A stretch of 64,000 nucleotides of DNA from Nocardioides kongjuensis (GTDB lineage: Bacteria; Actinomycetota; Actinomycetes; Propionibacteriales; Nocardioidaceae), in the NCBI RefSeq assembly GCF_013409625.1, contig NZ_JACCBF010000001.1:4901001-4965000 (forward strand), given 5' to 3'. A program made the translations under genes and the position numbers. How positions within the stretch are numbered: the stretch's first letter is position 1; each line of letters begins with the position of its first letter. This document shows, in pieces, positions 1 through 64,000 of this stretch. The notes beneath the pieces were generated by a model. It had not been told where the DNA came from, searched no databases, and worked only from the letters and a program-made list of their open reading frames with translations.

Positions 1-3381
<3,381 letters not shown>

Positions 3382-3420
3382 GCGAAACGAAGTTCTGGTG
3401 TAAGAGCCAGATCGAGTAGA

Positions 3421-3456
3421 CGAAGGCCCCTGCGAGCTTGCTCGCGGGGGCCTTCG
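3421..3456 (+). terminator. Terminator downstream of rpoC
   Basis: A 16-bp stem (3421-3436 with 3441-3456, one G-T wobble) closes a four-base CTTG loop. It lies 40 bp after the rpoC stop. There is no long T-run, which is common for actinobacterial terminators. Confidence 0.88.
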
Positions 3457-3514
3457 GCGTGTCGAGATCCAGTCGTGAAGCAACCACACCGACCCGCCGC
3501 TCGTTCTACAGGGT

Positions 3515-4045
3515 GTGAACAGGTTCCTGCTTCTGCCCGCCGCCGCGCTCCTCGTGGCGGCGGGGTCGTTCTCCGTGCCGGCGGCCGCCGGCACCCCGTC
3601 CGCCGCCGCTGCCGTCGCGTCCGCGGTCCCGCGTTGCCACAACGCCGACCTGCACGCCCGCTACCGCGCCACCGACAACGGCGCCGGGCACCGGTTCGGG
3701 AAGATCGTGCTGCGCAACGTGTCCGGCCAGCCGTGCCGCACGGGCGGCTTCGGCGGTCTGTCCTACGTCGGCGACGGCAACGGCACCCAGATCGGTGCGC
3801 CGGCGGACAGACAGGGCTCCGGAGGCTCGTTCGTGCTGCGGCCCGGGCAGCGCGCCGTGAGCCGCGTCGACGAGACCGTCGCCGAGAACTACGACGCCGC
3901 GACCTGCAGGCCGCACGCCGTCGACGGGTTCCGGATCTACGTCCCGAACGCCACCCGCTCGCAGTTCGTGGCGCACCCGACCACCGGCTGCCTGGACCCG
4001 GCGGTGCACCTGATCTCGCACACGGCGTACCGGAAGCGGGGATGA
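3515..4045 (+). CDS. Secreted DUF4232 protein
   Basis: A 176-residue protein with a Sec signal peptide (about residues 1-25: basic start, hydrophobic core, small residues before AGTP) followed by a DUF4232-type beta-sandwich domain. Cysteines appear in the spacing usual for the family (RCHNADL, QPCRTGG, ATCRP, TGCLDP) and probably form two disulfides outside the cell. DUF4232 is common in secreted or lipid-anchored actinobacterial proteins and has no known reaction. GTG at 3515 is chosen because it gives a complete signal peptide. No lipobox is seen, so the mature form should be free or cell-wall associated. It stands alone between the rpoC terminator and the next gene. Confidence 0.85.
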   Translation: MNRFLLLPAAALLVAAGSFSVPAAAGTPSAAAAVASAVPRCHNADLHARYRATDNGAGHRFGKIVLRNVSGQPCRTGGFGGLSYVGDGNGTQIGAPADRQGSGGSFVLRPGQRAVSRVDETVAENYDAATCRPHAVDGFRIYVPNATRSQFVAHPTTGCLDPAVHLISHTAYRKRG

Positions 4046-4059
4046 GTCGGGTCGCCTGA

Positions 4060-4071
4060 GAGAATCACGGG
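4060..4071 (+). promoter_or_regulatory. Leaderless -10 element
   Basis: A GAGAAT hexamer (4060-4065) fits the actinobacterial -10 pattern NANNNT and ends exactly 6 nt before the GTG at 4072, which predicts a leaderless transcript. Confidence 0.45.
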
Positions 4072-5310
4072 GTGAGCGCACCCCTGCAGACCGATGTCCT
4101 CGTCGTCGGTGCCGGTCCGGCCGGGTCGGCGGCCGCCGCCTGGGCGGCGCGGGCCGGTCTCGACGTGGTGCTGGCCGACGCGGCGGTGTTCCCGCGCGAC
4201 AAGACCTGCGGCGACGGCCTCACGCCGCGCGCGATCGGTGAGCTGGAGCGGCTCGGGCTGCGTGACTGGGTGCGCTCGCACACCGTCAACCAGGGGCTGC
4301 GCGCGCACGGGTTCGGGCAGACGCTGCACCTGCCGTGGCCCGGTGGCAACCTGCCCGACTGGGGCAGTGCGATCGCGCGGACCGAGCTCGACGACCACCT
4401 GCGCACCACCGCGATCAAGGCCGGGGCGACGGCGCTCGACGGGGCGCGGGCGGTCGAGGTACGCAGGGACGGCGACCGGGTCGCCGCGGTGCTGTTCAAG
4501 GACGGGCGCGAGATCGCCTGCAAGCGGCTCGTCGTGGCCGACGGGGTGCGCTCGTCGCTGGGCAAGGTGCTCGGGCGTGAGTGGCACCGTGACACGGTCT
4601 ACGGCGTCGCCGGCCGCTCCTACGTCACCTCGACCCGCGCCGACGACCCGTGGATCAGCTCGCACCTCGAGCTGCGCGGCGAGCAGGACGAGATCCTGTC
4701 CGGCTACGGCTGGATCTTCCCGCTCGGCGCCGGCACGGGTGAGGTCAACCTCGGCGCCGGCACGCTCGCGACGGCCAAGCGGCCCGCGGACGTGGCGATC
4801 AAGCCCCTGATGAAGTTGTACGCCGACCGGTTGCGTGAGGAGTTCGGTCTCGGTGAGGAGCTGCGCGCCCCGACGTCCGCGCTGCTGCCGATGGGTGGTG
4901 CCGTGTCCAACGTCGCGGGCCGCAACTGGGCGCTGATCGGTGACGCCGCGGCGTGCGTCAACCCCCTCAACGGCGAGGGCATCGACTACGGCCTGGAGAC
5001 CGGTCGGGTGGTCGCCGAGCTGCTCGCCACCTCCCCCGACGCCGACCTCGGTGCGGTCTGGCCCGCGATCCTGCGCGAGCACTACGGGGAGTCGTTCTCC
5101 ATCGCCCGCCGGCTCGCCGGGCTGGTCACCGTGCCCCGGCTGCTGCCGGCGCTCGGGCCGGTCGGGATGCGCTCCGACCTGCTGATGACCCTCGCGCTGC
5201 GCTGGATGGGCAACCTGGTCACCGACGAGGACCGCGACCGCTCCGCGCGCCTGTGGCGCTGGGCCGGACGCCACTCGCTGGCCCGCGACAGCCGCCCGCC
5301 CTTCTCCTGA
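4072..5310 (+). CDS. Geranylgeranyl reductase family FAD flavoprotein
   Basis: A 412-residue FAD-dependent oxidoreductase of the geranylgeranyl-reductase family, which hydrogenates isoprenoid double bonds. In mycobacteria the relative MenJ saturates one unit of the menaquinone side chain, and that is the most likely role here. Visible features: N-terminal dinucleotide motif VVGAGPAGSAAA (about residues 11-22), the family CGDGLTPRA motif after the first domain, GWIFPLG in the middle, and the second FAD motif GDAAACVNPLNGEGI near residue 285. The C-terminus has a short hydrophobic helix that could touch the membrane. GTG start with a -10 hexamer 6 nt upstream. A chlorophyll or archaeal-lipid reductase is less likely in this genome type. 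Confidence 0.9.
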   Translation: MSAPLQTDVLVVGAGPAGSAAAAWAARAGLDVVLADAAVFPRDKTCGDGLTPRAIGELERLGLRDWVRSHTVNQGLRAHGFGQTLHLPWPGGNLPDWGSAIARTELDDHLRTTAIKAGATALDGARAVEVRRDGDRVAAVLFKDGREIACKRLVVADGVRSSLGKVLGREWHRDTVYGVAGRSYVTSTRADDPWISSHLELRGEQDEILSGYGWIFPLGAGTGEVNLGAGTLATAKRPADVAIKPLMKLYADRLREEFGLGEELRAPTSALLPMGGAVSNVAGRNWALIGDAAACVNPLNGEGIDYGLETGRVVAELLATSPDADLGAVWPAILREHYGESFSIARRLAGLVTVPRLLPALGPVGMRSDLLMTLALRWMGNLVTDEDRDRSARLWRWAGRHSLARDSRPPFS

Positions 5311-5348
5311 CGCCCGCCACTAGGGTGGAGGACAGAGGAGGTCAGGCC

Positions 5349-6233
5349 ATGGGGCAGCGGGTGCAGCGGCTGGCGGCGTACGCCGTCATCGTCCGCGGCG
5401 ACCAGATCCTGCTCTCCCGGCTGGCGGAGCGGGTGACCAAGCGCGAGCTGTGGTCCCTGCCGGGCGGCGGCGTCGACCACGGCGAGGACCCGAGGGACGC
5501 GGTCGTGCGCGAGGTCTACGAGGAGACCGGGCTGCACGCCGAGGTCGGCGAGACCGCCCACGTCCACTCGCTCCACGTCGCCGACTCGTGGCGCCGCGGG
5601 CGGCGGGTCGACGCGCACTCGGTGCGGATCGTCTACGAGGGCTGGGTGCCCGCCGACGCCCCCGAGCCGCACGTCACCGAGGTCGACGGGTCGACAGCCG
5701 AGGCGGCCTGGAAGCCGATCCCCGCCGTGCTCGACGGCACCGTGCCGACCGTCAGCCTGGTGACCGACGCGCTCGCGTCGTACGCCGTGCGCCAGCGGCA
5801 GCGCACCGCCGCCTACGCCTACGTCGTGCGCGACGACGCGATCCTGCTGACCCGCACCTCCGACCTCGCCCCCGACCCCGGGACCTGGCACCTGCCGGGT
5901 GGCGGGATCGACCACGGCGAGTCGCCCGCCGACACCATCCGCCGCGAGCTGTGGGAGGAGTGCGGGCTCGAGGGGGAGGCCGGCGAGCTGCTGACCGTGC
6001 TCGACCACCACTTCACCGGCACCGCGCCCAACGGGCGCGAGGAGGACTTCCACGCGATCGGGATCATCTACCGCGCCGAGGTCGGGCCGGGGGAGCCGCA
6101 CGTCGTGGAGGAGGACGGCACGACCGACCTCGCCGCGTGGGTGCCGCTGGCCGACGTGGCCGAGCGCAGGATCAAGGTCTACGGCTCGGTCCGGGCCGCC
6201 ATCGAGGCGGCCGGCGATAACGTGTCGGCGTGA
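5349..6233 (+). CDS. Tandem double-Nudix hydrolase
   Basis: A 294-residue protein made of two complete Nudix hydrolase domains. Both Nudix boxes match the consensus GX5EX7REUXEEXGU: the first at about residues 38-60 (GGVDHGE, REVYEETGL), the second at about 184-206 (GGIDHGE, RELWEECGL). Both keep every catalytic glutamate, so both sites should bind metal and cleave a nucleoside-diphosphate-linked substrate. The two halves resemble each other, including the TAAYAYV / LAAYAVI openings, which indicates internal duplication. The start at 5349 is set by a GAGGAG Shine-Dalgarno (5335-5340). Its stop overlaps the next GTG by four bases, so the two genes are probably cotranslated. Substrate unknown. 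Confidence 0.88.
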   Translation: MGQRVQRLAAYAVIVRGDQILLSRLAERVTKRELWSLPGGGVDHGEDPRDAVVREVYEETGLHAEVGETAHVHSLHVADSWRRGRRVDAHSVRIVYEGWVPADAPEPHVTEVDGSTAEAAWKPIPAVLDGTVPTVSLVTDALASYAVRQRQRTAAYAYVVRDDAILLTRTSDLAPDPGTWHLPGGGIDHGESPADTIRRELWEECGLEGEAGELLTVLDHHFTGTAPNGREEDFHAIGIIYRAEVGPGEPHVVEEDGTTDLAAWVPLADVAERRIKVYGSVRAAIEAAGDNVSA

Positions 6234-7516
6234 GCCCGGAGCACAGCGAGACCGTCTTCACCTACGCCGCCCCCGCCCTCAAGTTCGGGCGGGGTGCCGC
6301 CGCCGAGGTCGGGTACGACGTCCGTGACTGGGGCGCGCGTCGTGCCCTCCTGGTCACCGACCCGGGGGTGCTGGCCGCCGGCCACGCCGAGACGGTCGCG
6401 GCCTCGCTGCGCACCCACGGCGTCGAGGTCCTCACCTACGCCGGCGCGCGGGTGGAGCCGACCGACGCCTCCCTGGAGGAGGCGGTCGCGTTCGCCCGCG
6501 GCGAGGGTCCGTTCGACGCGGTGGTGGCCGTCGGTGGCGGCTCCGCGATCGACACCGCGAAGGCGGTCGCGCTGCTCGTGACAAACCCGGGCGAGCTGAT
6601 GGACTACGTCAACGCGCCCATCGGCAAGGCACGGGCCCCTCAGCAGCCGGTGCTGCCGCTGGCCGCCGTACCGACCACGACCGGGACCGGCGCGGAGTCG
6701 ACCACGATCTGCGTGATGGACGTGCTGGCGCTCAAGGTGAAGACCGGCATCAGCCACCCCGCGCTGCGCCCGCGCCTGGCCGTCGTCGACCCGGCGCTGT
6801 CGGCGACCCAGCCCGCGGGCGTGATCGCGGCGGCCGGGATGGACATCCTGTGCCACGCGCTGGAGAGCTACACCGCCCGTTGGTACGGCGAGTTCCCGGC
6901 CAAGGAGCCGCAGCAGCGGGTGCCGTACTGCGGCTCGAACCCGATCGCGGACCTGTGGTCGGAGAAGGCGATGGGGATGCTGTCGGGGGCGTTCCGGGCC
7001 GCTGTACGCGCGGCGCGCGAGGGCGACGACGGCGGCGAGGCGGCCGAGCAGATGGCGCTCGCGGCGACCTTCGCCGGCCTCGGGTTCGGCAACGCGGGCG
7101 TGCACATCCCGCACGCCAACGCCTACCCGATCGCCGGCCGGGTCCGCGACTTCCGCCCCGCCGACTACCCGCAGGACGAGGCGATGGTGCCGCACGGCAT
7201 GGCCGTCGCGCTCACGGCGCCGGAGGCGTTCCGGTTCACCTTCGACGCCGCGCCCGAGCGGCACCTGCGCGCCGCGCAGCTGCTCTCGCCGGGGGTCTCC
7301 GGCTCGGACGCCTCGGTGCTCCCGGGCGTGATCGCGTCGTTGATGCGCGACATCGGGATCCCCAACGGCCTGGCCGAGGTCGGCTACGGCGCCGGCGACG
7401 TCGACGCGCTGGTCGAGGGCGCCCTCCAGCAGCAGCGGCTGCTCGCCACCGCGCCCAAGGAGGTGGCCGGCGAGGACCTGGCCACGATCATGACAGCCTC
7501 GCTCGAGCACTGGTGA
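6230..7516 (+). CDS. Iron-containing alcohol dehydrogenase, hydroxyacid-oxoacid transhydrogenase type
   Basis: A 428-residue group III iron alcohol dehydrogenase. The NAD(P)-binding half shows VGGGSAIDTAK near residue 103; metal-binding residues are visible in MDILCHALESY, HIPHANAYP and VPHGMAVAL. The long insertion with an EFPAKEPQQR-like stretch and the overall layout match hydroxyacid-oxoacid transhydrogenase (ADHFE1-type), which oxidises 4-hydroxybutyrate while reducing 2-oxoglutarate, but an ordinary NAD-linked alcohol or lactaldehyde dehydrogenase cannot be excluded. GTG start overlaps the Nudix stop (GTGA). No iron-responsive site is visible upstream. Confidence 0.88.
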   Translation: MSPEHSETVFTYAAPALKFGRGAAAEVGYDVRDWGARRALLVTDPGVLAAGHAETVAASLRTHGVEVLTYAGARVEPTDASLEEAVAFARGEGPFDAVVAVGGGSAIDTAKAVALLVTNPGELMDYVNAPIGKARAPQQPVLPLAAVPTTTGTGAESTTICVMDVLALKVKTGISHPALRPRLAVVDPALSATQPAGVIAAAGMDILCHALESYTARWYGEFPAKEPQQRVPYCGSNPIADLWSEKAMGMLSGAFRAAVRAAREGDDGGEAAEQMALAATFAGLGFGNAGVHIPHANAYPIAGRVRDFRPADYPQDEAMVPHGMAVALTAPEAFRFTFDAAPERHLRAAQLLSPGVSGSDASVLPGVIASLMRDIGIPNGLAEVGYGAGDVDALVEGALQQQRLLATAPKEVAGEDLATIMTASLEHW

Positions 7517-7541
7517 TCGTGGCCGGCGGAGCCCGCCACCG

Positions 7542-7553
7542 TAGGATTGCCGG
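7542..7553 (+). promoter_or_regulatory. Leaderless -10 element
   Basis: TAGGAT (7542-7547) followed by 6 nt and then GTG at 7554. The match to the actinobacterial -10 consensus and the spacing predict a transcript that begins at the start codon of the small membrane peptide. Confidence 0.6.
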
Positions 7554-7640
7554 GTGAACCCCCGTCACCGCCGCCTGATCATCCCGGCCGCGCTGGTGGC
7601 ACTCCTGCTCATCGTCCTCGTGACGTCCCTGGTCAAGTGA
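7554..7640 (+). CDS. 28-residue single-pass membrane peptide
   Basis: A short frame of 28 codons: a basic N-terminus (MNPRHRR) followed by about 19 hydrophobic residues rich in Leu, Val, Ile and Ala, ending TSLVK. It has its own leaderless-type -10 element, and its stop overlaps the GTG of the methyltransferase by four bases (GTGA at 7637-7640), which is the usual arrangement for a translated upstream partner. It is therefore probably a real micro-protein anchored in the membrane, or at least a coupling peptide for the next gene. No function is recognisable. Confidence 0.6.
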   Translation: MNPRHRRLIIPAALVALLLIVLVTSLVK

Positions 7641-8830
7641 GCAGCGGGTCCCTCGACGAGGCGCTGGCGCGGGTCCGGGCGGACCTGCTGGCCGACGAGC
7701 GCCTGGTGCGGGCCGTCGCGTCGGGGCGCCGCAAGGCCGCCGTGCCCCCGTGGCGCCGGGTCGAGCTGCGGTGGGTGGACCTCAAGGCGGGGCGGCACCT
7801 CCAGGTCGTCCGGTACGACGCCACCCAGGCGCACACGGCCAACCACCTGCGCGGAGAGGCGGCCGAGCAGGCCGTCGACGCGCTGCTGGCCGAGCCGTTC
7901 GGCAACTGGACCGTCGAGACCGCGCAGCAGCAGCTCAGCCTGCGGGTGACCAAGAAGGGCGCCGCGCTGGTGCACACGGCGCAGCGGTCGGGAGAGGTGC
8001 CGGCCGAGCGGGGGCACGACCGGGCCAAGGAGCGGCTGCTGCCCGGGGACGACCCGGTGTTCGCCGCGCTCGGGCTGGCCGACGCGCAGGGCCGGATCAA
8101 GCCGAGCCGGATGGCGAAGTACCGCCAGGTCGAGGACTTCCTGCGGATCCTGGACCGCTCGGTCACCGAGGCGATCGCGAAGAGCCGGCTGCGCAGGCCG
8201 ACGCCGGACGAGCCGCTGCGGGTGGTCGACCTGGGCTGCGGCAACGGCTACCTCACCTTCGCCGCGCAGCGCTACCTCAGCGAGCGGCGCGGCCTCCCCG
8301 TGCGGGTCACCGGCGTCGACGTGAAGGAGCAGTCGCGCGACCACAACGCCTCGGTCGCACGCGAGCTCGGCATCGACGCCACGTTCGTCGCCGGCACCAT
8401 CGGCGAGGCCCAGCTCGAGCAGGCGCCCGACGTCGTGCTCGCGCTCCACGCCTGCGACACCGCCACCGACGACGCGCTCGCCCGCGCGGTCGAGTGGGGC
8501 GCGCCGCTCGTGCTGGCCGCGCCGTGCTGTCACCACGACATCGCGGCCCAGCTGCGGCGCACGGAGCCGCCGGCGCCCTACGCCGCCCTCGTGCGCGACG
8601 GCATCCTCCGCGAGCGGTTCGCCGACACCCTCACCGACACGCTGCGGGCCCTGCTGCTGCGGCGTGCCGGCTACCGGGTGGACGTGATGGAGTTCGTCGA
8701 CAGCCAGCACACGCCGCGCAACACCCTGCTGCGTGCGGTGCGCGGTGGCGCCGCCGCCGACGACGGGGAGTACGACGCCCTCGTGGCCGCGTGGGGTGTC
8801 CGCCCCCGCCTCGGGGAGCTGCTCGGGTGA
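7637..8830 (+). CDS. SAM-dependent methyltransferase
   Basis: A 397-residue class I methyltransferase. The N-terminal 190 residues form a family-specific domain (with RVTKKGAALVH and KYRQVEDFL); the Rossmann domain starts near residue 195 with motif I VVDLGCGNGYLTF, then VTGVDVKE and ALHACDTAT. The cysteine/histidine motif PCCHHD near residue 297 is typical of Methyltransf_32-type proteins related to GSTCD and to putative RNA methyltransferases. The substrate is not known. GTG at 7637 was chosen because it overlaps the small peptide stop; the next gene overlaps its own stop in the same way. Confidence 0.82.
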   Translation: MSSGSLDEALARVRADLLADERLVRAVASGRRKAAVPPWRRVELRWVDLKAGRHLQVVRYDATQAHTANHLRGEAAEQAVDALLAEPFGNWTVETAQQQLSLRVTKKGAALVHTAQRSGEVPAERGHDRAKERLLPGDDPVFAALGLADAQGRIKPSRMAKYRQVEDFLRILDRSVTEAIAKSRLRRPTPDEPLRVVDLGCGNGYLTFAAQRYLSERRGLPVRVTGVDVKEQSRDHNASVARELGIDATFVAGTIGEAQLEQAPDVVLALHACDTATDDALARAVEWGAPLVLAAPCCHHDIAAQLRRTEPPAPYAALVRDGILRERFADTLTDTLRALLLRRAGYRVDVMEFVDSQHTPRNTLLRAVRGGAAADDGEYDALVAAWGVRPRLGELLG

Positions 8831-9777
8831 GGAAGCTCGTCGCCGCGGTCCTGCTGGCGCCCTTCGCGATCGGGTTCCTCTCGCCGGGTGCCGCGGTCGA
8901 GCCGCCTGCCCCCGACCCGGTCTTCCACTTCACCGACCCCGAGATCACCGAGTCCAGCGGACTGGTCGCCCGCGACGGCCTGGTCGTCACCATGAACGAC
9001 TCCGGCGACGGCAACCGGGTCTTCACGGTCGACCCGGCCACCGGTGACACCGTGGGCGTGACCCGCTGGCAGGGCGACGCCACCGACATCGAGGCACTTG
9101 CCCCGGCAGGCAGGGGAGAGGTGTGGGTCGGCGACATCGGCGACAACGCGGGCTCGCGCGACCACGTCGAGGTGGCCCGGGTGCCCTTCGGTCGCGGCGA
9201 CCGCGAGGTGCACGCGCCGACGTACCGGCTCGTCTACCCCGACGGCCCCCACGACGCCGAGACCCTGCTCGCCGACCCCGCGACCGGCCGGCTCTACGTG
9301 GTCGCCAAGGAGTTCATCGGCCGCCTGTACGCCGCCCCCGAGCACCTCGACCCCGACGGGCCCAACCGGCTGACGGCCGTCGACGAGGTCCTCGGCATCG
9401 CCACCGACGGCACCTTCACGCCGGACGGCAAGCACCTCGTGCTGCGCAACTACGGGCAGGCGGCCATCTACACCTGGCCCGGGCTGCAGCGGGTCGCGCA
9501 GGTGGACCTGCCGCGCCAGCAGCAGGGGGAGGGGCTCGCGATCAGCGAGTCGGGCGAGGTGCTGGTCGGCTCGGAGGGCGCGGCGGCCGAGGTGCTGCGG
9601 GTCGACCTGCCGCTCGAGGGGGCGTCGGCGTCGCCGTCTGAGCAGGTGGAGGAGGACGGCGAGCGGGCACCCGTCCGTGCGGAGGAGCAGCGGTCGTGGT
9701 GGCCGTGGGCGCTCGGCGGCGTCGCCGGTGTGGTGATGATCGGGGTGCTGCTGCGCTCGCTGCGTCCGAGGGACTGA
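8827..9777 (+). CDS. Secreted or membrane-anchored beta-propeller-like protein
   Basis: A 316-residue protein with an N-terminal signal peptide (residues 1-22) and a C-terminal transmembrane helix (WALGGVAGVVMIGVLL) after a charged, acidic linker, ending in a basic tail. The extracellular part has repeated strand-turn blocks such as VFTVDPATGDTV, LLADPATGRLYVV and GTFTPDGKHL, which resemble propeller blades of PQQ/SdiA-type repeats. It is therefore a type I membrane protein with a likely binding role, not an obvious enzyme. Its GTG overlaps the methyltransferase stop (GTGA), so the two are probably cotranscribed. No specific family name can be given. Confidence 0.72.
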   Translation: MRKLVAAVLLAPFAIGFLSPGAAVEPPAPDPVFHFTDPEITESSGLVARDGLVVTMNDSGDGNRVFTVDPATGDTVGVTRWQGDATDIEALAPAGRGEVWVGDIGDNAGSRDHVEVARVPFGRGDREVHAPTYRLVYPDGPHDAETLLADPATGRLYVVAKEFIGRLYAAPEHLDPDGPNRLTAVDEVLGIATDGTFTPDGKHLVLRNYGQAAIYTWPGLQRVAQVDLPRQQQGEGLAISESGEVLVGSEGAAAEVLRVDLPLEGASASPSEQVEEDGERAPVRAEEQRSWWPWALGGVAGVVMIGVLLRSLRPRD

Positions 9778-9805
9778 TCCGCCGGGTTCGGGGCACCTCC
9801 CCGAC

Positions 9806-10756
9806 GTGGCCCGGCTTCGTCGTACGTCCCCCGACGAGCCGGGATGGACCCGGCGCCGGGCCGGGCGCGGGTTCGTCCACCTCGGTCTCGACGGCCGGCC
9901 TCTGGGCCCCGAGGACGCAGCCCGGTGCAAGGCGCTGGTGATCCCGCCGGCCTGGACCGACGTGTGGATCTGCCCGCGGCCCAACGGTCACCTGCAGGCG
10001 GTGGGCACCGACGCGGCCGGCCGGCGACAGTACCTCTACCACCCGGACTGGGTGGAGCAGCGGGCGACCGAGAAGCACGAACGGGTGGTCGGGCTCGGAC
10101 GCCGCCTGCCCCGGGTGCGCGAGCGGGTGCTCGCCGACCTCGCCGACGACGACCTCGGCTCCCGGGCGACCTGCGCGCTGGCGGTCCGGCTGATCGACCT
10201 GGGCTGCTTCCGGATCGGCAACGACGTGTACGCCGAGGAGTACGGCTCCTTCGGCCTGACCACCCTCGAGCGCCAGCACGTGCGCCGCTCCGGGGACGCG
10301 CTCGTCTTCGAGTTCACCGGGAAGTCCGGGATCGAGCACCACGTGGAGATCGACGACCCGGTCGTCGTCGAGGCGCTCGACCGCCGGCGCCGCCGTCGGC
10401 GGCAGGACCGTCGGCTGCTGGACGTGACCGGGACCGACGTCAACGACTACCTGCGCGAGGTGAGTGGGATGGACGTCACCGCCAAGGACTTCCGGACCTG
10501 GCACGGCACCGTGCTCGCCGCCGCTGCGCTGGCGGGGGCACCCGGACCGGATGCGTCGAGGACGGCCCGGCGGCGCGCCGTCACGGCGGCGATGCGGGAG
10601 GTCGCGGAGTTCCTCGGCAACACCCCCGCGCTGGCCCGGTCGGCCTACGTCGACCCACGGGTCGTCGACGCGTACGAGGAGGGCCGCACCATCCGGGTGC
10701 CCTCGGGCGCGACACGGGAGCAGTTGGAGCGGGCGACGCTGCGGCTGCTGACCTGA
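9806..10756 (+). CDS. DNA topoisomerase IB, poxvirus type
   Basis: A 316-residue type IB topoisomerase, which relaxes supercoils through a 3'-phosphotyrosyl intermediate. Visible signs: the N-terminal domain with VIPPAWTDVWI, a catalytic-domain arginine in FRIGNDVYAEEYGSFGLTTL (start of that block near residue 132), the lysine loop EFTGKSGIEH, an Arg-His pair in KDFRTWHGT and the candidate nucleophile tyrosine near residue 281 in ARSAYVDP. Length is normal for the bacterial enzyme. GTG start; translated 28 bp after the preceding gene. It is an accessory enzyme in actinobacteria; its role in the cell is poorly known. Confidence 0.93.
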   Translation: MARLRRTSPDEPGWTRRRAGRGFVHLGLDGRPLGPEDAARCKALVIPPAWTDVWICPRPNGHLQAVGTDAAGRRQYLYHPDWVEQRATEKHERVVGLGRRLPRVRERVLADLADDDLGSRATCALAVRLIDLGCFRIGNDVYAEEYGSFGLTTLERQHVRRSGDALVFEFTGKSGIEHHVEIDDPVVVEALDRRRRRRRQDRRLLDVTGTDVNDYLREVSGMDVTAKDFRTWHGTVLAAAALAGAPGPDASRTARRRAVTAAMREVAEFLGNTPALARSAYVDPRVVDAYEEGRTIRVPSGATREQLERATLRLLT

Positions 10757-10772
10757 TGTCGGCGGGTGGTGG

Positions 10773-10784
10773 AACGATCGGCAC
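10773..10784 (+). promoter_or_regulatory. Leaderless -10 element
   Basis: AACGAT (10773-10778) lies 6 nt before GTG at 10785. It fits NANNNT but is weaker than the other examples in this window. Confidence 0.3.
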
Positions 10785-11090
10785 GTGACCGAGCACGAGT
10801 TCACCGCCGAGCTGTGGCGCTGGCAGGCGCGCGACGAGGAGTCCGGCGGCGCCTGGTTCTTCGTCAGCCTGCCGTTCGAGGTGTCCGACGTGATCGACGA
10901 GGCGGGGCCGCGCAAGGGCTTCGGCAGCGTCCGGGTCGAGGTGAGCGTGGGCGCCAGCACCTGGCGCACGTCGGTGTTCCCGAGCGCCGAGGAGAAGACG
11001 TTCGTGCTGCCGGTGAAGAAGGCCGTCCGCACGGCCGAGGGCCTCGTCGAGGGTGGACCGTGCACGGTCCGGCTCCGTACGGTCGACTGA
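10785..11090 (+). CDS. DUF1905 domain protein
   Basis: A 101-residue protein that is a single DUF1905 domain: FTAELWRWQ at the N-terminus, AWFFVSLP, a conserved GFGSVRVEVSVG strand pair and WRTSVFPS. The fold is a small beta-barrel found alone or fused to bacteriocin-protection (YdeI-like) domains; no enzymatic activity is established. Its stop overlaps the next ATG by one base (TGATG), so it is translated together with the macro-domain protein. Confidence 0.85.
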   Translation: MTEHEFTAELWRWQARDEESGGAWFFVSLPFEVSDVIDEAGPRKGFGSVRVEVSVGASTWRTSVFPSAEEKTFVLPVKKAVRTAEGLVEGGPCTVRLRTVD

Positions 11091-11581
11091 TGGACATCGA
11101 GGTCGTCGAGGGCGACATCACCGCGCAGGAGGTCGACGCGGTCGTCAACGCCGCCAACCGCCGGATGCGCGGTGGCGGCGGCGTCGACGGAGCGATCCAC
11201 CGGGCGGGTGGGCCGGAGGTCCTCGCCGACTGCGTACGACGCTTCCCGGCCGGCCTGGCGACCGGTGACGCCGGCTGGACCACCGCCGGCCTGATGCCCG
11301 CGCACTGGGTGATCCACGTGGTCGGCCCCAACCACAACGCCGGCGAGACCGACCGGAGCCTGCTCACCTCCTGCTACCGCCGGGCGCTCGAGGTCGCCGA
11401 CGAGCTCGGCGCCCGCTCGGTCGCCTTCCCGCTGGTGAGTGCCGGCGTCTACGGCTGGCCGCGGGAGGACGCCGTCGACGCCGCCCTGGAGACGCTGCGC
11501 GCGACGCAGACCCAGGTGGAGGTCGCCCGGATGGTGGCGTTCGGGCGTTCGGCCTACGAGCTCATCGCGGGACGGTTGTAG
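11090..11581 (+). CDS. Macro domain protein, probable ADP-ribosyl hydrolase
   Basis: A 163-residue single macro domain of the MacroD / YmdB type, which removes ADP-ribose from acidic residues or deacetylates O-acetyl-ADP-ribose. Signature blocks are present: VEGDITAQEVDAVVNAAN at the start, the glycine loop MRGGGGVDGAIHRAGG with the catalytic-site Asn/Asp pair, and the phosphate loop PLVSAGVYGWP near residue 115. Start ATG overlaps the DUF1905 stop. The pair could act in ADP-ribose metabolism or defence against ADP-ribosylating toxins, but no transferase partner is next to it. Confidence 0.9.
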   Translation: MDIEVVEGDITAQEVDAVVNAANRRMRGGGGVDGAIHRAGGPEVLADCVRRFPAGLATGDAGWTTAGLMPAHWVIHVVGPNHNAGETDRSLLTSCYRRALEVADELGARSVAFPLVSAGVYGWPREDAVDAALETLRATQTQVEVARMVAFGRSAYELIAGRL

Positions 11582-11603
11582 ACCTCATCCAGCGGTCGGG
11601 TCG

Positions 11604-13146
11604 GCATGCCCGTGCCCCCGCAGACGTGGAGTCCTGCGGGGTGTGGGGCGGGGTCGCTACTCGTCGGGCGGGTGGACGGGGTGGGTGCCGCGGTGGTCGA
11701 CCCGGAACCGGTAGCCGTTGGGGCTGGTCCACACGTAGGTGGCCGGCGCCGGTGTGTCGTAGCGCCAGGTCGAGTGGGTCTTGGCGCGGTGGTGCCGCCG
11801 GCAGAGCGGGACGAGGTTGCAGGGGCAGGTCGGACCACCCCGGTCGTGAGGCTTCGCGTGGTCGATGTCGCACCGGGTCGCGGGACGGGCGCAGTGGGGG
11901 AAGCGGCAGGTGTGGTCCCGCAACGCGACCCTGGTCTTGTGTCGGTCGGGGATCTCGTAGGCCGTGACGGGGAGGTGGTCGGCGAGGTCGATGACCGGCC
12001 GCACGATGATCGTGGTGTGCCGGGCACGCAGCCACTCCCGGATCTGCGCGGTGGTGATCGGGCAGCGGCCCTCGTCCCACCGCCCGACCGGGTTCCGGCC
12101 AGCAAGGGTGGTGTCGGTGACGTGCACGTTGAGGACCACCTTGCGACCGGGGACGGTCGCGACCACCTCCCCGGTGTCGGGGTCCGGGACCAGCAGGTCG
12201 AGGGCCAGGTCCTGGCGGGCGAGATCGGCCGCCGCCTTCGACCGCCGCACGTCGAGTGACGAGTCATCCCCGAGCCGGCCGAGAACCTCCGCCCGACGTC
12301 CGACGGCTTGGTCGAGGTCGTGCCCGTCGGCGGCATCCAGCAGTCCGTCGAGGTGCACCAGGCCGTGCTCGTCCACGTCACTGATGTCGAAGTGACGGTG
12401 GTCGGCAGCCTTGGCCCGGTCGGCTTCCGCGCGTTCGGGGTCGAACCGCAACACCGCCTCCGCAACGAGGCGTTCGAACTGGGCCCACCCGACGCCGGAG
12501 GCGTTCCACAGCTGCCGGTCCACGAACCCCGCCGCCTCACCCGACAGGCTGCGGGTGAGGTCCGCGATCCGTTCGGCCCGCCACGGAGCGAGTTTCCCGG
12601 CGATGACGGCGTCGTAGACGTTGGGTAGCCGCCAGGCGCACTCGATGACTCGTCCGACGTAGGCCTTGCCGCCGTCGGGGGTGCGGCCGAGGACCGCGAC
12701 GAGCTCCATCAACGCGAACTCCGACACCAACGGCGCCCCCGCGCCGGCGATCGGGACGCCGGTGTCGAGGTAGCCCTCGGTGATCGTCGCCGCACCCTGA
12801 GGACCGGACACGATGTGGTCGCCGGCCCACTCCACGATCGCCGCCCATTCCTCGACGAGGAGCTGGTTGCGGGCCCGGATCCCGGCGCTCAACCGTGACA
12901 GCACCGGGGTTGTCGAACGGTGGCGGGTTCCGAGATCCATGACTGAATTCTCCCACCCACCTCCGACAGAAGCGAACGTTCAGAACCCGCCTGGGGACAG
13001 GGGAAACTCGACTCCCGGGGTGTGGAGAACCGACGTCACGACATGCCACGAATGTGGCTGCGGGACCGTAGCCCGATCGCGGAACCCGACCACCCCTCCA
13101 ACTCCCTCGTCACTGCCCTTTCGGAACGAAACCGGCCACCCAACCG
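11604..13146 (-). repeat. DUF222-HNH element, copy 1
   Basis: A block of about 1.54 kb that recurs in opposite orientation at 35501-37054. The shared block covers the HNH gene, about 50 bp after its stop (ending at GCATGC, 11604-11609) and about 200 bp before its start. Identity is very high over most of the coding region and falls in the first 45 codons and in the upstream flank. No terminal inverted repeats or target duplications could be made out. Confidence 0.75.
11657..12940 (-). CDS. DUF222 / HNH endonuclease domain protein, copy 1
   Basis: A 427-residue protein of the large actinobacterial DUF222 (13E12-type) family: DUF222 over about residues 20-300 and an HNH nuclease module at 340-390. 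All expected metal ligands are visible: Cys345 and Cys350 in CRFPHC, the DIDH core with His361, Cys374-Asn375, Cys380 and the HH pair at 383-384. Members occur in many copies per genome, and their biological role is unknown; nuclease activity is inferred from the motif only. A GAGAAT -10 hexamer lies 6 nt before ATG. It has a near-identical partner at 35706-37001 that lacks one of these cysteines. Confidence 0.88.
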   Translation of the reverse strand: MDLGTRHRSTTPVLSRLSAGIRARNQLLVEEWAAIVEWAGDHIVSGPQGAATITEGYLDTGVPIAGAGAPLVSEFALMELVAVLGRTPDGGKAYVGRVIECAWRLPNVYDAVIAGKLAPWRAERIADLTRSLSGEAAGFVDRQLWNASGVGWAQFERLVAEAVLRFDPERAEADRAKAADHRHFDISDVDEHGLVHLDGLLDAADGHDLDQAVGRRAEVLGRLGDDSSLDVRRSKAAADLARQDLALDLLVPDPDTGEVVATVPGRKVVLNVHVTDTTLAGRNPVGRWDEGRCPITTAQIREWLRARHTTIIVRPVIDLADHLPVTAYEIPDRHKTRVALRDHTCRFPHCARPATRCDIDHAKPHDRGGPTCPCNLVPLCRRHHRAKTHSTWRYDTPAPATYVWTSPNGYRFRVDHRGTHPVHPPDE

Positions 13147-13319
13147 ACGCCCACGGAGACTCCCAGGACGGCCGGAGGTCTCGAGGCTCGACGAGGCGGC
13201 CATGTACGTCGGCCACCCGCCTGGGACCCGGTCCCGATTTTCGGCGGGTGTCGTCACCCGTCGTACCGGACCTCGTTGGTCAGGCACCGAACCACCAACC
13301 CGACCGGGAGGAGACGACG
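12941..13319. other. 379-bp intergenic region upstream of HNH copy 1
   Basis: The first 200 bp (12941-13146) are the conserved upstream flank of the DUF222-HNH element, matching 35501-35705 in reverse. It holds the HNH leaderless -10 (GAGAAT on the minus strand, 12947-12952). The remaining 170 bp lead to the small gene at 13320 and show only its GGGAGGAG ribosome-binding site (13307-13314); I see no further gene. Confidence 0.7.
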
Positions 13320-13595
13320 ATGTCGATGGAGCTCACCACCGCAGCCCTGCTGATGGCGTTCGCCCTCCTCTGCGCGGGCTGGCTGGCGCGGTCGCGTGGG
13401 GCGGTCGCCTCGATGCCGGGCATGGGGCCGGACATCGACGAGTGGCGCTCGGCCGCGCTGCGGCACTTCCAGGAGCACCGGGACCTCGAGCGCGCCGTCG
13501 CCGAGGTGCTGGCCACCCCGGGAGCCGTGCGTGGTCCCGGCCGCACCGAGCTGTTCGTGGCGCTCGGTGCGAGCCGGGTCGACGTCTACGCCTGA
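13320..13595 (+). CDS. Small membrane-anchored hypothetical protein
   Basis: A 91-residue protein: an N-terminal transmembrane helix (about residues 5-22, TTAALLMAFALLCAGWLA) followed by a soluble part with a predicted helix rich in Arg/Glu (WRSAALRHFQEHRDLERAVAEVL). The start at 13320 is supported by a strong GGGAGGAG ribosome-binding site 6 nt upstream. Its stop abuts the serC stop, the two sharing the palindrome TGATCA (13593-13598), so the genes converge with no spacer. No family is recognised. Confidence 0.7.
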   Translation: MSMELTTAALLMAFALLCAGWLARSRGAVASMPGMGPDIDEWRSAALRHFQEHRDLERAVAEVLATPGAVRGPGRTELFVALGASRVDVYA

Positions 13596-14801
<1,206 letters not shown>

Positions 14802-14828
14802 TCACGGCCCTGTTCAATCGGTTTCGCC

Positions 14829-15314
14829 ATGCAAGCCTCCCTCGACCTGCGCCCCGTCGGCTACCTCCACCCCGACGCCGCGACCCTGGTCGCCCGTGTC
14901 CAGCAGGAGTACGTCGAGCGCTATGGCTCGCCCGACGAGAGCCCGGTCGACCCGGCGGTCTTCGACCTCCCCGAGGGCCTCTTCCTGGTCGGGTACGACG
15001 ACGCCGGGACGCCCGTCGCGACCGGCGCCTGGCGCCGGTCACCCGTGCAGGTGCTGGGCGGCTCCAGCGCGGTCGAGGTCAAGCGGATGTTCGTGGTCGC
15101 CGAGCAGCGGGGCCGCGGGTTCGCCCGCGCCGTGCTCGCCGCACTCGAGGACTCGGCGCGGGAGGCCGGCCACGACCTGGCCGTCCTGGAGACCGGGCTG
15201 CGGCAGCCCGAGGCGATCAGCCTGTACCGCAGCGCCGGCTACGAGGAGGTCCCCGGCTTCGGGTTCTACAAGGACGCCCCGCTGTCGCGGTGCTTCGGCA
15301 AGCTGCTCGGCTGA
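14829..15314 (+). CDS. GNAT family N-acetyltransferase
   Basis: A 161-residue GNAT acetyltransferase. The acetyl-CoA binding motif A is clear: VKRMFVVAEQRGRGFARAVL at about residues 78-97, with the R-G-R-G-F/A pyrophosphate loop, followed by LETGLRQPEAISLYRSAGYEEV, the usual motif B. Substrate unknown; small GNATs of this type acylate amines, amino acids or peptides. It diverges from serC across about 108 bp and converges on the ABC permease across a cluster of inverted repeats. Confidence 0.88.
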   Translation: MQASLDLRPVGYLHPDAATLVARVQQEYVERYGSPDESPVDPAVFDLPEGLFLVGYDDAGTPVATGAWRRSPVQVLGGSSAVEVKRMFVVAEQRGRGFARAVLAALEDSAREAGHDLAVLETGLRQPEAISLYRSAGYEEVPGFGFYKDAPLSRCFGKLLG

Positions 15315-15328
15315 CGCTGCCCCCACGC

Positions 15329-15504
15329 CGACCCGGCAGGAACTGGCCTCGGAATCGCTCTGACCCGGCGCGAACTGGCCCCGAATTCGCATCGACCCGG
15401 CAGAACGTGGCCTGCGCTCGAGCTACTTTCTGCCGGGTCGCCGGGATATGCGAGCTACCTTCTGACGGGTCGGCCCCTTCCCGGAGCCATTTCGAGCCGG
15501 GTCG
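15329..15504. repeat. Six-copy inverted repeat cluster
   Basis: Six copies of a sequence close to CGACCCGGCAGAAMKTRGC fill the gap between two convergent genes. Three lie in direct orientation (starting near 15329, 15360 and 15392) and three in reverse (15418-15440, 15451-15472, 15484-15504), spaced about 30 bp. Copies 3 and 4 face each other and could fold into one long hairpin. The mirror-image arrangement suggests a multi-site protein-binding region or a REP-like bidirectional terminator. Confidence 0.75.
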
Positions 15505-15507
15505 GTG

Positions 15508-16368
15508 TCAGGTCACGTCCCGCCGCCGGACGAGCGCGATGCTGGCGAGGACCGCGAGGACGACGTACACCCCGACGGTGATCGCTGCCCGGGGGCCGGG
15601 GACGGTGTCGACGACGCCGGGGGTGCCGTCGCCGACCCCGACGCAGACGATCGAGCCGATCAGCGAGCCGGCGGAGGTGCCGGGCAGCACCGCCGTGAGG
15701 TTCTCGACCCAGCCGAGGAGCTGGCCGACGCCGCGCAGCAGGTTCTCGACGACGAGCGCCCACACCAGGCCGAGGCCGACCGAGAGGGCCGGGCCGCGGG
15801 CCAGGGTGCCGAGCAGGAAGCCGAGCAGGGCCCACATCTCGAGCACCAGGAAGCCGGCACCGAACGACTGCGCGACCGACCCGGCGGACGGCATCACGAC
15901 GTCCTGCGACTCGGTGGTCGCGATCAGCAGGGAGACGCCGAGGTCGAGCGCGAAGGTGACGACGAGGGTGCCGACGACGACCGCGGTGAGGGAGAGGACC
16001 GAGCCCACCAGGGCCGGCGTACGACGCACCCCCTGCGAGAACAGGGTCTTCCAGGTGCCCCACCCGTAGCCGTTGCCGGCGACGAGCGCGCCCAGCACCA
16101 TCATCAGCGCGCCGCCGAACATCGGCATGCCCTGCAAGAAGACGTCGGGCACGGCGTCCGGCATCATCTGTGCGAGCTGCTGGGCCCGGGTGGTGCCTTC
16201 GTCGCTGAAGCCCGGGTCGCCGCTGGTGTACGACAGATAGGTGAACAGGTAGCCGAACAGCAGGCTCAGCACGAGCCAGGCGCCGAGCGTGATCCACACG
16301 GCCGGCCACGCGCGCAGGCGCATCAGCTCGGCCCGGGTGCTGCGGGTGGTGGCGGTCAGGGTGCTCAT
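15508..16368 (-). CDS. ABC-2 type transporter permease
   Basis: A 286-residue integral membrane protein with six predicted transmembrane segments (near residues 22-45, 85-105, 120-145, 165-190, 195-215 and 262-280) and the ABC-2 layout. It pairs with the ATPase encoded just upstream: its ATG overlaps that stop (ATGA at 16365-16368). The pair resembles small drug or bacitracin-type exporters controlled by a two-component system; here a kinase and regulator diverge from it. Substrate unknown. Confidence 0.88.
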   Translation of the reverse strand: MSTLTATTRSTRAELMRLRAWPAVWITLGAWLVLSLLFGYLFTYLSYTSGDPGFSDEGTTRAQQLAQMMPDAVPDVFLQGMPMFGGALMMVLGALVAGNGYGWGTWKTLFSQGVRRTPALVGSVLSLTAVVVGTLVVTFALDLGVSLLIATTESQDVVMPSAGSVAQSFGAGFLVLEMWALLGFLLGTLARGPALSVGLGLVWALVVENLLRGVGQLLGWVENLTAVLPGTSAGSLIGSIVCVGVGDGTPGVVDTVPGPRAAITVGVYVVLAVLASIALVRRRDVT

Positions 16369-17249
16369 CGCACGGACTCCTTCTGGCTGGTCATCTCGAA
16401 GAAGACCTCCTCGAGGCTGCGCTCGGCAGCGGTGATCTCGTGGACGTCGACACCGGCGCCGACCAGCGCGCGGGCGACGTCGGGCGCACGGTCGGCCGGC
16501 AGGGTGAGCAGCAGGCCCTCGGCATCGCGTCGTACGCCGTCGTCGCCGGCCAGCCGCATCGCGACGGCGAGCGCCTCCGGCTCGGGCGTGGCCCGGACCC
16601 GCAGCGAGACGCCGCCGCGCAGCTCCGCAACGCCTGCCTCGCGCAGCAGCTGCCCGTCGTTGATGACGGCGACGCGGTGGCAGATCTCCTGCACCTCGGT
16701 GAGCAGGTGGCTCGACAGCAGCACGGTCTGGCCGCCGCGGGCCAGGTCGACGACGAGCGCACGCATGTCGGCCATGCCCGCCGGGTCGAGGCCGTTGGTC
16801 GGCTCGTCGAGGACGATCAGCTCCGGGTCGCCCATCAGCGCGGCGGCGACGCCGAGACGCTGCTTCATGCCGAGCGAGTAGCCCTTGAACCGGTCGTCTC
16901 CGCGGCTCGCGAGGTCGACCCGCTCCAGCACGCGCTCCACCTCGGCGTCGGGCAGGCCGCGGTGCCGGGCCAGGACCCGCAGGTTGGCGCGCCCCGACAG
17001 GTAGGGGAAGAAGCCGGGCCCCTCGATCAGCGCGCCGATCGAACCGGTGGCGTACGCCGTGCCGGAGGTCGGCCGGATCAGGCCGAGCAGCATCCGCAGG
17101 GTCGTCGTCTTCCCGGCGCCGTTGGGGCCGAGGAAGCCGTAGACCTCGCCACGCTGCACGGTCATCGTGACCCTGTCCACGGCGACCCGGTCCCCGTAGA
17201 CCTTCGTGAGGTTGTCGGTGGCGGCCACCGTCGTTCCGTGTGCATCCAT
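16365..17249 (-). CDS. ABC transporter ATP-binding protein
   Basis: A 294-residue ATPase of the DrrA/CcmA type that powers the ABC-2 permease. Walker A GPNGAGKTT is at about residue 41, the signature SLGMKQRLGVA near 124, Walker B ELIVLDEPTNGLD near 142 and the switch histidine in LLSSHLLTE near 180. The C-terminal 75 residues form the extra domain typical of this class. Encoded divergently from the sensor kinase at 17381 with a perfect 10-bp dyad between them. Confidence 0.93.
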   Translation of the reverse strand: MDAHGTTVAATDNLTKVYGDRVAVDRVTMTVQRGEVYGFLGPNGAGKTTTLRMLLGLIRPTSGTAYATGSIGALIEGPGFFPYLSGRANLRVLARHRGLPDAEVERVLERVDLASRGDDRFKGYSLGMKQRLGVAAALMGDPELIVLDEPTNGLDPAGMADMRALVVDLARGGQTVLLSSHLLTEVQEICHRVAVINDGQLLREAGVAELRGGVSLRVRATPEPEALAVAMRLAGDDGVRRDAEGLLLTLPADRAPDVARALVGAGVDVHEITAAERSLEEVFFEMTSQKESVR

Positions 17250-17303
17250 GGCCCCTACGCTCCCTGCTTCGTGCGGCGAGCGCGTCCGCCCGCACGCGGC
17301 TGC

Positions 17304-17327
17304 GGCGTACGCAGGACTGCGTACGCC
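17304..17327. promoter_or_regulatory. Perfect dyad in the ABC / two-component intergenic region
   Basis: Two perfectly complementary 10-base arms (GGCGTACGCA, 17304-17313; TGCGTACGCC, 17318-17327) around GGAC. It lies in the 131-bp gap between divergent genes, about 42 bp before the kinase -10 element, a fitting place for the response-regulator binding site. Confidence 0.55.
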
Positions 17328-17368
17328 GGAGGCTCTCGCCGGCGTACGTCGAGGAGTGCGGGCTCGCC

Positions 17369-17380
17369 TAGGTTCGGGGC
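17369..17380 (+). promoter_or_regulatory. Leaderless -10 element of the kinase gene
   Basis: TAGGTT (17369-17374) with 6 nt before ATG at 17381; the transcript should start at or next to the start codon. Confidence 0.55.
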
Positions 17381-18478
17381 ATGGACACGAACGTGTGGCT
17401 GGCGAGGCGCTTGTGGTTGATCCCGGTCGCGGTGATCATCACCGGCGGCTCGTTCGCCGTGAACCTCGGGCACGTCGGCCGGGTCGAGGGCGGGGTCGTC
17501 GGGCGGGTGCTGGTCGTGGTGCTCGCGGCCGCGGCTGCGACGTCGCTGCTGCTGCTCGACCGGTTCCCCGTGCTGCTGGCGGCGACCGGTGCGCTGAGCG
17601 GCGCCTACTTCGCCGTCGGCGGCGAGAACGGTCCGATCTTCTTCGCGCTGATCGTGGCGTCCTTCGTGGTGGCCACCCGGCGGCCCTTCCCCACCTGGTT
17701 CCCGCTGCTGCTGACCGCGGCCGTCCTGACCTGGGCGGGCCTCGTGGTTCGCGGCGTTCGGTGGGACGAGCTCGCGGTGGGCGCCTGGCAGGCCATCGGC
17801 ATCGGCGCGCTGGTGTCCGCGGCCGCCGCGATCGGCAGCATGCTCCGGCAGGGCCGGGCTGCGTGGGTGGACCGTACCTCGCGTGCCGCCGCCGAGGAGC
17901 GGCTGCGGATGGCGCAGGACCTCCACGACGGCGTCGGCCACGGCCTGGCGGTGATCGCGATGCAGGCCGGCGTGGCGCTGCACGTCCTCGACCGCGACCC
18001 GGCCGCCGCCCGCACCAGCCTGGAGGCGATCCGCACCACCAGCCGCGAGGCCCTCGACGCGCTGCGCACCGAGCTGGCGACGATCGCGGGGGAGCCGGCC
18101 CCGCGCCGTCCCGCCTCCGGCGTCGAGGCGATCCCGGCGCTGGTCGAGCGGGTGCGCTCGGCCGGCCTGCGGCTCGAGGTGATCGGCGAGCCCGGCGAGC
18201 TGACACCGCAGAGCGGCGCGGCGGCGTACGCGGTGCTCCAGGAGGCGCTGACCAACGTGCTGCGGCACGCCGCCGCCAGCACCGCCACGGTCGTGTGGGA
18301 GCGCGGCGCCGACAGCGTGGCGCTGCGCGTCTCGGACGACGGGCACGGCGGCGCCGTGCAGGATGAGGGCATGGGCATCAGCGGCATGCGCTCGCGCGTC
18401 GAGGCGCTCGGCGGCACCTTCCGTGCCGGCCCGGTGCCGCACGGTGGGTTCGAGGTCAGCGCGGTGCTGCCCGCATGA
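17381..18478 (+). CDS. Sensor histidine kinase, NarL-type (HisKA_3)
   Basis: A 365-residue membrane kinase. Four to five transmembrane segments occupy residues 10-155. The HisKA_3 dimerisation box EERLRMAQDLHDGVGHGLAVI carries the phospho-acceptor His182, and the ATP-binding domain shows the N box LQEALTNVLRHA and G boxes DDGHGG and GMGISGMRSRV. No large extracellular sensor domain is seen, so it probably senses the membrane or the transporter itself. Its stop overlaps the response-regulator ATG (ATGA), and the ABC exporter is encoded divergently: a typical exporter-control system for antibiotic or envelope stress. Confidence 0.93.
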   Translation: MDTNVWLARRLWLIPVAVIITGGSFAVNLGHVGRVEGGVVGRVLVVVLAAAAATSLLLLDRFPVLLAATGALSGAYFAVGGENGPIFFALIVASFVVATRRPFPTWFPLLLTAAVLTWAGLVVRGVRWDELAVGAWQAIGIGALVSAAAAIGSMLRQGRAAWVDRTSRAAAEERLRMAQDLHDGVGHGLAVIAMQAGVALHVLDRDPAAARTSLEAIRTTSREALDALRTELATIAGEPAPRRPASGVEAIPALVERVRSAGLRLEVIGEPGELTPQSGAAAYAVLQEALTNVLRHAAASTATVVWERGADSVALRVSDDGHGGAVQDEGMGISGMRSRVEALGGTFRAGPVPHGGFEVSAVLPA

Positions 18479-19134
18479 GCGCTCCCATCCGGGTCGCGCT
18501 CGTCGACGACCAGCCGCTGGTCCGGATGGGCCTGGCCACCCTCGTCGCCGCCGAGCCGGACCTCGAGCTGGCCGGCGAGGCGGGGGACGGACGCGAGGGG
18601 CTCGCCCTGCTGCGTCGTACGACGCCCGACGTGGTGCTCTGCGACATCCGGATGCCCGTGCTGGACGGCCTCGGCCTGCTCGCCGAGGTCGCCGCCGACC
18701 CGGCCCTCGCCGCGGTCAAGGTGGTCATGCTGACGACCTTCGAGCTCGACGAGTACGTCTTCGAGGCGCTGCGCAACGGCGCCAGCGGCTTCCTGCTCAA
18801 GGACGCCGAGCCGACCGCCATCCTTGACGCGGTGCGGGTGGTGGCCGAGGGCGGCTCACTGCTCGCGCCGTCCGTGACCCGCACCGTGATCGACCACTTC
18901 GGTGCCAGCCGTGCCGAGCGTCCGCACCCGCGGATCGGCGACCTCACCGAGCGCGAGCGGGAGATCCTCGGCTGGGTCGCGACCGGCATGTCCAACGGTG
19001 AGATCGCCGACGCGCTGGTCGTCAGCCCCGACACCGTCCGCACCCACGTCAGCCGGGCGATGGTCAAGCTGCAGGCGCGGGACCGGGCCCAGCTGGTCGT
19101 CTTCGCCATCGAGTCCGGGCTGCGGAGGTCCTGA
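18475..19134 (+). CDS. LuxR/NarL family response regulator
   Basis: A 219-residue regulator: receiver domain with acidic pair Asp11-Asp12, phosphorylated Asp57 (VVLCDIRMP) and Lys near residue 109 (FLLKDAEP); then a LuxR-type helix-turn-helix near residues 155-210 (LTEREREILGWVATGMSNGEIADAL, VKTHVS-like VRTHVSRAM). Partner of the overlapping kinase. It probably activates the divergent ABC exporter at 15508-17249 through the dyad at 17304. Confidence 0.94.
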   Translation: MSAPIRVALVDDQPLVRMGLATLVAAEPDLELAGEAGDGREGLALLRRTTPDVVLCDIRMPVLDGLGLLAEVAADPALAAVKVVMLTTFELDEYVFEALRNGASGFLLKDAEPTAILDAVRVVAEGGSLLAPSVTRTVIDHFGASRAERPHPRIGDLTEREREILGWVATGMSNGEIADALVVSPDTVRTHVSRAMVKLQARDRAQLVVFAIESGLRRS

Positions 19135-19136
19135 CG

Positions 19137-19805
19137 TCAGCAGGCGCGGTCCCGCACGTCGTCCGGTACGTCGAGCCCGGGCAGGTTGTCCTGCGCCGGG
19201 ACCGGGGCGCCGAGCACCCGCCGGACCGGGACGTGCCCGCCCCAGATCCCGGCGGTGACGTCCTCCGGCTCGTCGACCGGGTCGCCGGCGCGGGCCTTCA
19301 TCGACGCCTCGGCGAGCGGTACGGCGAGCACGGCGGTGGCGGCCAGCTCCTTGCGGGTGCTGGGGCGCAGGGTCGCGGAGCGGCCCGGGAGCATGTGGTC
19401 GACGATCAGGTCGAGGGCGTGCTGCCGCTCGGCCTCGTCCTCGACGACCCGGGCCTGCCCGATGACCACGGCGGAGCGGTAGTTCATCGAGTGGTGGAAG
19501 GCCGAGCGGCCGGCGACCAGCCCGTCGAGCTCGGTGACGGTGACGCACACGGTCGTGCCGGCGGAGGAGCGCAGCCACCGGGCTGCGACCGAGCCGTGCA
19601 CGTAGAGCGTGCCGCCCTCGTCGGGGCCGTCCACGTCGACCGCGAACGCCGTCGGCAGCACCACCGGGTGGTCGCCGACGGTGACGCCGAGGTGCGCGAC
19701 CAGGGCGTCGGTCAGCAGGGCCAGCAGGTCGGTGCGCTCGGCGACGGCGCGGTTGCGGCCGCGGCGGATCCGGGTGCGGTCGGTGGGCTCCATGACAACG
19801 CTCAT
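19137..19805 (-). CDS. Pyridoxamine 5'-phosphate oxidase-like FMN protein
   Basis: A 222-residue protein with a split-barrel flavin-binding fold of the PNPOx-like / Nim-like family (RGRNRAVAERTDLLALL, VLPTAFAV, LYVHGSVAARWLRS, FHHSMNYRSAVVIG, ARAGDPVDEPEDVTAGIWGG). Such proteins bind FMN or F420, and many are annotated as pyridoxamine oxidase only from fold, so a true B6 reaction is not proven. The divergent MocR regulator with the B6-linked aminotransferase fold supports a B6 link. ATG 19805 is chosen; ATG 19793 is also possible. The RR and this gene converge, stop touching stop (TGACGTCA). Confidence 0.85.
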   Translation of the reverse strand: MSVVMEPTDRTRIRRGRNRAVAERTDLLALLTDALVAHLGVTVGDHPVVLPTAFAVDVDGPDEGGTLYVHGSVAARWLRSSAGTTVCVTVTELDGLVAGRSAFHHSMNYRSAVVIGQARVVEDEAERQHALDLIVDHMLPGRSATLRPSTRKELAATAVLAVPLAEASMKARAGDPVDEPEDVTAGIWGGHVPVRRVLGAPVPAQDNLPGLDVPDDVRDRAC

Positions 19806-19811
19806 GGGTCT

Positions 19812-19876
19812 ATCGTGGTCCGGAAGTGGCCTGCAGGCACGGGCCATTTCACCGCTACTCCGACAGGCCAATTGTG
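19812..19876. promoter_or_regulatory. Candidate MocR operator
   Basis: Three TGGCC-centred sites lie in the 71-bp gap: GAAGTGGCC (about 19822), its near-perfect inverse GGCCATTTC (about 19843) and CAGGCCAATT (about 19865). The first resembles the AAAGTGG-type sites reported for actinobacterial PdxR (my recollection). Consistent with MocR control of both genes. Confidence 0.45.
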
Positions 19877-21208
19877 ATGCTTCCCGTTCGCCTCGACCGG
19901 ACCGACCCGAGACCGCTCGGCACCCAGCTCGCCGACCAGGTGCGTCAACTGGTGCTCGACGGCGCGCTCGTCCGTGACGACCGGATGCCCGCGACCCGGC
20001 GCCTGGCCGCCGACCTCGGCGTCTCCCGCTCCGTGGTCGAGCAGGCCTTCGACCAGCTGCTCGCCGAGGGCTGGCTGGAGGCGCGGCAGGGGTCCGGGAC
20101 CTGGGTCGCCGGCGGCACGAGCGGCCGGGCCGCGGCACCCCGCCGTCGTCGTACCCCTGTCGTGGAGCGGCCCCTCGTCATGCTCGACGCCGGCACGCCC
20201 TGGATCGACCCGCGGCACCGGGCCGTGTGGCGGCGGGCCTGGCGGGAGGTGTCGGTGGCGACGCCACCGCGGGGGTACGACGACCCGCGCGGACTGCCCG
20301 AGCTGCGGGCGCTGCTCGCCGAGCGGCTCGGCCGCGGCCGAGGCCTGGCCGTCGACGCCGAGCGGGTGCGGGTCACCGGCGGCACGGGGGCCGGGCTGCG
20401 GCACCTGCTGGCGGTGCTCCCGCGAGCGGCGGTGGCGGTCGAGGACCCCGGCTACCGTGCGGCGGTCGCGACGGTGCTCGAGTCGGGGCGCGAGGTGCGT
20501 GACCTCCCGGCGCTCGAGCCGGTCACGGACCTGTCCGGCTGCAGCGCCGCGTACGTGACACCCGCCCACCAGCACCCGCTCGGCCGCGTGATGCCCGCCG
20601 CCGACCGGCTGACCCTGCTCGCGACCGCGCGCCGCGACGAGGCGCTGGTGATCGAGGACGACTACGACTCCGAGTTCCGCTACGACGTCGCGCCGGTGCC
20701 GGCGCTCGCCTCGCTCGACCGCGACCGGGTCGCGTACCTCGGCACCGCGTCGAAGGCGATCCTGCCGTCGCTGCGGCTGGGCTGGTCGGTCGTGCCGGAC
20801 CGCCTGCTCGACGCGTACGACGCCCACCGCTCGCTCACCCACGACGCCCCGCCGTGGCCGGTGCAGCGCGCGCTGGTGACCCTGCTGCGCGACGGGTACG
20901 TCGACGCGGTGGTCCGCTCGGCCCGCCGGGTCTATGCCGAGCGCGCGCCGCGGGTGGTCGAGGCGCTGTCGCCGTACGCCGGGCTCGCGGGTCCGGTCGC
21001 CGGCATGTACTCGACCTGGTTGCTGCCCCACGCCCGCGCGGTGCGGGTGCGGGCGGCCGCCGAGGACGCGGGATTCCGGGTCAACCTGCTGCGCGACTAC
21101 TGCCGCACGGCCCGGCTCAGCGGCCTGGTGGTCGGCTTCGGTGGTCCGACGGACGACGAGCTGGACCGGGCGCTGGCGGTGCTGGTGGGGGCACTCAGCT
21201 CTCGGTGA
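19877..21208 (+). CDS. MocR/PdxR-type GntR regulator with aminotransferase domain
   Basis: A 443-residue fusion: GntR winged helix (about residues 10-75, LADQVRQLVLDGALV, RRLAADLGVSRSVVEQAFDQL) and a class I aminotransferase-like effector domain with the PLP lysine at Lys293 in LGTASKAILPSLRLGW. MocR proteins sense PLP or an amino-acid adduct and control B6, GABA or taurine genes. The diverging flavin-oxidase-like gene is the obvious target. ATG at 19877 is preferred over an upstream GTG at 19826, because the operator-like sites would otherwise be inside the gene. Its last 14 bases overlap the convergent MFS gene. Confidence 0.9.
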   Translation: MLPVRLDRTDPRPLGTQLADQVRQLVLDGALVRDDRMPATRRLAADLGVSRSVVEQAFDQLLAEGWLEARQGSGTWVAGGTSGRAAAPRRRRTPVVERPLVMLDAGTPWIDPRHRAVWRRAWREVSVATPPRGYDDPRGLPELRALLAERLGRGRGLAVDAERVRVTGGTGAGLRHLLAVLPRAAVAVEDPGYRAAVATVLESGREVRDLPALEPVTDLSGCSAAYVTPAHQHPLGRVMPAADRLTLLATARRDEALVIEDDYDSEFRYDVAPVPALASLDRDRVAYLGTASKAILPSLRLGWSVVPDRLLDAYDAHRSLTHDAPPWPVQRALVTLLRDGYVDAVVRSARRVYAERAPRVVEALSPYAGLAGPVAGMYSTWLLPHARAVRVRAAAEDAGFRVNLLRDYCRTARLSGLVVGFGGPTDDELDRALAVLVGALSSR

Positions 21209-22403
21209 TCCTGACCGGCCGGCCGGCGACGTACCCGACGACGACCTGGACGGCCGCGGTGGCGAGGAGCAGGACGTAGGCGGCCGACCAGGTGCCGGAC
21301 GCGTCGTGGAGGACGCCGACGAGGAACGGGCCGCCGGCCGCCAGGAGGTAGCCGACGCTCTGCGCCATGGTCGACAGGGAGCCGGTCTGGGTGCTGGAGG
21401 TGGTGCGCAGAGCGAACATGGCGAGCACCACGGGGAAGATCGCGCCACCGGCGCCGAGCAGCGCGGCCCACACCCACGCGCCACCGACCGGTGCGATCCA
21501 CAGGCCCACCCAGCCGGCCGCCGTGAGGGCGGTCAGCGCGAGGACGAGGTGGCCCTGGTGCCGCAGCCGGACCGCGAGCATCGGGGCGACGAAGAAGAAC
21601 GGCACGCCGATGACGATGCTCGTGGCCAGCAGCAGGCCGGCCGTCGCGTCGCTGAACCCGGCGTCGGCGTACACGCTCGGGAGCCAGCTCATCATCACGT
21701 AGGCGTTGAGCGACTGGGTCGCGAAGACCAGGGTGACCGCCCACGCGGTCGGGCTGCGCCACAGCGAGGTGCTGCGGACGTGGGCGCGCTGCGGGTCGCG
21801 ACGGCGGCAGTACGGCGCCCAGGCGATCCCGGCGGCGACGGCGGTCAGTGCCCACACGCCGAGCCCGACCCGCCAGGAGCCGGCCGCGTCGGCGATCGGC
21901 ACCGTGGTCGCGGCGCCGACGGCCGAGCCGAGGGAGAGCACGGCGGAGTAGGCGCCGGTCATGGTGCCGATCCGGTGGGGGAAGTGCTCCTTGACGATCG
22001 CGGGGATGAGCACGTTCCCGAGCGCGATGCCCGAGCACGCGACCGCCGTGCCCGCGATGAGGGCGGGGGTGCCGTCGAGGACGCGCAGCACCAGGCCGGT
22101 CGCGATCAGGGCGAGTGCGGCGACCAGGCCGCGGTCGACGCCGATGCGGCGGGTGACGACCATCGCCGTCGCGCCGACGGCGGCGAAGCACACGACGGGG
22201 ACCGAGGTCAGCACGCCCTGCGTGGCCGCCGAGACGCCGAGGTCGCCCAGGTGGTCGAGCAGCGCGCCGAGCGAGGTGATCGCGAGGCGCAGGTTGAACG
22301 CGACCAGCAGCACGGCGAGTGCGAGCCCCAGGCTGGCGCGGCCGCGCGAGCCTTCGGATGCGGTCGGCGGCAGGGCGGCGGCATCATGGACCACGGCGGA
22401 CAT
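21195..22403 (-). CDS. MFS transporter, CynX/NimT type
   Basis: A 402-residue 12-helix permease of the CynX/NimT cyanate-type branch of the major facilitator superfamily. The N-terminal LRLAITSLGALLDHLGD and motif GIALGNVLIPAIVKEHFPHRIGTMTGAYS are family hallmarks. Substrate unknown; relatives export small anions or nitroimidazole-like compounds. ATG 22403 is chosen over ATG 22424, which would put the start inside the operator-like dyad. Encoded divergently from a FadR-type regulator that probably controls it. Confidence 0.9.
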   Translation of the reverse strand: MSAVVHDAAALPPTASEGSRGRASLGLALAVLLVAFNLRLAITSLGALLDHLGDLGVSAATQGVLTSVPVVCFAAVGATAMVVTRRIGVDRGLVAALALIATGLVLRVLDGTPALIAGTAVACSGIALGNVLIPAIVKEHFPHRIGTMTGAYSAVLSLGSAVGAATTVPIADAAGSWRVGLGVWALTAVAAGIAWAPYCRRRDPQRAHVRSTSLWRSPTAWAVTLVFATQSLNAYVMMSWLPSVYADAGFSDATAGLLLATSIVIGVPFFFVAPMLAVRLRHQGHLVLALTALTAAGWVGLWIAPVGGAWVWAALLGAGGAIFPVVLAMFALRTTSSTQTGSLSTMAQSVGYLLAAGGPFLVGVLHDASGTWSAAYVLLLATAAVQVVVGYVAGRPVRITES

Positions 22404-22423
22404 GCCGTTAGGATACGCAGACA

Positions 22424-22436
22424 TCCGATCATTGGA
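22424..22436. promoter_or_regulatory. Candidate FadR-type operator
   Basis: TCCGATCATTGGA, a 13-bp imperfect dyad that is symmetrical if G-T pairs are allowed, in the 54-bp gap between the MFS gene and the FadR-like regulator. Confidence 0.4.
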
Positions 22437-22457
22437 CGAATAACCGGAAGGATTCCC

Positions 22458-23114
22458 ATGCCCCTCGCTCCCACCACGCCCGCCTCGCTGGTCGACCAGG
22501 CCATCGCGGGGATGCGTGCGCTGCTGGAGAGTGGTGAGTGGGAGGTCGGCACCCGGGTCCCGCCGGAGCCGGCCCTCGCTGCGGCTCTCGGCGTCAGCCG
22601 CAACACCGTGCGCGAGGCGGTCAAGGCGCTCGCGCACCTCGGGCTGCTGCAGGTCCGGCGCGGCGACGGCACGTACGTCGCGGCCACCACCGACATGCAG
22701 GCGCTCATGCGCAAGCAGCTCGCCCGGGTCGACATCGCCCACCTGCTGGAGGTCCGGCACGCGATCGAGGTCCGCGCCGCGGCGCTGGCGGCGGAGCGTC
22801 GTACCGCTGCCGACCTGGCCTCGATGGACGCGATCATGGACCGCCGCCGCCAGGCGGTGCTGGACGGCGACGGCCCGGCCTTCATCGACGCCGACGTCGA
22901 CTTCCACTGCGCGGTCGTGGCTGCGGCCCACAACCCGCTCCTCGTCGAGCTCTACGACGGCCTGGTCGAGACCCTGCGCGCCAGCATCGAGCACCCCGGC
23001 GCCGCCGACGTGCTCGCCGCCGAGCACGACGCGGTGCTCGACGCGATCCGCGCCGGCGACCCGGCCGTGGCCGCCACCGCCAGCGCGGACCTGCTCGACC
23101 ACGTCGTCCCCTGA
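22458..23114 (+). CDS. FadR/GntR family transcriptional regulator
   Basis: A 218-residue regulator: GntR winged helix at residues 10-75 (RVPPEPALAAALGVSRNTVREAVKALAHLGLL, then RRGDGTYV) and an all-helical FCD domain, with candidate metal ligands D and H in FIDADVDFHCAVVAAAHNP near residue 145 and H near 190. FCD regulators usually bind organic acids through a metal. The divergent MFS gene is the likely target. ATG at 22458 follows GGAAGGA, an acceptable ribosome-binding site. The start was set there because the upstream frame runs into antisense sequence of the MFS gene. Confidence 0.92.
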   Translation: MPLAPTTPASLVDQAIAGMRALLESGEWEVGTRVPPEPALAAALGVSRNTVREAVKALAHLGLLQVRRGDGTYVAATTDMQALMRKQLARVDIAHLLEVRHAIEVRAAALAAERRTAADLASMDAIMDRRRQAVLDGDGPAFIDADVDFHCAVVAAAHNPLLVELYDGLVETLRASIEHPGAADVLAAEHDAVLDAIRAGDPAVAATASADLLDHVVP

Positions 23115-23118
23115 CCGG

Positions 23119-24021
23119 TCACCGGCGGGTGAGCTGGCCGCCGAGGATGGCGGCGAGGGCGAGTGCGAACCCGGCCAGCTGGACCGGCCGCAGCGCCTCA
23201 CCGAGGACCAGCCAGCCGAGAGCCGCCGCCACGACGGGGGAGAGCAGGCCGAGGAGGGCGGTCGCCACAACCGGCAGCGAGCCCAGGCCGCGGAACCAGA
23301 GCAGGTACGCCGCCAGCCCGCCGACCGCGCCGAGCCACAGGTAGCCGCCGGCCGCCGGGGCGTCGATGGCGGGCGGCGCGCCCTCGAGGAGGAAGGTGGT
23401 CGGCAGCAGCACCAGGCCGCCGGCGGTCAGCAGCCAGCTCACCAGGACGGGGGAGCTGACGCCGTCGGGGCGTCCCCAGCGGCGGGTCAGGACGACGCCG
23501 CTCGCCATCGACAGCGCGCCGCCCAGGCCTGCGAGCAGGCCGACCGGGTCGAGGGTGGCGTCGGGGCCGAGGACGACGAGCGCGACGCCGCCGACGCCGG
23601 CGAGAGCCCAGGCGACGCGTGCCGCGGTGGGGTGCTCGCCGAGGAGGGGGAGGGCCAGCGCGATCACCAGCAGCGGCTGGACTGCACCGACCGTCGCGGC
23701 GACGCCGCCGGGCAGGCGCTCGGCGGCCACGAAGAGCAGCGGGAAGAACGCGCCGATGTTGAGCGTGCCGAGGGCCAGCGAGCGCCACCACCACGCGCCG
23801 CGGGGGAGGCGGCGGAAGACCGCCAGCAGGAGCAGGCCCGCCGGCAACGCGCGGAGCAGTCCGGCGAACATCGGGTGGCCCGGCGGGAGCAGCTCGGTGG
23901 TGACCAGGTAGGTCGTGCCCCAGACGGCCGGGGCGAGGGCGGTGAGGGCGGTCAGCCCCGCCGTGCTCGCGGTGCTGCCGGTGGTCGCCTGAGGTGCGGG
24001 GCGGTCGAGCGTGGTGGTCAT
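23119..24021 (-). CDS. EamA/DMT family transporter
   Basis: A 300-residue permease with ten predicted helices and two EamA repeats (first with PAVWGTTYLVTTELLPPG and GALNIGAFFPLLFVAAERLPGG-like block, second with SMASGVVLTRRWG and LGEALRPVQLAGFALALAAILGG). Drug/metabolite-transporter family; members usually export amino acids or metabolites. It is divergent from a LysR regulator across 78 bp, a common regulator/efflux pair. Four base pairs separate its stop from the FadR gene stop. Confidence 0.9.
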   Translation of the reverse strand: MTTTLDRPAPQATTGSTASTAGLTALTALAPAVWGTTYLVTTELLPPGHPMFAGLLRALPAGLLLLAVFRRLPRGAWWWRSLALGTLNIGAFFPLLFVAAERLPGGVAATVGAVQPLLVIALALPLLGEHPTAARVAWALAGVGGVALVVLGPDATLDPVGLLAGLGGALSMASGVVLTRRWGRPDGVSSPVLVSWLLTAGGLVLLPTTFLLEGAPPAIDAPAAGGYLWLGAVGGLAAYLLWFRGLGSLPVVATALLGLLSPVVAAALGWLVLGEALRPVQLAGFALALAAILGGQLTRR

Positions 24022-24042
24022 GCGTCCAGCGTCCGCCTGTTC

Positions 24043-24080
24043 GATCAATGAGTCCAACACATGCTTTTCATTGGATCGAT
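24043..24080. promoter_or_regulatory. Candidate LysR operator
   Basis: GATCAATGA and CATTGGATC face each other at about 24044-24079, an imperfect interrupted dyad in the gap between the DMT transporter and the LysR gene. Repeated GGATC follows. Placement is typical of an autoregulatory LysR site. Confidence 0.4.
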
Positions 24081-24099
24081 CGTGGATCAAGATGGATCG

Positions 24100-24972
24100 G
24101 TGGAGCTCCAGCAGATGAGGTACGTCGTCGCCATCGCCGAGCACGGGTCCTTCACCCGGGCGGCCGAGTCCTGCTTCGTCGTGCAGTCCGCCCTCAGCCA
24201 CCAGGTCGCCCGGCTCGAGCAGGAGCTGGGTGTCCGGCTCTTCCACCGCACCAGTCGCCAGGTCCGGCTCAGCGCCGCGGGTCAGGCGTTCCTGCCGATC
24301 GCCCGGCAGTGCCTCGACGCGGCGGACCGAGCCCGGGCGGAGGTCGCCGCCGCGACCGGCGAGGTGCGCGGGCCGCTGTCGATCGGCGTCATCCCGACGG
24401 TGGCTGCGGTCGACGTGCCGGAGGCGTTGCGGACCTTCCGCGAGCGCTACCCGCAGGTCCAGGTCCGGCTGACCAGCGGCAACAGCGACACGCACGTGCA
24501 GCAGGTGGCCGACGGCTCCCTGGACCTGGCCTTCCTCGGCCTGCCCGACGGCTGGGAGATCACCGGCGTCGCCGGGCGCCAGCTCGCGCGAGACCAGCAC
24601 CGGGCCGTGATGGCGCCCGAGCACCCGCTGGCCGGGCGGTCGCGGCTGACCCTGGCCCGGATCGCCGGCGAGACCTTCGTCGACTTCCCCGCCGGCACGA
24701 CCGGCCGGCTGCAGTCCGACGGCGCCTTCGCCGACGCCGGGCTGCGGCGCGAGGTCAGCTTCGAGACCACCGACATGCTGCTCATGGGTCGGCTGCTGCG
24801 CGCGGGCCTGGCGGTCGCGCTGCTCGCGTCGACGTTCGTGGAGCAGCTGCCCGGCCTGGTCGCCGTACCGGTGACCAGGGCGCCGGTGCGCACCGAGCAC
24901 GTCGTGTGGGGCCCGTTCGGCCCCTCGCCCGCCGCCGCGGCGTTCCTGGAGCAGGTCGGCGTCGCGGTCTGA
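24100..24972 (+). CDS. LysR family transcriptional regulator
   Basis: A 290-residue LysR-type regulator: helix-turn-helix at residues 1-60 (MRYVVAIAEHGSFTRAAE, VVQSALSHQVARLEQELGVRLFHR) and a periplasmic-binding-like effector domain from residue 90. GTG at 24100 gives the family-typical opening MELQQMRY; ATG 24061 and GTG 24082 would add 6 to 13 residues. Probably controls the divergent DMT transporter; the inducer is unknown. Confidence 0.92.
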   Translation: MELQQMRYVVAIAEHGSFTRAAESCFVVQSALSHQVARLEQELGVRLFHRTSRQVRLSAAGQAFLPIARQCLDAADRARAEVAAATGEVRGPLSIGVIPTVAAVDVPEALRTFRERYPQVQVRLTSGNSDTHVQQVADGSLDLAFLGLPDGWEITGVAGRQLARDQHRAVMAPEHPLAGRSRLTLARIAGETFVDFPAGTTGRLQSDGAFADAGLRREVSFETTDMLLMGRLLRAGLAVALLASTFVEQLPGLVAVPVTRAPVRTEHVVWGPFGPSPAAAAFLEQVGVAV

Positions 24973-25008
24973 GCCTCAGGTCGTCGTCCCGGCCGCCGAT
25001 GGGCGGGT

Positions 25009-25578
25009 GTGTCCGTCGTGCGCGCCCTGCTCGCCGTCGCCCTGCTGGCGACGGCGCTGACGCTGCTGCCCGCCTCGGGTGCCGTCGCCGACGACGCGCC
25101 GATCGAGGACTACGCGCCGTACGAGCCGCCCACCCGCTGCTCACCCCACGACCGGGTCGGTACCCGGGCCCTGGCGAGGTGGACCGTGCGGCGCTTCGGG
25201 GGCGCCTTCGGCGGCATCTCCCGCGCGTGCGGGACCAGCCCCTCGGAGCACGACGAGGGTCGGGCGTTCGACTGGTCGGTCGACGTGCGCCGACCGGCGG
25301 ACCGGCGGCGGGTCCGTCGCCTGCTCGCCGCGCTCCTCGCCACCGATGCCGCCGGCAACCCCGCCGCACTGGCCCGGCGGATGGGCGTCATGTACGTCAT
25401 CTGGGACGACACCACCTGGTCGTCCTGGCGCCGGTTCGCCCCCGCGCCGTACCTCAACGCCGCGTGCCCCTCGAAGCGCGAGTGCTCCCGCACCCTGCGG
25501 CACCGCGACCACGTGCACATCTCGCTCACCCGGGAGGGCGCGCGGGGTCGGCTGTCCTGGTACACCGGGCGGCTGTAG
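25009..25578 (+). CDS. Secreted ARB_07466-like / M15-fold protein
   Basis: A 189-residue exported protein. Signal peptide residues 1-27 (basic start, long Leu/Ala core, cut before DDAPIED). The mature domain has SEHDEGRAFDWSVDV, VMYVIWDDTTWSSW and HRDHVHISLTREG, the His/Asp pattern of the ARB_07466-like C-terminal domain common in actinobacterial cell-wall proteins and distantly like D-Ala-D-Ala peptidases. A peptidoglycan-acting role is inferred, not shown. Converges on the citrate synthase gene. Confidence 0.78.
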   Translation: MSVVRALLAVALLATALTLLPASGAVADDAPIEDYAPYEPPTRCSPHDRVGTRALARWTVRRFGGAFGGISRACGTSPSEHDEGRAFDWSVDVRRPADRRRVRRLLAALLATDAAGNPAALARRMGVMYVIWDDTTWSSWRRFAPAPYLNAACPSKRECSRTLRHRDHVHISLTREGARGRLSWYTGRL

Positions 25579-25613
25579 CCCGGGTCAGGCGGTGCCCAGG
25601 GGCGGGCTGAGGC

Positions 25614-26717
25614 TCACTTCCCCCAGGCGGGGTTCCAGCCCTCGATGTCGCTGGCGGGACGGGTGGAGGGACCGGTGTAGATCGCCGAGGGACGGATCAG
25701 GCGGCCGGTCTTCTTCTGCTCGAGGATGTGGGCCGACCAGCCGCCGGTGCGGGCGCAGGTGAACATCGAGGTGAACATGTTGGCCGGGACCTCGGCGAAG
25801 TCGAGGACGATCGCCGCCCAGAACTCCACGTTGGTCTCGAGGACGCGGTCGGGACGACGGGAGCGGAGCTCGGCGAGGGCGGCCTTCTCCAGGGCCTCGG
25901 CGACCTCGTAGCGGGGCGCGTCGAGCTCGCGAGCGGTACGGCGCAGCACCCGGGCGCGGGGGTCCTCGGCGCGGTAGACCCGGTGGCCGAAGCCCATCAG
26001 CCGCTCGCCGGAGTCGAGCAGGCCCTTGACGTAGCCTTCGGCGTCGCCGGACCTCTCGACCTCCTCGATCATGCCGAGCACGCGCGAGGGGGCGCCGCCG
26101 TGGAGCGGGCCGCTCATCGCGCCGATCGCGCCGGAGAAGGCGGCGGCGACGTCGGCACCGGTGGAGGTGATCACGCGCGCGGTGAAGGTGGAGGCGTTCA
26201 TGCCGTGCTCGGCCGCGGAGGACCAGTACGCGTCGATCGCGTGGGCGTGCTTCGGGTCCGCCTCGCCCCGCCAGCGGATGAGGAACTTCTCGGCGAGCGT
26301 CCTGCCCTCGTCGACCAGCTTCTGCGGGACGACGGGCAGGTGGATGTCGCGCGCCGACTGGCCGGCGTAGGACAGGACCATGACGGCCACGCGGGCGAGG
26401 TCCGCGCGGGCCTGCTCGTCGGAGATGTCGTAGGTCTGGCCGAAGCCGAAGGCCGGGGCGAGCATCGCGATCGCGGCCTGGACGTCGACGCGGACGTCGC
26501 CGGTGTGGACCGGGAGGCTGAACGCCTCGGCCGGCGGCAGGCCGGGGGTGAAGGAGCCGTCGATCAGCAGGCCCCAGACGTTCTCGAAGGGGACCCGGCC
26601 GGCCAGGTCCTCGATGTCGACACCGCGGTAGCGCAGCGCCGAGCCTTCCTTGTCGGGCTCCGCGATCTGGGTCTCGAAGGCGACGACGCCCTCCAGTCCG
26701 TGATGTACCTCAGGCAT
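25614..26717 (-). CDS. citA: Citrate synthase 2
   Basis: A 367-residue citrate synthase of the short actinobacterial type 2 class, condensing acetyl-CoA and oxaloacetate. Catalytic histidines are in PLHGGAPSRV (near residue 210) and FGHRVYRAEDPRARV (near 250). The opening VHHGLEGVVAFETQIAEPDK is typical of this class. It is divergent from pdxH, a pairing seen in other actinobacteria (my recollection). The symbol follows mycobacterial usage. It may be an additional citrate synthase rather than the main one. Confidence 0.93.
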   Translation of the reverse strand: MPEVHHGLEGVVAFETQIAEPDKEGSALRYRGVDIEDLAGRVPFENVWGLLIDGSFTPGLPPAEAFSLPVHTGDVRVDVQAAIAMLAPAFGFGQTYDISDEQARADLARVAVMVLSYAGQSARDIHLPVVPQKLVDEGRTLAEKFLIRWRGEADPKHAHAIDAYWSSAAEHGMNASTFTARVITSTGADVAAAFSGAIGAMSGPLHGGAPSRVLGMIEEVERSGDAEGYVKGLLDSGERLMGFGHRVYRAEDPRARVLRRTARELDAPRYEVAEALEKAALAELRSRRPDRVLETNVEFWAAIVLDFAEVPANMFTSMFTCARTGGWSAHILEQKKTGRLIRPSAIYTGPSTRPASDIEGWNPAWGK

Positions 26718-26822
26718 CGGCGTGCTCCTTCGTTCGACGGTGCGGACGCTCCGAGCCGGGCGGTCCGCGGGCCACCCGGCATTCTGCCCCAAGGCCCCCC
26801 AGGACCGTTCCGGGCGGTTCCC

Positions 26823-26834
26823 TAGGGTGGCCCC
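26823..26834 (+). promoter_or_regulatory. Leaderless -10 element of pdxH
   Basis: TAGGGT (26823-26828) followed by 6 nt and ATG at 26835; same geometry as several other genes here. Confidence 0.6.
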
Positions 26835-27494
26835 ATGACCATCGGACCCGACCTGGCCGCGCTGCGCCGGGAGTACGGCGAGCAGGGGCTCGTCGAGGCC
26901 GCCGTACCGCCCTCGCCGTGGCCGCTGTGGCAGTCCTGGTTCGACGCCGTGTCGGACGCAGGGGTGCACGAGCCCAACGCGATGGTGGTCGCGACCGTCG
27001 ACCCCGACGGCTCGCCGTCGGCGCGGATGGTGCTGCTCAAGGGGGTGGTGGCCGACGGGCCGGACGACGGGTTCACGTTCTTCACCAACACGGCCTCCCG
27101 CAAGGGGGAGGCACTGGCCGCCGAGCCCCGCTGCGCGCTGCTGTTCCCGTGGCACCCCCTCGAGCGGCAGGTCCGGGTCGAGGGGACCGCCCACCCGCTG
27201 AGTGCGGACCAGGTCGCGGCGTACTTCGCCACCCGCCCGCGCGGCGCCCAGGTCGGAGCCTGGGCCTCACCCCAGTCGCAGGTGGTCGACGGGCGGGCCG
27301 AGCTGGACCGGCGCTACGCCGAGGCGGAGGACCGGTTCGCCGGTGCCGAGGTGCCGGTGCCGCCGGCGTGGGGCGGGTACCGCGTCCAGCCGTCGTCCTT
27401 CGAGTTCTGGCAGGGCCGCGCCGGCCGGATGCACGACCGGCTTCGCTACGCCCGTACGTCGAGCGGCTGGGAGCTGACCCGGCTGGCGCCCTGA
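26835..27494 (+). CDS. pdxH: Pyridoxamine 5'-phosphate oxidase
   Basis: FMN enzyme that oxidises pyridoxamine or pyridoxine phosphate to PLP. 219 residues, the normal length. Diagnostic blocks: EPNAMVVATVDPDGSPSARMVLLKG (FMN loop), FFTNTASRKGEAL, PLERQVRVEG, ASPQSQVV and the C-terminal WGGYRVQPSSFEFWQGRAGRMHDRLRY with the PLP-binding arginines. Leaderless-type promoter. Its last 49 bases overlap the convergent 27446-28081 gene. Confidence 0.97.
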   Translation: MTIGPDLAALRREYGEQGLVEAAVPPSPWPLWQSWFDAVSDAGVHEPNAMVVATVDPDGSPSARMVLLKGVVADGPDDGFTFFTNTASRKGEALAAEPRCALLFPWHPLERQVRVEGTAHPLSADQVAAYFATRPRGAQVGAWASPQSQVVDGRAELDRRYAEAEDRFAGAEVPVPPAWGGYRVQPSSFEFWQGRAGRMHDRLRYARTSSGWELTRLAP

Positions 27495-28081
27495 CCCTGG
27501 CTCTGGGGCAGCCCGCTGTCGGAGGGCCGGTCGGCCCTCTGGGCCGCCGCGTAGATCGCGGCCAGCGCGATCAGCACCGCCAGCACCGCGACCAGGATGA
27601 AGGTCTCCCGGCGGCCCGTGCCGGTCGCCGGCGAAGGCGGCGCGGCGACGGGCGCGGGGTCCGGTTCGCGCTCGACCACCGGCTCGATCACGGGCTCGGG
27701 CACCGGCTCGGCGGCGACCGGTTGCCGGTGGTGGGTGTGGTGGTGGGACTTCCGACGGCTGCTGCGCCGGCGCCGGACCACGTCGCCACCGAGGCCGGGC
27801 ACCTGGCCTGCGCCCTCCAGCGGCTCGAACCGCGGGACGGCGTGCTCGGTCACCACGACCCGGCGCAGCGCCTCGTGCTCGTCGTCGGGCAGGTCCGCCG
27901 GCAGGTCGGCAGCGACGATCTCCGGATCGGGCCCGGTGGCCTCGGGGACCTCGTCGTCCGGCGCGTCGACGAGGGGTACCTCGCGGGCGGGGATCAGCAG
28001 CGAGCGGAACTCGTCGTGCTCCCGCGCGCGCTCCTGGGCGCGCAGGATGTCGCGGGGATCGGTTCGGTCGTCGGCGGCCAC
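27446..28081 (-). CDS. Hypothetical tail-anchored membrane protein
   Basis: A 211-residue protein (or 236 from a GTG at 28156) with a charged Asp/Glu/Arg-rich N-terminal half, a basic patch RRRRSSRRKSHHHTHH, a proline/glutamate-rich linker and one transmembrane helix near the C-terminus (FILVAVLAVLIALAAIYAAA) with a short outside tail. No known domain. GTG 28081 is preferred because upstream codons read like untranslated spacer. It lies 115 bp after the glycosyltransferase operon and may or may not belong to it. It overlaps pdxH tail-to-tail by 49 bp. Confidence 0.6.
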   Translation of the reverse strand: MAADDRTDPRDILRAQERAREHDEFRSLLIPAREVPLVDAPDDEVPEATGPDPEIVAADLPADLPDDEHEALRRVVVTEHAVPRFEPLEGAGQVPGLGGDVVRRRRSSRRKSHHHTHHRQPVAAEPVPEPVIEPVVEREPDPAPVAAPPSPATGTGRRETFILVAVLAVLIALAAIYAAAQRADRPSDSGLPQSQGQGASRVSSQPLDVRA

Positions 28082-28196
28082 GGGGACATCTTCGCGGATC
28101 CCGGCCGGCGTCCGCCCGGAGGTGGGCCAACCGGCGCGAACCGGCGGCCCGAGCACGCCACGGGGCCGCGCGACCGGGTGCGGAGGCGAGGAGCCG

Positions 28197-29447
28197 CTAC
28201 TCGGCCACCGGCGCCAGCCGTCGGCACACCTGCGCCGCGATCGTCTCGACCGCGGGCTCGCGGGCGATCCCGGCGGCGACGGCCCGCGCCCGGACCCGGT
28301 ACGACGGCTCGTCGAGCACCCGCCGCAGCGCCCCGGCCAGCTCGGCGGGTCGCCGGACCCGCACCGCCACTCCGGCGTCCACGAGCCGGGCCGCGTGGTC
28401 GAACTGGTCGTAGTCGACCGGCCACACGACCGACGGCAGCCCCGCGGCGAGGGTGTGGCCCAGCACGCCGGCGCCGCCGTGGTGGACCACCGCGTCGAAG
28501 CGCGGCAGGTCGCGGGCGTAGTCGACGTACTCGTGCACCACCACGCCCGGCGGCACCTGCGGGACCGCGCCCGTGCCGCCCAGGCTGACGTGCACCTCGA
28601 CGTCGGGCAGCTCGCGAGCCGCTGACGCGGCCCGGGCGACCAGGGTGGCCTTGTGCCACGGCAGGTGCGTCCCGGCGGTCACCAGCACGGCGCGCCGTCG
28701 AGCGTCGAGGACCAGTGGGGGCGCGGCGGACGGCGGCGTGTGCAGCACCGGTCCGACGTACCGGACCGCGGCGGGCAGCGCCCGCGGGTACTCGACCGCC
28801 TCCGGCGTCAGCGCGAACACCCGCTCGGCCGAGTAGATCGACTCCGAGCCGTCCGGGCGGTACTGGCGGGTGATGCCGACGTCGGCGAGCCGCACGCCGG
28901 CCAGTCGCGGGGCGAGCCGCTTGAACCCGCGCACCCACGACCTCCCGACGGCGTCGCGTCCGCGGCCCAGGGCCGAGCGGCCGGGACGCCATCCGCCGAG
29001 GTACGACGGTGGCCCGGCCCGCCCCTCGATCGCGCACGGCGAGGGATGGGTGGTCCACCAGGGCACGCCGATCTCGTCGGCCGCCGTGCCCACCGCGCCC
29101 ATCGTGAAGTCCGCGATCACCAGGTCCGGGCGCTGCGCGGCCCACGCGACCAGCAGCTCGCGCCGGAAGTCGGCCTGCAGCGCGACCGCCGCACGGAACT
29201 GGCGCAGGAGCAGGCGCGGGTTGCTGCCGATCCGGTACGGCGGGTTCACGACCGTCTCGATCACCTCGTCGGCGCCGTCCAGCAGGGCCAGGCCGGTGAC
29301 GCCGGACGCGGCGATCGCCGGCAGCGCGGCGGCGGTGCTGATCACCCGGACGTCCAGCCCGGGCTCGGCGGCCAGTCGGGCGGCGATGCCGAGCACCGGG
29401 TGCAGGTGTCCCGCCATCGGGGGCGCGACCAGGTCGACCCGCCTCAT
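28197..29447 (-). CDS. UDP-glycosyltransferase-type enzyme (GT1, MGT-like)
   Basis: A 416-residue glycosyltransferase of the GT-B fold that moves a sugar from a nucleotide donor to a small or lipid acceptor. The N-terminal half opens with VAPPMAGHLHPVLGIA; the donor-binding signature is VHHGGAGVLGHTLAAGLPSVVWP at about residues 321-343 and the DQ pair that contacts the sugar is at 347-348. Relatives glycosylate macrolides, sterols and carotenoids. Last gene of the KAS III operon; its ATG overlaps the preceding stop (ATGA at 29444-29447). Confidence 0.88.
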   Translation of the reverse strand: MRRVDLVAPPMAGHLHPVLGIAARLAAEPGLDVRVISTAAALPAIAASGVTGLALLDGADEVIETVVNPPYRIGSNPRLLLRQFRAAVALQADFRRELLVAWAAQRPDLVIADFTMGAVGTAADEIGVPWWTTHPSPCAIEGRAGPPSYLGGWRPGRSALGRGRDAVGRSWVRGFKRLAPRLAGVRLADVGITRQYRPDGSESIYSAERVFALTPEAVEYPRALPAAVRYVGPVLHTPPSAAPPLVLDARRRAVLVTAGTHLPWHKATLVARAASAARELPDVEVHVSLGGTGAVPQVPPGVVVHEYVDYARDLPRFDAVVHHGGAGVLGHTLAAGLPSVVWPVDYDQFDHAARLVDAGVAVRVRRPAELAGALRRVLDEPSYRVRARAVAAGIAREPAVETIAAQVCRRLAPVAE

Positions 29448-30004
29448 GCGGCCTCCCCGGTCAGCTCGGCGACGAGCCCGGCGCACAGCGCGGCCAGCTC
29501 CGGCGCGGCGAGGTAGTCGAGGTGCCCGGCGGAGACCTCGACGTCGTGCGGCCACCAGCGCGCGAGGTGGTCCGACCGGCTGCCGACACGGATGGTCCGG
29601 CAGGCCGGCGGCCGGGTGGCGACGGCGCCGTACGCGACGACGGTGAGCCGGTCCAGCACCTCGGCGGGCAGCCCGAGGCGCCCCAGCAGGTCCAGGCCGA
29701 TCGACCCGGCCAGCACGAGGGTCCGGTCGGCGGCCCGCAGCTGGGCCTCGACCAGCGGCCGGTTCCGTCGCGTCCAGCGGGCACGCAGCAGCCGGATCCG
29801 CCAGAACAGCACGAGGTGCCGCAGGCTCGCGAGCCACAACGGCACGGCGTGGTACGGCGCCAGCGCGGCGTCGTAGGGGAAGTTCAGCCGGACCTTCGCG
29901 GTCTCCGGGACCGGCAGGCGGTCGAGGAAGGCGTCCTGGACCGGCGAGAGCGCGCACGAGCGGGGGTCGCTCTGGCCGGTCAGGTGCAGGACCTGCAGCC
30001 TCAT
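29444..30004 (-). CDS. Small protein, possible alpha/beta hydrolase relative
   Basis: A 186-residue protein with no secure family. A possible nucleophile elbow, LAGSIGLDLL, sits near residues 99-108 after a strand-like VLA, with an Asp in VGSRSDHLA and a His in SAGHLDYLAAP later, the order Ser-Asp-His of alpha/beta hydrolases, though shortened and with Ala in place of the first Gly. This resemblance is my inference. It lies between the two glycosyltransferases and shares start/stop overlaps, so it belongs to the same pathway. If it is a hydrolase it could release, decarboxylate or lactonise the product. Confidence 0.55.
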   Translation of the reverse strand: MRLQVLHLTGQSDPRSCALSPVQDAFLDRLPVPETAKVRLNFPYDAALAPYHAVPLWLASLRHLVLFWRIRLLRARWTRRNRPLVEAQLRAADRTLVLAGSIGLDLLGRLGLPAEVLDRLTVVAYGAVATRPPACRTIRVGSRSDHLARWWPHDVEVSAGHLDYLAAPELAALCAGLVAELTGEAA

Positions 30005-30011
30005 GACGGCC

Positions 30012-31175
30012 TCACCGGACGGGTGAGAAGTCGTCGTCGGAACGCACCCGGTAGGTGCGTGTGCGCCAGCGGATGGTGCGCTGCACTGCGCCGTGGCCGA
30101 GGTGCGCCGGTTGCAGCAGCTCGGAGACGAGCGACGGCAGTGGTGCGTGCAGGGATCGCCCGTAGACGCGGCGGTGCACGACCTGCAGCAGCACCCAGCG
30201 GCCGCCGAGCAGCGCCACCAGCGGGCCGGGCCGGCGCGTGCGGACCGAGCCGGCCAGCACCGCCCAGAGCAGGTTCGGGTGGATGCCGTGCAGCACGCTG
30301 ATCGCAGCGACCGTGCCGGGCGGCTGGCGGCGCAGCAGCAGGTTGGCGAAGAGCATCCAGCGGTGCATCAGCCGCACGTAGTGGCCGGGGGACTCGACAG
30401 TCGTGGTGATCCACTGCGGCGACGCCGTCTGGCAGATCGTCCCGCCGCGGCGCTGCACCGCGCCGGCGACGGCGAGGTCGTCGGTGAGGTTGCGCAGGAT
30501 CGGCGTGAACCCGCCGATCGCCCGCAGGTCGGCCACCCGCATCGCCCAGCACATCCCGTTGATCGTCACCGGCGCCATCGGCAGGTAGGTCAGGGCCGCG
30601 TTGTTGTCGACGAACTGCTCGACGAGCCGGGCCCACGGCGTCCGCCCGGGCAGGTACGCCGGCAGCCCGGTCGCCAGTGTCGCCCGCTCGAGACCGCCGA
30701 GGAGGGCGCCGAGGCTGGCGCGGGGGAGCCGGGTGTCGTCGTCGAGGACGAGGAGCACCTCGTCGTCGGCGCAGTCGTCCAGCGCCGGCTGGAGCTTGGC
30801 GAGCTTGGGGTTCACGCCGTCCGGCGCGGGCGGGCAGAGCCGCACCTCCAGCCGGGGCGCCGGGCCGATCCGCTCCACGACCCGCTGCGCCTCCGCGTCG
30901 TCCTCGTCGACCAGCCACACGAACCTCGCGCCGCCCAGGGACAGCAGGTTGTCGCGCAACGCGTCCTCGAGCCCGGGGTCGCCGGACAGGATCGGCTGCA
31001 CCACGACCACCCGGGCGATCGCCTCGGTGGAGGGCTCGACCGCTGCCGGTGCCCGGGACGCGGCCCGCAGCGCGGTGACGGTCTTGCCGGCCTGCAAGGC
31101 GAGGTAGCCGAGGGTGGCCATCGTGGTCAGGCGGCCGGTGGGGCGTACTTCTCGACCGTCTCTCGCGCGGCTCAC
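30012..31175 (-). CDS. Family 2/21-type glycosyltransferase (ceramide glucosyltransferase-like)
   Basis: A 387-residue inverting glycosyltransferase with one N-terminal hydrophobic segment. The metal-binding acidic cluster LDDDTRL is at about residues 144-150, then ALTYLPMAPVTINGMCWAMR, GGFTPILRNLTDDLAVAG, and a RW pair in HRWMLF, the layout of GT21 and hopanoid-associated transferases that add a sugar to a lipid. GTG 31175 overlaps the previous stop (GTGA); an ATG further in (GYLALQAG region) would shorten it by about 18 residues. Membrane-linked. Confidence 0.82.
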   Translation of the reverse strand: MSRARDGREVRPTGRLTTMATLGYLALQAGKTVTALRAASRAPAAVEPSTEAIARVVVVQPILSGDPGLEDALRDNLLSLGGARFVWLVDEDDAEAQRVVERIGPAPRLEVRLCPPAPDGVNPKLAKLQPALDDCADDEVLLVLDDDTRLPRASLGALLGGLERATLATGLPAYLPGRTPWARLVEQFVDNNAALTYLPMAPVTINGMCWAMRVADLRAIGGFTPILRNLTDDLAVAGAVQRRGGTICQTASPQWITTTVESPGHYVRLMHRWMLFANLLLRRQPPGTVAAISVLHGIHPNLLWAVLAGSVRTRRPGPLVALLGGRWVLLQVVHRRVYGRSLHAPLPSLVSELLQPAHLGHGAVQRTIRWRTRTYRVRSDDDFSPVR

Positions 31176-32146
31176 AGGTGCTCCCTCTGCCATGCCACGA
31201 ACTCCTCGACCCCCTGCGCCACCGACACCGCCGGTGCCCCGAGGTCGCGCAGCATCTTGTCGGGCACGAAGGTCTTGGACCAGCTCAGCACTCCCACGCC
31301 GTAGGGGGTGATCGGCGGCTCGCCCGGCAGGCGCAGCACCCGCCACGCCCGCTCCAGCACGCTCGCCGCCCGCATCGCGGTGGTCAGGCTGACCTCGCGG
31401 GTGGGCGGGTCGAAGCCGAGCTGCGTGATCACGTCGAGCAGCATCGCCTGGATCTCGACCGGCTCGGCGTTGGTGAGGTTGTAGACGCCGCCGAGGTCGG
31501 GCCGGGAGGCCAGCTGGAGCAGGTAGTCGGCGAGGTTGTCGACGTAGATCAGGTCGCCCACCGCGGGCGTCTCGCGGCCGGTCAGCCGAGGCACCCGTTC
31601 GGCCTTCGCCGCCGCGATGATCCGCGGGAAGAGCACCGTGTCGCCGGGACCGAAGACCGCGCGAGGCCGGGCGATCACCCAGGAACCCCCGTAGGTGCGG
31701 ACGATCCGCTCCGAACCGGCCTTGGTGCGGGCGTAGTCGTTGGCGAAGTCCGGGCCGACCGGCGAGTCCTCGGTGAGGTCGAGCTGGTCGCCGTCGCGGT
31801 AGAGCACGGAGGACGACGAGACGTGCACCAGTCGCGGCCTGCCCAGCCGCGTGCACCAGTCGACGACGGTCCGGGTGGCCAGCTCGTTGTCGCGCACGTA
31901 CTCCCTGCGGGGTGCGTACGGGGTCGCCCGGGCCGCGCAGTGGATCACCGCGTCGGGCTGCCACGGCAGGTCCGGCAGCTGTGCCGGGGAGACCCGTCCG
32001 AGGTCGACGCTGAGGTAGCCCGGCCGGTCCAGCCGGCGCCGGCCGATCCCGACCACCTCGTGCCCGGCCGCGGTGGCCCGCTCCCACAGCCGTCCGCCCA
32101 CGAACCCGGACGCACCGGTCACCAGCAGCCTCACGGGGTGGGTCAT
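31172..32146 (-). CDS. NAD(P)-dependent epimerase/dehydratase-type reductase (SDR)
   Basis: A 324-residue extended SDR. The dinucleotide motif GASGFVG is at residues 11-17, the catalytic Ser around 110-113, and the YxxxK pair is Tyr138/Lys142. Its C-terminal layout (substrate loop, then a helix with AASVLERAWRVL) resembles 3-beta-HSD and OleD-type enzymes, which reduce 2-alkyl-3-ketoacids in olefin biosynthesis, but the resemblance is by eye. Start overlaps the adenylating enzyme stop (ATGA at 32143-32146). Confidence 0.85.
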   Translation of the reverse strand: MTHPVRLLVTGASGFVGGRLWERATAAGHEVVGIGRRRLDRPGYLSVDLGRVSPAQLPDLPWQPDAVIHCAARATPYAPRREYVRDNELATRTVVDWCTRLGRPRLVHVSSSSVLYRDGDQLDLTEDSPVGPDFANDYARTKAGSERIVRTYGGSWVIARPRAVFGPGDTVLFPRIIAAAKAERVPRLTGRETPAVGDLIYVDNLADYLLQLASRPDLGGVYNLTNAEPVEIQAMLLDVITQLGFDPPTREVSLTTAMRAASVLERAWRVLRLPGEPPITPYGVGVLSWSKTFVPDKMLRDLGAPAVSVAQGVEEFVAWQREHL

Positions 32147-33396
32147 GACACCTTCCTGATCCGTCGTCGCTTCGCGTCCGGCGCCTCCACCGGCCACGCC
32201 ATCGGTACGACGGCCGGTGCCGTCGCGCCCAGCCGCCGCGCCAGCAGCCCGATCTCCGTGGCGACCCGCTCCATCGCACCGGACGAACCGGCGGTGGTCG
32301 CCAGCCGCCACTCGGCGCCGTGCTGCTCGATCCGGTAGTCGCCCAGGTCCCCGGCGAGCGCGACCGCGTGGCGCAGCACGTCGGGGTAGACCGGCACGTC
32401 GCCGAGGGCGAGGACGTCGTCGGCCCGGCCCAGCACGGCGTGGATCGATCGGCCGGGCCGGCCGCACGGGCATGGGCCGGGCGCGGCGAGCAGGACGTCG
32501 TCGAGGCGGTGGCGCACGACGTACTGCGTGGTCCGGGTGAAGTCGGTGACGACCGGGTGGAAGCGCTGGTGGTCGATCCACTCGGGCTCGACGTGCACGT
32601 GGGCCTCGTTGAGGTGCAGCCGGCCGGCGGGACAGCTGACCGCGAGCAGGCCCTCGGTGGCCTGGTAGATCTGCTCGACCGGTCGCCCGAACGCCTCGCG
32701 GATGACGGCCTCGTCGTCGGGTTCGAGGGTCTCCGCGACCGAGACGACCTGCAGCGGGCGCAGCCCGGCCGGCTTCGCGGAGGCGATCTGGCGCAGCACG
32801 CTCGCAGGAGCGACGAGGACGTCGGTCCCCGGTAGGTCGGGAAGGTGGGCCGCTACGGGCAGGGTCAGGTCGTGCCACGAGAACGACACCCGCCTGCTGC
32901 CGAGGGTCTCGTAGAGGTTGCTGTTGGCGCGCAGGAACAGCGCGATCCGCAGCGGCCGCGTCAGCAGCGTCCGCAGGCAGGCCGTGGACATGAGCTGCCC
33001 CATCAGGATCCCTGCCCACAGGCGGCTCTCCGCCTCCGAGACGAGGAAGACGCCGCGGGTCCCGGAGGTGCCCGACGACAGGCCGACGGTCACCCCGCCG
33101 GGCAGCCGGTCGGTGAAGGTGCGGGACCGTTCGGCGGCCTCGGCGACGGCCAGCGCCCGGTCGAGCGTGATGCCGTGGCGGTTGAACGCGGCGAAGTCGG
33201 CGAGCACCGTCCGCTTGTCGACGACCGGCAGTCCGGACAGCGGCCGACCTGCGAAAGGCGCGTAGAACCGGGCCTTCGGCAGCTCCTCGCGCAGGAAGCG
33301 GTCGAGCGCGCGTGCCCGTGCGGCGTCGTACCGACGGGGGAGGAGCCAGCGCTCGCGGGCGAAGGCGGCGGCCACCGCCGCCTGGGAGCCGGCCAT
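32143..33396 (-). CDS. F390-synthetase-related adenylate-forming enzyme
   Basis: A 417-residue member of the PaaK/F390-synthetase clade of adenylating enzymes. The ATP loop SSGTSGTRG is at residues 107-115, the YQATEG-type motif near 240, a CPCGRPG cysteine pair and GRADDVLALG follow. It should activate a carboxylic acid as an acyl-adenylate and perhaps a thioester. No carrier-protein gene is seen in the operon, so the product would be passed to CoA or used directly. ATG overlaps the MBL stop. Confidence 0.82.
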   Translation of the reverse strand: MAGSQAAVAAAFARERWLLPRRYDAARARALDRFLREELPKARFYAPFAGRPLSGLPVVDKRTVLADFAAFNRHGITLDRALAVAEAAERSRTFTDRLPGGVTVGLSSGTSGTRGVFLVSEAESRLWAGILMGQLMSTACLRTLLTRPLRIALFLRANSNLYETLGSRRVSFSWHDLTLPVAAHLPDLPGTDVLVAPASVLRQIASAKPAGLRPLQVVSVAETLEPDDEAVIREAFGRPVEQIYQATEGLLAVSCPAGRLHLNEAHVHVEPEWIDHQRFHPVVTDFTRTTQYVVRHRLDDVLLAAPGPCPCGRPGRSIHAVLGRADDVLALGDVPVYPDVLRHAVALAGDLGDYRIEQHGAEWRLATTAGSSGAMERVATEIGLLARRLGATAPAVVPMAWPVEAPDAKRRRIRKVS

Positions 33397-34235
33397 CAGT
33401 GCCCGGCGTACCAGGCCGCGTGGCCCTCGGGGCAGTGCGCGGGGAGGATCAGCAGGTCGTCGTGCGCGGCGTCGAGGACGTGCAGCACGCCGAGCGTGCG
33501 GACCGTCGAGTCCCAGTCGTGCATGACGCCCTTCGCCAGCCGGGACGGCGGCTTGAGGTCGCGGAACGAGCGCGAGGTCCACGCCGCGTCGCCGACCAGC
33601 AGCACCTGCCGGCCGCCGGAGGTGAACAACAGGCCGAGGTGGCCGGGCATGTGGCCGGGCAGGTCGACGGCAAGCAGGCTGCGGTCGCCGAGCAGGTCCC
33701 AGGTGCGCAGGCCGCCGACCTCGACCTCCGAGAAGGCGTCTACCGGGTCGAGCCGGTCGCGCAGGTCGGCGGGCAGCAGCGCCGGCAGGATCGCGTGGCG
33801 CACGGCGTTGATCCCGCGCAGGGACAGGGCGTGCTCGGCGCCGGCCGCACCGGCGATGATCCGTGCCTGCGGGTGGTCGAGCAGGCCACCGACGTGGTCG
33901 CCGTGGAAGTGGGAGACCACGATCCGGCGTACGTCGCCCGGGTCGACGTCGAGCGCCTCGAGCTGCCGCGGCAGGTGCTCCTCCGGGCGCAGGGTCACCG
34001 GGAGGGTGTTGCGGTAGAGCAGCTCGGGCAGCCGGCTGGTCGCGTCCATGAAGTGCTGGGAGTAACCGGTGTCGAACAGCGTCCAGCCCTGGGTCGGGTG
34101 GTGCAGCGCGCCGACGTACGACGGGAACTCGACGATCCGCAGTCGTCCGCCCTGGCGGGCCATCGCCTCGGGGCCCTTGCAGTGGCCCACGCGCAGCCAG
34201 TGGAAGGTGACCTCGGGCTGGTCGGTCAGTAGCAC
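33396..34235 (-). CDS. MBL-fold metallo-hydrolase
   Basis: A 279-residue metallo-beta-lactamase-fold protein with a complete HxHxDH site (HFHGDH, residues 109-114), a third-ligand histidine in PGHMPGHLG, the bridging aspartate in VLLVGDAAW and a late histidine in ILPAHCPEG. Closest in look to lactonase/thioesterase-type members (AHL-lactonase style). GTG 34235 overlaps the KAS III stop by 10 bases; no better start is in frame. Likely hydrolyses an acyl ester, thioester or lactone in the pathway. Confidence 0.85.
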   Translation of the reverse strand: MLLTDQPEVTFHWLRVGHCKGPEAMARQGGRLRIVEFPSYVGALHHPTQGWTLFDTGYSQHFMDATSRLPELLYRNTLPVTLRPEEHLPRQLEALDVDPGDVRRIVVSHFHGDHVGGLLDHPQARIIAGAAGAEHALSLRGINAVRHAILPALLPADLRDRLDPVDAFSEVEVGGLRTWDLLGDRSLLAVDLPGHMPGHLGLLFTSGGRQVLLVGDAAWTSRSFRDLKPPSRLAKGVMHDWDSTVRTLGVLHVLDAAHDDLLILPAHCPEGHAAWYAGH

Positions 34236-35224
34236 AGCACCACCCCGCCCATGCTGAGCCCGGCGCCGGTGCCGAGCAGGAGCGCCCGGTCGCCGCGCTG
34301 CAGGCGGCCGGACTCGATCGCGGCGTGCAGCGCCGACGGCAGCGATGCCCCGACCTGGTTGCCGTGGTCGGCGTAGATGTCCACCAGCCGGCCCTCCTCG
34401 ATCCCGAAGTGGTGCTGGACCCAGGCCAGCGCGTGGTGGCTCGCCTGGTGCGGTACGACGACCGGCAGGTCGGCCATGGTGGTGCCCGCCGAGGCGAGCA
34501 GCCGGTCGACGAACGGCGGCAGGTGCTTGACCGCGAGCCGGAACACGGCGCCGCCCTCCATCCGGAACCGGCCCCAGTCGGCGTACTCGCCGTCGACCCG
34601 GTCCGGAGCGAACCGCGAGCCGCCACCGCGGATCTCGCAGGTGTGCGCGCCCTCGCTGTGGGTGGCGAAGTCGGCGGCAAGGACGGCCGACCCGGTCTCG
34701 CCGGCGTGCCCGACCACAGCCGCGGCGGCACCGTCGCCGAAGATCCCGGACGCGCCGAGGTCCGACCAGTCGAGGCCGACCGAGGCCAGGTCGCTGGACA
34801 CGATGAGGATCCGCTCGTGCCGTCCGGCGTCGACGAGCGTGGCCGCCAGGTCGAGGGCGACCAGGAAGCTCAGGCAGCTGGCGTTGACGTCCCACGCCGC
34901 GATCGGCCGCGCCGGAGCGAGCTCCTCGTGCAGCAGGGCCGCGTTGCAGGGCAGCGGCTGGTCGGGCGTCGCGCTGGCGCCGATGATCACGTCGACGTCG
35001 TCGAGGGTGATGCCGGCCGCCGCCAGGGCCTTGCGCGCGGCGCGGGCGCCGAGCTCCGCGGCCGAGCCGCGCTCGACGTACCGGACCCGCACACCGGTCC
35101 GTGCCTCGACGGTGCCGGGCGGGAGCCCGAGGCGCTCGTCCATCGCGGCGCTGGTGACGGCCTCGTCGGGCCGCACCGCACCCGTGCCGAGGATCCGCAG
35201 GGCGCGGGGGCCGAGAGCAGGCAT
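34226..35224 (-). CDS. 3-oxoacyl-ACP synthase III-type condensing enzyme
   Basis: A 332-residue KAS III / FabH-fold enzyme. The catalytic triad is complete: Cys117 (DVNASCLSF), His259 (VVPHQASH) and Asn289 (DHGNQVGAS). FabH starts fatty acids; relatives such as OleA make beta-keto acids head to head. The neighbours argue for secondary metabolism rather than FabH. First gene of the operon that continues to 28197; ATG at 35224 has a TATCCT -10 element 7 nt upstream. The upstream part of the open frame is HNH-element sequence and is not coding. Confidence 0.88.
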   Translation of the reverse strand: MPALGPRALRILGTGAVRPDEAVTSAAMDERLGLPPGTVEARTGVRVRYVERGSAAELGARAARKALAAAGITLDDVDVIIGASATPDQPLPCNAALLHEELAPARPIAAWDVNASCLSFLVALDLAATLVDAGRHERILIVSSDLASVGLDWSDLGASGIFGDGAAAAVVGHAGETGSAVLAADFATHSEGAHTCEIRGGGSRFAPDRVDGEYADWGRFRMEGGAVFRLAVKHLPPFVDRLLASAGTTMADLPVVVPHQASHHALAWVQHHFGIEEGRLVDIYADHGNQVGASLPSALHAAIESGRLQRGDRALLLGTGAGLSMGGVVLCY

Positions 35225-35237
35225 GGCGACGAGGATA
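35225..35237 (-). promoter_or_regulatory. Leaderless -10 element of the KAS III operon
   Basis: On the minus strand TATCCT (35232-35237) lies 7 nt before ATG 35224; the only promoter-like signal for the operon I can see. Confidence 0.45.
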
Positions 35238-35293
35238 GTCAGCCGGGCAGGCCGGGGACGTCGGCGAGCCCGCGCCCGCCCAGCTGCCGCGAC

Positions 35294-35396
35294 TGTGCTC
35301 TGACCTTCGGTTGGGTGGCCGGTCGGGTCCCGAGAGGCAGCGACGAGGGAGGTGGGGAAGTGGTCGGGTTCCGCGGTCGGGCTGCGGCCCGCGAGC
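35294..35396 (+). repeat. HNH-flank module, copy A
   Basis: About 100 bp, roughly 80 percent identical by eye to 35487-35590 (period 193 bp) and also to the upstream flank of HNH copy 1 (about 13060-13146, reverse). Shared blocks include TTCGGTTG, GGCAGCGACGA and GGTCGGGTTC. Confidence 0.65.
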
Positions 35397-35486
35397 ACGG
35401 TGGTCGTGGGCGTCGCCCTCTGTGGTGGTCGAGGTGTGGGTTCGCGTAGCGACCGATCTTCAAAACTCGGAGTGTGCTGTTCGTAC

Positions 35487-35590
35487 TGTGCTCGGGCCTT
35501 CGGTTGCGTAGCCGGTTTCGTTCCGAATGGCAGCGACGAAGAAGGTGGCGAGGTGGTCGGGTTCAGCGGTCGGGCTGCGGTCCGCGCGAT
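35487..35590 (+). repeat. HNH-flank module, copy B
   Basis: Second copy of the module, directly adjoining the conserved HNH upstream flank. Copy A appears to be a relic or partial duplication. Confidence 0.65.
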
Positions 35591-35693
35591 CACTTCTGTG
35601 GTGTCTGGTGACATCGCTTCTCCACACCCCGGGAATCGATTTCCCCTGTCCCCAGGCGGGTTCTGAACGTTCGCTTCTGTCGCAGGTGGGTGG

Positions 35694-35705
35694 GAGAATT
35701 CAGTC
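35694..35705 (+). promoter_or_regulatory. Leaderless -10 element of HNH copy 2
   Basis: GAGAAT (35694-35699) and 6 nt before ATG 35706; identical in HNH copy 1. Confidence 0.5.
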
Positions 35706-37001
35706 ATGGATCTCGGAACCCGCCCCCGTTCGACAGCAGCTCTGCTGTCGCGGGTGGGCGACCGGATCCGGTCCCGCAACGCGTTGGTGATCGAGGAGTG
35801 GGAGGACATCACGGCCTGGGCGAGCGACCACGTCGTCACCGGACCCGAAGGTGCCGCGACGATCACCGAGGGCTACCTCGACACCGGCGTCCCGATCGCC
35901 GGCGCGGGGGCGCCGTTGGTGTCGGAGTTCGCGTTGATGGAGCTCGTCGCGGTCCTCGGCCGCACCCCCGACGGCGGCAAGGCCTACGTCGGACGAGTCA
36001 TCGAGTGCGCCTGGCGGCTCCCCAACGTCTACGACGCCGTCATCGCCGGGAAACTCGCTCCGTGGCGGGCCGAACGGATCGCCGACCTCACCCGAGGACT
36101 GTCGGCTGAGGCGGCGGGGTTCGTGGACCGCCAGCTGTGGAACGCCTCCGGCATCGGGTGGGCACAGCTCGAACGCCTCGTCACCGAAGCCGTGCTGCGG
36201 TTCGACCCCGACAAGGCCGAAGCCGACCGGGCCAAGGCTGCCGACCACCGTCACTTCGACATCAGCGACGTCGACGAGCACGGGCTCGTGCACCTCGACG
36301 GGCTGCTGGATGCCGCCGACGGCCACGACCTCGACCAAGCCGTCGCCCGTCGCGCCGAGGTGCTCGGCCGGTTGGGTGACGAGAGCTCGTTGGACGCGCT
36401 GCGGTCCAAGGCCGCTGCCGAGCTCGCCCGCCACGACCTGGCCCTGGACCTGCTGGTCCCGAACCCGGACACCGGAGAGGTCGTCGCGACCGTCCCCGGC
36501 CGCAAGGTCGTCCTCAACGTGCACGTCACCGACACCACCCTCACCGGTGAGAACCCGTTCGTGAACCCGGTCGGGCGGTGGGACGAGGGCCGCTGCCCGA
36601 TCACCACCGCGCAGATCCGGGAGTGGCTGCGTGCCCGGCACACCACGATCATCGTGCGGCCGGTCATCGACCTCGCCGACCACCTCCCCGTCACGGCCTA
36701 CGAGATCCCCGACCGCCACAAGACCAGGGTCGCGTTGCGGGACCACACCTGCCGCTTCCCCCACTGCACGCGTCCCGCGACCCGGTGCGACATCGACCAC
36801 CACCAGCCCCACGACCGGGGTGGTCCGACCTGCCCCTGCAACCTGGTGCCCCTGCGCCGGCGGCACCACCGCGCCAAGACCCACTCAGCCTGGCGCTACG
36901 ACACCCCGGCGCCGGCGACCTATGTGTGGACCAGTCCCAACGGCTATCGGTTCCGGGTCGACCACCGCGGCACCCACCCCGTCCACCCGCCCGACGAGTA
37001 G
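35706..37001 (+). CDS. DUF222 / HNH endonuclease domain protein, copy 2
   Basis: A 431-residue paralogue of the protein at 11657-12940, nearly identical from about residue 47 onward with a four-residue insertion (FVNP) near residue 285. The N-terminal 45 residues differ more. The HNH module is altered: the cysteine that should be near residue 384 (LVPLC in copy 1) is Arg (LVPLRRRHH), so one metal ligand is lost although the DIDH core and the HH pair remain. It may be inactive as a nuclease or bind metal differently. Confidence 0.85.
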   Translation: MDLGTRPRSTAALLSRVGDRIRSRNALVIEEWEDITAWASDHVVTGPEGAATITEGYLDTGVPIAGAGAPLVSEFALMELVAVLGRTPDGGKAYVGRVIECAWRLPNVYDAVIAGKLAPWRAERIADLTRGLSAEAAGFVDRQLWNASGIGWAQLERLVTEAVLRFDPDKAEADRAKAADHRHFDISDVDEHGLVHLDGLLDAADGHDLDQAVARRAEVLGRLGDESSLDALRSKAAAELARHDLALDLLVPNPDTGEVVATVPGRKVVLNVHVTDTTLTGENPFVNPVGRWDEGRCPITTAQIREWLRARHTTIIVRPVIDLADHLPVTAYEIPDRHKTRVALRDHTCRFPHCTRPATRCDIDHHQPHDRGGPTCPCNLVPLRRRHHRAKTHSAWRYDTPAPATYVWTSPNGYRFRVDHRGTHPVHPPDE

Positions 37002-37054
37002 CGACCCCGCCCCACACCCCGCAGGACTCCACGTCGGCGGGGGCACGGGCATGC

Positions 37055-37975
37055 TCAGCGGCCGGCGTCGTCCAAGGCGACCTTCGTCAGCCTCCGGCCG
37101 AGGTCGACCATCTCGTCGGCCCGGTGGAAGTCGATGGTCCGCGCGGCGCTGAGCGGCACGGTGACGAGCACGTCGGGCGGCAGGGTCGCGAGCCGGTAGC
37201 GGGTGATCAGGCTCTGCATGGCGTCGAAGGACAAGGAGACGACCTCCGCGGTCCGCACGTCGGGGCGTACGTCGACCGCCTCGGCCGGAGGTGCCTCCGC
37301 GGGTGCCTCGGGGGCGGCCGTCTCGCCGAGGTCCTCCTCGTTGCGCCGGAACCGCCGCCGTAGGTCGGCCGCCCACTCCGCGCGGCGCACCGAGAAGCCC
37401 CGGGCGGGAGACGTCGGCTCGTGCGGCTCGCGCGGGCCCTGCAGCGACACGGCGACGGTGAACTCCGCGGTCGCCGCCGCGGTCGGCTCGAGGGGGAGCG
37501 GGTTGAGCAGGCCGCCGTCGACCAGCACGCGGCCGTCGACGACGGCGGGCGTGAACAGGCCGGGGATCGCGAAGGACGCGCGCATCGCCGGGATCAGCGG
37601 GCCGCGCTGGAACCACACCTCGCGGCGGGCGGCGAGGTCGGTCGCGACCGCGGTGTAGGGGATGGGCAGCGACTCGATGAGCACGTCGCCGACGATCTCG
37701 TCGAGCGCCGCCATCAGCTTCTCCGCCGTGGCCGCGCCGCCGCCGCCCCAGCTGGGATCGGCCAGTCGTACGACGCGGCGCCCGGTCAGCGACGAGGCCC
37801 AGGTGGCGAACTCGGCGTCCTTGCCGGCAGCGACCAGGCCGCCGACGACGGCACCCATGGACGTACCGGAGACCGCCACGATCTCGTGGCCGCGGTCGCG
37901 CAGCTCCTGGACCGCACCGAGGTGGGCGTACCCGCGGGCGCCGCCGGAACCGAGGACGAGAGCGACGCGTGCCAT
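37055..37975 (-). CDS. Patatin-like phospholipase family protein
   Basis: A 306-residue patatin-fold serine hydrolase. The oxyanion loop GSGGARGYAHLG is at about residues 8-19, the nucleophile is the Ser in VSGTSMGAVVGG near residue 38, and the second dyad member is the Asp in LVDGGLLNPLP near residue 157. The length and layout resemble RssA-type bacterial patatins. ATG 37975 gives the motif at the usual distance from the N-terminus; upstream ATG 38047 would add 24 residues that overlap the TetR operator. Substrate unknown; acts on acyl esters. Confidence 0.88.
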   Translation of the reverse strand: MARVALVLGSGGARGYAHLGAVQELRDRGHEIVAVSGTSMGAVVGGLVAAGKDAEFATWASSLTGRRVVRLADPSWGGGGAATAEKLMAALDEIVGDVLIESLPIPYTAVATDLAARREVWFQRGPLIPAMRASFAIPGLFTPAVVDGRVLVDGGLLNPLPLEPTAAATAEFTVAVSLQGPREPHEPTSPARGFSVRRAEWAADLRRRFRRNEEDLGETAAPEAPAEAPPAEAVDVRPDVRTAEVVSLSFDAMQSLITRYRLATLPPDVLVTVPLSAARTIDFHRADEMVDLGRRLTKVALDDAGR

Positions 37976-38031
37976 GCCTCCATTGTCCGCAGCGGCCGCG
38001 CCCACGGTGGAACGGGTCACGGAAATCATTT

Positions 38032-38051
38032 GTGAGTGAGTGCTCACTCAC
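38032..38051. promoter_or_regulatory. TetR operator
   Basis: A perfect 9-bp dyad (GTGAGTGAG, 38032-38040; CTCACTCAC, 38043-38051) with TG between. It lies between a possible -35 (TTTGTG, 38029-38034) and the -10 (TAGGCT, 38053-38058) of the TetR/ABC operon, so repressor binding would block it. Confidence 0.8.
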
Positions 38052-38052
38052 T

Positions 38053-38064
38053 TAGGCTGAGGGC
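38053..38064 (+). promoter_or_regulatory. Leaderless -10 element of the TetR/ABC operon
   Basis: TAGGCT (38053-38058) followed by 6 nt and ATG 38065. Confidence 0.6.
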
Positions 38065-38649
38065 ATGCCCCCCCGTGCCGCCCCGCTGTCCGCGCAGGAC
38101 CGCCGCGAGATGCTGATCCGGGCGACCCGTCCGCTCCTCTACGAGCACGGGCGGGGGGTGACCACCCGGCTGATCGCCGAGGCCGCGGGCGTCGCCGAGG
38201 GCACCATCTTCCGCGTCTTCGACTCCAAGGACGACCTGGTCGACGCGACCATCGCCCGCGCCTTCGAGCCCGGCGACGTGCTGCGCCGGCTCGACGAGAT
38301 CGACCCCGGGTTGCCGTTGCGGGACAGGATGGTCGCGATGACCTCGATCCTGCAGCAGCGGTTCCTGGCGATCTTCGAGCTGATGCGGGCCCTCGGGGCG
38401 GTCGGCCCGCCGCACCACCTGCGCGACCGGCCCGAGATCGTCGCGGGCCTGGAGGAGGTACGCCGCCGGCTGCTCGCCCTGATCGAGCCCGACGCCGACC
38501 GGCTGACCCTGCCGCCCGAGCAGGTGCTGCACGTGTGGCGCTTGCTGACCTTCGCCGGCTCCCACCGGGAGATCGCCGACAACGACCTGCTCACCCCGAC
38601 CCGGATCGTCGACACCGTGCTCCACGGCGTCGAGAGGAGGGACTCCTGA
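38065..38649 (+). CDS. TetR family transcriptional repressor
   Basis: A 194-residue TetR regulator. The helix-turn-helix is in the first 60 residues (MLIRATRPLLYEHGRGVTTRLIAEAAGVAEGTIFRVFDSKDDLVDATI); the C-terminal domain is the variable ligand pocket. It is the first gene of an operon with the two ABC exporter halves (TGATG overlap at 38647-38651) and has a matching palindrome upstream, so it should repress its own operon until a substrate of the exporter binds. Confidence 0.93.
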   Translation: MPPRAAPLSAQDRREMLIRATRPLLYEHGRGVTTRLIAEAAGVAEGTIFRVFDSKDDLVDATIARAFEPGDVLRRLDEIDPGLPLRDRMVAMTSILQQRFLAIFELMRALGAVGPPHHLRDRPEIVAGLEEVRRRLLALIEPDADRLTLPPEQVLHVWRLLTFAGSHREIADNDLLTPTRIVDTVLHGVERRDS

Positions 38650-40388
38650 TGCTCGGACAGCTGCTGCGCAGCTACCTGCGCCCCTACAAGGGCTGGCTCT
38701 CGGCGATCGTCGTGCTCCAGTTCACCGGCACCGCCGCGATGCTGTACCTGCCCAGCCTCAACGCCGACATCATCGATCAGGGCGTGGCCCGCGGTGACAC
38801 CGGCAAGGTCGTGCAGCTCGGCGCGATCATGCTCGGCGTCGCGCTCGTCCAGGCCGCCTGCTCCATGACCTCGGCCTGGTTCGGCGGCCAGGCCGCGATG
38901 GCGTTCGGCCGCGACCTGCGCAAGGCCGTCTTCGGCCGGATCGGGAGCTTCTCGGCGCGCGAGGTGTCCACCTTCGGCGCCCCGTCGCTGATCACCCGCG
39001 CCACCAACGACGTCCAGCAGGTGCAGATGCTGGCGATGATGACCTGCCTGATGGCGGTGACCATCCCGATCATGATGGTCGGCGGCATCATCATGGCGAT
39101 GCGCGAGGACTTCGGCCTCTCGTGGCTGGTCGTCGCGGTCGTGCCGGTGCTGTTCGTGTGCATCGGCGTCGTGGTCTCGCAGATGGTGCCGGCGTTCCGG
39201 CAGGTCCAGGAGCGGCTCGACGACGTCAACCGCGTGCTGCGCGAGCAGATCACCGGCATCCGCGTGGTGCGCGCGTTCGTGCGCGAGCCGCAGGAGGTGC
39301 AGCGCTTCGAGCGGTCCAACGAGGACCTCACCGTCGTCTCGCTGCGCGCGGGCCGCTGGATGGCGGTCATGTTCCCGCTCGTCATGGGCGTCTCGAACAT
39401 CGCGAGCGTCGGCGTGATCTGGTTCGGCGGCCACCGCGTCGACTCCGGCCAGATGGAGGTGGGCGCCCTGACGGCGTTCCTGTCCTACCTGATGCAGATC
39501 CTGATGTCGGTGATGATGGGCACCTTCATGCTGATGATGATCCCGCGGGCCTCGGTCAGCGCGGACCGGATCGGCGAGGTGCTCGACACCGGCACGAGCG
39601 TCGTACCGCCGGCCCACCCGGTCACCGAGGTCTCCGTCGCCGGCCACCTCGACCTCGAGGGTGTCGGCCTCACCTACCCCGGCGCCGAGGCGCCGGTGCT
39701 GCGCGACGTCACCTTCTCGGCCCGACCCGGCCAGACCATCGCGGTCATCGGCTCGACCGGTGCCGGCAAGACCACCCTGGTCAACCTGGTGCCGCGCCTG
39801 CTCGACGCGACCCGGGGAGTGGTGCGGGTCGACGGCGTCGACGTGCGCGAGCTGGACCCCGAGCTGCTCTGGTCGCGGATCGGCCTGGTCCCGCAGCGCG
39901 CCTTCCTGTTCTCGGGCACCGTCGCCTCCAACCTGCGCTACGGCCGGCCGGACGCGACCGACGAGGAGCTGTGGGAGGCCCTCGAGATCGCCCAGGGCGC
40001 CGACTTCGTGCGCGAGATGCCCGAGCAGCTCGAGACCGTCGTCGCCCAGGGTGGTACGACGGTCTCCGGCGGCCAGCGGCAGCGCCTCGCGATCGCCCGG
40101 GCGCTCGTCCGACGACCCGAGATCTACCTCTTCGACGACGCCTTCTCGGCGCTGGACGTCGCCACCGACGCCCGGCTGAGGGCGGCGCTGGAGCCGGTGA
40201 CCCGCGACGCGACGGTCCTCATCGTCGCCCAGCGGATCGCCACCATCCGCGACGCCGACGTCATCCTCGTGCTCGAGGACGGCGAGGTCGTCGGCCAGGG
40301 CACCCACGACGAGCTGTTGCGGGACAACCCGACGTACCAGGAGATCGCCGCATCGCAGGGCATCAAGGGAGAGGAGGTCCTGGCATGA
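38649..40388 (+). CDS. ABC exporter half with degenerate nucleotide site
   Basis: A 579-residue type IV ABC exporter half: six transmembrane segments (residues 15-300) and an ATPase domain from 335. Walker A GSTGAGKTT is at 368-376, signature VSGGQ at 472-476. Walker B ends in YLFDD (493-497): Asp497 stands where the catalytic Glu should be, as in the degenerate half of heterodimeric exporters such as TM287/288. It pairs with the next gene, whose start overlaps this stop (ATGA). Exports hydrophobic drugs or lipids. Confidence 0.92.
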   Translation: MLGQLLRSYLRPYKGWLSAIVVLQFTGTAAMLYLPSLNADIIDQGVARGDTGKVVQLGAIMLGVALVQAACSMTSAWFGGQAAMAFGRDLRKAVFGRIGSFSAREVSTFGAPSLITRATNDVQQVQMLAMMTCLMAVTIPIMMVGGIIMAMREDFGLSWLVVAVVPVLFVCIGVVVSQMVPAFRQVQERLDDVNRVLREQITGIRVVRAFVREPQEVQRFERSNEDLTVVSLRAGRWMAVMFPLVMGVSNIASVGVIWFGGHRVDSGQMEVGALTAFLSYLMQILMSVMMGTFMLMMIPRASVSADRIGEVLDTGTSVVPPAHPVTEVSVAGHLDLEGVGLTYPGAEAPVLRDVTFSARPGQTIAVIGSTGAGKTTLVNLVPRLLDATRGVVRVDGVDVRELDPELLWSRIGLVPQRAFLFSGTVASNLRYGRPDATDEELWEALEIAQGADFVREMPEQLETVVAQGGTTVSGGQRQRLAIARALVRRPEIYLFDDAFSALDVATDARLRAALEPVTRDATVLIVAQRIATIRDADVILVLEDGEVVGQGTHDELLRDNPTYQEIAASQGIKGEEVLA

Positions 40389-42361
40389 GCGAGAGCCCCA
40401 AGAACGGCACCATGAAGCAGACCGAGCGGATCGTCCAGCAGGGCGGCCCGGGGCGTGGCCCGATGGGCGGCATGGTCGGCCAGAAGGCCGACGACTTCGG
40501 CACCTCCGCGCGCCGGCTGCTGTCCCTGCTGCGCCCCGCGCGCGGCAAGGCGGTCGCCGTGCTCCTACTCGGCATCGGCAGCGTCGCCTCCGTCGTGGTC
40601 GGCCCCTACCTGCTCGGCAAGGCGACCGACGCCGTCTTCAACGGCTTCATCGGCGGCCAGCTCGAGGGCCACACCCAGGCCGAGGCCGTCGCCCAGGCCG
40701 AGGCCAGCGGCAACAGCGGCCTCGCCGACTTCCTGCGCGGCCTCGAGGGCGTCGTCCCCGGCCGGGGCGTCGACTTCGACAAGGTCGGCCACATCCTGCT
40801 GATCGCGCTGCTGGTCTACGTCGGCGGCCAGGTCCTCGGCTGGCTGCAGGGCTACCTCGTCAACGACGTCGTCCAGGCCACGGTCAAGCAGATGCGCACC
40901 GACGTGGAGGAGAAGATCCACCGCCTCCCGCTGGCGTACTTCGACAAGCAGCCGCGCGGCGAGCTGCTCAGCCGGGTCACCAACGACATCGACAACGTCG
41001 CCCAGAACCTCCAGCAGACGATGAGCCAGCTGCTCACCTCGCTGCTGATGGTGGTGGGCGTGCTCGGCGCCATGTTCTGGGTCTCGCCGCTGCTCGCGGT
41101 GATCGCGCTGGTGTCGGTCCCGATCGCGATGTTCGTGACCGGGCGGATCATGAAGCGCTCGCAGAGCCAGTTCATCAACCAGTGGCGCCAGACCGGCCGG
41201 CTCAACGCCCAGGTCGAGGAGTCCATCTCCGGCCACGCGCTGGTCACCGTCTTCGGTCGCCGCACGGCGGTCGAGGCGGAGTTCGACTCGGCCAACGAGG
41301 AGCTCTACCAGTCGTCGTACCGCGCCCAGTTCATCAGCGGCCTCGTGATGCCGCTGATGATGCTGGTCGGCAACCTCAACTACGTCGTGATCGCCGTCGT
41401 CGGTGGCCTGCGGGTCACCTCGGGTGCGCTGTCGCTCGGCGACGTGCAGGCGTTCATCCAGTACTCCCGGATGTTCACGCAGCCCATCACCCAGATCGCG
41501 TCGATGGCCAACCTGCTCCAGTCCGGCGTGGCCTCGGCCGAGCGGGTCTTCGAGCTGCTCGACGCCGACGAGGAGGTCGCGCCGTCGTCGCTGTCCGCGT
41601 CGCCGGAGCGGGGCACCGCGACCCGTGGTGAGGTCCGCTTCGAGCACGTGTCGTTCTCCTACGACCCCGAGGAGCCCCTGATCGAGGACCTCTCCCTGGT
41701 CGCGCACCCCGGTCAGATGGTCGCGATCGTCGGTCCGACCGGCGCCGGCAAGACCACGCTGGTCAACCTGATCATGAGGTTCTACGAGCTCGACGGCGGC
41801 CGGATCCTGCTCGACGGCGAGGACATCGCGTCGATGGGGCGCGGCGAGCTGCGCGGCCGGATCGGCATGGTGCTCCAGGACACCTGGCTGTTCGAGGGCA
41901 CGATCCGCGACAACATCGCCTACGGCCGCCCGGACGCGACAGAGGAGGAGATCCGCGAGGCCGCACGGGCGACGTACGTCGACCGGTTCGTGCACTCCCT
42001 GCCGGAGGGCTACGACACCCGCGTCGACGACGAGGGCTCGAACCTGTCGGCCGGCGAGCGGCAGCTGATCACCATCGCCCGGGCCTTCCTGGCCCAGCCG
42101 GCGCTGCTGATCCTCGACGAGGCGACCTCGTCGGTCGACACCCGCACGGAGCTGCTGCTGCAGCAGGCGATGGCGGCGCTGCGCACCGACCGGACGTCGT
42201 TCGTCATCGCGCACCGGCTCTCCACGATCCGCGACGCCGACCTGATCTTGGTGATGGAGCACGGCCGGATCGTCGAGCAGGGTTCGCACGCCGACCTGCT
42301 CGAGGGCGACGGGGCGTTCGCCCGGCTGCACGCGGCGCAGTTCGCCGCGGCGGCCGTGTGA
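40385..42361 (+). CDS. ABC exporter half with canonical nucleotide site
   Basis: A 658-residue partner. An N-terminal extension of about 40 residues rich in Gly (PGRGPMGGMVGQKADDF) precedes the membrane domain; residues about 85-120 form an extra loop rich in Ala/Glu/Gly between helices 1 and 2. The ATPase has Walker A GPTGAGKTT, Walker B LLILDEATSSVD near residue 578 (catalytic Glu present) and a changed signature NLSAGERQL near residue 555. This is the mirror image of its partner: together they form one normal and one degenerate ATP site. Confidence 0.92.
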   Translation: MSESPKNGTMKQTERIVQQGGPGRGPMGGMVGQKADDFGTSARRLLSLLRPARGKAVAVLLLGIGSVASVVVGPYLLGKATDAVFNGFIGGQLEGHTQAEAVAQAEASGNSGLADFLRGLEGVVPGRGVDFDKVGHILLIALLVYVGGQVLGWLQGYLVNDVVQATVKQMRTDVEEKIHRLPLAYFDKQPRGELLSRVTNDIDNVAQNLQQTMSQLLTSLLMVVGVLGAMFWVSPLLAVIALVSVPIAMFVTGRIMKRSQSQFINQWRQTGRLNAQVEESISGHALVTVFGRRTAVEAEFDSANEELYQSSYRAQFISGLVMPLMMLVGNLNYVVIAVVGGLRVTSGALSLGDVQAFIQYSRMFTQPITQIASMANLLQSGVASAERVFELLDADEEVAPSSLSASPERGTATRGEVRFEHVSFSYDPEEPLIEDLSLVAHPGQMVAIVGPTGAGKTTLVNLIMRFYELDGGRILLDGEDIASMGRGELRGRIGMVLQDTWLFEGTIRDNIAYGRPDATEEEIREAARATYVDRFVHSLPEGYDTRVDDEGSNLSAGERQLITIARAFLAQPALLILDEATSSVDTRTELLLQQAMAALRTDRTSFVIAHRLSTIRDADLILVMEHGRIVEQGSHADLLEGDGAFARLHAAQFAAAAV

Positions 42362-42374
42362 CGCGCCGGGCGGC

Positions 42375-43016
42375 TCAGCAGTCGAACTGGAAGTAGGCGG
42401 GCTCGCCGCCGGTGACGGCGATGGCGCTGATCGGGGTGTCGTCGGTGACCTCGGCGGCGGGCGCGTCGAGCAGGAACCCGAAGTAGGGGAGCCCGTCCTC
42501 CTCGCCCGGCGGGTAGACCGACGACTGGTCGTAGCCGTCGTCGACCGGCTGGGTCAGCGAGGTGAAGGCGGCCCTCAGGTCGCCGTACGTCGAGCCGACC
42601 TGGATCCCGCCGTGCTCGGTCGCCGGCCCGGGGGCGGTCACCCAGAGCTGGGTGATGGTGGCGTCCTCGTCGGTGAGGACGCGGAGCCCGGCGCCGTCCG
42701 GGTCGTCCTTCCAGTGGATCAGCTCGCCCTCGCAGATCGCCGCCCCGTCGGCGAACAGGCCGGTCGCCGCCCACTCGTCGCGGGTCATCCCGACCCGGGC
42801 GTCGCCGATCGACCCCGGCCGGATGACGAGGGCCGGCAGCGCGGTGCTGGGCGCGGGGGTGCTGGGCGTGGGGGTGCTGGGCGTGGTGCTGGGCGTCGGC
42901 GTGGGGGTGCTCGACGAGCGCGTGGGTGAGGGCGTGCTCCGAGGCTCGTCGCCGTCGGACGAGCAGCCGGTGAGTGCGAGCAGGAGGGCGACGGCGGGGA
43001 TCAGCAAGCGGGCCAT
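42375..43016 (-). CDS. Lipoprotein of unknown function
   Basis: A 213-residue lipoprotein. The lipobox LALTGC puts the modified Cys at residue 18; residues 25-60 are a Thr/Ser/Pro-rich linker (TPSTP repeats) encoded by short GC-rich tandem repeats, and the C-terminal 150 residues form a globular domain with GMTRDEW, an ICEGELIHW cysteine and a final FQFDC cysteine that may pair. The domain resembles the beta-rich fold of secreted actinobacterial lipoproteins of unknown function. Anchored to the outer face of the membrane. It is transcribed towards the ABC exporter and is not obviously linked to it. Confidence 0.8.
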   Translation of the reverse strand: MARLLIPAVALLLALTGCSSDGDEPRSTPSPTRSSSTPTPTPSTTPSTPTPSTPAPSTALPALVIRPGSIGDARVGMTRDEWAATGLFADGAAICEGELIHWKDDPDGAGLRVLTDEDATITQLWVTAPGPATEHGGIQVGSTYGDLRAAFTSLTQPVDDGYDQSSVYPPGEEDGLPYFGFLLDAPAAEVTDDTPISAIAVTGGEPAYFQFDC

Positions 43017-43091
43017 GCCCCCTGCCTACCCGAGGTTGCGTCGCACCAACCGAGTTCGTCGTGAATCCGCGCCAGCGGCGTCAGGTCCGGT

Positions 43092-43106
43092 CGGTGCGAC
43101 GCACCG
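43092..43106. other. Dyad between metI and the lipoprotein gene
   Basis: Perfect 7-base arms (CGGTGCG and CGCACCG) around one base, a 15-bp palindrome just after the metI stop; a related GGTTGCGTCGCACCAACC lies at 43034-43051. Could be a short terminator or a binding site for the lipoprotein promoter. Confidence 0.4.
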
Positions 43107-43109
43107 GGG

Positions 43110-43787
43110 TCAGCGGCGCAGCACCTTGCGGGCCAGCAGGTTGCCGCCGAGCTGGATGACCATCACGAAGGCGACGAGCACCAGGATCGAGGCCCACATC
43201 ACGACGTCGTCGAACTGGCGGAAGCCGAAGCGCTGGGCGAACGAGCCCAGGCCGCCGCCGGCCACGACGCCGGCGATGGCGGTCATGTCCACGATCGCGA
43301 CGAAGGCGAACGTGTAGCCGAGCACCAGCGGACCGAGGGCCTCCGGGACGAGCACCGTGAAGGTGATCCGGGCGCGGCTGGCGCCCATGGCGCGGGCCGC
43401 CTCGATGACACCGGGGTTCACGGTCACCAGGTTCTGCTCGACGATCCGGCTGATCCCGAAGGTCGCGGCGACGACGATCGCGAAGGTGGCGGCCGGCGTA
43501 CCGATGCCGGTGCCGACGACCACCCGCGCCAGCGGCTGCAGGGCAGCGACGAAGATGACGAACGGGATCGGGCGGAAGAAGTTCACCGCGACGTTGAGCA
43601 CGACCTGCAGCGGCCGGTTCGCGTAGAGGCCGCCCTTGCGCGTCAGGAAGAGGCCCAGGCCGAGCCCGAGACCGAGCAGTCCGCCGAGCAGCAGCGCGGT
43701 CGTGGCCATGACCAGCGTCTCGCCGGCCGCCTGCCAGAACTCGGACTGCAGGTCGCCGAGGCGGGTGTCGATGGCGAGGGGAGTCAT
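43110..43787 (-). CDS. metI: Methionine ABC transporter permease
   Basis: A 225-residue MetI-type permease with five to six helices; the coupling-helix region EAARAMGASRARITFTVLVPEALGPLVLGY holds the EAA motif that contacts the ATPase. Pairs with MetN and MetQ encoded just upstream (the stop and ATG overlap as TGATG at 43785-43789). Imports methionine, possibly D-methionine or sulfoxide. Confidence 0.95.
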   Translation of the reverse strand: MTPLAIDTRLGDLQSEFWQAAGETLVMATTALLLGGLLGLGLGLGLFLTRKGGLYANRPLQVVLNVAVNFFRPIPFVIFVAALQPLARVVVGTGIGTPAATFAIVVAATFGISRIVEQNLVTVNPGVIEAARAMGASRARITFTVLVPEALGPLVLGYTFAFVAIVDMTAIAGVVAGGGLGSFAQRFGFRQFDDVVMWASILVLVAFVMVIQLGGNLLARKVLRR

Positions 43788-44833
43788 CAGGCGACCTCCG
43801 TCCACTCGACGAGGGCAGCGACCTCGGCCAGTGCGCGCTCGACCGCGGCGGTGTCGCCGGACAGGGCGAGGGTGAGGTTGCCGAAGGTGGTGCCCTGGAC
43901 CTCCTCGATGCCGCCGTAGACGAGCTCGAACGCCACCTCGTGGCGCAGGAAGGCCGCGAACACCTCGGACTGGCGCACCTCCTGCTGCCGGAAGGCCAGG
44001 CGGACGAACCGTCCGTCGTGGCGCTCGCGCAGCGCGGCGACCACGTCGGGGGCGGGCAGGTCGTCGACGACGGTGCCGACGAAGCGCTTCGTCACCGGGT
44101 GCTGCGGGTCGGCGAACAGGTCGACGGCGCGGCCCTGCTCGACCACCTTCCCGTCCTCCATCACCGCCACCCGGTGGGCGATGCGTCGTACGACGTCCAT
44201 CTCGTGCGTGATGAGCAAGATGGTGATGCCGAGCTCCCGGTTGACGCGCGCGAGCAGGTCGAGGACGTCGCGGGTGGTGTCGGGGTCGAGGGCGCTGGTG
44301 GCCTCGTCGGCGAGCAGGAGCCGTGGCTCGGTCGCGAGGGCCCGGGCGATACCGACGCGCTGCTTCTGGCCACCGGACAGCTCGCTGACCCGGGCGTGCG
44401 CCTTGTCGGCCAGGCCGACGAAGTGGAGCAGCTCGGAGATCCGCTGCTGCTGGTCCCTGCGGGCGACGCCGGCGACGGTGAGCGGGAACGCGAGGTTGCC
44501 CCACACGGTGCGCGACTCCATCAGGTTGAACTGCTGGAACACCATGCCGATGCCGCGCCGCAGGTCGCGCAGGCCCTTCTCGGGGAGCGTGGTGACGTCG
44601 ACACCGTCGACCACGACGCTCCCCGAGGTGACTGGCTCGAGCGCGTTGACGAGGCGCACCAGCGTCGACTTGCCGGCGCCCGAGTAGCCGATGATCGCGA
44701 AGATCTCACCGGCATCGACCCGCAGGTCGACGCCGTCGACGGCGCGGTGCGCCGGGTCGCCGCGGCGCGCGCCGGGGAACTCCTTGACGACCCCGCGCAG
44801 CTCGACGAGCGGATCGACCTGCGGCTCGCTCAC
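43787..44833 (-). CDS. metN: Methionine ABC transporter ATP-binding protein
   Basis: A 348-residue MetN: Walker A GYSGAGKST at residues 49-57, signature LSGGQKQRVGIARAL near 147, Walker B LLLADEATSALD near 168, and the C-terminal NIL domain from about residue 265 that binds methionine and inhibits transport when it is plentiful. Start GTG overlaps the metQ stop (GTGA). No SAM or S-box riboswitch is seen upstream of the operon. Confidence 0.95.
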   Translation of the reverse strand: MSEPQVDPLVELRGVVKEFPGARRGDPAHRAVDGVDLRVDAGEIFAIIGYSGAGKSTLVRLVNALEPVTSGSVVVDGVDVTTLPEKGLRDLRRGIGMVFQQFNLMESRTVWGNLAFPLTVAGVARRDQQQRISELLHFVGLADKAHARVSELSGGQKQRVGIARALATEPRLLLADEATSALDPDTTRDVLDLLARVNRELGITILLITHEMDVVRRIAHRVAVMEDGKVVEQGRAVDLFADPQHPVTKRFVGTVVDDLPAPDVVAALRERHDGRFVRLAFRQQEVRQSEVFAAFLRHEVAFELVYGGIEEVQGTTFGNLTLALSGDTAAVERALAEVAALVEWTEVA

Positions 44834-45798
44834 TTCTGCTCGCGGATCTGGTTCTCGACGTCGTGCAGGCTCTTCTCGAGGTCGGCCTGGCTGATGGTGA
44901 CGAACTCGGCGGTGCCGCCGGCAGCCTCGTCGACGCCGTCGAGCACTGCCTGGGTCTGCTGGTAGACCTCGACCAGCTTCTCCAGCGCGGGGTTGTCCTT
45001 GTCCTCGGCGCGCACGGCGAAGATGTTGACGTAGGGGATCGCCTTCGGGTCGCTCGCGTCGTCGACGGCGATGGCGTCGTCGAACTTCAGTCCGGCGTCC
45101 TCCACGAAGTCGTTGTTGACGATCGCGGCGGCCACGTCGGGCAGGGAGGTCGGGGTCAGGTCGGCCTGCAGGGCCTTCACCTTGACCCGCGAGGCGGACT
45201 CGTCGACGTCGGCGACGGTCGAGAAGATCGAGCCGCCGTCCTTGAGCTTGATCAGGCCGGCCGACTGCAGCACGAGCAGGCCGCGGGCCTGGTTGGAGTC
45301 GTCGTCGGGAACGACCACGGTCTCGCCGTCGGGGATGTCGGCGACGTCGTCGTACTTCTGGGAGTAGAGGCCGAGCGGGTAGATCGCGGTCGCGCCCAGC
45401 GGGACCAGGTCGTCGTCGTTGGCGACGTTGTACTCGGCGAGGTAGACGATGTGCTGGAACTGGTTGGCGTCCAGCTCGCCCTCGGCCAGCGCGGGGTTGG
45501 GCAGCGGGTACTCGGCGAAGTCGCGGATCTCGAGCTCGATGCCGGCGTCCTTCGCGGCCTTCTCGAAGGTCTTCCAGTACGGGTCGCTCGCGCCGACGGT
45601 GCCGAGCACCACCTTCACCGGGTCGCTCTTCGACAGCTCGGTGCCGCCGTCGCCGTCGGTCGCGCGGCGGGTGTCGTCGCCGTCGCGGGTGGAGAAGATG
45701 ATCGCCGCCGCGATGACGGCGAGCACGGCCACGGCCGCACCGATCACCAGCGGTAGCCGGGACTTCGGGGCCTCGATGAGGGGAGTCTGGTCGGACAT
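44830..45798 (-). CDS. metQ: Methionine ABC transporter substrate-binding protein, membrane anchored
   Basis: A 322-residue MetQ/NlpA-family binding protein (VKVVLGTVGASDPYWKTFEKAA, FAEYPLPNPALAEGELDANQFQHIVYL, VVPDDDSNQARGLLVLQSAGL). Unusual point: instead of a lipobox it has an N-terminal signal-anchor helix (residues 15-36, LPLVIGAAVAVLAVIAAAIIF) followed by a charged linker, with no cysteine. It is therefore held by a transmembrane helix or is released. First gene of the metQNI operon, starting with ATG at 45798. Confidence 0.92.
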   Translation of the reverse strand: MSDQTPLIEAPKSRLPLVIGAAVAVLAVIAAAIIFSTRDGDDTRRATDGDGGTELSKSDPVKVVLGTVGASDPYWKTFEKAAKDAGIELEIRDFAEYPLPNPALAEGELDANQFQHIVYLAEYNVANDDDLVPLGATAIYPLGLYSQKYDDVADIPDGETVVVPDDDSNQARGLLVLQSAGLIKLKDGGSIFSTVADVDESASRVKVKALQADLTPTSLPDVAAAIVNNDFVEDAGLKFDDAIAVDDASDPKAIPYVNIFAVRAEDKDNPALEKLVEVYQQTQAVLDGVDEAAGGTAEFVTISQADLEKSLHDVENQIREQK

Positions 45799-45853
45799 GA
45801 CGGGCTTAATGCCACCAAACCGCTAGACATTCCCTCGTCGGGAGTTGCCTGCG

Positions 45854-47620
45854 TCACAGGGCCTGGGCCGCCAGCCGGACGTGGGTGTTGGCGGCTCCGT
45901 AGCCGTCGTACCCGCCGCGTCGCTCGAGCAGCTCGACGCAGAAGCCCTGGGGGAGCACCGGTGTGTAGGCGTGCAGCAGCTCGCCGTCACCGGCGCGGTC
46001 GTAGAGCACGCCGTGCTCGCGCAGCTCCGCCAGGAACGCGGGAGCGAGCTCGAAGCGGGCGTCGAGGTCGGCGTAGTAGTTGTCCGGGACTGGCATGAGG
46101 GGTACGCCGGCCGCGCGCAGCCGGCGTACCTCGGCCAGCAGGTCGGTGCACCGGAAGGCGACCTGGACGACGCCCGCGGGCGGCCGGGCGGCTGCGACGT
46201 CGGGCACGTTGACCACCAGCCGCAGGTCGCCGCTCGCGGGACGGAAGGCGCGGCTGCGCACCCGGCCGTGCGGATCGATGAACTCCTCGAGCGCGGCGGG
46301 TTCCAGGCCGAGGAGGGTGCGCAGGAAGGCGACCTCCTCGTTGAGCGTGCGGGCGGGTACGGCGACGCCGACGTGGTCGATGCCCAGCCAGCCGTCCTGC
46401 TCGGGCGCGGCTGCGCCGAAGTCGCGCCGCCAGTCGTCGTCCTCGCCGGCGGGCGCGCTGACGAAGACGGGGACGCCGGCGGGCGAGGTGATGCCGGGCA
46501 GCCGCGTGTCGTCGGTCGCCCGCGCGACGCTGACGCTCGGCCAGAGCAGGGCGTGCGCGCGCTCGGCGACCTGGGCCACCGGCGCGGTGGCGATGCCGAG
46601 GGCGGGGCCGGCGGCCCCGGCGTTCACCAGCACCTCGGCGCTGCCGTTGCGCCAGCGGGCGACCGGCTTGTGGTGGTGCCAGCCGGCGAGGGTGAAGCCG
46701 AGCCGGGCGAGCAGGTCGTCGGTCGCGGGGCTGGCGGGGAGCTCGAGGAAGGCTGCGTCGGCCCGCTCGGGCGCGGGCGGTGCGACCGGCACCGCGGCCG
46801 GGTCGCGCCGCGCGAGGTCGTCCTCGAGGTGGACCAGCGAGCGCAGCGCGTCGCGGGCGGTGGTGGCGGCGGGAGACTCCCGGACGACGTCGCTGAAGAC
46901 CTCGAGGGACAGCGGGCCGTCGTACCCGGCGCCGAGGACGGCCTCGACCACCCCGGTCACGTCCATCGTCCCCTGGCCGGGGAAGCAGCGGTGGTGGCGG
47001 CTCCACTCGAGCACGTCCATGTCGAGCAGCGGGGCGTCGGCGACCTGGAGGAAGCCGATCCGGTCGCCGGGGACGCCGGCCAGGGCGCGGGCGTCGTCGC
47101 CGCGGGAGAGGAGGTGGAAGGTGTCGACGGCGAGGGTGACGGCGGGGTGATCGGCGCGCCGGACGACGTCCCAGGCCTGGCCGACCCGGTCGACGTGGCG
47201 GCCCCAGGCGAGCGCCTCGAAGGCGAGGACCAGCCCGCGCTCGGCGGCCAGGTCGCCGAGGACCGCGAGCTGGGCGGCGGACAGGTCGGGGTCGTCGATC
47301 GCGTCGGCCCGGACGTTGGAGCACAACAGCACGACGGGAGCACCCAGGGCCGCGGCGACGTCGAGCTTGCGGGCGACGCGTCGTACGACGGCCGGGAAGT
47401 CCGCGGGCCGTACGCCCTCGACGTCGCGCACCGGCTGGAACAGCTCGACCCGCAGACCGAGGTCGGCGCACCTCTTCGCGACGTCCTCGGGGCTGAGGGG
47501 GGAGGCGACGAGGTCGTTGTCGAAGATCTCGACGCCGTCGAAGCCCGCGGCCGCGATCGTGGCGAGCTTGTCGGCGAGCAGCCCGGACAGGGAGACGGTG
47601 GCGATGCTGCGCCGGGTCAT
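45854..47620 (-). CDS. 3-dehydroshikimate dehydratase (QsuB/QuiC-type) fused to VOC domain
   Basis: A 588-residue two-domain enzyme of the quinate pathway, turning 3-dehydroshikimate to protocatechuate. Residues 1-280 form a sugar-isomerase-like barrel with metal ligands in VLAFEALAWGRH, VAVDTFHLLS-type TLAVDTFHLLSRG and LSLEVFSD; residues 290-588 form a two-module VOC region like 4-hydroxyphenylpyruvate dioxygenase (DHVGVAVPARTLNEEV, ending with FCVELLERRGGYDGYG). The C-terminal part is usual in QuiC1/QsuB homologues. Start overlaps the aroE stop (ATGA). Last gene of the operon. Confidence 0.9.
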   Translation of the reverse strand: MTRRSIATVSLSGLLADKLATIAAAGFDGVEIFDNDLVASPLSPEDVAKRCADLGLRVELFQPVRDVEGVRPADFPAVVRRVARKLDVAAALGAPVVLLCSNVRADAIDDPDLSAAQLAVLGDLAAERGLVLAFEALAWGRHVDRVGQAWDVVRRADHPAVTLAVDTFHLLSRGDDARALAGVPGDRIGFLQVADAPLLDMDVLEWSRHHRCFPGQGTMDVTGVVEAVLGAGYDGPLSLEVFSDVVRESPAATTARDALRSLVHLEDDLARRDPAAVPVAPPAPERADAAFLELPASPATDDLLARLGFTLAGWHHHKPVARWRNGSAEVLVNAGAAGPALGIATAPVAQVAERAHALLWPSVSVARATDDTRLPGITSPAGVPVFVSAPAGEDDDWRRDFGAAAPEQDGWLGIDHVGVAVPARTLNEEVAFLRTLLGLEPAALEEFIDPHGRVRSRAFRPASGDLRLVVNVPDVAAARPPAGVVQVAFRCTDLLAEVRRLRAAGVPLMPVPDNYYADLDARFELAPAFLAELREHGVLYDRAGDGELLHAYTPVLPQGFCVELLERRGGYDGYGAANTHVRLAAQAL

Positions 47621-48465
47621 GACGTCAGGTCCGCGAAGTGGCGGGCCATCCGGTCCGCGTCGGCCTGCCGGCCGGTGAACAGCTCGAAGGCGTCGACCGC
47701 CTGGCCGACCGCCATCCCGCCGCCGGGGACGACCCGGCAGCCGCGCGAGCGGGCGAGCGCGACCAGCTCGGTCTCGAGCGGGAAGTAGACGACGTCGGCC
47801 ACCCACAGGCGCGGGTCCACCACCGCCGGGGCGACGGGCAGCCCGGCGTGGCCGTGCATCCCGATCGGTGTCGCGTTGACCAGGCCCTGCGCGTCGGCGA
47901 GGGCGGCGGCGACGTCGTCGACCGGCGTGATCCGCTCGGCGGCGAACCTCTTGCCGAGCCGGATCGCGGCGGCCTGCGCACGCTCGGTGTCGGCGTCGTG
48001 GACCGCGACGTGGGCGGCGCCCTGGTCGAGCAGGGCGTAGGCGACGGCGAGCCCGGCGCCACCGGCGCCGACGACGACGGCACGGTCGGTCACCGCGTCC
48101 GGCAGTGCCGAGCGGAAGGCCCGTCCCCAGCCGGACCAGTCGGTGTTGTGGCCGACCAGCCGGCCGTCGCGGATCTGCACGGTGTTCACGGCGCCCAGGT
48201 CCTCGGCGGCCTGCGAGATGTCGTCCAGCAGGGGCAGCACCGCCTGCTTGAACGGGTGGGTCACGTTGAGCCCGTCGAAGCCGAACGCCTTCGCCCAGCG
48301 GACCAGCTCGGGCAGGTCGTCGACGCCGAACCCGCGCACCTCCGCGTCGATGCGGCGGTAGGTGAGGGCGACGCCGTGCGCGCGCCCCTCGGCCTCCTGC
48401 ATGGCCGGGGTCAGCGAGCCGCCGATGCCGGCGCCGACCAGGCCCAGGGAGTACGACGCGGTCAC
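47617..48465 (-). CDS. aroE: Quinate/shikimate dehydrogenase
   Basis: A 282-residue member of the shikimate dehydrogenase family: substrate residues Ser17 and Thr19 (GGSLTPAM), Lys73 (NVTHPFKQ), Asn94 and Asp109 (NTDWSGW), NAD(P) loop VVGAGGAGLAVAY and C-terminal GGGMAVGQAVDAF. The S-x-T pattern and the matching Lys/Asn/Asp set fit quinate/shikimate dehydrogenases such as corynebacterial QsuD (my recollection of those residues) better than biosynthetic AroE. Its place in a catabolic operon supports the same. GTG start overlaps the dehydroquinase stop (GTGA). Confidence 0.9.
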   Translation of the reverse strand: MTASYSLGLVGAGIGGSLTPAMQEAEGRAHGVALTYRRIDAEVRGFGVDDLPELVRWAKAFGFDGLNVTHPFKQAVLPLLDDISQAAEDLGAVNTVQIRDGRLVGHNTDWSGWGRAFRSALPDAVTDRAVVVGAGGAGLAVAYALLDQGAAHVAVHDADTERAQAAAIRLGKRFAAERITPVDDVAAALADAQGLVNATPIGMHGHAGLPVAPAVVDPRLWVADVVYFPLETELVALARSRGCRVVPGGGMAVGQAVDAFELFTGRQADADRMARHFADLTS

Positions 48466-48926
48466 GACCGGTCCCCGATCCGCTCGTCGGCCAGGTGGGC
48501 CACGTGCTCGACCGCCATCGCGTAGCCGCGGGCGCCGCAGCCGGTGACGATCCCGTCGGCCACCTCGGCGACGTAGGAGTGGTGCCGGAACGCCTCGCGG
48601 CGGTGGATGTTGCTGAGGTGCACCTCGACGACCGGACCGTCGACGACGGCGAGCGCGTCACGGAGCCCGACCGAGGTGTGCGAGAGAGCGGCGGCGTTGA
48701 CGACGACCCCGGCCGCACGGTGGCGCAGCTCGTGGATCGCGTCGACGAGGACGCCCTCGTGGTTGGTCTGCCGGAAGTCGAGGTCGTACCCGAGCCGGTC
48801 GGCGGCCGTGTGGCACAGCTTCTCGATCTCGGGGAGCGTGACGGTGCCGTAGGCGTGCGGGTCCCGCTCGCCCAGCAGGTTGAGGTTGGGGCCGTTGAGG
48901 ACGGCGATCACGGGGCGCGCGCTCAT
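48462..48926 (-). CDS. aroQ: 3-dehydroquinate dehydratase, type II
   Basis: A 154-residue dodecameric type II dehydroquinase, which converts dehydroquinate to dehydroshikimate by anti elimination. The opening VLNGPNLNLLGERDPHAYG carries the catalytic arginine and tyrosine, FRQTNHEGVLVDAIHE follows, then VVNAAALSHTSVGLRDAL and VHLSNIHRREAFRHHS with the catalytic histidine. In this operon it feeds 3-dehydroshikimate to the dehydratase; a biosynthetic copy is expected elsewhere. ATG 48926 overlaps the transporter stop. Confidence 0.96.
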   Translation of the reverse strand: MSARPVIAVLNGPNLNLLGERDPHAYGTVTLPEIEKLCHTAADRLGYDLDFRQTNHEGVLVDAIHELRHRAAGVVVNAAALSHTSVGLRDALAVVDGPVVEVHLSNIHRREAFRHHSYVAEVADGIVTGCGARGYAMAVEHVAHLADERIGDRS

Positions 48927-50275
48927 CGGGCGAGCTCCGGAAGGGGCAGGGTGCCGCGGACCGTCGTACGACCGACCTCGGCGGTGGGGACGCGGTGCGT
49001 GCCGGACGGGCCGGTGAGCACGGCGATCGCGGAGATGCCGCAGGCGGCGACGACGAAGGCGGCGACCCGGTACCAGTTGCTCGCGTCGCCGTCGAGCAGC
49101 CAGCCGGCGATCGTGGGCGTGAACCCGGCCAGGGCGAAGCCGAACTGGGTGCCGATCGCCATGCCGGACAGGCGGACCGAGGTGGGGAAGTACTCGGCGT
49201 ACGTCGCGGGCCACACCGCGTTGGGCATGCTGTAGACGACACCCGCCAGCGCGATGCCGCTGATCAGCACGAGCGGCACGTCGTGCTCGGTGATCGACCA
49301 GAGGAAGAGCGTCACCAGGACGCTGCTGCCGACCAGGCCGGTGAGGAAGACGGGCTTGCGGCCGATCCGGTCCGACAGGCTGGCCCACAGGGGGATGGTG
49401 CCGACGGCGATGACGTTGGCGATGATCGCGAGCCAGAGCATCGTGGTCTTGCTGATCTCGATGCCGTAGTCCTCGGAGGTCGCCAGGTTGAGCGCGAGGA
49501 CGGCGAACATGGTGTTGACGACCGCGACGAAGGCGGCGAAGAAGACGCGGACCACGCCGGTCCAGTGGTCGCGGAAGAGCACGCCGAGCGGCGCCTTCGG
49601 CGCCTCGTGACGCACGGCCTCGCGGTGGAACTCGGGGGTCTCGTCGAGGGTGCGCCGGATCAGGAAGCCGATCAGCACGACGACGGCGCTCAGCCAGAAC
49701 GGCACCCGCCAGCCCCAGCTGAGCAGCGCGTCCTCGGGGAGCACGGCGGCCAGCGGCAGGAACACCGCCGGGGCGAGGATCTGGCCACCCTGCGTGCCGC
49801 TGAGCGTGAAGCTGGTGAAGAAGCCGCGGCGGTCGTCGGGTGCGTGCTCGAAGGACATCGAGTTGGCGCCGGCCTGCTCGCCCGCGGCGGAGAGGCCCTG
49901 CAGCAGGCGGAGCACCACGAGCAGTGCCGGGGCGAGCATCCCGACCTGGCCGTACGTCGGCAGGCAGCCGACCAGGAAGGTCGAGACGCCCATCAGCAGC
50001 AGGGTCCCGATCAGGATCCGCTTGCGGCCGAGGCGGTCGCCGATGTGGCCCATGAAGAAGGACCCGACCGGGCGGGCGACGTACGCGACGCCGAAGGTGG
50101 CGAAGGACGCGATGCTGGCCGCCGTCTCGTTGCCCTCGGGGAAGAAGATCTTGGGGAACACCAGGGCGGCGGCGGTGCCGTAGATCGCGAAGTCGTAGTA
50201 CTCGAGCGCGCTGCCGCACCATGCCGCGAGTGCGGCCTTCCGCGGGGTGCGGACCGGGGCGAGGTCCTGGGCCAT
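48923..50275 (-). CDS. MFS transporter, MHS family (probable quinate/shikimate uptake)
   Basis: A 450-residue 12-helix permease of the metabolite:H+ symporter branch. Motifs: SALEYYDFAIYGTAAALVFPKIFFP at the start, RPVGSFFMGHIGDRLGRKR between helices 2 and 3, LQGLSAAGEQAGANSMSFEH, and SLSDRIGRKPVF in the second half. The substrate is inferred from the operon. First gene of the quinate operon: SD AGAAAGG, -10 TAGCGT (50326-50331) and -35 TTGCCA (50350-50355) overlapping the LacI operator. Confidence 0.9.
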   Translation of the reverse strand: MAQDLAPVRTPRKAALAAWCGSALEYYDFAIYGTAAALVFPKIFFPEGNETAASIASFATFGVAYVARPVGSFFMGHIGDRLGRKRILIGTLLLMGVSTFLVGCLPTYGQVGMLAPALLVVLRLLQGLSAAGEQAGANSMSFEHAPDDRRGFFTSFTLSGTQGGQILAPAVFLPLAAVLPEDALLSWGWRVPFWLSAVVVLIGFLIRRTLDETPEFHREAVRHEAPKAPLGVLFRDHWTGVVRVFFAAFVAVVNTMFAVLALNLATSEDYGIEISKTTMLWLAIIANVIAVGTIPLWASLSDRIGRKPVFLTGLVGSSVLVTLFLWSITEHDVPLVLISGIALAGVVYSMPNAVWPATYAEYFPTSVRLSGMAIGTQFGFALAGFTPTIAGWLLDGDASNWYRVAAFVVAACGISAIAVLTGPSGTHRVPTAEVGRTTVRGTLPLPELAR

Positions 50276-50348
50276 CTCGAACTGCCTTTCTCCGTCGCCT
50301 CCACTGTGGACGCGAACTGCGCAGGACGCTACGAGTGGCGCCCGTCAC

Positions 50349-50376
50349 ATGGCAATCGGTTGCCATTTCTTGCCAT
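50349..50376. promoter_or_regulatory. LacI operator between quinate operon and regulator
   Basis: A perfect palindrome ATGGCAA-TCGG-TTGCCAT (50349-50366) plus a further TTGCCAT half site (50370-50376). It covers the -35 element of the minus-strand transporter operon and lies beside the regulator -10, so one repressor dimer could block both. Confidence 0.85.
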
Positions 50377-50387
50377 AGACTGCCGCC
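50376..50387 (+). promoter_or_regulatory. Leaderless -10 element of the LacI gene
   Basis: TAGACT (50376-50381) with 6 nt before GTG 50388. Confidence 0.6.
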
Positions 50388-51392
50388 GTGGCAGTTCCGA
50401 AGCGGGTCACCATCTCCGACGTCGCCGACGCCGCGGGCGTCGCGACCTCCACCGTGTCGCGCGCGCTGAGCACGCCCGGCCGGGTCAACGCGACGACGCG
50501 CGAGCACATCCTCGAGGTCGCCGCCCGGCTCGGCTACGTGCCGAACCCGAGCGCCCGCGCGATGAGCTCGGGCCGCACGCACACCTACGCGCTGCTCGTG
50601 CCCGACATCACCAACCCCTACTTCGCGGGCGCGATCAAGGGCGCCGAGCGGGCGGCCGCGGCGGCCGGCAAGACGCTCGTGCTCGGCGACACCCAGGAGA
50701 GCGCGGCCAAGGAGGGAGAGCTGATCGCGCGCCTGGGGCCCGCCGTCGACGGGATCGTGGTCGCCGCGGCCCGTGGTACCGACGACGACCTCGCCGCCGC
50801 CGGTGCCCGCAACCGGCTTGCCCTGATCAACCGCACGCTGCCCGCGGTGCCGTCGGTGCCCTCCGTCGTCGCCGACTACGACGCCGGCACCCGGCAGATC
50901 GTCGACCACCTGGTCTCGCTCGGCCACGAGTCGCTGGTGTTCCTCGGCGGACCGCACGAGTCCTGGTCCGGTGCACGGCGCTGGGCCGGGCTCCAGGCTG
51001 CCTCCTCGGCCGCGGGTGTGCGCGCGCGCCGGCTCGGTCCCTACCTGCCCACCCTCCAGGGCGGCCCGGCCGCCGCGGACGCCGCGCTCGCCGCCGGCGC
51101 CCACGCCGTGGTCTGCCACAACGACATGCTGGCCATCGGCGTGCTGCGCCGCCTGGCGGCTCGCGGGGTCGACGTGCCGGGGGAGGTGAGCGTGGTCGGC
51201 TTCGACGACATGTTCGGCGCCGACTTCTGCCAGCCCGCGCTCACCACGCTCGCCGAGCGCACCGAGGACGCCGGCGCCTGCGCGATCGAGCTGCTGCTCC
51301 GCCCGCCCTCGGGCGCGCTGGCCGCGGTCGTCGTACCCACGCAGCTGAGGGTCCGGGAGTCCACCGGCCCGCGCCGGGGATCGCGTCGGTAA
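50388..51392 (+). CDS. LacI family transcriptional regulator
   Basis: A 334-residue LacI/GalR regulator: N-terminal helix-turn-helix (RVTISDVADAAGVATSTVSRAL, hinge helix VPNPSARAMSSGRTHT) and a periplasmic-binding-like core (LLVPDITNPYFAGAIKGAERAA, VVCHNDMLAIGVLRRL, VVGFDDMFGADFCQPALTTL). Encoded divergently from the quinate operon with an operator in the gap; the inducer is probably quinate, shikimate or protocatechuate (inference). Corynebacteria use a LysR protein for the same job, so this regulator type is different. Confidence 0.93.
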   Translation: MAVPKRVTISDVADAAGVATSTVSRALSTPGRVNATTREHILEVAARLGYVPNPSARAMSSGRTHTYALLVPDITNPYFAGAIKGAERAAAAAGKTLVLGDTQESAAKEGELIARLGPAVDGIVVAAARGTDDDLAAAGARNRLALINRTLPAVPSVPSVVADYDAGTRQIVDHLVSLGHESLVFLGGPHESWSGARRWAGLQAASSAAGVRARRLGPYLPTLQGGPAAADAALAAGAHAVVCHNDMLAIGVLRRLAARGVDVPGEVSVVGFDDMFGADFCQPALTTLAERTEDAGACAIELLLRPPSGALAAVVVPTQLRVRESTGPRRGSRR

Positions 51393-51398
51393 ATGCCG

Positions 51399-51427
51399 TT
51401 GTGCGCGCCGGATCCGCGACCTACCGT
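51399..51427 (+). promoter_or_regulatory. Leader promoter
   Basis: -35 TTGTGC (51399-51404), 17-bp spacer, -10 TACCGT (51422-51427). Transcription would start near 51434, only a few bases before the Shine-Dalgarno. Confidence 0.55.
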
Positions 51428-51438
51428 TGTCGCACACG

Positions 51439-51454
51439 GGAAAGGAGGTGGTCC
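51439..51454 (+). promoter_or_regulatory. Extended Shine-Dalgarno
   Basis: GGAAAGGAGGTGGTCC (51439-51454) is complementary over about 14 of 16 bases, counting one G-U, to the 3' end of 16S rRNA (which I recall as GGATCACCTCCTTTCT). This is far longer than the 4-6 bases usual for a ribosome-binding site. Confidence 0.8.
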
Positions 51455-51459
51455 GAAGA

Positions 51460-51498
51460 ATGAGTTCTTCCAGGACGCGTGAGGTGGCTGCCCGCTAG
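51460..51498 (+). CDS. 12-residue leader peptide
   Basis: ATG followed by 11 sense codons and TAG encodes MSSSRTREVAAR. It starts 5 nt after the extended Shine-Dalgarno (11 nt after its GGAGG core), has rare-looking codons in a row for this genome (AGT, TCT, TCC, AGG, ACG, CGT), and its last codons lie within a sequence (GGTGGCTGC, 51483-51491) that can pair with 51537-51545. Its position in front of a hairpin terminator suggests a regulatory leader peptide rather than a functional product. Confidence 0.65.
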   Translation: MSSSRTREVAAR

Positions 51499-51546
51499 CA
51501 GCCCCGCAGTTCCGACGGGCTGCGCGCGAAACCAACGCAGCCACCC

Positions 51547-51617
51547 GACCCGCAGGTGAAACCGGGATCGTCCCCCGGCCCGGTCCGAGGACCGCACCTG
51601 CGGGTCGCTGCGTTTTT
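51547..51617 (+). terminator. Leader terminator (attenuator)
   Basis: A perfect 12-bp stem (GACCCGCAGGTG, 51547-51558; CACCTGCGGGTC, 51595-51606) enclosing a 36-nt loop with its own CGGTCC/GGACCG hairpin, followed by TTTTT (51613-51617). A lower extension AACGCAGC/GCTGCGTT adds 8 bp across a 5-nt bulge. It lies about 125 bp before the exporter start. Confidence 0.8.
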
Positions 51618-51663
51618 CACCGGCCCGTGACGGCCGGCGTCCTGTCTCCCGGCTCACAAGAAG

Positions 51664-51710
51664 TTGCCGTCGTCAACCATCTGGGCATATGGTTGATCTA
51701 CGACAACCAT
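51664..51710 (+). promoter_or_regulatory. MarR-type operator and second promoter
   Basis: A perfect 8-bp dyad TCAACCAT / ATGGTTGA (51673-51680, 51689-51696) with a further ACAACCAT at 51703-51710. It overlaps a promoter-like -35 TTGCCG (51664-51669) and -10 TATGGT (51688-51693), 18 bp apart, so binding of the MarR protein encoded downstream would repress transcription. Confidence 0.7.
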
Positions 51711-51741
51711 TCGGGTGATGACGAGAAGAGATGACGACTCG

Positions 51742-53358
51742 ATGACGAACGCTGCGTCGGCCACCGCCGAACCGGGCCAGATGACCCACCGCGAGATCAT
51801 GGAGGCCCTGACCGGGCTGCTGCTCGCGATGTTCGTGGCGATGCTCTCCAGCACCGTGGTGAGCAACGCGCTCCCCGCGATCGTGACCGACCTGCACGGC
51901 AGCCAGACCGGCTACACGTGGGTCGTGGTCGCGACCCTGCTGACCATGACGGCGACCACGCCGATCTGGGGCAAGCTCGCCGACCTGTTCAGCAAGAAGC
52001 TGCTGGTGCAGGTCGCCCTGGTCATCTTCTCGGCCGGCTCCGTCGTGGCTGCGGTGGCGCCCAGCATGGGCGTGCTGATCGGTGCGCGTGCCATCCAGGG
52101 CCTCGGTGTCGGTGGTCTCACCGCGCTGGTCCAGGTCGTCATCGCCTCGATGGTCTCCCCGCGTGAGCGCGGTCGCTACAGCGGCTACATCGGCGCGGTC
52201 TTCGCCACGGCGACCGTCAGCGGCCCGCTGCTCGGCGGCCTGATCGTGGACAGCCCGATGGGCTGGCGCGGGTGCTTCATCGTCGGCATCCCCATCGCCG
52301 CGATCGCCTTCGTCGTCCTCCAGAAGACCCTGCACCTGCCGACCATCAAGCGCGACGTCAAGATCGACTACCTCGGCGCCACCCTCATCATGGCCGGCAT
52401 CAGCCTGATCCTGGTCTGGGTCAGCCTCGCAGGCACCAACTTCGACTGGATCTCCGGTACGTCGGCCGCTCTCGTCGCCGGCAGCCTCGCCCTCATCGGG
52501 GGCGCCCTGTGGGTCGAGGCCAAGGTCGCCAGCGAGCCGGTGATCCCGCTGCGCCTGTTCCGCGACCGCACCACCGCGCTGGCCACCGCCGCCTCGGTGA
52601 TGATCGGAGTCGCGATGTTCGGTGCGACGGTCTACCTCAGCCAGTACTTCCAGCTCGCCCGCGGCATGAGCCCCACCGAGGCCGGCCTGATGTCGGTCTG
52701 CATGGTCGGCGGCCTGCTCGTCTCGAGCATCGTCAGCGGCCGGGTCATCACCAGGACCGGCCTGTGGAAGCGCTGGCTCGTCGGCGGGATGCTCTTCGTC
52801 ATCGCCGGCGTCGCCCTGCTCGGCACGATCGACGTGCACACCCCGCTCGTGGTCGTCGGCAGCTACATGGCGCTGGTCGGCATCGGCCTCGGCGCGACGA
52901 TGCAGAACCTGGTCCTGTCGGTGCAGAACAACGTCGCCGTCGAGGACCTGGGCGCGGCCAGCTCGGTCGTCGCGATGTTCCGCTCGATCGGTGGTTCCGC
53001 GGGTGTCGCGGCCCTCGGCGCCGTGCTCGCCCACCAGGTCACCGGCGGCGTCAAGGACGGCATCGCGGCCCTGGTCAGGGCCGGCAAGATCAGCCAGGAG
53101 CAGCTCGTCGCGATGCAGCACTCCACCGGCGACATCCCCAAGCTGGCCGACCTCCCGGCCCCGATCCGCTCGCTCTACGAGGCCTCGTTCGGTGACGCGG
53201 TCGGCCACCTGTTCCTGGTCGCGGTCCCGTTCGCGATCGTCGCCTTCCTCTGCATCCTGTTCATCAAGGAGGTCCCGCTGCGGACCACCAACGGCCCCGC
53301 CCCGACCGCCCCGGCCGCGGAGTCCGGTGAGGAGCCCGAGCTCGAGGCTGCGCGATGA
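51742..53358 (+). CDS. MFS multidrug exporter, EmrB/QacA (DHA2) type
   Basis: A 538-residue exporter with 14 predicted helices. Motifs: LSSTVVSNALPAIVTDLHGSQ in helix 1 (the VVSNALP variant of the DHA2 helix-1 motif), GKLADLFSKK in the loop 2-3 and GRYSGYIGAVFATATVSGPLLGG in helix 5. ATG 51742 is preferred because GAGAAGAG lies 11 nt upstream; GTG 51715 and ATG 51718 are in frame. Cotranscribed with the MarR regulator, whose ATG overlaps this stop. Confidence 0.92.
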   Translation: MTNAASATAEPGQMTHREIMEALTGLLLAMFVAMLSSTVVSNALPAIVTDLHGSQTGYTWVVVATLLTMTATTPIWGKLADLFSKKLLVQVALVIFSAGSVVAAVAPSMGVLIGARAIQGLGVGGLTALVQVVIASMVSPRERGRYSGYIGAVFATATVSGPLLGGLIVDSPMGWRGCFIVGIPIAAIAFVVLQKTLHLPTIKRDVKIDYLGATLIMAGISLILVWVSLAGTNFDWISGTSAALVAGSLALIGGALWVEAKVASEPVIPLRLFRDRTTALATAASVMIGVAMFGATVYLSQYFQLARGMSPTEAGLMSVCMVGGLLVSSIVSGRVITRTGLWKRWLVGGMLFVIAGVALLGTIDVHTPLVVVGSYMALVGIGLGATMQNLVLSVQNNVAVEDLGAASSVVAMFRSIGGSAGVAALGAVLAHQVTGGVKDGIAALVRAGKISQEQLVAMQHSTGDIPKLADLPAPIRSLYEASFGDAVGHLFLVAVPFAIVAFLCILFIKEVPLRTTNGPAPTAPAAESGEEPELEAAR

Positions 53359-53816
53359 CCACCACGATCACCCGCACCGACGCGCTGAAGGACCTCGAGG
53401 TCGAGGTCGGCGTGCTGATCCGCCGGGTCCGCCGGGTGATCGGCGAGCGGGCTCGTGCGGTGCACCCCGACCTGCTGCCGTCCTCGTACCTGATGCTCAG
53501 CCACGTCCACGACCACGGGCCGTTGCGCGCCTCGGCGATGTGCGCGGTGTTCGAGATCGACAAGGGCGCGATCAGCCGTCAGGTGCAGCACCTGATCGAC
53601 CTCGGCCTCGTCGACCGCGCGCCCGACCCGGAGGACGGGCGGGCGACCCTGCTCAGCGTGAGCGAGGAGGGCGTACGCCGGCTGGAGACCGTCGCCGAGG
53701 AGCGGCGCGAGCTGCTCGCCGAGCGGCTGGAGGACTGGCCGGTCGAGGAGCTCCAGGAGTTCGCGGTGTCCCTGCGGCGCTACAACGACGCGCTCGGGAT
53801 CCCCGCAGACCGCTGA
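53355..53816 (+). CDS. MarR family transcriptional regulator
   Basis: A 153-residue MarR repressor with the winged helix in the middle (ASAMCAVFEIDKGAISRQVQHLIDLGLVDRAPDPEDGRATLLSVSEEG). It is the second gene of the exporter operon and probably binds the ATGGTTGA dyads before the exporter. Relatives respond to phenolic or drug-like ligands. Its stop lies inside a bidirectional terminator shared with the next gene. Confidence 0.93.
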   Translation: MTTTITRTDALKDLEVEVGVLIRRVRRVIGERARAVHPDLLPSSYLMLSHVHDHGPLRASAMCAVFEIDKGAISRQVQHLIDLGLVDRAPDPEDGRATLLSVSEEGVRRLETVAEERRELLAERLEDWPVEELQEFAVSLRRYNDALGIPADR

Positions 53817-53840
53817 GCAGGCCCTCCCACCTGCTCAGCG
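53811..53840. terminator. Bidirectional terminator
   Basis: Perfect 11-base arms (CGCTGAGCAGG, 53811-53821; CCTGCTCAGCG, 53830-53840) around an 8-base loop, spanning both stop codons of the convergent MarR and GH13 genes. Confidence 0.8.
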
Positions 53841-55427
53841 CACCCACGCAGCGGTGTCCGGCGGCAACAGCCCGCCGGGCACCGCTGCGCTGCTGATGAG
53901 GACCTCGCCCTGCGGCAGTGCGACGGGCGTGGTGCCGGCGTTGAGGACGACGGTCACGCCGGCCCGGCGTACGACGAGCAGGTCGCCCTCGGCGCTCGCG
54001 ACCGTCTCCTCGTCGGCACCGGCGAAGACCTCGCGGCGCGCAGCGAGGGCGCGCCGGTAGAACGCCAGGGTCGAGGCGGGGTCGGCCTCCTGCGCGGCCA
54101 CGGTCAGCGCCGCCCAGTCGTCCGGCTGGGGGATCCACGGCTGGGTGCCGTCGGGCCCGCCGAACCCGTACGGCGCAGCGTCTCCCGCCCACGGCAACGG
54201 CACCCGGCAGCCGTCGCGCCCGGGCTGGCCGGTGCGGAACCAGGACGGGTCCTGCCGTGCCTCGGGCGGCACGTCGACCTGCTCCAGGCCGAGCTCCTCG
54301 CCCTGGTAGAGGTAGGCCGACCCGGGCAGGGCCAGCATCGCGAGCGTGGCCGCGCGACCGCGGGCCAGGCCGACCGGGCCGCCGCCGTAGCGCGTGGGGT
54401 GCCGCTCGACGTCGTGGTTCGACAGCACCCACGTCGGGGCGGACGCGGCCGCGGAGACGGCGGCGATGGAGTCGGTGATGACGTCGGCGAACGCCTCGGC
54501 CGACCACGGGGTGCCGAGCCAGCCGAAGTTGAACGCCTGGTGCAGCTCGTCGGGTCGGACGAACATCGCCATCGACGCGGCGGTCTGGGTCCAGGCCTCG
54601 GCGACGGCCATCCGGTCGCCGGGGTAGGAGTCGAGCACCTTGCGCCAGCGCCGGTAGACCTCGTGCACCTCGGGCTGGTCCCACATGGGCTCGTCGTTGA
54701 GGACCCGCTCGACCATCGACTCCGCCGACTTCTTCGGCTTCTTCGGCCGCACCTGGTCGCGCAGCGTCGCCTCCTTGTAGAGCCCGTGCGCCACGTCGAC
54801 GCGGAACCCGTCGACGCCGCGGTCCAGCCAGAACCGCAGCACCTCCTCGAACATGTCCCCGACCTCCGGGTTGCGCCAGTCGAGGTCGGGCTGGGAGGTG
54901 TCGAACAGGTGGAGGTACCACTCGCCGTCGGGCACCCGGGTCCACGCGGGGCCCCCGAAGATCGAGTCCCAGTTGTTGGGCGGCTTCGCGCCGTCCTTCC
55001 CGCGTCCGGGCCGGAACAGGTAGCGCGCCCGCTCCGGCGACCCCGGCCCGGCCGCCAGCGCCGCCCGGAACCAGGCGTGCTGGTCGGAGGTGTGGTTGGG
55101 CACCAGGTCGACGATCACCCGCAGGCCCAGCCCGTGGGCGGTCTCCAGCAGGACGTCGAGGTCGGCGAGCGTGCCGAACAGCGGGTCGACGTCGCGGTAG
55201 TCCGCGACGTCGTAGCCGTGGTCCTTCTGCGGCGAGGTGTAGAACGGCGTGATCCACAGCGCGTCGACGCCGAGGTCGCGCAGGTAGGGGAGGCGCGAGG
55301 TGATGCCGGGCAGGTCGCCGATCCCGTCGCCTTTTCCCTCGCCGGTCGGCAGGCCGTCGGCGAAGCTGCGGACGTAGACCTGGTAGACGACCGCGTCGTA
55401 CCACCAGGGGTGCCGGGCCGCGCTCAC
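53835..55427 (-). CDS. Glycoside hydrolase family 13, alpha-glucosidase-like
   Basis: A 530-residue GH13 enzyme acting on alpha-1,4 or alpha-1,6 glucosides. The four GH13 blocks are present: LVPNHTSD near 108-115, GFRVDVAHG with nucleophile Asp211, VAEAWT with acid/base Glu277, and LSNHDVERH with Asp339. A QPDLDW motif and a C-terminal beta domain are also seen. Intracellular (no signal). GTG 55427 overlaps the stop of the next gene (GTGA), so both are one operon. Oligo-1,6-glucosidase or alpha-glucosidase are both possible. Confidence 0.93.
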   Translation of the reverse strand: MSAARHPWWYDAVVYQVYVRSFADGLPTGEGKGDGIGDLPGITSRLPYLRDLGVDALWITPFYTSPQKDHGYDVADYRDVDPLFGTLADLDVLLETAHGLGLRVIVDLVPNHTSDQHAWFRAALAAGPGSPERARYLFRPGRGKDGAKPPNNWDSIFGGPAWTRVPDGEWYLHLFDTSQPDLDWRNPEVGDMFEEVLRFWLDRGVDGFRVDVAHGLYKEATLRDQVRPKKPKKSAESMVERVLNDEPMWDQPEVHEVYRRWRKVLDSYPGDRMAVAEAWTQTAASMAMFVRPDELHQAFNFGWLGTPWSAEAFADVITDSIAAVSAAASAPTWVLSNHDVERHPTRYGGGPVGLARGRAATLAMLALPGSAYLYQGEELGLEQVDVPPEARQDPSWFRTGQPGRDGCRVPLPWAGDAAPYGFGGPDGTQPWIPQPDDWAALTVAAQEADPASTLAFYRRALAARREVFAGADEETVASAEGDLLVVRRAGVTVVLNAGTTPVALPQGEVLISSAAVPGGLLPPDTAAWVR

Positions 55428-56143
55428 CGGAACGACTCCGGGTCGACGGTGAACCAGGTGTGCTCCGCGGTCGCGACCACCTCGTCGTTGGGGCCGTAGA
55501 TCGTCGCCGCGGTGAAGGTCTTGCGGCCGTCGAGGCCGCGCAGCTCGCCGACGACGACGTACCGCTGCGAGGTGCGCGGCAGGCTGCGCAGCTCGGCGGT
55601 CATGCGGCCCAGCACCGATGGGCGGCCCTCGAGGTCGCTCGCCCAGCCGCCCGGGCAGTCGAGGGCGGCCCAGGCGATCGGGACCGCGCTCTCGTACGGC
55701 GTCCAGGTGGCCGCCACCCGCTGGTCGTCGGCGTCGCCGGGAGCGACCGCGCCCGCGAAGATGCGCAGCCCGTCACCGACCCGCCGGTTCGGCCCGCAGG
55801 CGAAGCAGGTGGGGAACGGGTGCGAGCGGTGCCCGAGGTAGCGGGCCTCCGCCTCGGCGGCGGTCGCCGCCGACACCGGCGCGACGGCGACCGGCCGCGT
55901 CTCGGCGTACACCGCCTCGGCCACCGCCTGCCCGTCACGGGTGACGGTGGCTCCGGCGGCGGTCGCGAGCACCGGCATCGGCACGTCGAGCGGTGGCGGC
56001 AGGCGCAGGGTGACGGTGACCGCCGTGCCGATGCCCTGGGCGGGCAGCGTGGCGGCGAGGGCCCCGCAGGTCCAACCGCCGTTGCCCGAGCGGGGCGGTC
56101 CGTTGAAGCGGTGGGGGACGATCAGTGGCGGCAGCGTGCTCAC
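55424..56143 (-). CDS. Hotdog-fold thioesterase-like hypothetical protein
   Basis: A 239-residue protein that looks like a double hotdog: the opening HRFNGPPRSGNGGWTCGALA is the type seen in acyl-CoA thioesterase II-like proteins, FPTCFACGPNRRVGDGLRIF is a cysteine-rich middle that is unusual, and the end VVVGELRGLDGRKTFTAATIYGPNDEVVATAEHTWFTVD is a hotdog strand set. No catalytic residue can be named. Upstream partner of the GH13 gene by a four-base overlap. GTG start. Confidence 0.68.
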   Translation of the reverse strand: MSTLPPLIVPHRFNGPPRSGNGGWTCGALAATLPAQGIGTAVTVTLRLPPPLDVPMPVLATAAGATVTRDGQAVAEAVYAETRPVAVAPVSAATAAEAEARYLGHRSHPFPTCFACGPNRRVGDGLRIFAGAVAPGDADDQRVAATWTPYESAVPIAWAALDCPGGWASDLEGRPSVLGRMTAELRSLPRTSQRYVVVGELRGLDGRKTFTAATIYGPNDEVVATAEHTWFTVDPESFR

Positions 56144-56222
56144 CGGTCCAGCATTGCAGGCTGCTGGTTCACCGCCAGACGTCTGGTTCGCGGCCTTTCT
56201 CTTAATGGGTCAGAATAGGCAG

Positions 56223-56909
56223 GTGAGCGATCTCATCGACACCACCGAGATGTACCTCCGCACGATCTACGAGCTGATCGAGGAGGGCATCGTCCCGCTG
56301 CGGGCGCGCATCGCCGAGCGCCTGCACCAGAGCGGGCCGACGGTGTCGCAGACGGTGGCCCGGATGGAGCGCGACGGCCTGCTGACCGTCGAGGGCGACC
56401 GCCACCTCGAGCTCACCGAGGAGGGACACCGGCTCGCGACCCGCGTCATGCGCAAGCACCGCCTCGCCGAGCGCCTGCTCACCGACGTGATCGGCCTCGA
56501 CTGGGAGCTGGTCCACGAGGAGGCGTGCCGCTGGGAGCACGTCATGTCCGAGACCGTCGAGCGCCGCCTCATCGAGCTGCTCGGCCACCCGACCGAGTCG
56601 CCGTACGGCAACCCGATCCCGGGCCTCGGCGAGCTCGGCCAGGACTCCGTCGGCGAGAACTTCATGGCCGACGTCGAGCCGCTCTCCAAGGCCGCCGGAC
56701 CCGAGTCGGCCCGCGCCGTCGTCCGCCGCATCTCCGAGGAGATGCAGAAGGACGACTCGCTGATGAGCGCGATGCGCCGGGTGGGTGCGCTGCCCGACAA
56801 GACGATCACCATCCAGGCCACCTCCGACGGCGTGCTCGTCGGTGCCGGCGGCGAGACCGCCGAGATCTTCCCCGAGGCGGCCGACCACATCTTCGTCAGG
56901 AAGCTCTGA
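56223..56909 (+). CDS. ideR: Iron-dependent repressor, DtxR/IdeR family
   Basis: A 228-residue DtxR-type repressor. The winged helix is at residues 1-60; the metal ligands of both sites are visible: Met10, His79, Glu83, His98, Cys102, Glu105, His106 (same numbering as corynebacterial DtxR). A C-terminal SH3-like domain ends the protein. It binds DNA when loaded with iron and controls iron uptake. GTG 56223 with a CAGAAT hexamer 6 nt before it suggests a leaderless transcript. The last 14 bp overlap the convergent hydrolase gene. Confidence 0.94.
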   Translation: MSDLIDTTEMYLRTIYELIEEGIVPLRARIAERLHQSGPTVSQTVARMERDGLLTVEGDRHLELTEEGHRLATRVMRKHRLAERLLTDVIGLDWELVHEEACRWEHVMSETVERRLIELLGHPTESPYGNPIPGLGELGQDSVGENFMADVEPLSKAAGPESARAVVRRISEEMQKDDSLMSAMRRVGALPDKTITIQATSDGVLVGAGGETAEIFPEAADHIFVRKL

Positions 56910-57750
56910 GCCAGTCCTCCACCGCGGCGAGCTGACGCAGCACGTAGCCCCGCGCGGCGTGGTGGAGCTCGCCGCAGTGACCCGCGGTGCGCAGCAGCGC
57001 GACGTCGACCTGCGCCGCACCGGTGAACAGCGCCCTCGTTGACGCGCGGGCGTCGTCGTCGGTGGTCCAGATGTTGTCGTGCTCCGGGAAGGTCACGCTG
57101 ACCGGTACGTCGATCCGTGCCGCCACCTCCGGGAAGGCTGCCGTCCACCGCACGACGTCCGCCAGCTCCGGCATGGGGAGCGGTCGGATCAGCTCGGCGT
57201 CGAGCGCGCGCGCCGCGGCGTCGTAGGTGCCGGCGGGACCGAACATCACCTCGGCGTGGGGGGCGTCCGGCACCAGCACCGAGGGGGCGTCCCCGACGAA
57301 GGAGCTCCACATCTCGAGCATGCCGGGGCGCCAGGTCACGCCGATGCCGCTGACTTCCACGCCCCGCAGTCCGCTCGGGTGCTCGGCCGCGACCTGCAGG
57401 GCGATCATGCCGCCGATCGAGTGGCCGACCAGGACCACACCCTGCTCAGGTCCGACCTCCGCGGCAATCTTCCCGACGGCCTCGAGGAGCACGGCCGTCT
57501 GGCCGGCGAAGCTCGTGTGCTCCGGGGCGATGCCGGCGGCACTGCCGTAGCCCGGTCGGTCGAGGGCGACGACGCACAGCCCCAGTGCCGCGCCCGTCTC
57601 GAGCAGGGAGCCGGCCCCGGTGTCGTAGTAGGCCGAGTCGTAGGTACCGCCGTGCAGCGCGACGACCAGGCCGCGCGGTCGATTGCGGGGGCCGGCCGAC
57701 CGGCCGGAGAGGGTGCCGGCAGAGGTCTCGATGGAGAAGTGGTCGCTCAT
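56896..57750 (-). CDS. Alpha/beta hydrolase
   Basis: A 284-residue alpha/beta hydrolase: nucleophile elbow VGHSIGG with Ser111, oxyanion turn LHGGTYDSAYYD, acid PEHDNIW and catalytic histidine in TAGHCGELHH. Substrate unknown. It closes the minus-strand catabolic set that begins at 60728 (29 bp after the previous gene). A role as thioesterase or ring-cleavage product hydrolase would fit. Confidence 0.85.
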   Translation of the reverse strand: MSDHFSIETSAGTLSGRSAGPRNRPRGLVVALHGGTYDSAYYDTGAGSLLETGAALGLCVVALDRPGYGSAAGIAPEHTSFAGQTAVLLEAVGKIAAEVGPEQGVVLVGHSIGGMIALQVAAEHPSGLRGVEVSGIGVTWRPGMLEMWSSFVGDAPSVLVPDAPHAEVMFGPAGTYDAAARALDAELIRPLPMPELADVVRWTAAFPEVAARIDVPVSVTFPEHDNIWTTDDDARASTRALFTGAAQVDVALLRTAGHCGELHHAARGYVLRQLAAVEDWLRAS

Positions 57751-57779
57751 GTCCTGCTGCTTTCTGGAGGTGGGGTGGG

Positions 57780-59033
57780 TCAGGCCGAGACGTAGGCACC
57801 GGTCGGGAAGCGTTCGCCGATCCAGTGCCCCATCTGTTGGCCGGCGAGAGTCGCGCCCGATGACATGCCGTCGTGCAGGGGAGCGCCGAAGTGGCGGCCC
57901 GGGACCCGGACGTGGGTGAGGTCCGGATGGGGCAGCAGTGCGGCGAATCTCTCGGCGTCGGCCGGGAAGCAGGCCTGGTCGCCGGTGAGCTCGACCAGCA
58001 GCGCTGGTACGTCCACGTCGGGCGCGCAGCGGGCGAGGTCGGCCCGTGTCGCGTTGGCCGACCACGTCGACAGCCAGGCCTCGGGGGTGGTGAGACGGCC
58101 GAAGCCGACGACCCCGAAATTGGTCAGGTCGGGGCGGCGGCCGAACAACGAGCCGTAGGGCCGGTCGTTCGGGTCCAGCGCGAGGTCGACGGAGCGCAGG
58201 TCGGCATCGGTGCGATGCACCACGATCACGCCGGAGGCCAAGGCCGCCTGCCTGTCGCGCGGGTTCGCTCCGGACCGGAACCGCTCCTGCGCATCACGGG
58301 CCTTCTCGACGCGCTCCCATGCGATCGAGTCGATCCTCGCGATCCGGTCCCGCTGGGCGGCGCGGTACCTCTCCACGAACTCCGGCGGGTAGCGGGACGA
58401 GGTGGGGGGCGGAGCGAACCCGTTACGTTCGTCGTAGGGGTCGAGATCGCTGTCGACCGACAGCGGGTCGGTCTCGTCCGTCACCGAGGGATCGATCATT
58501 CTCTCGAGCAGCGCACCCTGGCCCGGGTGCGGGGCGAACATGATCAGCCCGTCCGCCATCGGCATCGTCGCCTCGGGCAAGGGGACGCGCTTGCCGCCCG
58601 GCGTCCGGTCGAGCCGGTCGGCCGGTGCGAGCGCGGCCTGCTGGAGGTAGAACGCAGCGAGCGTCGCGCCGCCGGAGTGACCGACCGCGACGACGTGCTC
58701 GAAGCCGATCTCGCGCAGGTGGAGGTGGCCGGCTGCCATGTCGAGGAGCGCCTGCTCGTGCAGCAGGGTGAGGTCGTTCCCGATCGATCGGGAGCCCTGC
58801 GTCCACACCGCGTAACCCTGGGAGAGGAGCTCGGGGACCAGCACGTGGTGGGAGAAGTCCTGGCGGGGGTGCATCAGGAAGGCCACGGTCGTCGCTCCTG
58901 GCACGACCCGCAGCAGCCCGGCGATCTGGGCGCCGTCGTACGTCGTGAGCTGGACGGCGGTGGTCCGGGTCGCCTCCGGCATGGCCGCAGCAGCCAGGTA
59001 CCGCCCGGCGCCCAGGCCTGTCCCGGCGCTCAC
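57780..59033 (-). CDS. Alpha/beta hydrolase family protein
   Basis: A 417-residue hydrolase-fold protein with nucleophile Ser in VVAVGHSGGATLAAF near residue 117 and a late His in PGRHFGAPLHDGMSSGA near residue 385. Long insertions set it apart from classical esterases; it looks like the large family of actinobacterial hydrolases found near aromatic ring-cleavage genes. GTG 59033 overlaps the small gene stop (GTGA). An ATG after about 17 residues (MPEATRTT) is the alternative start. Confidence 0.8.
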   Translation of the reverse strand: MSAGTGLGAGRYLAAAAMPEATRTTAVQLTTYDGAQIAGLLRVVPGATTVAFLMHPRQDFSHHVLVPELLSQGYAVWTQGSRSIGNDLTLLHEQALLDMAAGHLHLREIGFEHVVAVGHSGGATLAAFYLQQAALAPADRLDRTPGGKRVPLPEATMPMADGLIMFAPHPGQGALLERMIDPSVTDETDPLSVDSDLDPYDERNGFAPPPTSSRYPPEFVERYRAAQRDRIARIDSIAWERVEKARDAQERFRSGANPRDRQAALASGVIVVHRTDADLRSVDLALDPNDRPYGSLFGRRPDLTNFGVVGFGRLTTPEAWLSTWSANATRADLARCAPDVDVPALLVELTGDQACFPADAERFAALLPHPDLTHVRVPGRHFGAPLHDGMSSGATLAGQQMGHWIGERFPTGAYVSA

Positions 59034-59275
59034 CGCTCCTCCACCCGCAGCGCGTCCTTGTCGTGCTGGGTGATCACCGAGCCCTCCAGCCCCGCGACGG
59101 CGCTGTACCAGACGGCGTGCCGGCAACCCGTGGCCCGCCGGTCGATGACGATCGGTTGCGCGGAGGTGATCCGAACGTAGGGGCCGACATGGTCGACGCG
59201 TGAGGTGGTGTCGGCCCGGGCGACGCGGACGAAGCCTTCGTTCTCCGGGACCTCGAGGACGTAGAGGCGCGGCAT
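59030..59275 (-). CDS. Small conserved-looking hypothetical protein
   Basis: An 81-residue protein with two pairs of strands (LYVLEVPENEGFVRVARADT, VDHVGPYVRIT, HAVWYSAVAGLEGSVIT) and no cysteine pair. It starts one base after the VOC gene stop and its own stop overlaps the hydrolase start, so it is translated in line with them. Perhaps a small subunit or chaperone for a neighbour; no family recognised. Confidence 0.65.
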   Translation of the reverse strand: MPRLYVLEVPENEGFVRVARADTTSRVDHVGPYVRITSAQPIVIDRRATGCRHAVWYSAVAGLEGSVITQHDKDALRVEER

Positions 59276-59276
59276 C

Positions 59277-59948
59277 TCAGACCAGCTCCCTCTGGCTCGG
59301 GTGCCAGCCCGGCTGCGTGGCAGCCCAGGCCTCGGCGCGCTCGACGATGAGCTCCGCCTTGCGGGTGAGCAGCGCGTCCATGGACGGGGCGTCCCCGGCG
59401 GTCACGTCGCACAGGGCGTCGATCGTCAGCTGCGCATCCAGGTCCTCCTGTGGTGTCACGGGCCGCAGCTGTCGGGTGATCTCGAGCATGTAGCCGTTCG
59501 GGTCGTGGGTGTAGATCGACTCGATCGTCTCGTGCATGACCTGCATCTCGACGGGCCAGTCGGACTCGTCGAGCCGGCGGCGGTACTCCATCAGGTCTTC
59601 CTCGTCGGCCACGTTGAGGGCGATGTGCCGCGAGTTCTTGAAGAAGTCGGGAGTGTCGTGGGGGAGCCGGGCCCAGGCGTCCCCCGGTGCACTCTGGTCA
59701 CCGGCCGGCGTCCAGCCGAAGTAGTAGAAGAACGCGAGCCGGTCGTCGTTGCCGATGTCGAAGAAGAAGTGGATGAAGTCCGGGTGACGCTCGGGGCCCC
59801 ACCCGGCCGCGCAGATCGAGTGCACGACCGGAAACTTCAGGACGTCGCGGTAGAAGCGGACGGTCGCGCCGGGATCGAAGGTGGGGAACGCCGCGTGGTC
59901 GACACCGCGCACGCGGTGCACGGGGCGGGGCAGCTCGTCCTGGGGCAT
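59277..59948 (-). CDS. VOC family protein (extradiol dioxygenase / glyoxalase fold)
   Basis: A 223-residue VOC protein. A metal-binding pattern is visible: His in VRGVDHAAF, a second in SRHIALNV and Glu in NGYMLEITRQL, like type I extradiol dioxygenases but with a single compact domain pair. The HFFFDIGNDDRLAFFYYFGW region is a ligand pocket. No cupin dioxygenase is seen nearby, so it may open the ring itself or act on the product. Second gene after maleate isomerase. Confidence 0.82.
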   Translation of the reverse strand: MPQDELPRPVHRVRGVDHAAFPTFDPGATVRFYRDVLKFPVVHSICAAGWGPERHPDFIHFFFDIGNDDRLAFFYYFGWTPAGDQSAPGDAWARLPHDTPDFFKNSRHIALNVADEEDLMEYRRRLDESDWPVEMQVMHETIESIYTHDPNGYMLEITRQLRPVTPQEDLDAQLTIDALCDVTAGDAPSMDALLTRKAELIVERAEAWAATQPGWHPSQRELV

Positions 59949-59975
59949 GGGAATCTCCTCGTCGGGTCGCAGTGG

Positions 59976-60728
59976 TCAGTGAGTGGGAACGGCAGCGTCG
60001 GCCCGCAGCAGCGAGCCCGCGCCGGGCACGTCGACGGGCAGGCCGAGGGAGCGCAGGATCGAGTACGCACCGGCGGTGGCGGCCGAGAGCACGGGCAGGC
60101 CGAGCTCGTCCTCGGCTGCCTGGACGAGATCGAGGGACGGCATCTGCACGCAGCACGACAGGACGACCGCGTCGACGTCGGTGAGGTCGAGGCTGCGGGC
60201 GGCCTCCATGATCCGATCGCCGGGAATGCACCCCACCTCCGCGTTGTCGGCGACCTCCAGGGCGCGCCAGTCGGCGACGGTGATGCCCTCGGCCTCGATG
60301 TACGCCACGACTTGCTCCGCAAGGGGACGCAAGTAGGGCATCACCAGTGCGACCCGTGCGACTCCGAGGTCGGCCAGGCCGCGCAGCAGCGCGCCGGCGC
60401 TGGAGAGCACCCGGGTGTCCGACCCGCCCGCGCCGAGCTGCTCGGCGATGCGGAACTCGGTGTCCCGGTGGTGCCCCGGACCCATCGCCATGATCGCGAC
60501 CAGGCACGCGTAGAGGACCACGTCGACACCAGCATCGCCGATCTCGAGGACGCACCGCTCACGCTGCGCATTCATCGCTCGCAGCTGCTCGGGCGTCACC
60601 GAGTGCATCCGCATCCGGGAGGAGTGGAAGGACAGGTCGACCCCGGCCCGGCGCAGGATCTGCGGGATCTCGGTCTCGACGGTCACGTTGGTGCTCGGCA
60701 CGATCAGGCCGATGCGGTGGGTGGTCAT
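59976..60728 (-). CDS. Maleate cis-trans isomerase / Asp-Glu racemase family protein
   Basis: A 250-residue member of the Asp/Glu racemase superfamily, maleate isomerase branch: opening IGLIVPSTNVTVETE, Cys75 (LYACLVA) and Cys192-193 (VVLSCCVQMPS) as the two active-site cysteines. It turns maleate to fumarate, or acts on a related arylmalonate. In a gentisate or nicotinate pathway it would finish the route to fumarate. SD GAGGAG and -10 TAGACT (minus strand, 60752-60757) give a leadered start. Confidence 0.85.
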   Translation of the reverse strand: MTTHRIGLIVPSTNVTVETEIPQILRRAGVDLSFHSSRMRMHSVTPEQLRAMNAQRERCVLEIGDAGVDVVLYACLVAIMAMGPGHHRDTEFRIAEQLGAGGSDTRVLSSAGALLRGLADLGVARVALVMPYLRPLAEQVVAYIEAEGITVADWRALEVADNAEVGCIPGDRIMEAARSLDLTDVDAVVLSCCVQMPSLDLVQAAEDELGLPVLSAATAGAYSILRSLGLPVDVPGAGSLLRADAAVPTH

Positions 60729-60751
60729 GGTGGCTCCTCGGGTACGACGAC

Positions 60752-60790
60752 AGTCTAACGCGAAGGTCGTGATTTCAACACAAGTGTCAA
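60752..60790 (-). promoter_or_regulatory. Promoter and candidate TetR operator of the catabolic operon
   Basis: On the minus strand -10 TAGACT (60752-60757) has TTGAAA (60773-60778) 15 bp upstream. A dyad-like TTGACACTTGTGTTGAA (60774-60790 on the plus strand) overlaps the -35. It lies in the gap between the TetR gene and the isomerase. Confidence 0.5.
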
Positions 60791-60853
60791 CGGTGGGTAG
60801 CGGAACGGCCCGGCGCGCCGTTGGAGCGGGCGGTCCGGGGTGAGGTGGAGGCC

Positions 60854-60874
60854 GGCCGGGTCGCGGACCCGGCC
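60854..60874. terminator. Hairpin after the TetR gene
   Basis: Perfect 9-bp arms (GGCCGGGTC, 60854-60862; GACCCGGCC, 60866-60874) with a GCG loop, 10 bp after the TetR stop. No T-run, so it is a likely weak terminator. Confidence 0.55.
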
Positions 60875-60883
60875 GGACCGGGA

Positions 60884-61618
60884 TCAGGCCGGTGGTGCGA
60901 TCCGGTCGAGGAGCACGCGAATCTCCTCGACGGCCTGGGCGGTCTCGCTCGGCGGCGTGACCGGGTTCGGCTGCGCGAGCATGCTCTGGGCCAGGTCGGT
61001 CACGGTCGCGACGGTCGCCTCGACGTCGGAACCGCGGGAGAACCACCACGCCACCCAGTTGCACATGCCCAGGAGCGACAACGCGGTGGTGCGGGGGTCG
61101 ACCCGGCGGAACTCTCCGCGCTCGATGCCGGCCTCGATGACCGCCATGATCTCGCGCAGGATCTTGCGCTTGGCCTCGACGTGCTCGCTGCGCACCGGCT
61201 CGGGGAGGACCGTTTCGGAGCGGTCGAGGATCCGGAACTGGTCCGGATGCTCGGTGCGCTGGCGGACGAGAAGCGCGACGACGTCGCGCAGCTTCTCGGT
61301 GGGCGACAGGTCGGTGCGGGCGCGAAGCTGCTCGAGGACGTCGGCCATGCCCCGGCTCACCTGCTCGACGAGCATCGTCAGCAGCTCTTCCTTGCTGCTC
61401 ACGTAGTTGTAGAGCCCCGGACGCGAGATGCCCAGCGCCTTGGCGATGTCGAGCAACGTGGTGGACTCGTAGCCCTTCTCCGCGAACAACGCGGTGGCCT
61501 TGTCGAGGAGCTCGGACGTCACCAGCTGGCGACTCAGGGCACTGCGGGCTTCCTTGGGTGCCTGAGCCATGGGCGCAGTGTATCGACGCAATGCTGGCGC
61601 CGCGGCGGTGACGGTCAT
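60884..61618 (-). CDS. TetR family transcriptional regulator
   Basis: A 244-residue TetR with helix-turn-helix in LVTSELLDKATALFAEKGYESTTLLDIAKALGISRPGLYNYVSSKEELL (near residues 30-80). ATG 61618 overlaps the flavoprotein stop (ATGA); ATG 61570 would drop 16 residues and may be the true start. It follows the hydroxylase in the operon and probably represses the whole cluster. Ligand perhaps an aromatic acyl-CoA, as for PaaR-type regulators (inference). Confidence 0.88.
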   Translation of the reverse strand: MTVTAAAPALRRYTAPMAQAPKEARSALSRQLVTSELLDKATALFAEKGYESTTLLDIAKALGISRPGLYNYVSSKEELLTMLVEQVSRGMADVLEQLRARTDLSPTEKLRDVVALLVRQRTEHPDQFRILDRSETVLPEPVRSEHVEAKRKILREIMAVIEAGIERGEFRRVDPRTTALSLLGMCNWVAWWFSRGSDVEATVATVTDLAQSMLAQPNPVTPPSETAQAVEEIRVLLDRIAPPA

Positions 61619-63147
61619 GGCGTCACCACGAAGTCGGTGCGTCCTGCGGCCACGGCGGTCGCGGCGGCAGATCGGTCCTCGGGCGGGATGATCACGCCGA
61701 CGGGACGCTCGCCCGTGAGGCGGAGCCGCTCGGCCAGGTCGACGCGGGCGGCGATCCCCTCGGGGGTGTCCGGCCCGGTGAGCAGGACCGGGATGCTGCC
61801 GCCCGCGAGGGACTGGACGACCTCGTCGGCCGCCTCGCCCCAGGCGTCGGGGTGGTCCCAGGAGATCTCCTGGGCCGGCGTGGACGCCCGCAGCTGTGCG
61901 CGTGACAACGACCGCGCGGCGAGCTCGATCCCATCGGCCTCGAAAGGCTGGTCGAGGACCCAGTCGTCGAGACCGGCCACGTTCTCCGGCGCCCCGGACC
62001 CGAGCCATCGCAGAGCCTTCCGGACGCTCGCCGGCTGGTCGGCGGCGACGTGTCCGAGGGCGAGGTTGCCGGATCGGGTCATGTACGACAGCGCCAGCCG
62101 TTCGGCCGGCAGGCCGGCCCGCATCCTGTAGGTGTCCCACCAGGCCTGGCTTCGGTGGGCGAGCTTCTTGAACCGCTCCACCGGTGGGCGTCGCGCCGCC
62201 TCGTACGCCGCGAAGGCGGCGGTGACCGTCGCCTCGCCGGTCAGTGCATCCGCCAGTGCGATCGCGTCCTCGAGAGCGAGCTTCGTGCCCGAGCCGAGGG
62301 TGTAGTGGGCGGTGTGCGCCGCGTCGCCGAGCAGCACGACATTGTCCGTGGACCAGCGTTCGAGGGTGAGGTTCGCGAAGCGGCTCCACCGGGTCCGGTT
62401 GGTGAGCAACCTGCGTCCGCCGAGCTCCTCGGCGAAGACGTCCTCCAGGATCGCGACGCTGGCAGCGTCGGTCTCGCCGGCGGCCGCCTGCTCGTCGAAG
62501 CGGCTGAGGCCGGCCGCGTGCCAGGTCGTGTCGTCGACCTCGATCAGGAAGGTGCTGCGGTCCGCGGCGTAGGGGTAGGCGTGCAGCACGAACAGGCCGT
62601 CGCCGCGGGCGACGGCGGCGAAGAATGCCGAGCCGACGGCGAAGTCCGCGCCGCACCACACGAACCGGGTCCGGCCCAGGTCGAGGCGGACGCCGAGCTC
62701 GCTCGCGTGCTTCTCCCGGGTGGCGCTGCGGACGCCGTCGGCCGCGACGACGACATCGGACCGGAGGTGCGACGCGTCGACCTCGCTCCCGCTGCGCACG
62801 TCGACGCCGGCGTCGAGGGCCGCGCGGCCGAGGACCTCGAGCAACGTGGCGCGCCCGATCGCGAGGTTCCGCGCGCCGTGGAGCGTGATGGTCGCGTCGA
62901 GCCCCTTGAGCTTGAGGTCGTGCCCGGCGTACGACGCAGCGCGCACCCGGTCCGCCGTCTCCGGGTCGGCTTCGGCCAGGTTCCTCATCGTCGACTCGGT
63001 CAGACCCACGCCGAACCCGAACGTCTGCGTGGCGCCGCTCATCCTCTCGTGGACCGTGACCGTCAAGCCGGGGTCGCGCAGCTTCAGCAACCGGGCGGCG
63101 TACAGGCCAGCCGGTCCTCCGCCGATGATGTCGACAGTCCGGCTCAT
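61615..63147 (-). CDS. FAD monooxygenase, salicylyl-CoA 5-hydroxylase-like
   Basis: A 510-residue flavoprotein. The FAD loop IIGGGPAGLYAARLL is at residues 7-21, a DG motif in VVVAADGVRSATREKH near residue 150, and NVVLLGDAAHTAHYTLGSGTKLALEDA near residue 285. This matches the salicylyl-CoA 5-hydroxylase / 2-aminobenzoyl-CoA monooxygenase group, which hydroxylate CoA thioesters. The upstream neighbour, which would activate salicylate, supports it. Start overlaps that gene's stop (ATGA at 63144-63147). Confidence 0.85.
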   Translation of the reverse strand: MSRTVDIIGGGPAGLYAARLLKLRDPGLTVTVHERMSGATQTFGFGVGLTESTMRNLAEADPETADRVRAASYAGHDLKLKGLDATITLHGARNLAIGRATLLEVLGRAALDAGVDVRSGSEVDASHLRSDVVVAADGVRSATREKHASELGVRLDLGRTRFVWCGADFAVGSAFFAAVARGDGLFVLHAYPYAADRSTFLIEVDDTTWHAAGLSRFDEQAAAGETDAASVAILEDVFAEELGGRRLLTNRTRWSRFANLTLERWSTDNVVLLGDAAHTAHYTLGSGTKLALEDAIALADALTGEATVTAAFAAYEAARRPPVERFKKLAHRSQAWWDTYRMRAGLPAERLALSYMTRSGNLALGHVAADQPASVRKALRWLGSGAPENVAGLDDWVLDQPFEADGIELAARSLSRAQLRASTPAQEISWDHPDAWGEAADEVVQSLAGGSIPVLLTGPDTPEGIAARVDLAERLRLTGERPVGVIIPPEDRSAAATAVAAGRTDFVVTP

Positions 63148-64000
63148 CGTCCCTCCTCCTGTGCCGTCTCCTCGGCGAGCTTGCGCTCGATGTCCTCTCG
63201 CAGGTGCTTCTTCGAGACCTTGCCGACGTTGGTCAAGGGCAGGAACTCCACGATCTCGACGCGTTCGGGCAGCTTGAACCGGGCGAGCCCGAGGGCGAGG
63301 AGGTGCTCGCCGAGGTCGGCGACGGTCAGGGGCGCGGCGCCGTCGTTGAGGACGAGATAGGCGCAGGCCTTCTCCCCGAGCACCGGGTCCGGCATCGCGA
63401 CGAGTGCGGCCGTGCGTACCGCGGTGTGCTGGACGATCAGCTCCTCGACCTCCTCGGCGTGGATCTTCTCGACCCCGCGGTTGATCACGTCCTTGATCCG
63501 GCCCTCGATCGAGTAGAACGTGCCCTCGTCGAGGACGTGCCGCCGGGCGAGGTCGCCGGTCCGGTAGAAGCCGTCGCTGGTGAACGTCGCAGTGTTGTGC
63601 GCGTCGGCCCGGTAGTAGCCGCGGATCGTGTAGGGCCCCCGCGTGGCAAGCTCCCCGATCTCGCCGTCGGGCGTGCGCCGCTCGGTGCCGGGGTCGAGGA
63701 TGCGGATCTCGTCGCCCGGGGAGATCGGAGTCCCCACGGTGTGGTGTCGGACGTCTTCGCTCGCGCCGGCGGGCGTCAGCAGGAACATCCCCTCGGCCAT
63801 CCCGAACATCTGCCGCACCCGGATCCCGAGCTCGTCGCGCAGGCGCTCGGCGACCTCAACGGGCAGCACCTGTCCGCCGACGACGAAGTCCCGCACGCTG
63901 CTGAGGTCGGCGGTTCGTGCCGCGGCTGAGTCGAGGAGGCGGATCGCGAGCGCCGGGGGGACGAGTGGCAGCACGTCGGGGCGGTGCTGCTCGATCAGGC
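63144..64000 (-). CDS. Salicylate/2,3-dihydroxybenzoate-AMP ligase-like enzyme, 3' part
   Basis: Frame is open to the window edge, so the N-terminal half (the ATP-binding loop) is outside. About 285 residues are seen: LVPPALAIRLLD, VGGQVLPVEVAERL, MFGMAEGMFLLTPAG, FYRTGDLARR with the conserved Asp, and GRIKDVINRGVEKIHAEEVE, then a C-terminal Lys in LPLTNVGKVSKKHL. These are the motifs of EntE/DhbE-type aryl-acid ligases and their salicylate-activating relatives. It overlaps the hydroxylase start, so both act in one route. Confidence 0.88.
   Translation of the reverse strand, partial: LIEQHRPDVLPLVPPALAIRLLDSAAARTADLSSVRDFVVGGQVLPVEVAERLRDELGIRVRQMFGMAEGMFLLTPAGASEDVRHHTVGTPISPGDEIRILDPGTERRTPDGEIGELATRGPYTIRGYYRADAHNTATFTSDGFYRTGDLARRHVLDEGTFYSIEGRIKDVINRGVEKIHAEEVEELIVQHTAVRTAALVAMPDPVLGEKACAYLVLNDGAAPLTVADLGEHLLALGLARFKLPERVEIVEFLPLTNVGKVSKKHLREDIERKLAEETAQEEGR

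Follow-up and report, generated by a model that had tools for sequence, protein, structure and literature searches.

In the OleABCD and oleACD systems of olefin and beta-lactone synthesis, an acyl-chain condensing enzyme, OleA, is accompanied by the reductase OleD and the adenylating enzyme OleC. The OleA product has been described as a beta-keto acid (PMC4578411, PMC7064751), and the catalytic glutamate is E117 in OleA and E105 in PpyS (PMC4578411). An ole cluster of A. atraurantiacus encodes OleA, one glycosyltransferase, OleC, a P450 and OleD; its putative, lipid-like product is proposed to be a glycosylated beta-lactone and no MBL is named (PMC7064751). MxnB and CorB are the stand-alone ketosynthases of myxopyronin and corallopyronin, and MxnB works on carrier-protein-bound PKS chains. 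HpnI, the bacteriohopanetetrol glycosyltransferase, is a GT21-type enzyme that acts on a lipid alcohol. In pqsABCDE, a KAS III enzyme, an MBL protein and an adenylating ligase take part in alkylquinolone synthesis.

Here we describe an operon from a 64,000-nucleotide stretch of the Nocardioides kongjuensis genome (the window) that shares part of its content with each of these systems. It resembles the Ole systems in its acyl-chain condensing enzyme, an SDR nearest to OleD and an adenylating enzyme, and some actinobacterial relatives of the cluster carry an OleA-like ketosynthase (KAS). It differs in having a KAS of another subfamily that lacks the glutamate, a TIGR02304 enzyme rather than OleC, an added MBL hydrolase, no identified OleB, and two glycosyltransferases with a small alpha/beta hydrolase. 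The A. atraurantiacus cluster likewise joins condensing enzyme, SDR, adenylating enzyme and glycosyltransferase, but with true OleA and OleC. The KAS matches MxnB and CorB best, having the C-H-N triad and no glutamate at the position of OleA E117, whereas the operon contains no PKS and instead encodes the MBL, SDR, adenylating and glycosyltransferase proteins. Compared with pqsABCDE, the KAS is distant and the glycosyltransferases, SDR and alpha/beta hydrolase are additional.

Organization and conservation of the operon

As the original prediction had claimed, seven open frames lie on the minus strand at 28197-35224, and we verified their start and stop codons. They encode a KAS III-type ketosynthase of the MxnB/CorB (PRK07204) subfamily (34226..35224), an MBL-fold hydrolase resembling AHL lactonases, with a GTG start (33396..34235), a PaaK-like TIGR02304 F390 synthetase-related adenylate-forming enzyme, here ADE (32143..33396), an extended SDR (31172..32146), a GT21 glycosyltransferase (30012..31175), a 186-aa minimal alpha/beta hydrolase (29444..30004) and a GT1 glycosyltransferase of MGT/EryCIII-like type (28197..29447). 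From KAS to GT1, the junctions are overlaps of 10 bases, 1 base (MBL/ADE, TGATG), 4 and 4 bases, a 7-bp gap and a final overlap of 4 bases. The overlaps and the gap had thus been predicted, but not the MBL/ADE overlap, which is neither 4 nor 10 bases; one of the five 4- or 10-base overlaps was therefore misdescribed.

The -10 element predicted ahead of the operon is a conserved word. TATCCT (35232..35237, minus strand) starts 13 nt before the KAS ATG, a leaderless spacing. By eye, 12 of the 17 same-genus relatives also have it in the 45 nt ahead of their KAS start, in otherwise divergent flanking DNA. A stricter scripted test, TANNNT at leaderless spacing, was passed by 7 of the 16 relatives with a detected start codon, and a scan for the sigma-70 consensus gave no match. 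From its conservation, TATCCT is a candidate -10.

Within the genus, 18 of 196 genomes, including that of the window, exceeded the TIGR02304 cut-off, and all 17 other carriers hold the seven genes in the same order, which argues against a chance arrangement; the genes are not scattered in relatives, whereas scattering was what the original prediction had named as counting against it. Further afield, 12 of the best 80 of 557 confirmed loci, several of them MAGs, keep the seven genes in the same strand and order; going by record titles, they span five phyla, four besides that of the window. Since only these best loci were sampled, the counts lean toward the window's type. They cover matches over the cut-off plus L165, all other weaker TIGR02304 matches (14 more genus genomes at E <= 0.001 and 134 more of the phylum draw) being left out. 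Among the window and 15 loci picked for their glycosyltransferase pair, the pairwise distances of the seven encoded proteins correlated (r 0.81-0.97 across all pairs; 0.52-0.96 for non-Nocardioides pairs).

The ketosynthase is nearest to MxnB and CorB

The triad C117-H259-N289 is conserved in 73, 74 and 74 of 74 alignment rows, respectively, with one gap. The closest solved relatives of the window KAS were MxnB (206 bits) and CorB (199 bits), followed by the best FabH (166 bits) and OleA (about 80 bits). PRK07204 was the best NCBIfam model both for the window KAS (350 bits) and for MxnB, which we checked (323 bits), both under its cut-off of 402; the genome's own FabH, which stands elsewhere (G000:C1:615086-616030), scored 148. 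A simple FabH was accordingly rejected as nearest relative. In the tree, MxnB grouped with the operon KAS at a weak support of 0.507. We also rejected a PqsD- or PqsC-like enzyme, as 3h76, an enzyme of PQS biosynthesis that we take to be PqsD, scored 94 bits and PqsC at most 61.

The OleA/PpyS glutamate column holds L91 in the window KAS, which reached 110 bits on PRK09258, the model for OleA (cut-off 285); this model was the best one for a 184-aa piece of OleA, which scored 260 bits. For the KAS, the likeness to the Ole system seen in the original prediction therefore did not hold up. Since the catalytic glutamate is absent and MxnB and CorB are nearest, the window KAS is, as judged from sequence, of the MxnB/CorB two-chain type and not an OleA.

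The other enzymes of the operon

The MBL HxHxDH motif (residues 109-114) was conserved in 77 of 77 rows, and the protein resembles lactonases. ADE scored 293.3 on TIGR02304, over the curated cut-off of 251.9, and its glycine/serine-rich motif and K409 were invariant in 24 sequences. Its nearest solved relatives are PaaK-type ligases; it had no Pfam match at E 0.1, and OleC and AMP-binding models were unmatched at the thresholds used. ADE is thus not an OleC by any profile run, but may still function like OleC by analogy. The SDR scored 146.5 bits on the OleD equivalog model, whose cut-off is 580, yet OleD, a 2-alkyl-3-oxoalkanoate reductase, was its best-scoring NCBIfam family; YxxxK, which we take to be the SDR catalytic motif, was seen by eye. 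The intact KAS, MBL, ADE and SDR residues and the F390-related type of the activator agree with what had been predicted, as does the presence of GT21-like and GT1-like glycosyltransferases.

The GT21 gene scored 103 on PF13506 (cut-off 21.7) and was remotely similar to HpnI, at 68.5 against an equivalog cut-off of 310; the seven genes matched no other hopanoid family over cut-off. The 186-aa protein, whose gene had been left unnamed in the original prediction, had no Pfam or NCBIfam match, and its residues S101, D145 and H161 were invariant. Foldseek with its predicted model returned no match at E <= 0.001, and a second structural aligner returned lipases. On this model it is a minimal alpha/beta hydrolase with a predicted lipase-like fold. 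Its gene was present in 15 of the 18 loci with both glycosyltransferases and in none of the remaining 62, among the best 80 of 557. What looked like two GT1 genes in L152 was a single gene matched in two pieces.

KAS type and the MBL gene are associated

We examined 86 loci for a KAS and found one near ADE in 79, the other seven having none within reach; in L033, L038, L039, L054, L059 and L061 it was missed by the HMM scan and shown by tblastn. All seven KAS loci with the OleA-type glutamate lacked an MBL gene within 6 kb, whereas one was found at this distance in 71 of the 72 loci without it, which carry L, M or I (71) or a gap (1) in that column. In the exception, Paenibacillus L093, both the glutamate and the MBL are missing. 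PRK09258 was the best-scoring model for the three glutamate-type enzymes tested. All seven are actinobacterial, and the tree, which includes six of them, unites these in one clade; a single event may therefore account for the swap. Six of these clusters lack the glycosyltransferase pair; the other, L172, has what by eye is a P450-like gene in addition to an OleA-like KAS, ADE, SDR and glycosyltransferases. Herbiconiux is another carrier of an OleA-like KAS. Because these seven clusters lack the MBL and carry a glutamate-bearing, OleA-like KAS, the MxnB-type KAS and the MBL hydrolase may substitute for OleA, jointly doing its job.

A putative pathway and its alternatives

We tentatively favour, as a plausible reading, that the seven genes work as a unit to make a glycosylated lipid derived from fatty acyl chains. 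The MxnB/CorB-type KAS would condense two acyl chains, both supplied as thioesters, head to head, and the MBL hydrolase would release the fused beta-keto acid, as OleA does without a partner. The OleD-related SDR would then reduce the 3-keto group, and the TIGR02304 enzyme would adenylate the carboxylate on the way to a lactone, ester or thioester. GT21 and GT1 would add two sugars, and the small alpha/beta hydrolase would trim or transfer an acyl group. What the sequences show is the gene set, the intact catalytic residues, the conserved unit, the KAS subfamily, the predicted 186-aa fold and the association of KAS type with MBL; the reactions of this fused-chain model, their order and the product are inferred from these. 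Against the model, MxnB-type enzymes yield alpha-pyrones from beta-keto substrates, the KAS could be a FabH-like enzyme using malonyl-ACP and one chain, and the SDR's apparent similarity to OleD is far under cut-off (146.5 versus 580).

In a PQS-like order, an aryl- or acyl-CoA starter would come from the PaaK-type enzyme and be extended by the KAS with a single malonyl unit; the MBL would serve as thioesterase in the manner of PqsE, and ketone reduction by the SDR would be accompanied by glycosylation of the product. This order seems unlikely to us. ADE's nearest relatives, the triad used for decarboxylative condensation and the presence of 3h76 among the KAS relatives fit it, but the KAS is far nearer to the two-chain MxnB and CorB, the swap with an OleA-like enzyme is left unexplained, and the fatty acid hydroxylase, desaturase and PAP2 genes of sister clusters point to an aliphatic membrane lipid. 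That the TIGR02304 enzyme closes a beta-lactone as OleC does, giving a glycosylated lipstatin-like product of the oleACD type, is suggested by the A. atraurantiacus cluster and by the content of L172; we regard it as rather improbable, given that ADE matches TIGR02304 and, at the thresholds used, no OleC or AMP-binding model, and that the window KAS lacks the glutamate. The pyrone synthases MxnB and CorB being the closest characterized enzymes, and the MBL resembling lactonases, the KAS alone might form a dialkyl alpha-pyrone for modification by MBL and SDR and glycosylation. This is still more improbable: the operon lacks PKS and ACP genes that would supply the two chains, MxnB is described as making its pyrone in vitro with no MBL, SDR or adenylating enzyme as partner, and clusters without MBL use an OleA-like KAS. 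Two glycosyltransferases and an epimerase-family SDR could also suggest that the operon belongs to a surface polysaccharide or O-antigen locus. We consider this hardly credible, as polymerase, flippase and nucleotide-sugar genes are all absent from the seven, the curated family closest to the SDR is OleD and not a sugar epimerase, and most of the sampled ADE loci lack the glycosyltransferase pair.

We rejected OleABCD membership on the KAS glutamate column and on the KAS, SDR and ADE models. No description of the seven-gene cluster was found in the open-licence PMC papers searched, including those on F390 synthetase-related protein, F390-type enzymes, the E. coli version, Nocardioides glycolipid clusters and MBL-containing Claisen clusters; the F390 mentions in PMC9823363, PMC5467263 and PMC2649909 are single passages and have no bearing on it. 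This agrees with the original prediction, which had linked the cluster to no named system. We read the cluster as a variation on Ole-type acyl-fusion chemistry to which the literature searched assigns no product. If the fused-chain model is true, acyl fusion and thioester release, united in OleA, are separable onto two proteins, and the TIGR02304 enzyme, so far named only 'F390 synthetase-related', has a directly testable function.

A shared core with different tailoring sets

The wider family shares a KAS-SDR-MBL-ADE core, to which one of three main sets of tailoring genes is joined: glycosyltransferases, ATP-grasp/GNAT/Rieske, or PAP2/hydroxylase/desaturase. The glycosyltransferase pair is absent from 62 of the best 80 of 557 ADE loci and from the six glutamate-type clusters noted above, placing glycosylation outside the core. 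Buttiauxella L081, an 8-gene version at 7092-15123, and Klebsiella L080 have a second SDR, which the single-SDR model leaves unexplained; a genome-wide search of the window's genome with E. coli SDR1 found the operon's own SDR (103 bits), the next match reaching 38 bits.

Broader and more doubtful is the view that these clusters form an undescribed, widespread class of lipid pathway across several phyla including E. coli, with a two-acyl-chain-fusing KAS-(SDR)-MBL-ADE core, an MxnB-type ketosynthase and MBL replacing OleA, and interchangeable tailoring sets, the window product then being a diglycosylated branched hydroxy-acid lipid. If true, this would be a fused-chain lipid family with swappable head groups. 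Its interest lies in gene-for-gene conservation over distant phyla of a system whose product is unassigned in the literature searched: the core also occurs in several Pseudomonas and Ralstonia species, and its PAP2/hydroxylase/desaturase version is present in 672 of the 5426 E. coli genomes searched, about one in eight.

Organization of the operon

The operon lies in an actinobacterial genome of 5.67 Mb, with Nocardioides and Pimelobacter as the closest named relatives, and comprises seven minus-strand genes, running from 35224 down to 28197, for a KAS III-type ketosynthase (KAS), an MBL-fold hydrolase (MBL), a TIGR02304 'F390-related' adenylating enzyme (ADE), an extended SDR, the glycosyltransferase GT21, a small alpha/beta hydrolase (186 aa) and the glycosyltransferase GT1. 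The original prediction that these genes are joined held with a single correction, the MBL/ADE overlap being one base (TGATG); the junctions, in operon order, are −10, −1, −4, −4, +7 and −4 bases. A −10-like TATCCT begins 13 nt ahead of the KAS ATG. Counted by eye, 12 of 17 same-genus relatives with different flanking DNA carried this hexamer no more than 45 nt ahead of the KAS start, at leaderless spacing in some and ahead of a longer leader in others; a script found TANNNT at leaderless spacing in 7 of the 16 relatives with a start found. A sigma-70 consensus scan returned no promoter.

A plus-strand DUF222-family gene of the 13E12-repeat type (35706–37001) lies directly upstream and divergent, and a 102-nt direct repeat (35292–35393 and 35485–35586, 84 % identical, spacing 193) sits between it and the operon start. 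Beyond this gene is a minus-strand gene for a patatin-like phospholipase (37055–38047).

Conservation of the gene order

The TIGR02304 cut-off was exceeded in 18 of 196 genomes of the genus, window genome included; a further 14 matched weakly. Of 396 genomes drawn evenly from the phylum, the window genome alone exceeded it. All seven genes, in this order, were present in each of the 17 other same-genus carriers; L165, the eighteenth locus, comes from a distant genome and had only an ADE (33 %). Among 394 genomes of the class, a search with an alignment of the 186-aa protein found it in the window genome, one same-genus carrier and the locus L172, where its gene is likewise flanked by GT21 and GT1, with ADE and SDR alongside.

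Scanning of named species genomes gave 557 confirmed loci, of which the best 80 were analysed. The exact order was present in 12 of these 80 (L017–L022, L024, L030, L048, L058, L063 and L065), which their records assign to Pimelobacter/Nocardioides, Acidobacteriota, Verrucomicrobiota, Pandoraea and Undibacterium, and a Gemmatimonadetes MAG. Four of the loci (L022, L024, L030 and L065) come from MAGs, and the named strains include Pandoraea horticolens, Luteolibacter marinus and Undibacterium squillarum. These 12 loci and the 17 genus carriers may share genomes, and the counts are not additive. Pairwise distances of the seven proteins in the window and 15 loci, chosen for having the glycosyltransferase pair, correlated strongly across all pairs (r 0.81–0.97); for non-Nocardioides pairs r was 0.52–0.96, lowest for the short hydrolase. 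The patchy distribution with conserved gene order would fit a possible transfer of the operon as a unit.

In seven same-genus loci (L155, L161, L106, L151, L153, L156 and L157) the MBL was only 51–61 % identical to that of the window. The remaining operon genes of L155 and L161 were 75–87 % identical, a pattern hinting at either MBL replacement or two MBL lineages.

The ketosynthase and its relation to the MBL

Against solved structures, the window KAS scored 206 bits with MxnB, 199 with CorB, 166 with FabH, 94 with 3h76 of PQS biosynthesis and about 80 with OleA (4V2P is described as MxnB and 3S23 as OleA in PMC5724707). MxnB itself had PRK07204, an MxnB/CorB-type model, as its best model (323 bits), on which the window genome's own FabH scored 148. 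The window triad is C117-H259-N289, and C121/H264/N292 is given for MxnB in PMC5724707. According to Kresovic et al. (PMC4578411), the partner subunit supplies a glutamate in OleA and PpyS, where MxnB and CorB have V94; the window KAS has L91 at that position and likewise lacks the glutamate. In the tree, MxnB grouped with the non-glutamate operon KAS, with weak support (0.507).

In 86 loci (L017–L096, the best 80 of 557; L099–L103; L172), a KAS lying no more than 9 kb from the ADE was sought, and 79 remained after dropping L062, L073, L076, L083, L084, L086 and L091, which had none. The glutamate was present in 7 of the 79, in the motif SQD(L/M)IEPATSH (the L082 sequence is partial). All seven of these clusters were without an MBL within 6 kb, and 71 of the 72 non-glutamate loci had one, the exception being L093. 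For the three glutamate-type KAS tested, the best model was PRK09258, the OleA model (149–167 bits; a piece of OleA scored 260), and the EP(S/A)T motif of OleA lines up with the motif of the L172 KAS. The MBL-less L172 cluster retains ADE, SDR, GT21, hydrolase and GT1 together with an OleA-like KAS and a gene that, by eye, looks P450-like. All seven glutamate-type KAS come from actinobacteria, and in the tree the six with sufficiently complete sequences fell into a single clade (support 1.0), so the exchange of KAS type and MBL may have happened only once.

OleA is described as joining two acyl thioesters to give a beta-keto acid (PMC4578411; PMC7064751). The simplest reading of the sequence patterns is that an MxnB-type KAS and the MBL would jointly do what OleA does alone, which favours a two-chain fusion mechanism. 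The KAS would fuse two acyl chains, the MBL would release the fused product, the SDR would reduce the ketone and the ADE would adenylate the carboxylate; GT21 and GT1 would glycosylate, and the small hydrolase might edit or transfer acyl groups.

The operon is real and conserved, and the literature searched contained neither a description of the seven-gene cluster nor a product assignment. The nearest printed precedent found, in PMC7064751, is an A. atraurantiacus cluster of OleA, GT, OleC, P450 and OleD, for which its authors proposed a glycosylated beta-lactone. We regard the operon as a predicted variation on Ole-type acyl-fusion chemistry with interchangeable tailoring, whose product is likely a glycolipid.

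Tailoring sets of the wider family

HMM scans found KAS, MBL, ADE and SDR together in 61 of the best 80 of the 557 loci, and tblastn added a KAS in six (L033, L038, L039, L054, L059 and L061), giving a full core in 67. Most non-glycosyl clusters carried an SDR (SDR1) between KAS and MBL, on a different branch from the window SDR; no close SDR1 was found elsewhere in the window genome.

Three main tailoring sets accompany the core in the same best 80. GT21 and GT1 occurred in 18 loci; the small hydrolase accompanied them in 15 of these and was found in none of the other 62. ATP-grasp was present in 37, with GNAT in 34 and with both GNAT and a Rieske oxygenase in 26, and fatty acid hydroxylase plus desaturase in 12, all with PAP2. 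No locus among the 80 combined ATP-grasp with either other set. Klebsiella BIGb0407 (L080) combines hydroxylase/desaturase with SDR-GT21-GT1 in a single run of genes, and the Buttiauxella order (L081) is KAS-SDR1-MBL-ADE-SDR-GT21-hydrolase-GT1. In the E. coli record NZ_CP141085 the PAP2/hydroxylase/desaturase form is flanked by narI and purU, and it was matched in 672 of 5426 E. coli genomes (671 covering at least 80 % of the query). In annotated plasmid records, Paraburkholderia (L100) and Paenibacillus (L101) carry the ATP-grasp/GNAT form, Pontibacillus (L103) has ATP-grasp alone, and Ketogulonicigenium (L102) has the bare core.

Read by eye, the actinobacterial clusters L072 and L172 (and, by cluster label, L064 and L082) have a P450-like gene alongside their ADE and OleA-like KAS, L072 having an alcohol-dehydrogenase-like gene as well; these are possible further tailoring types.
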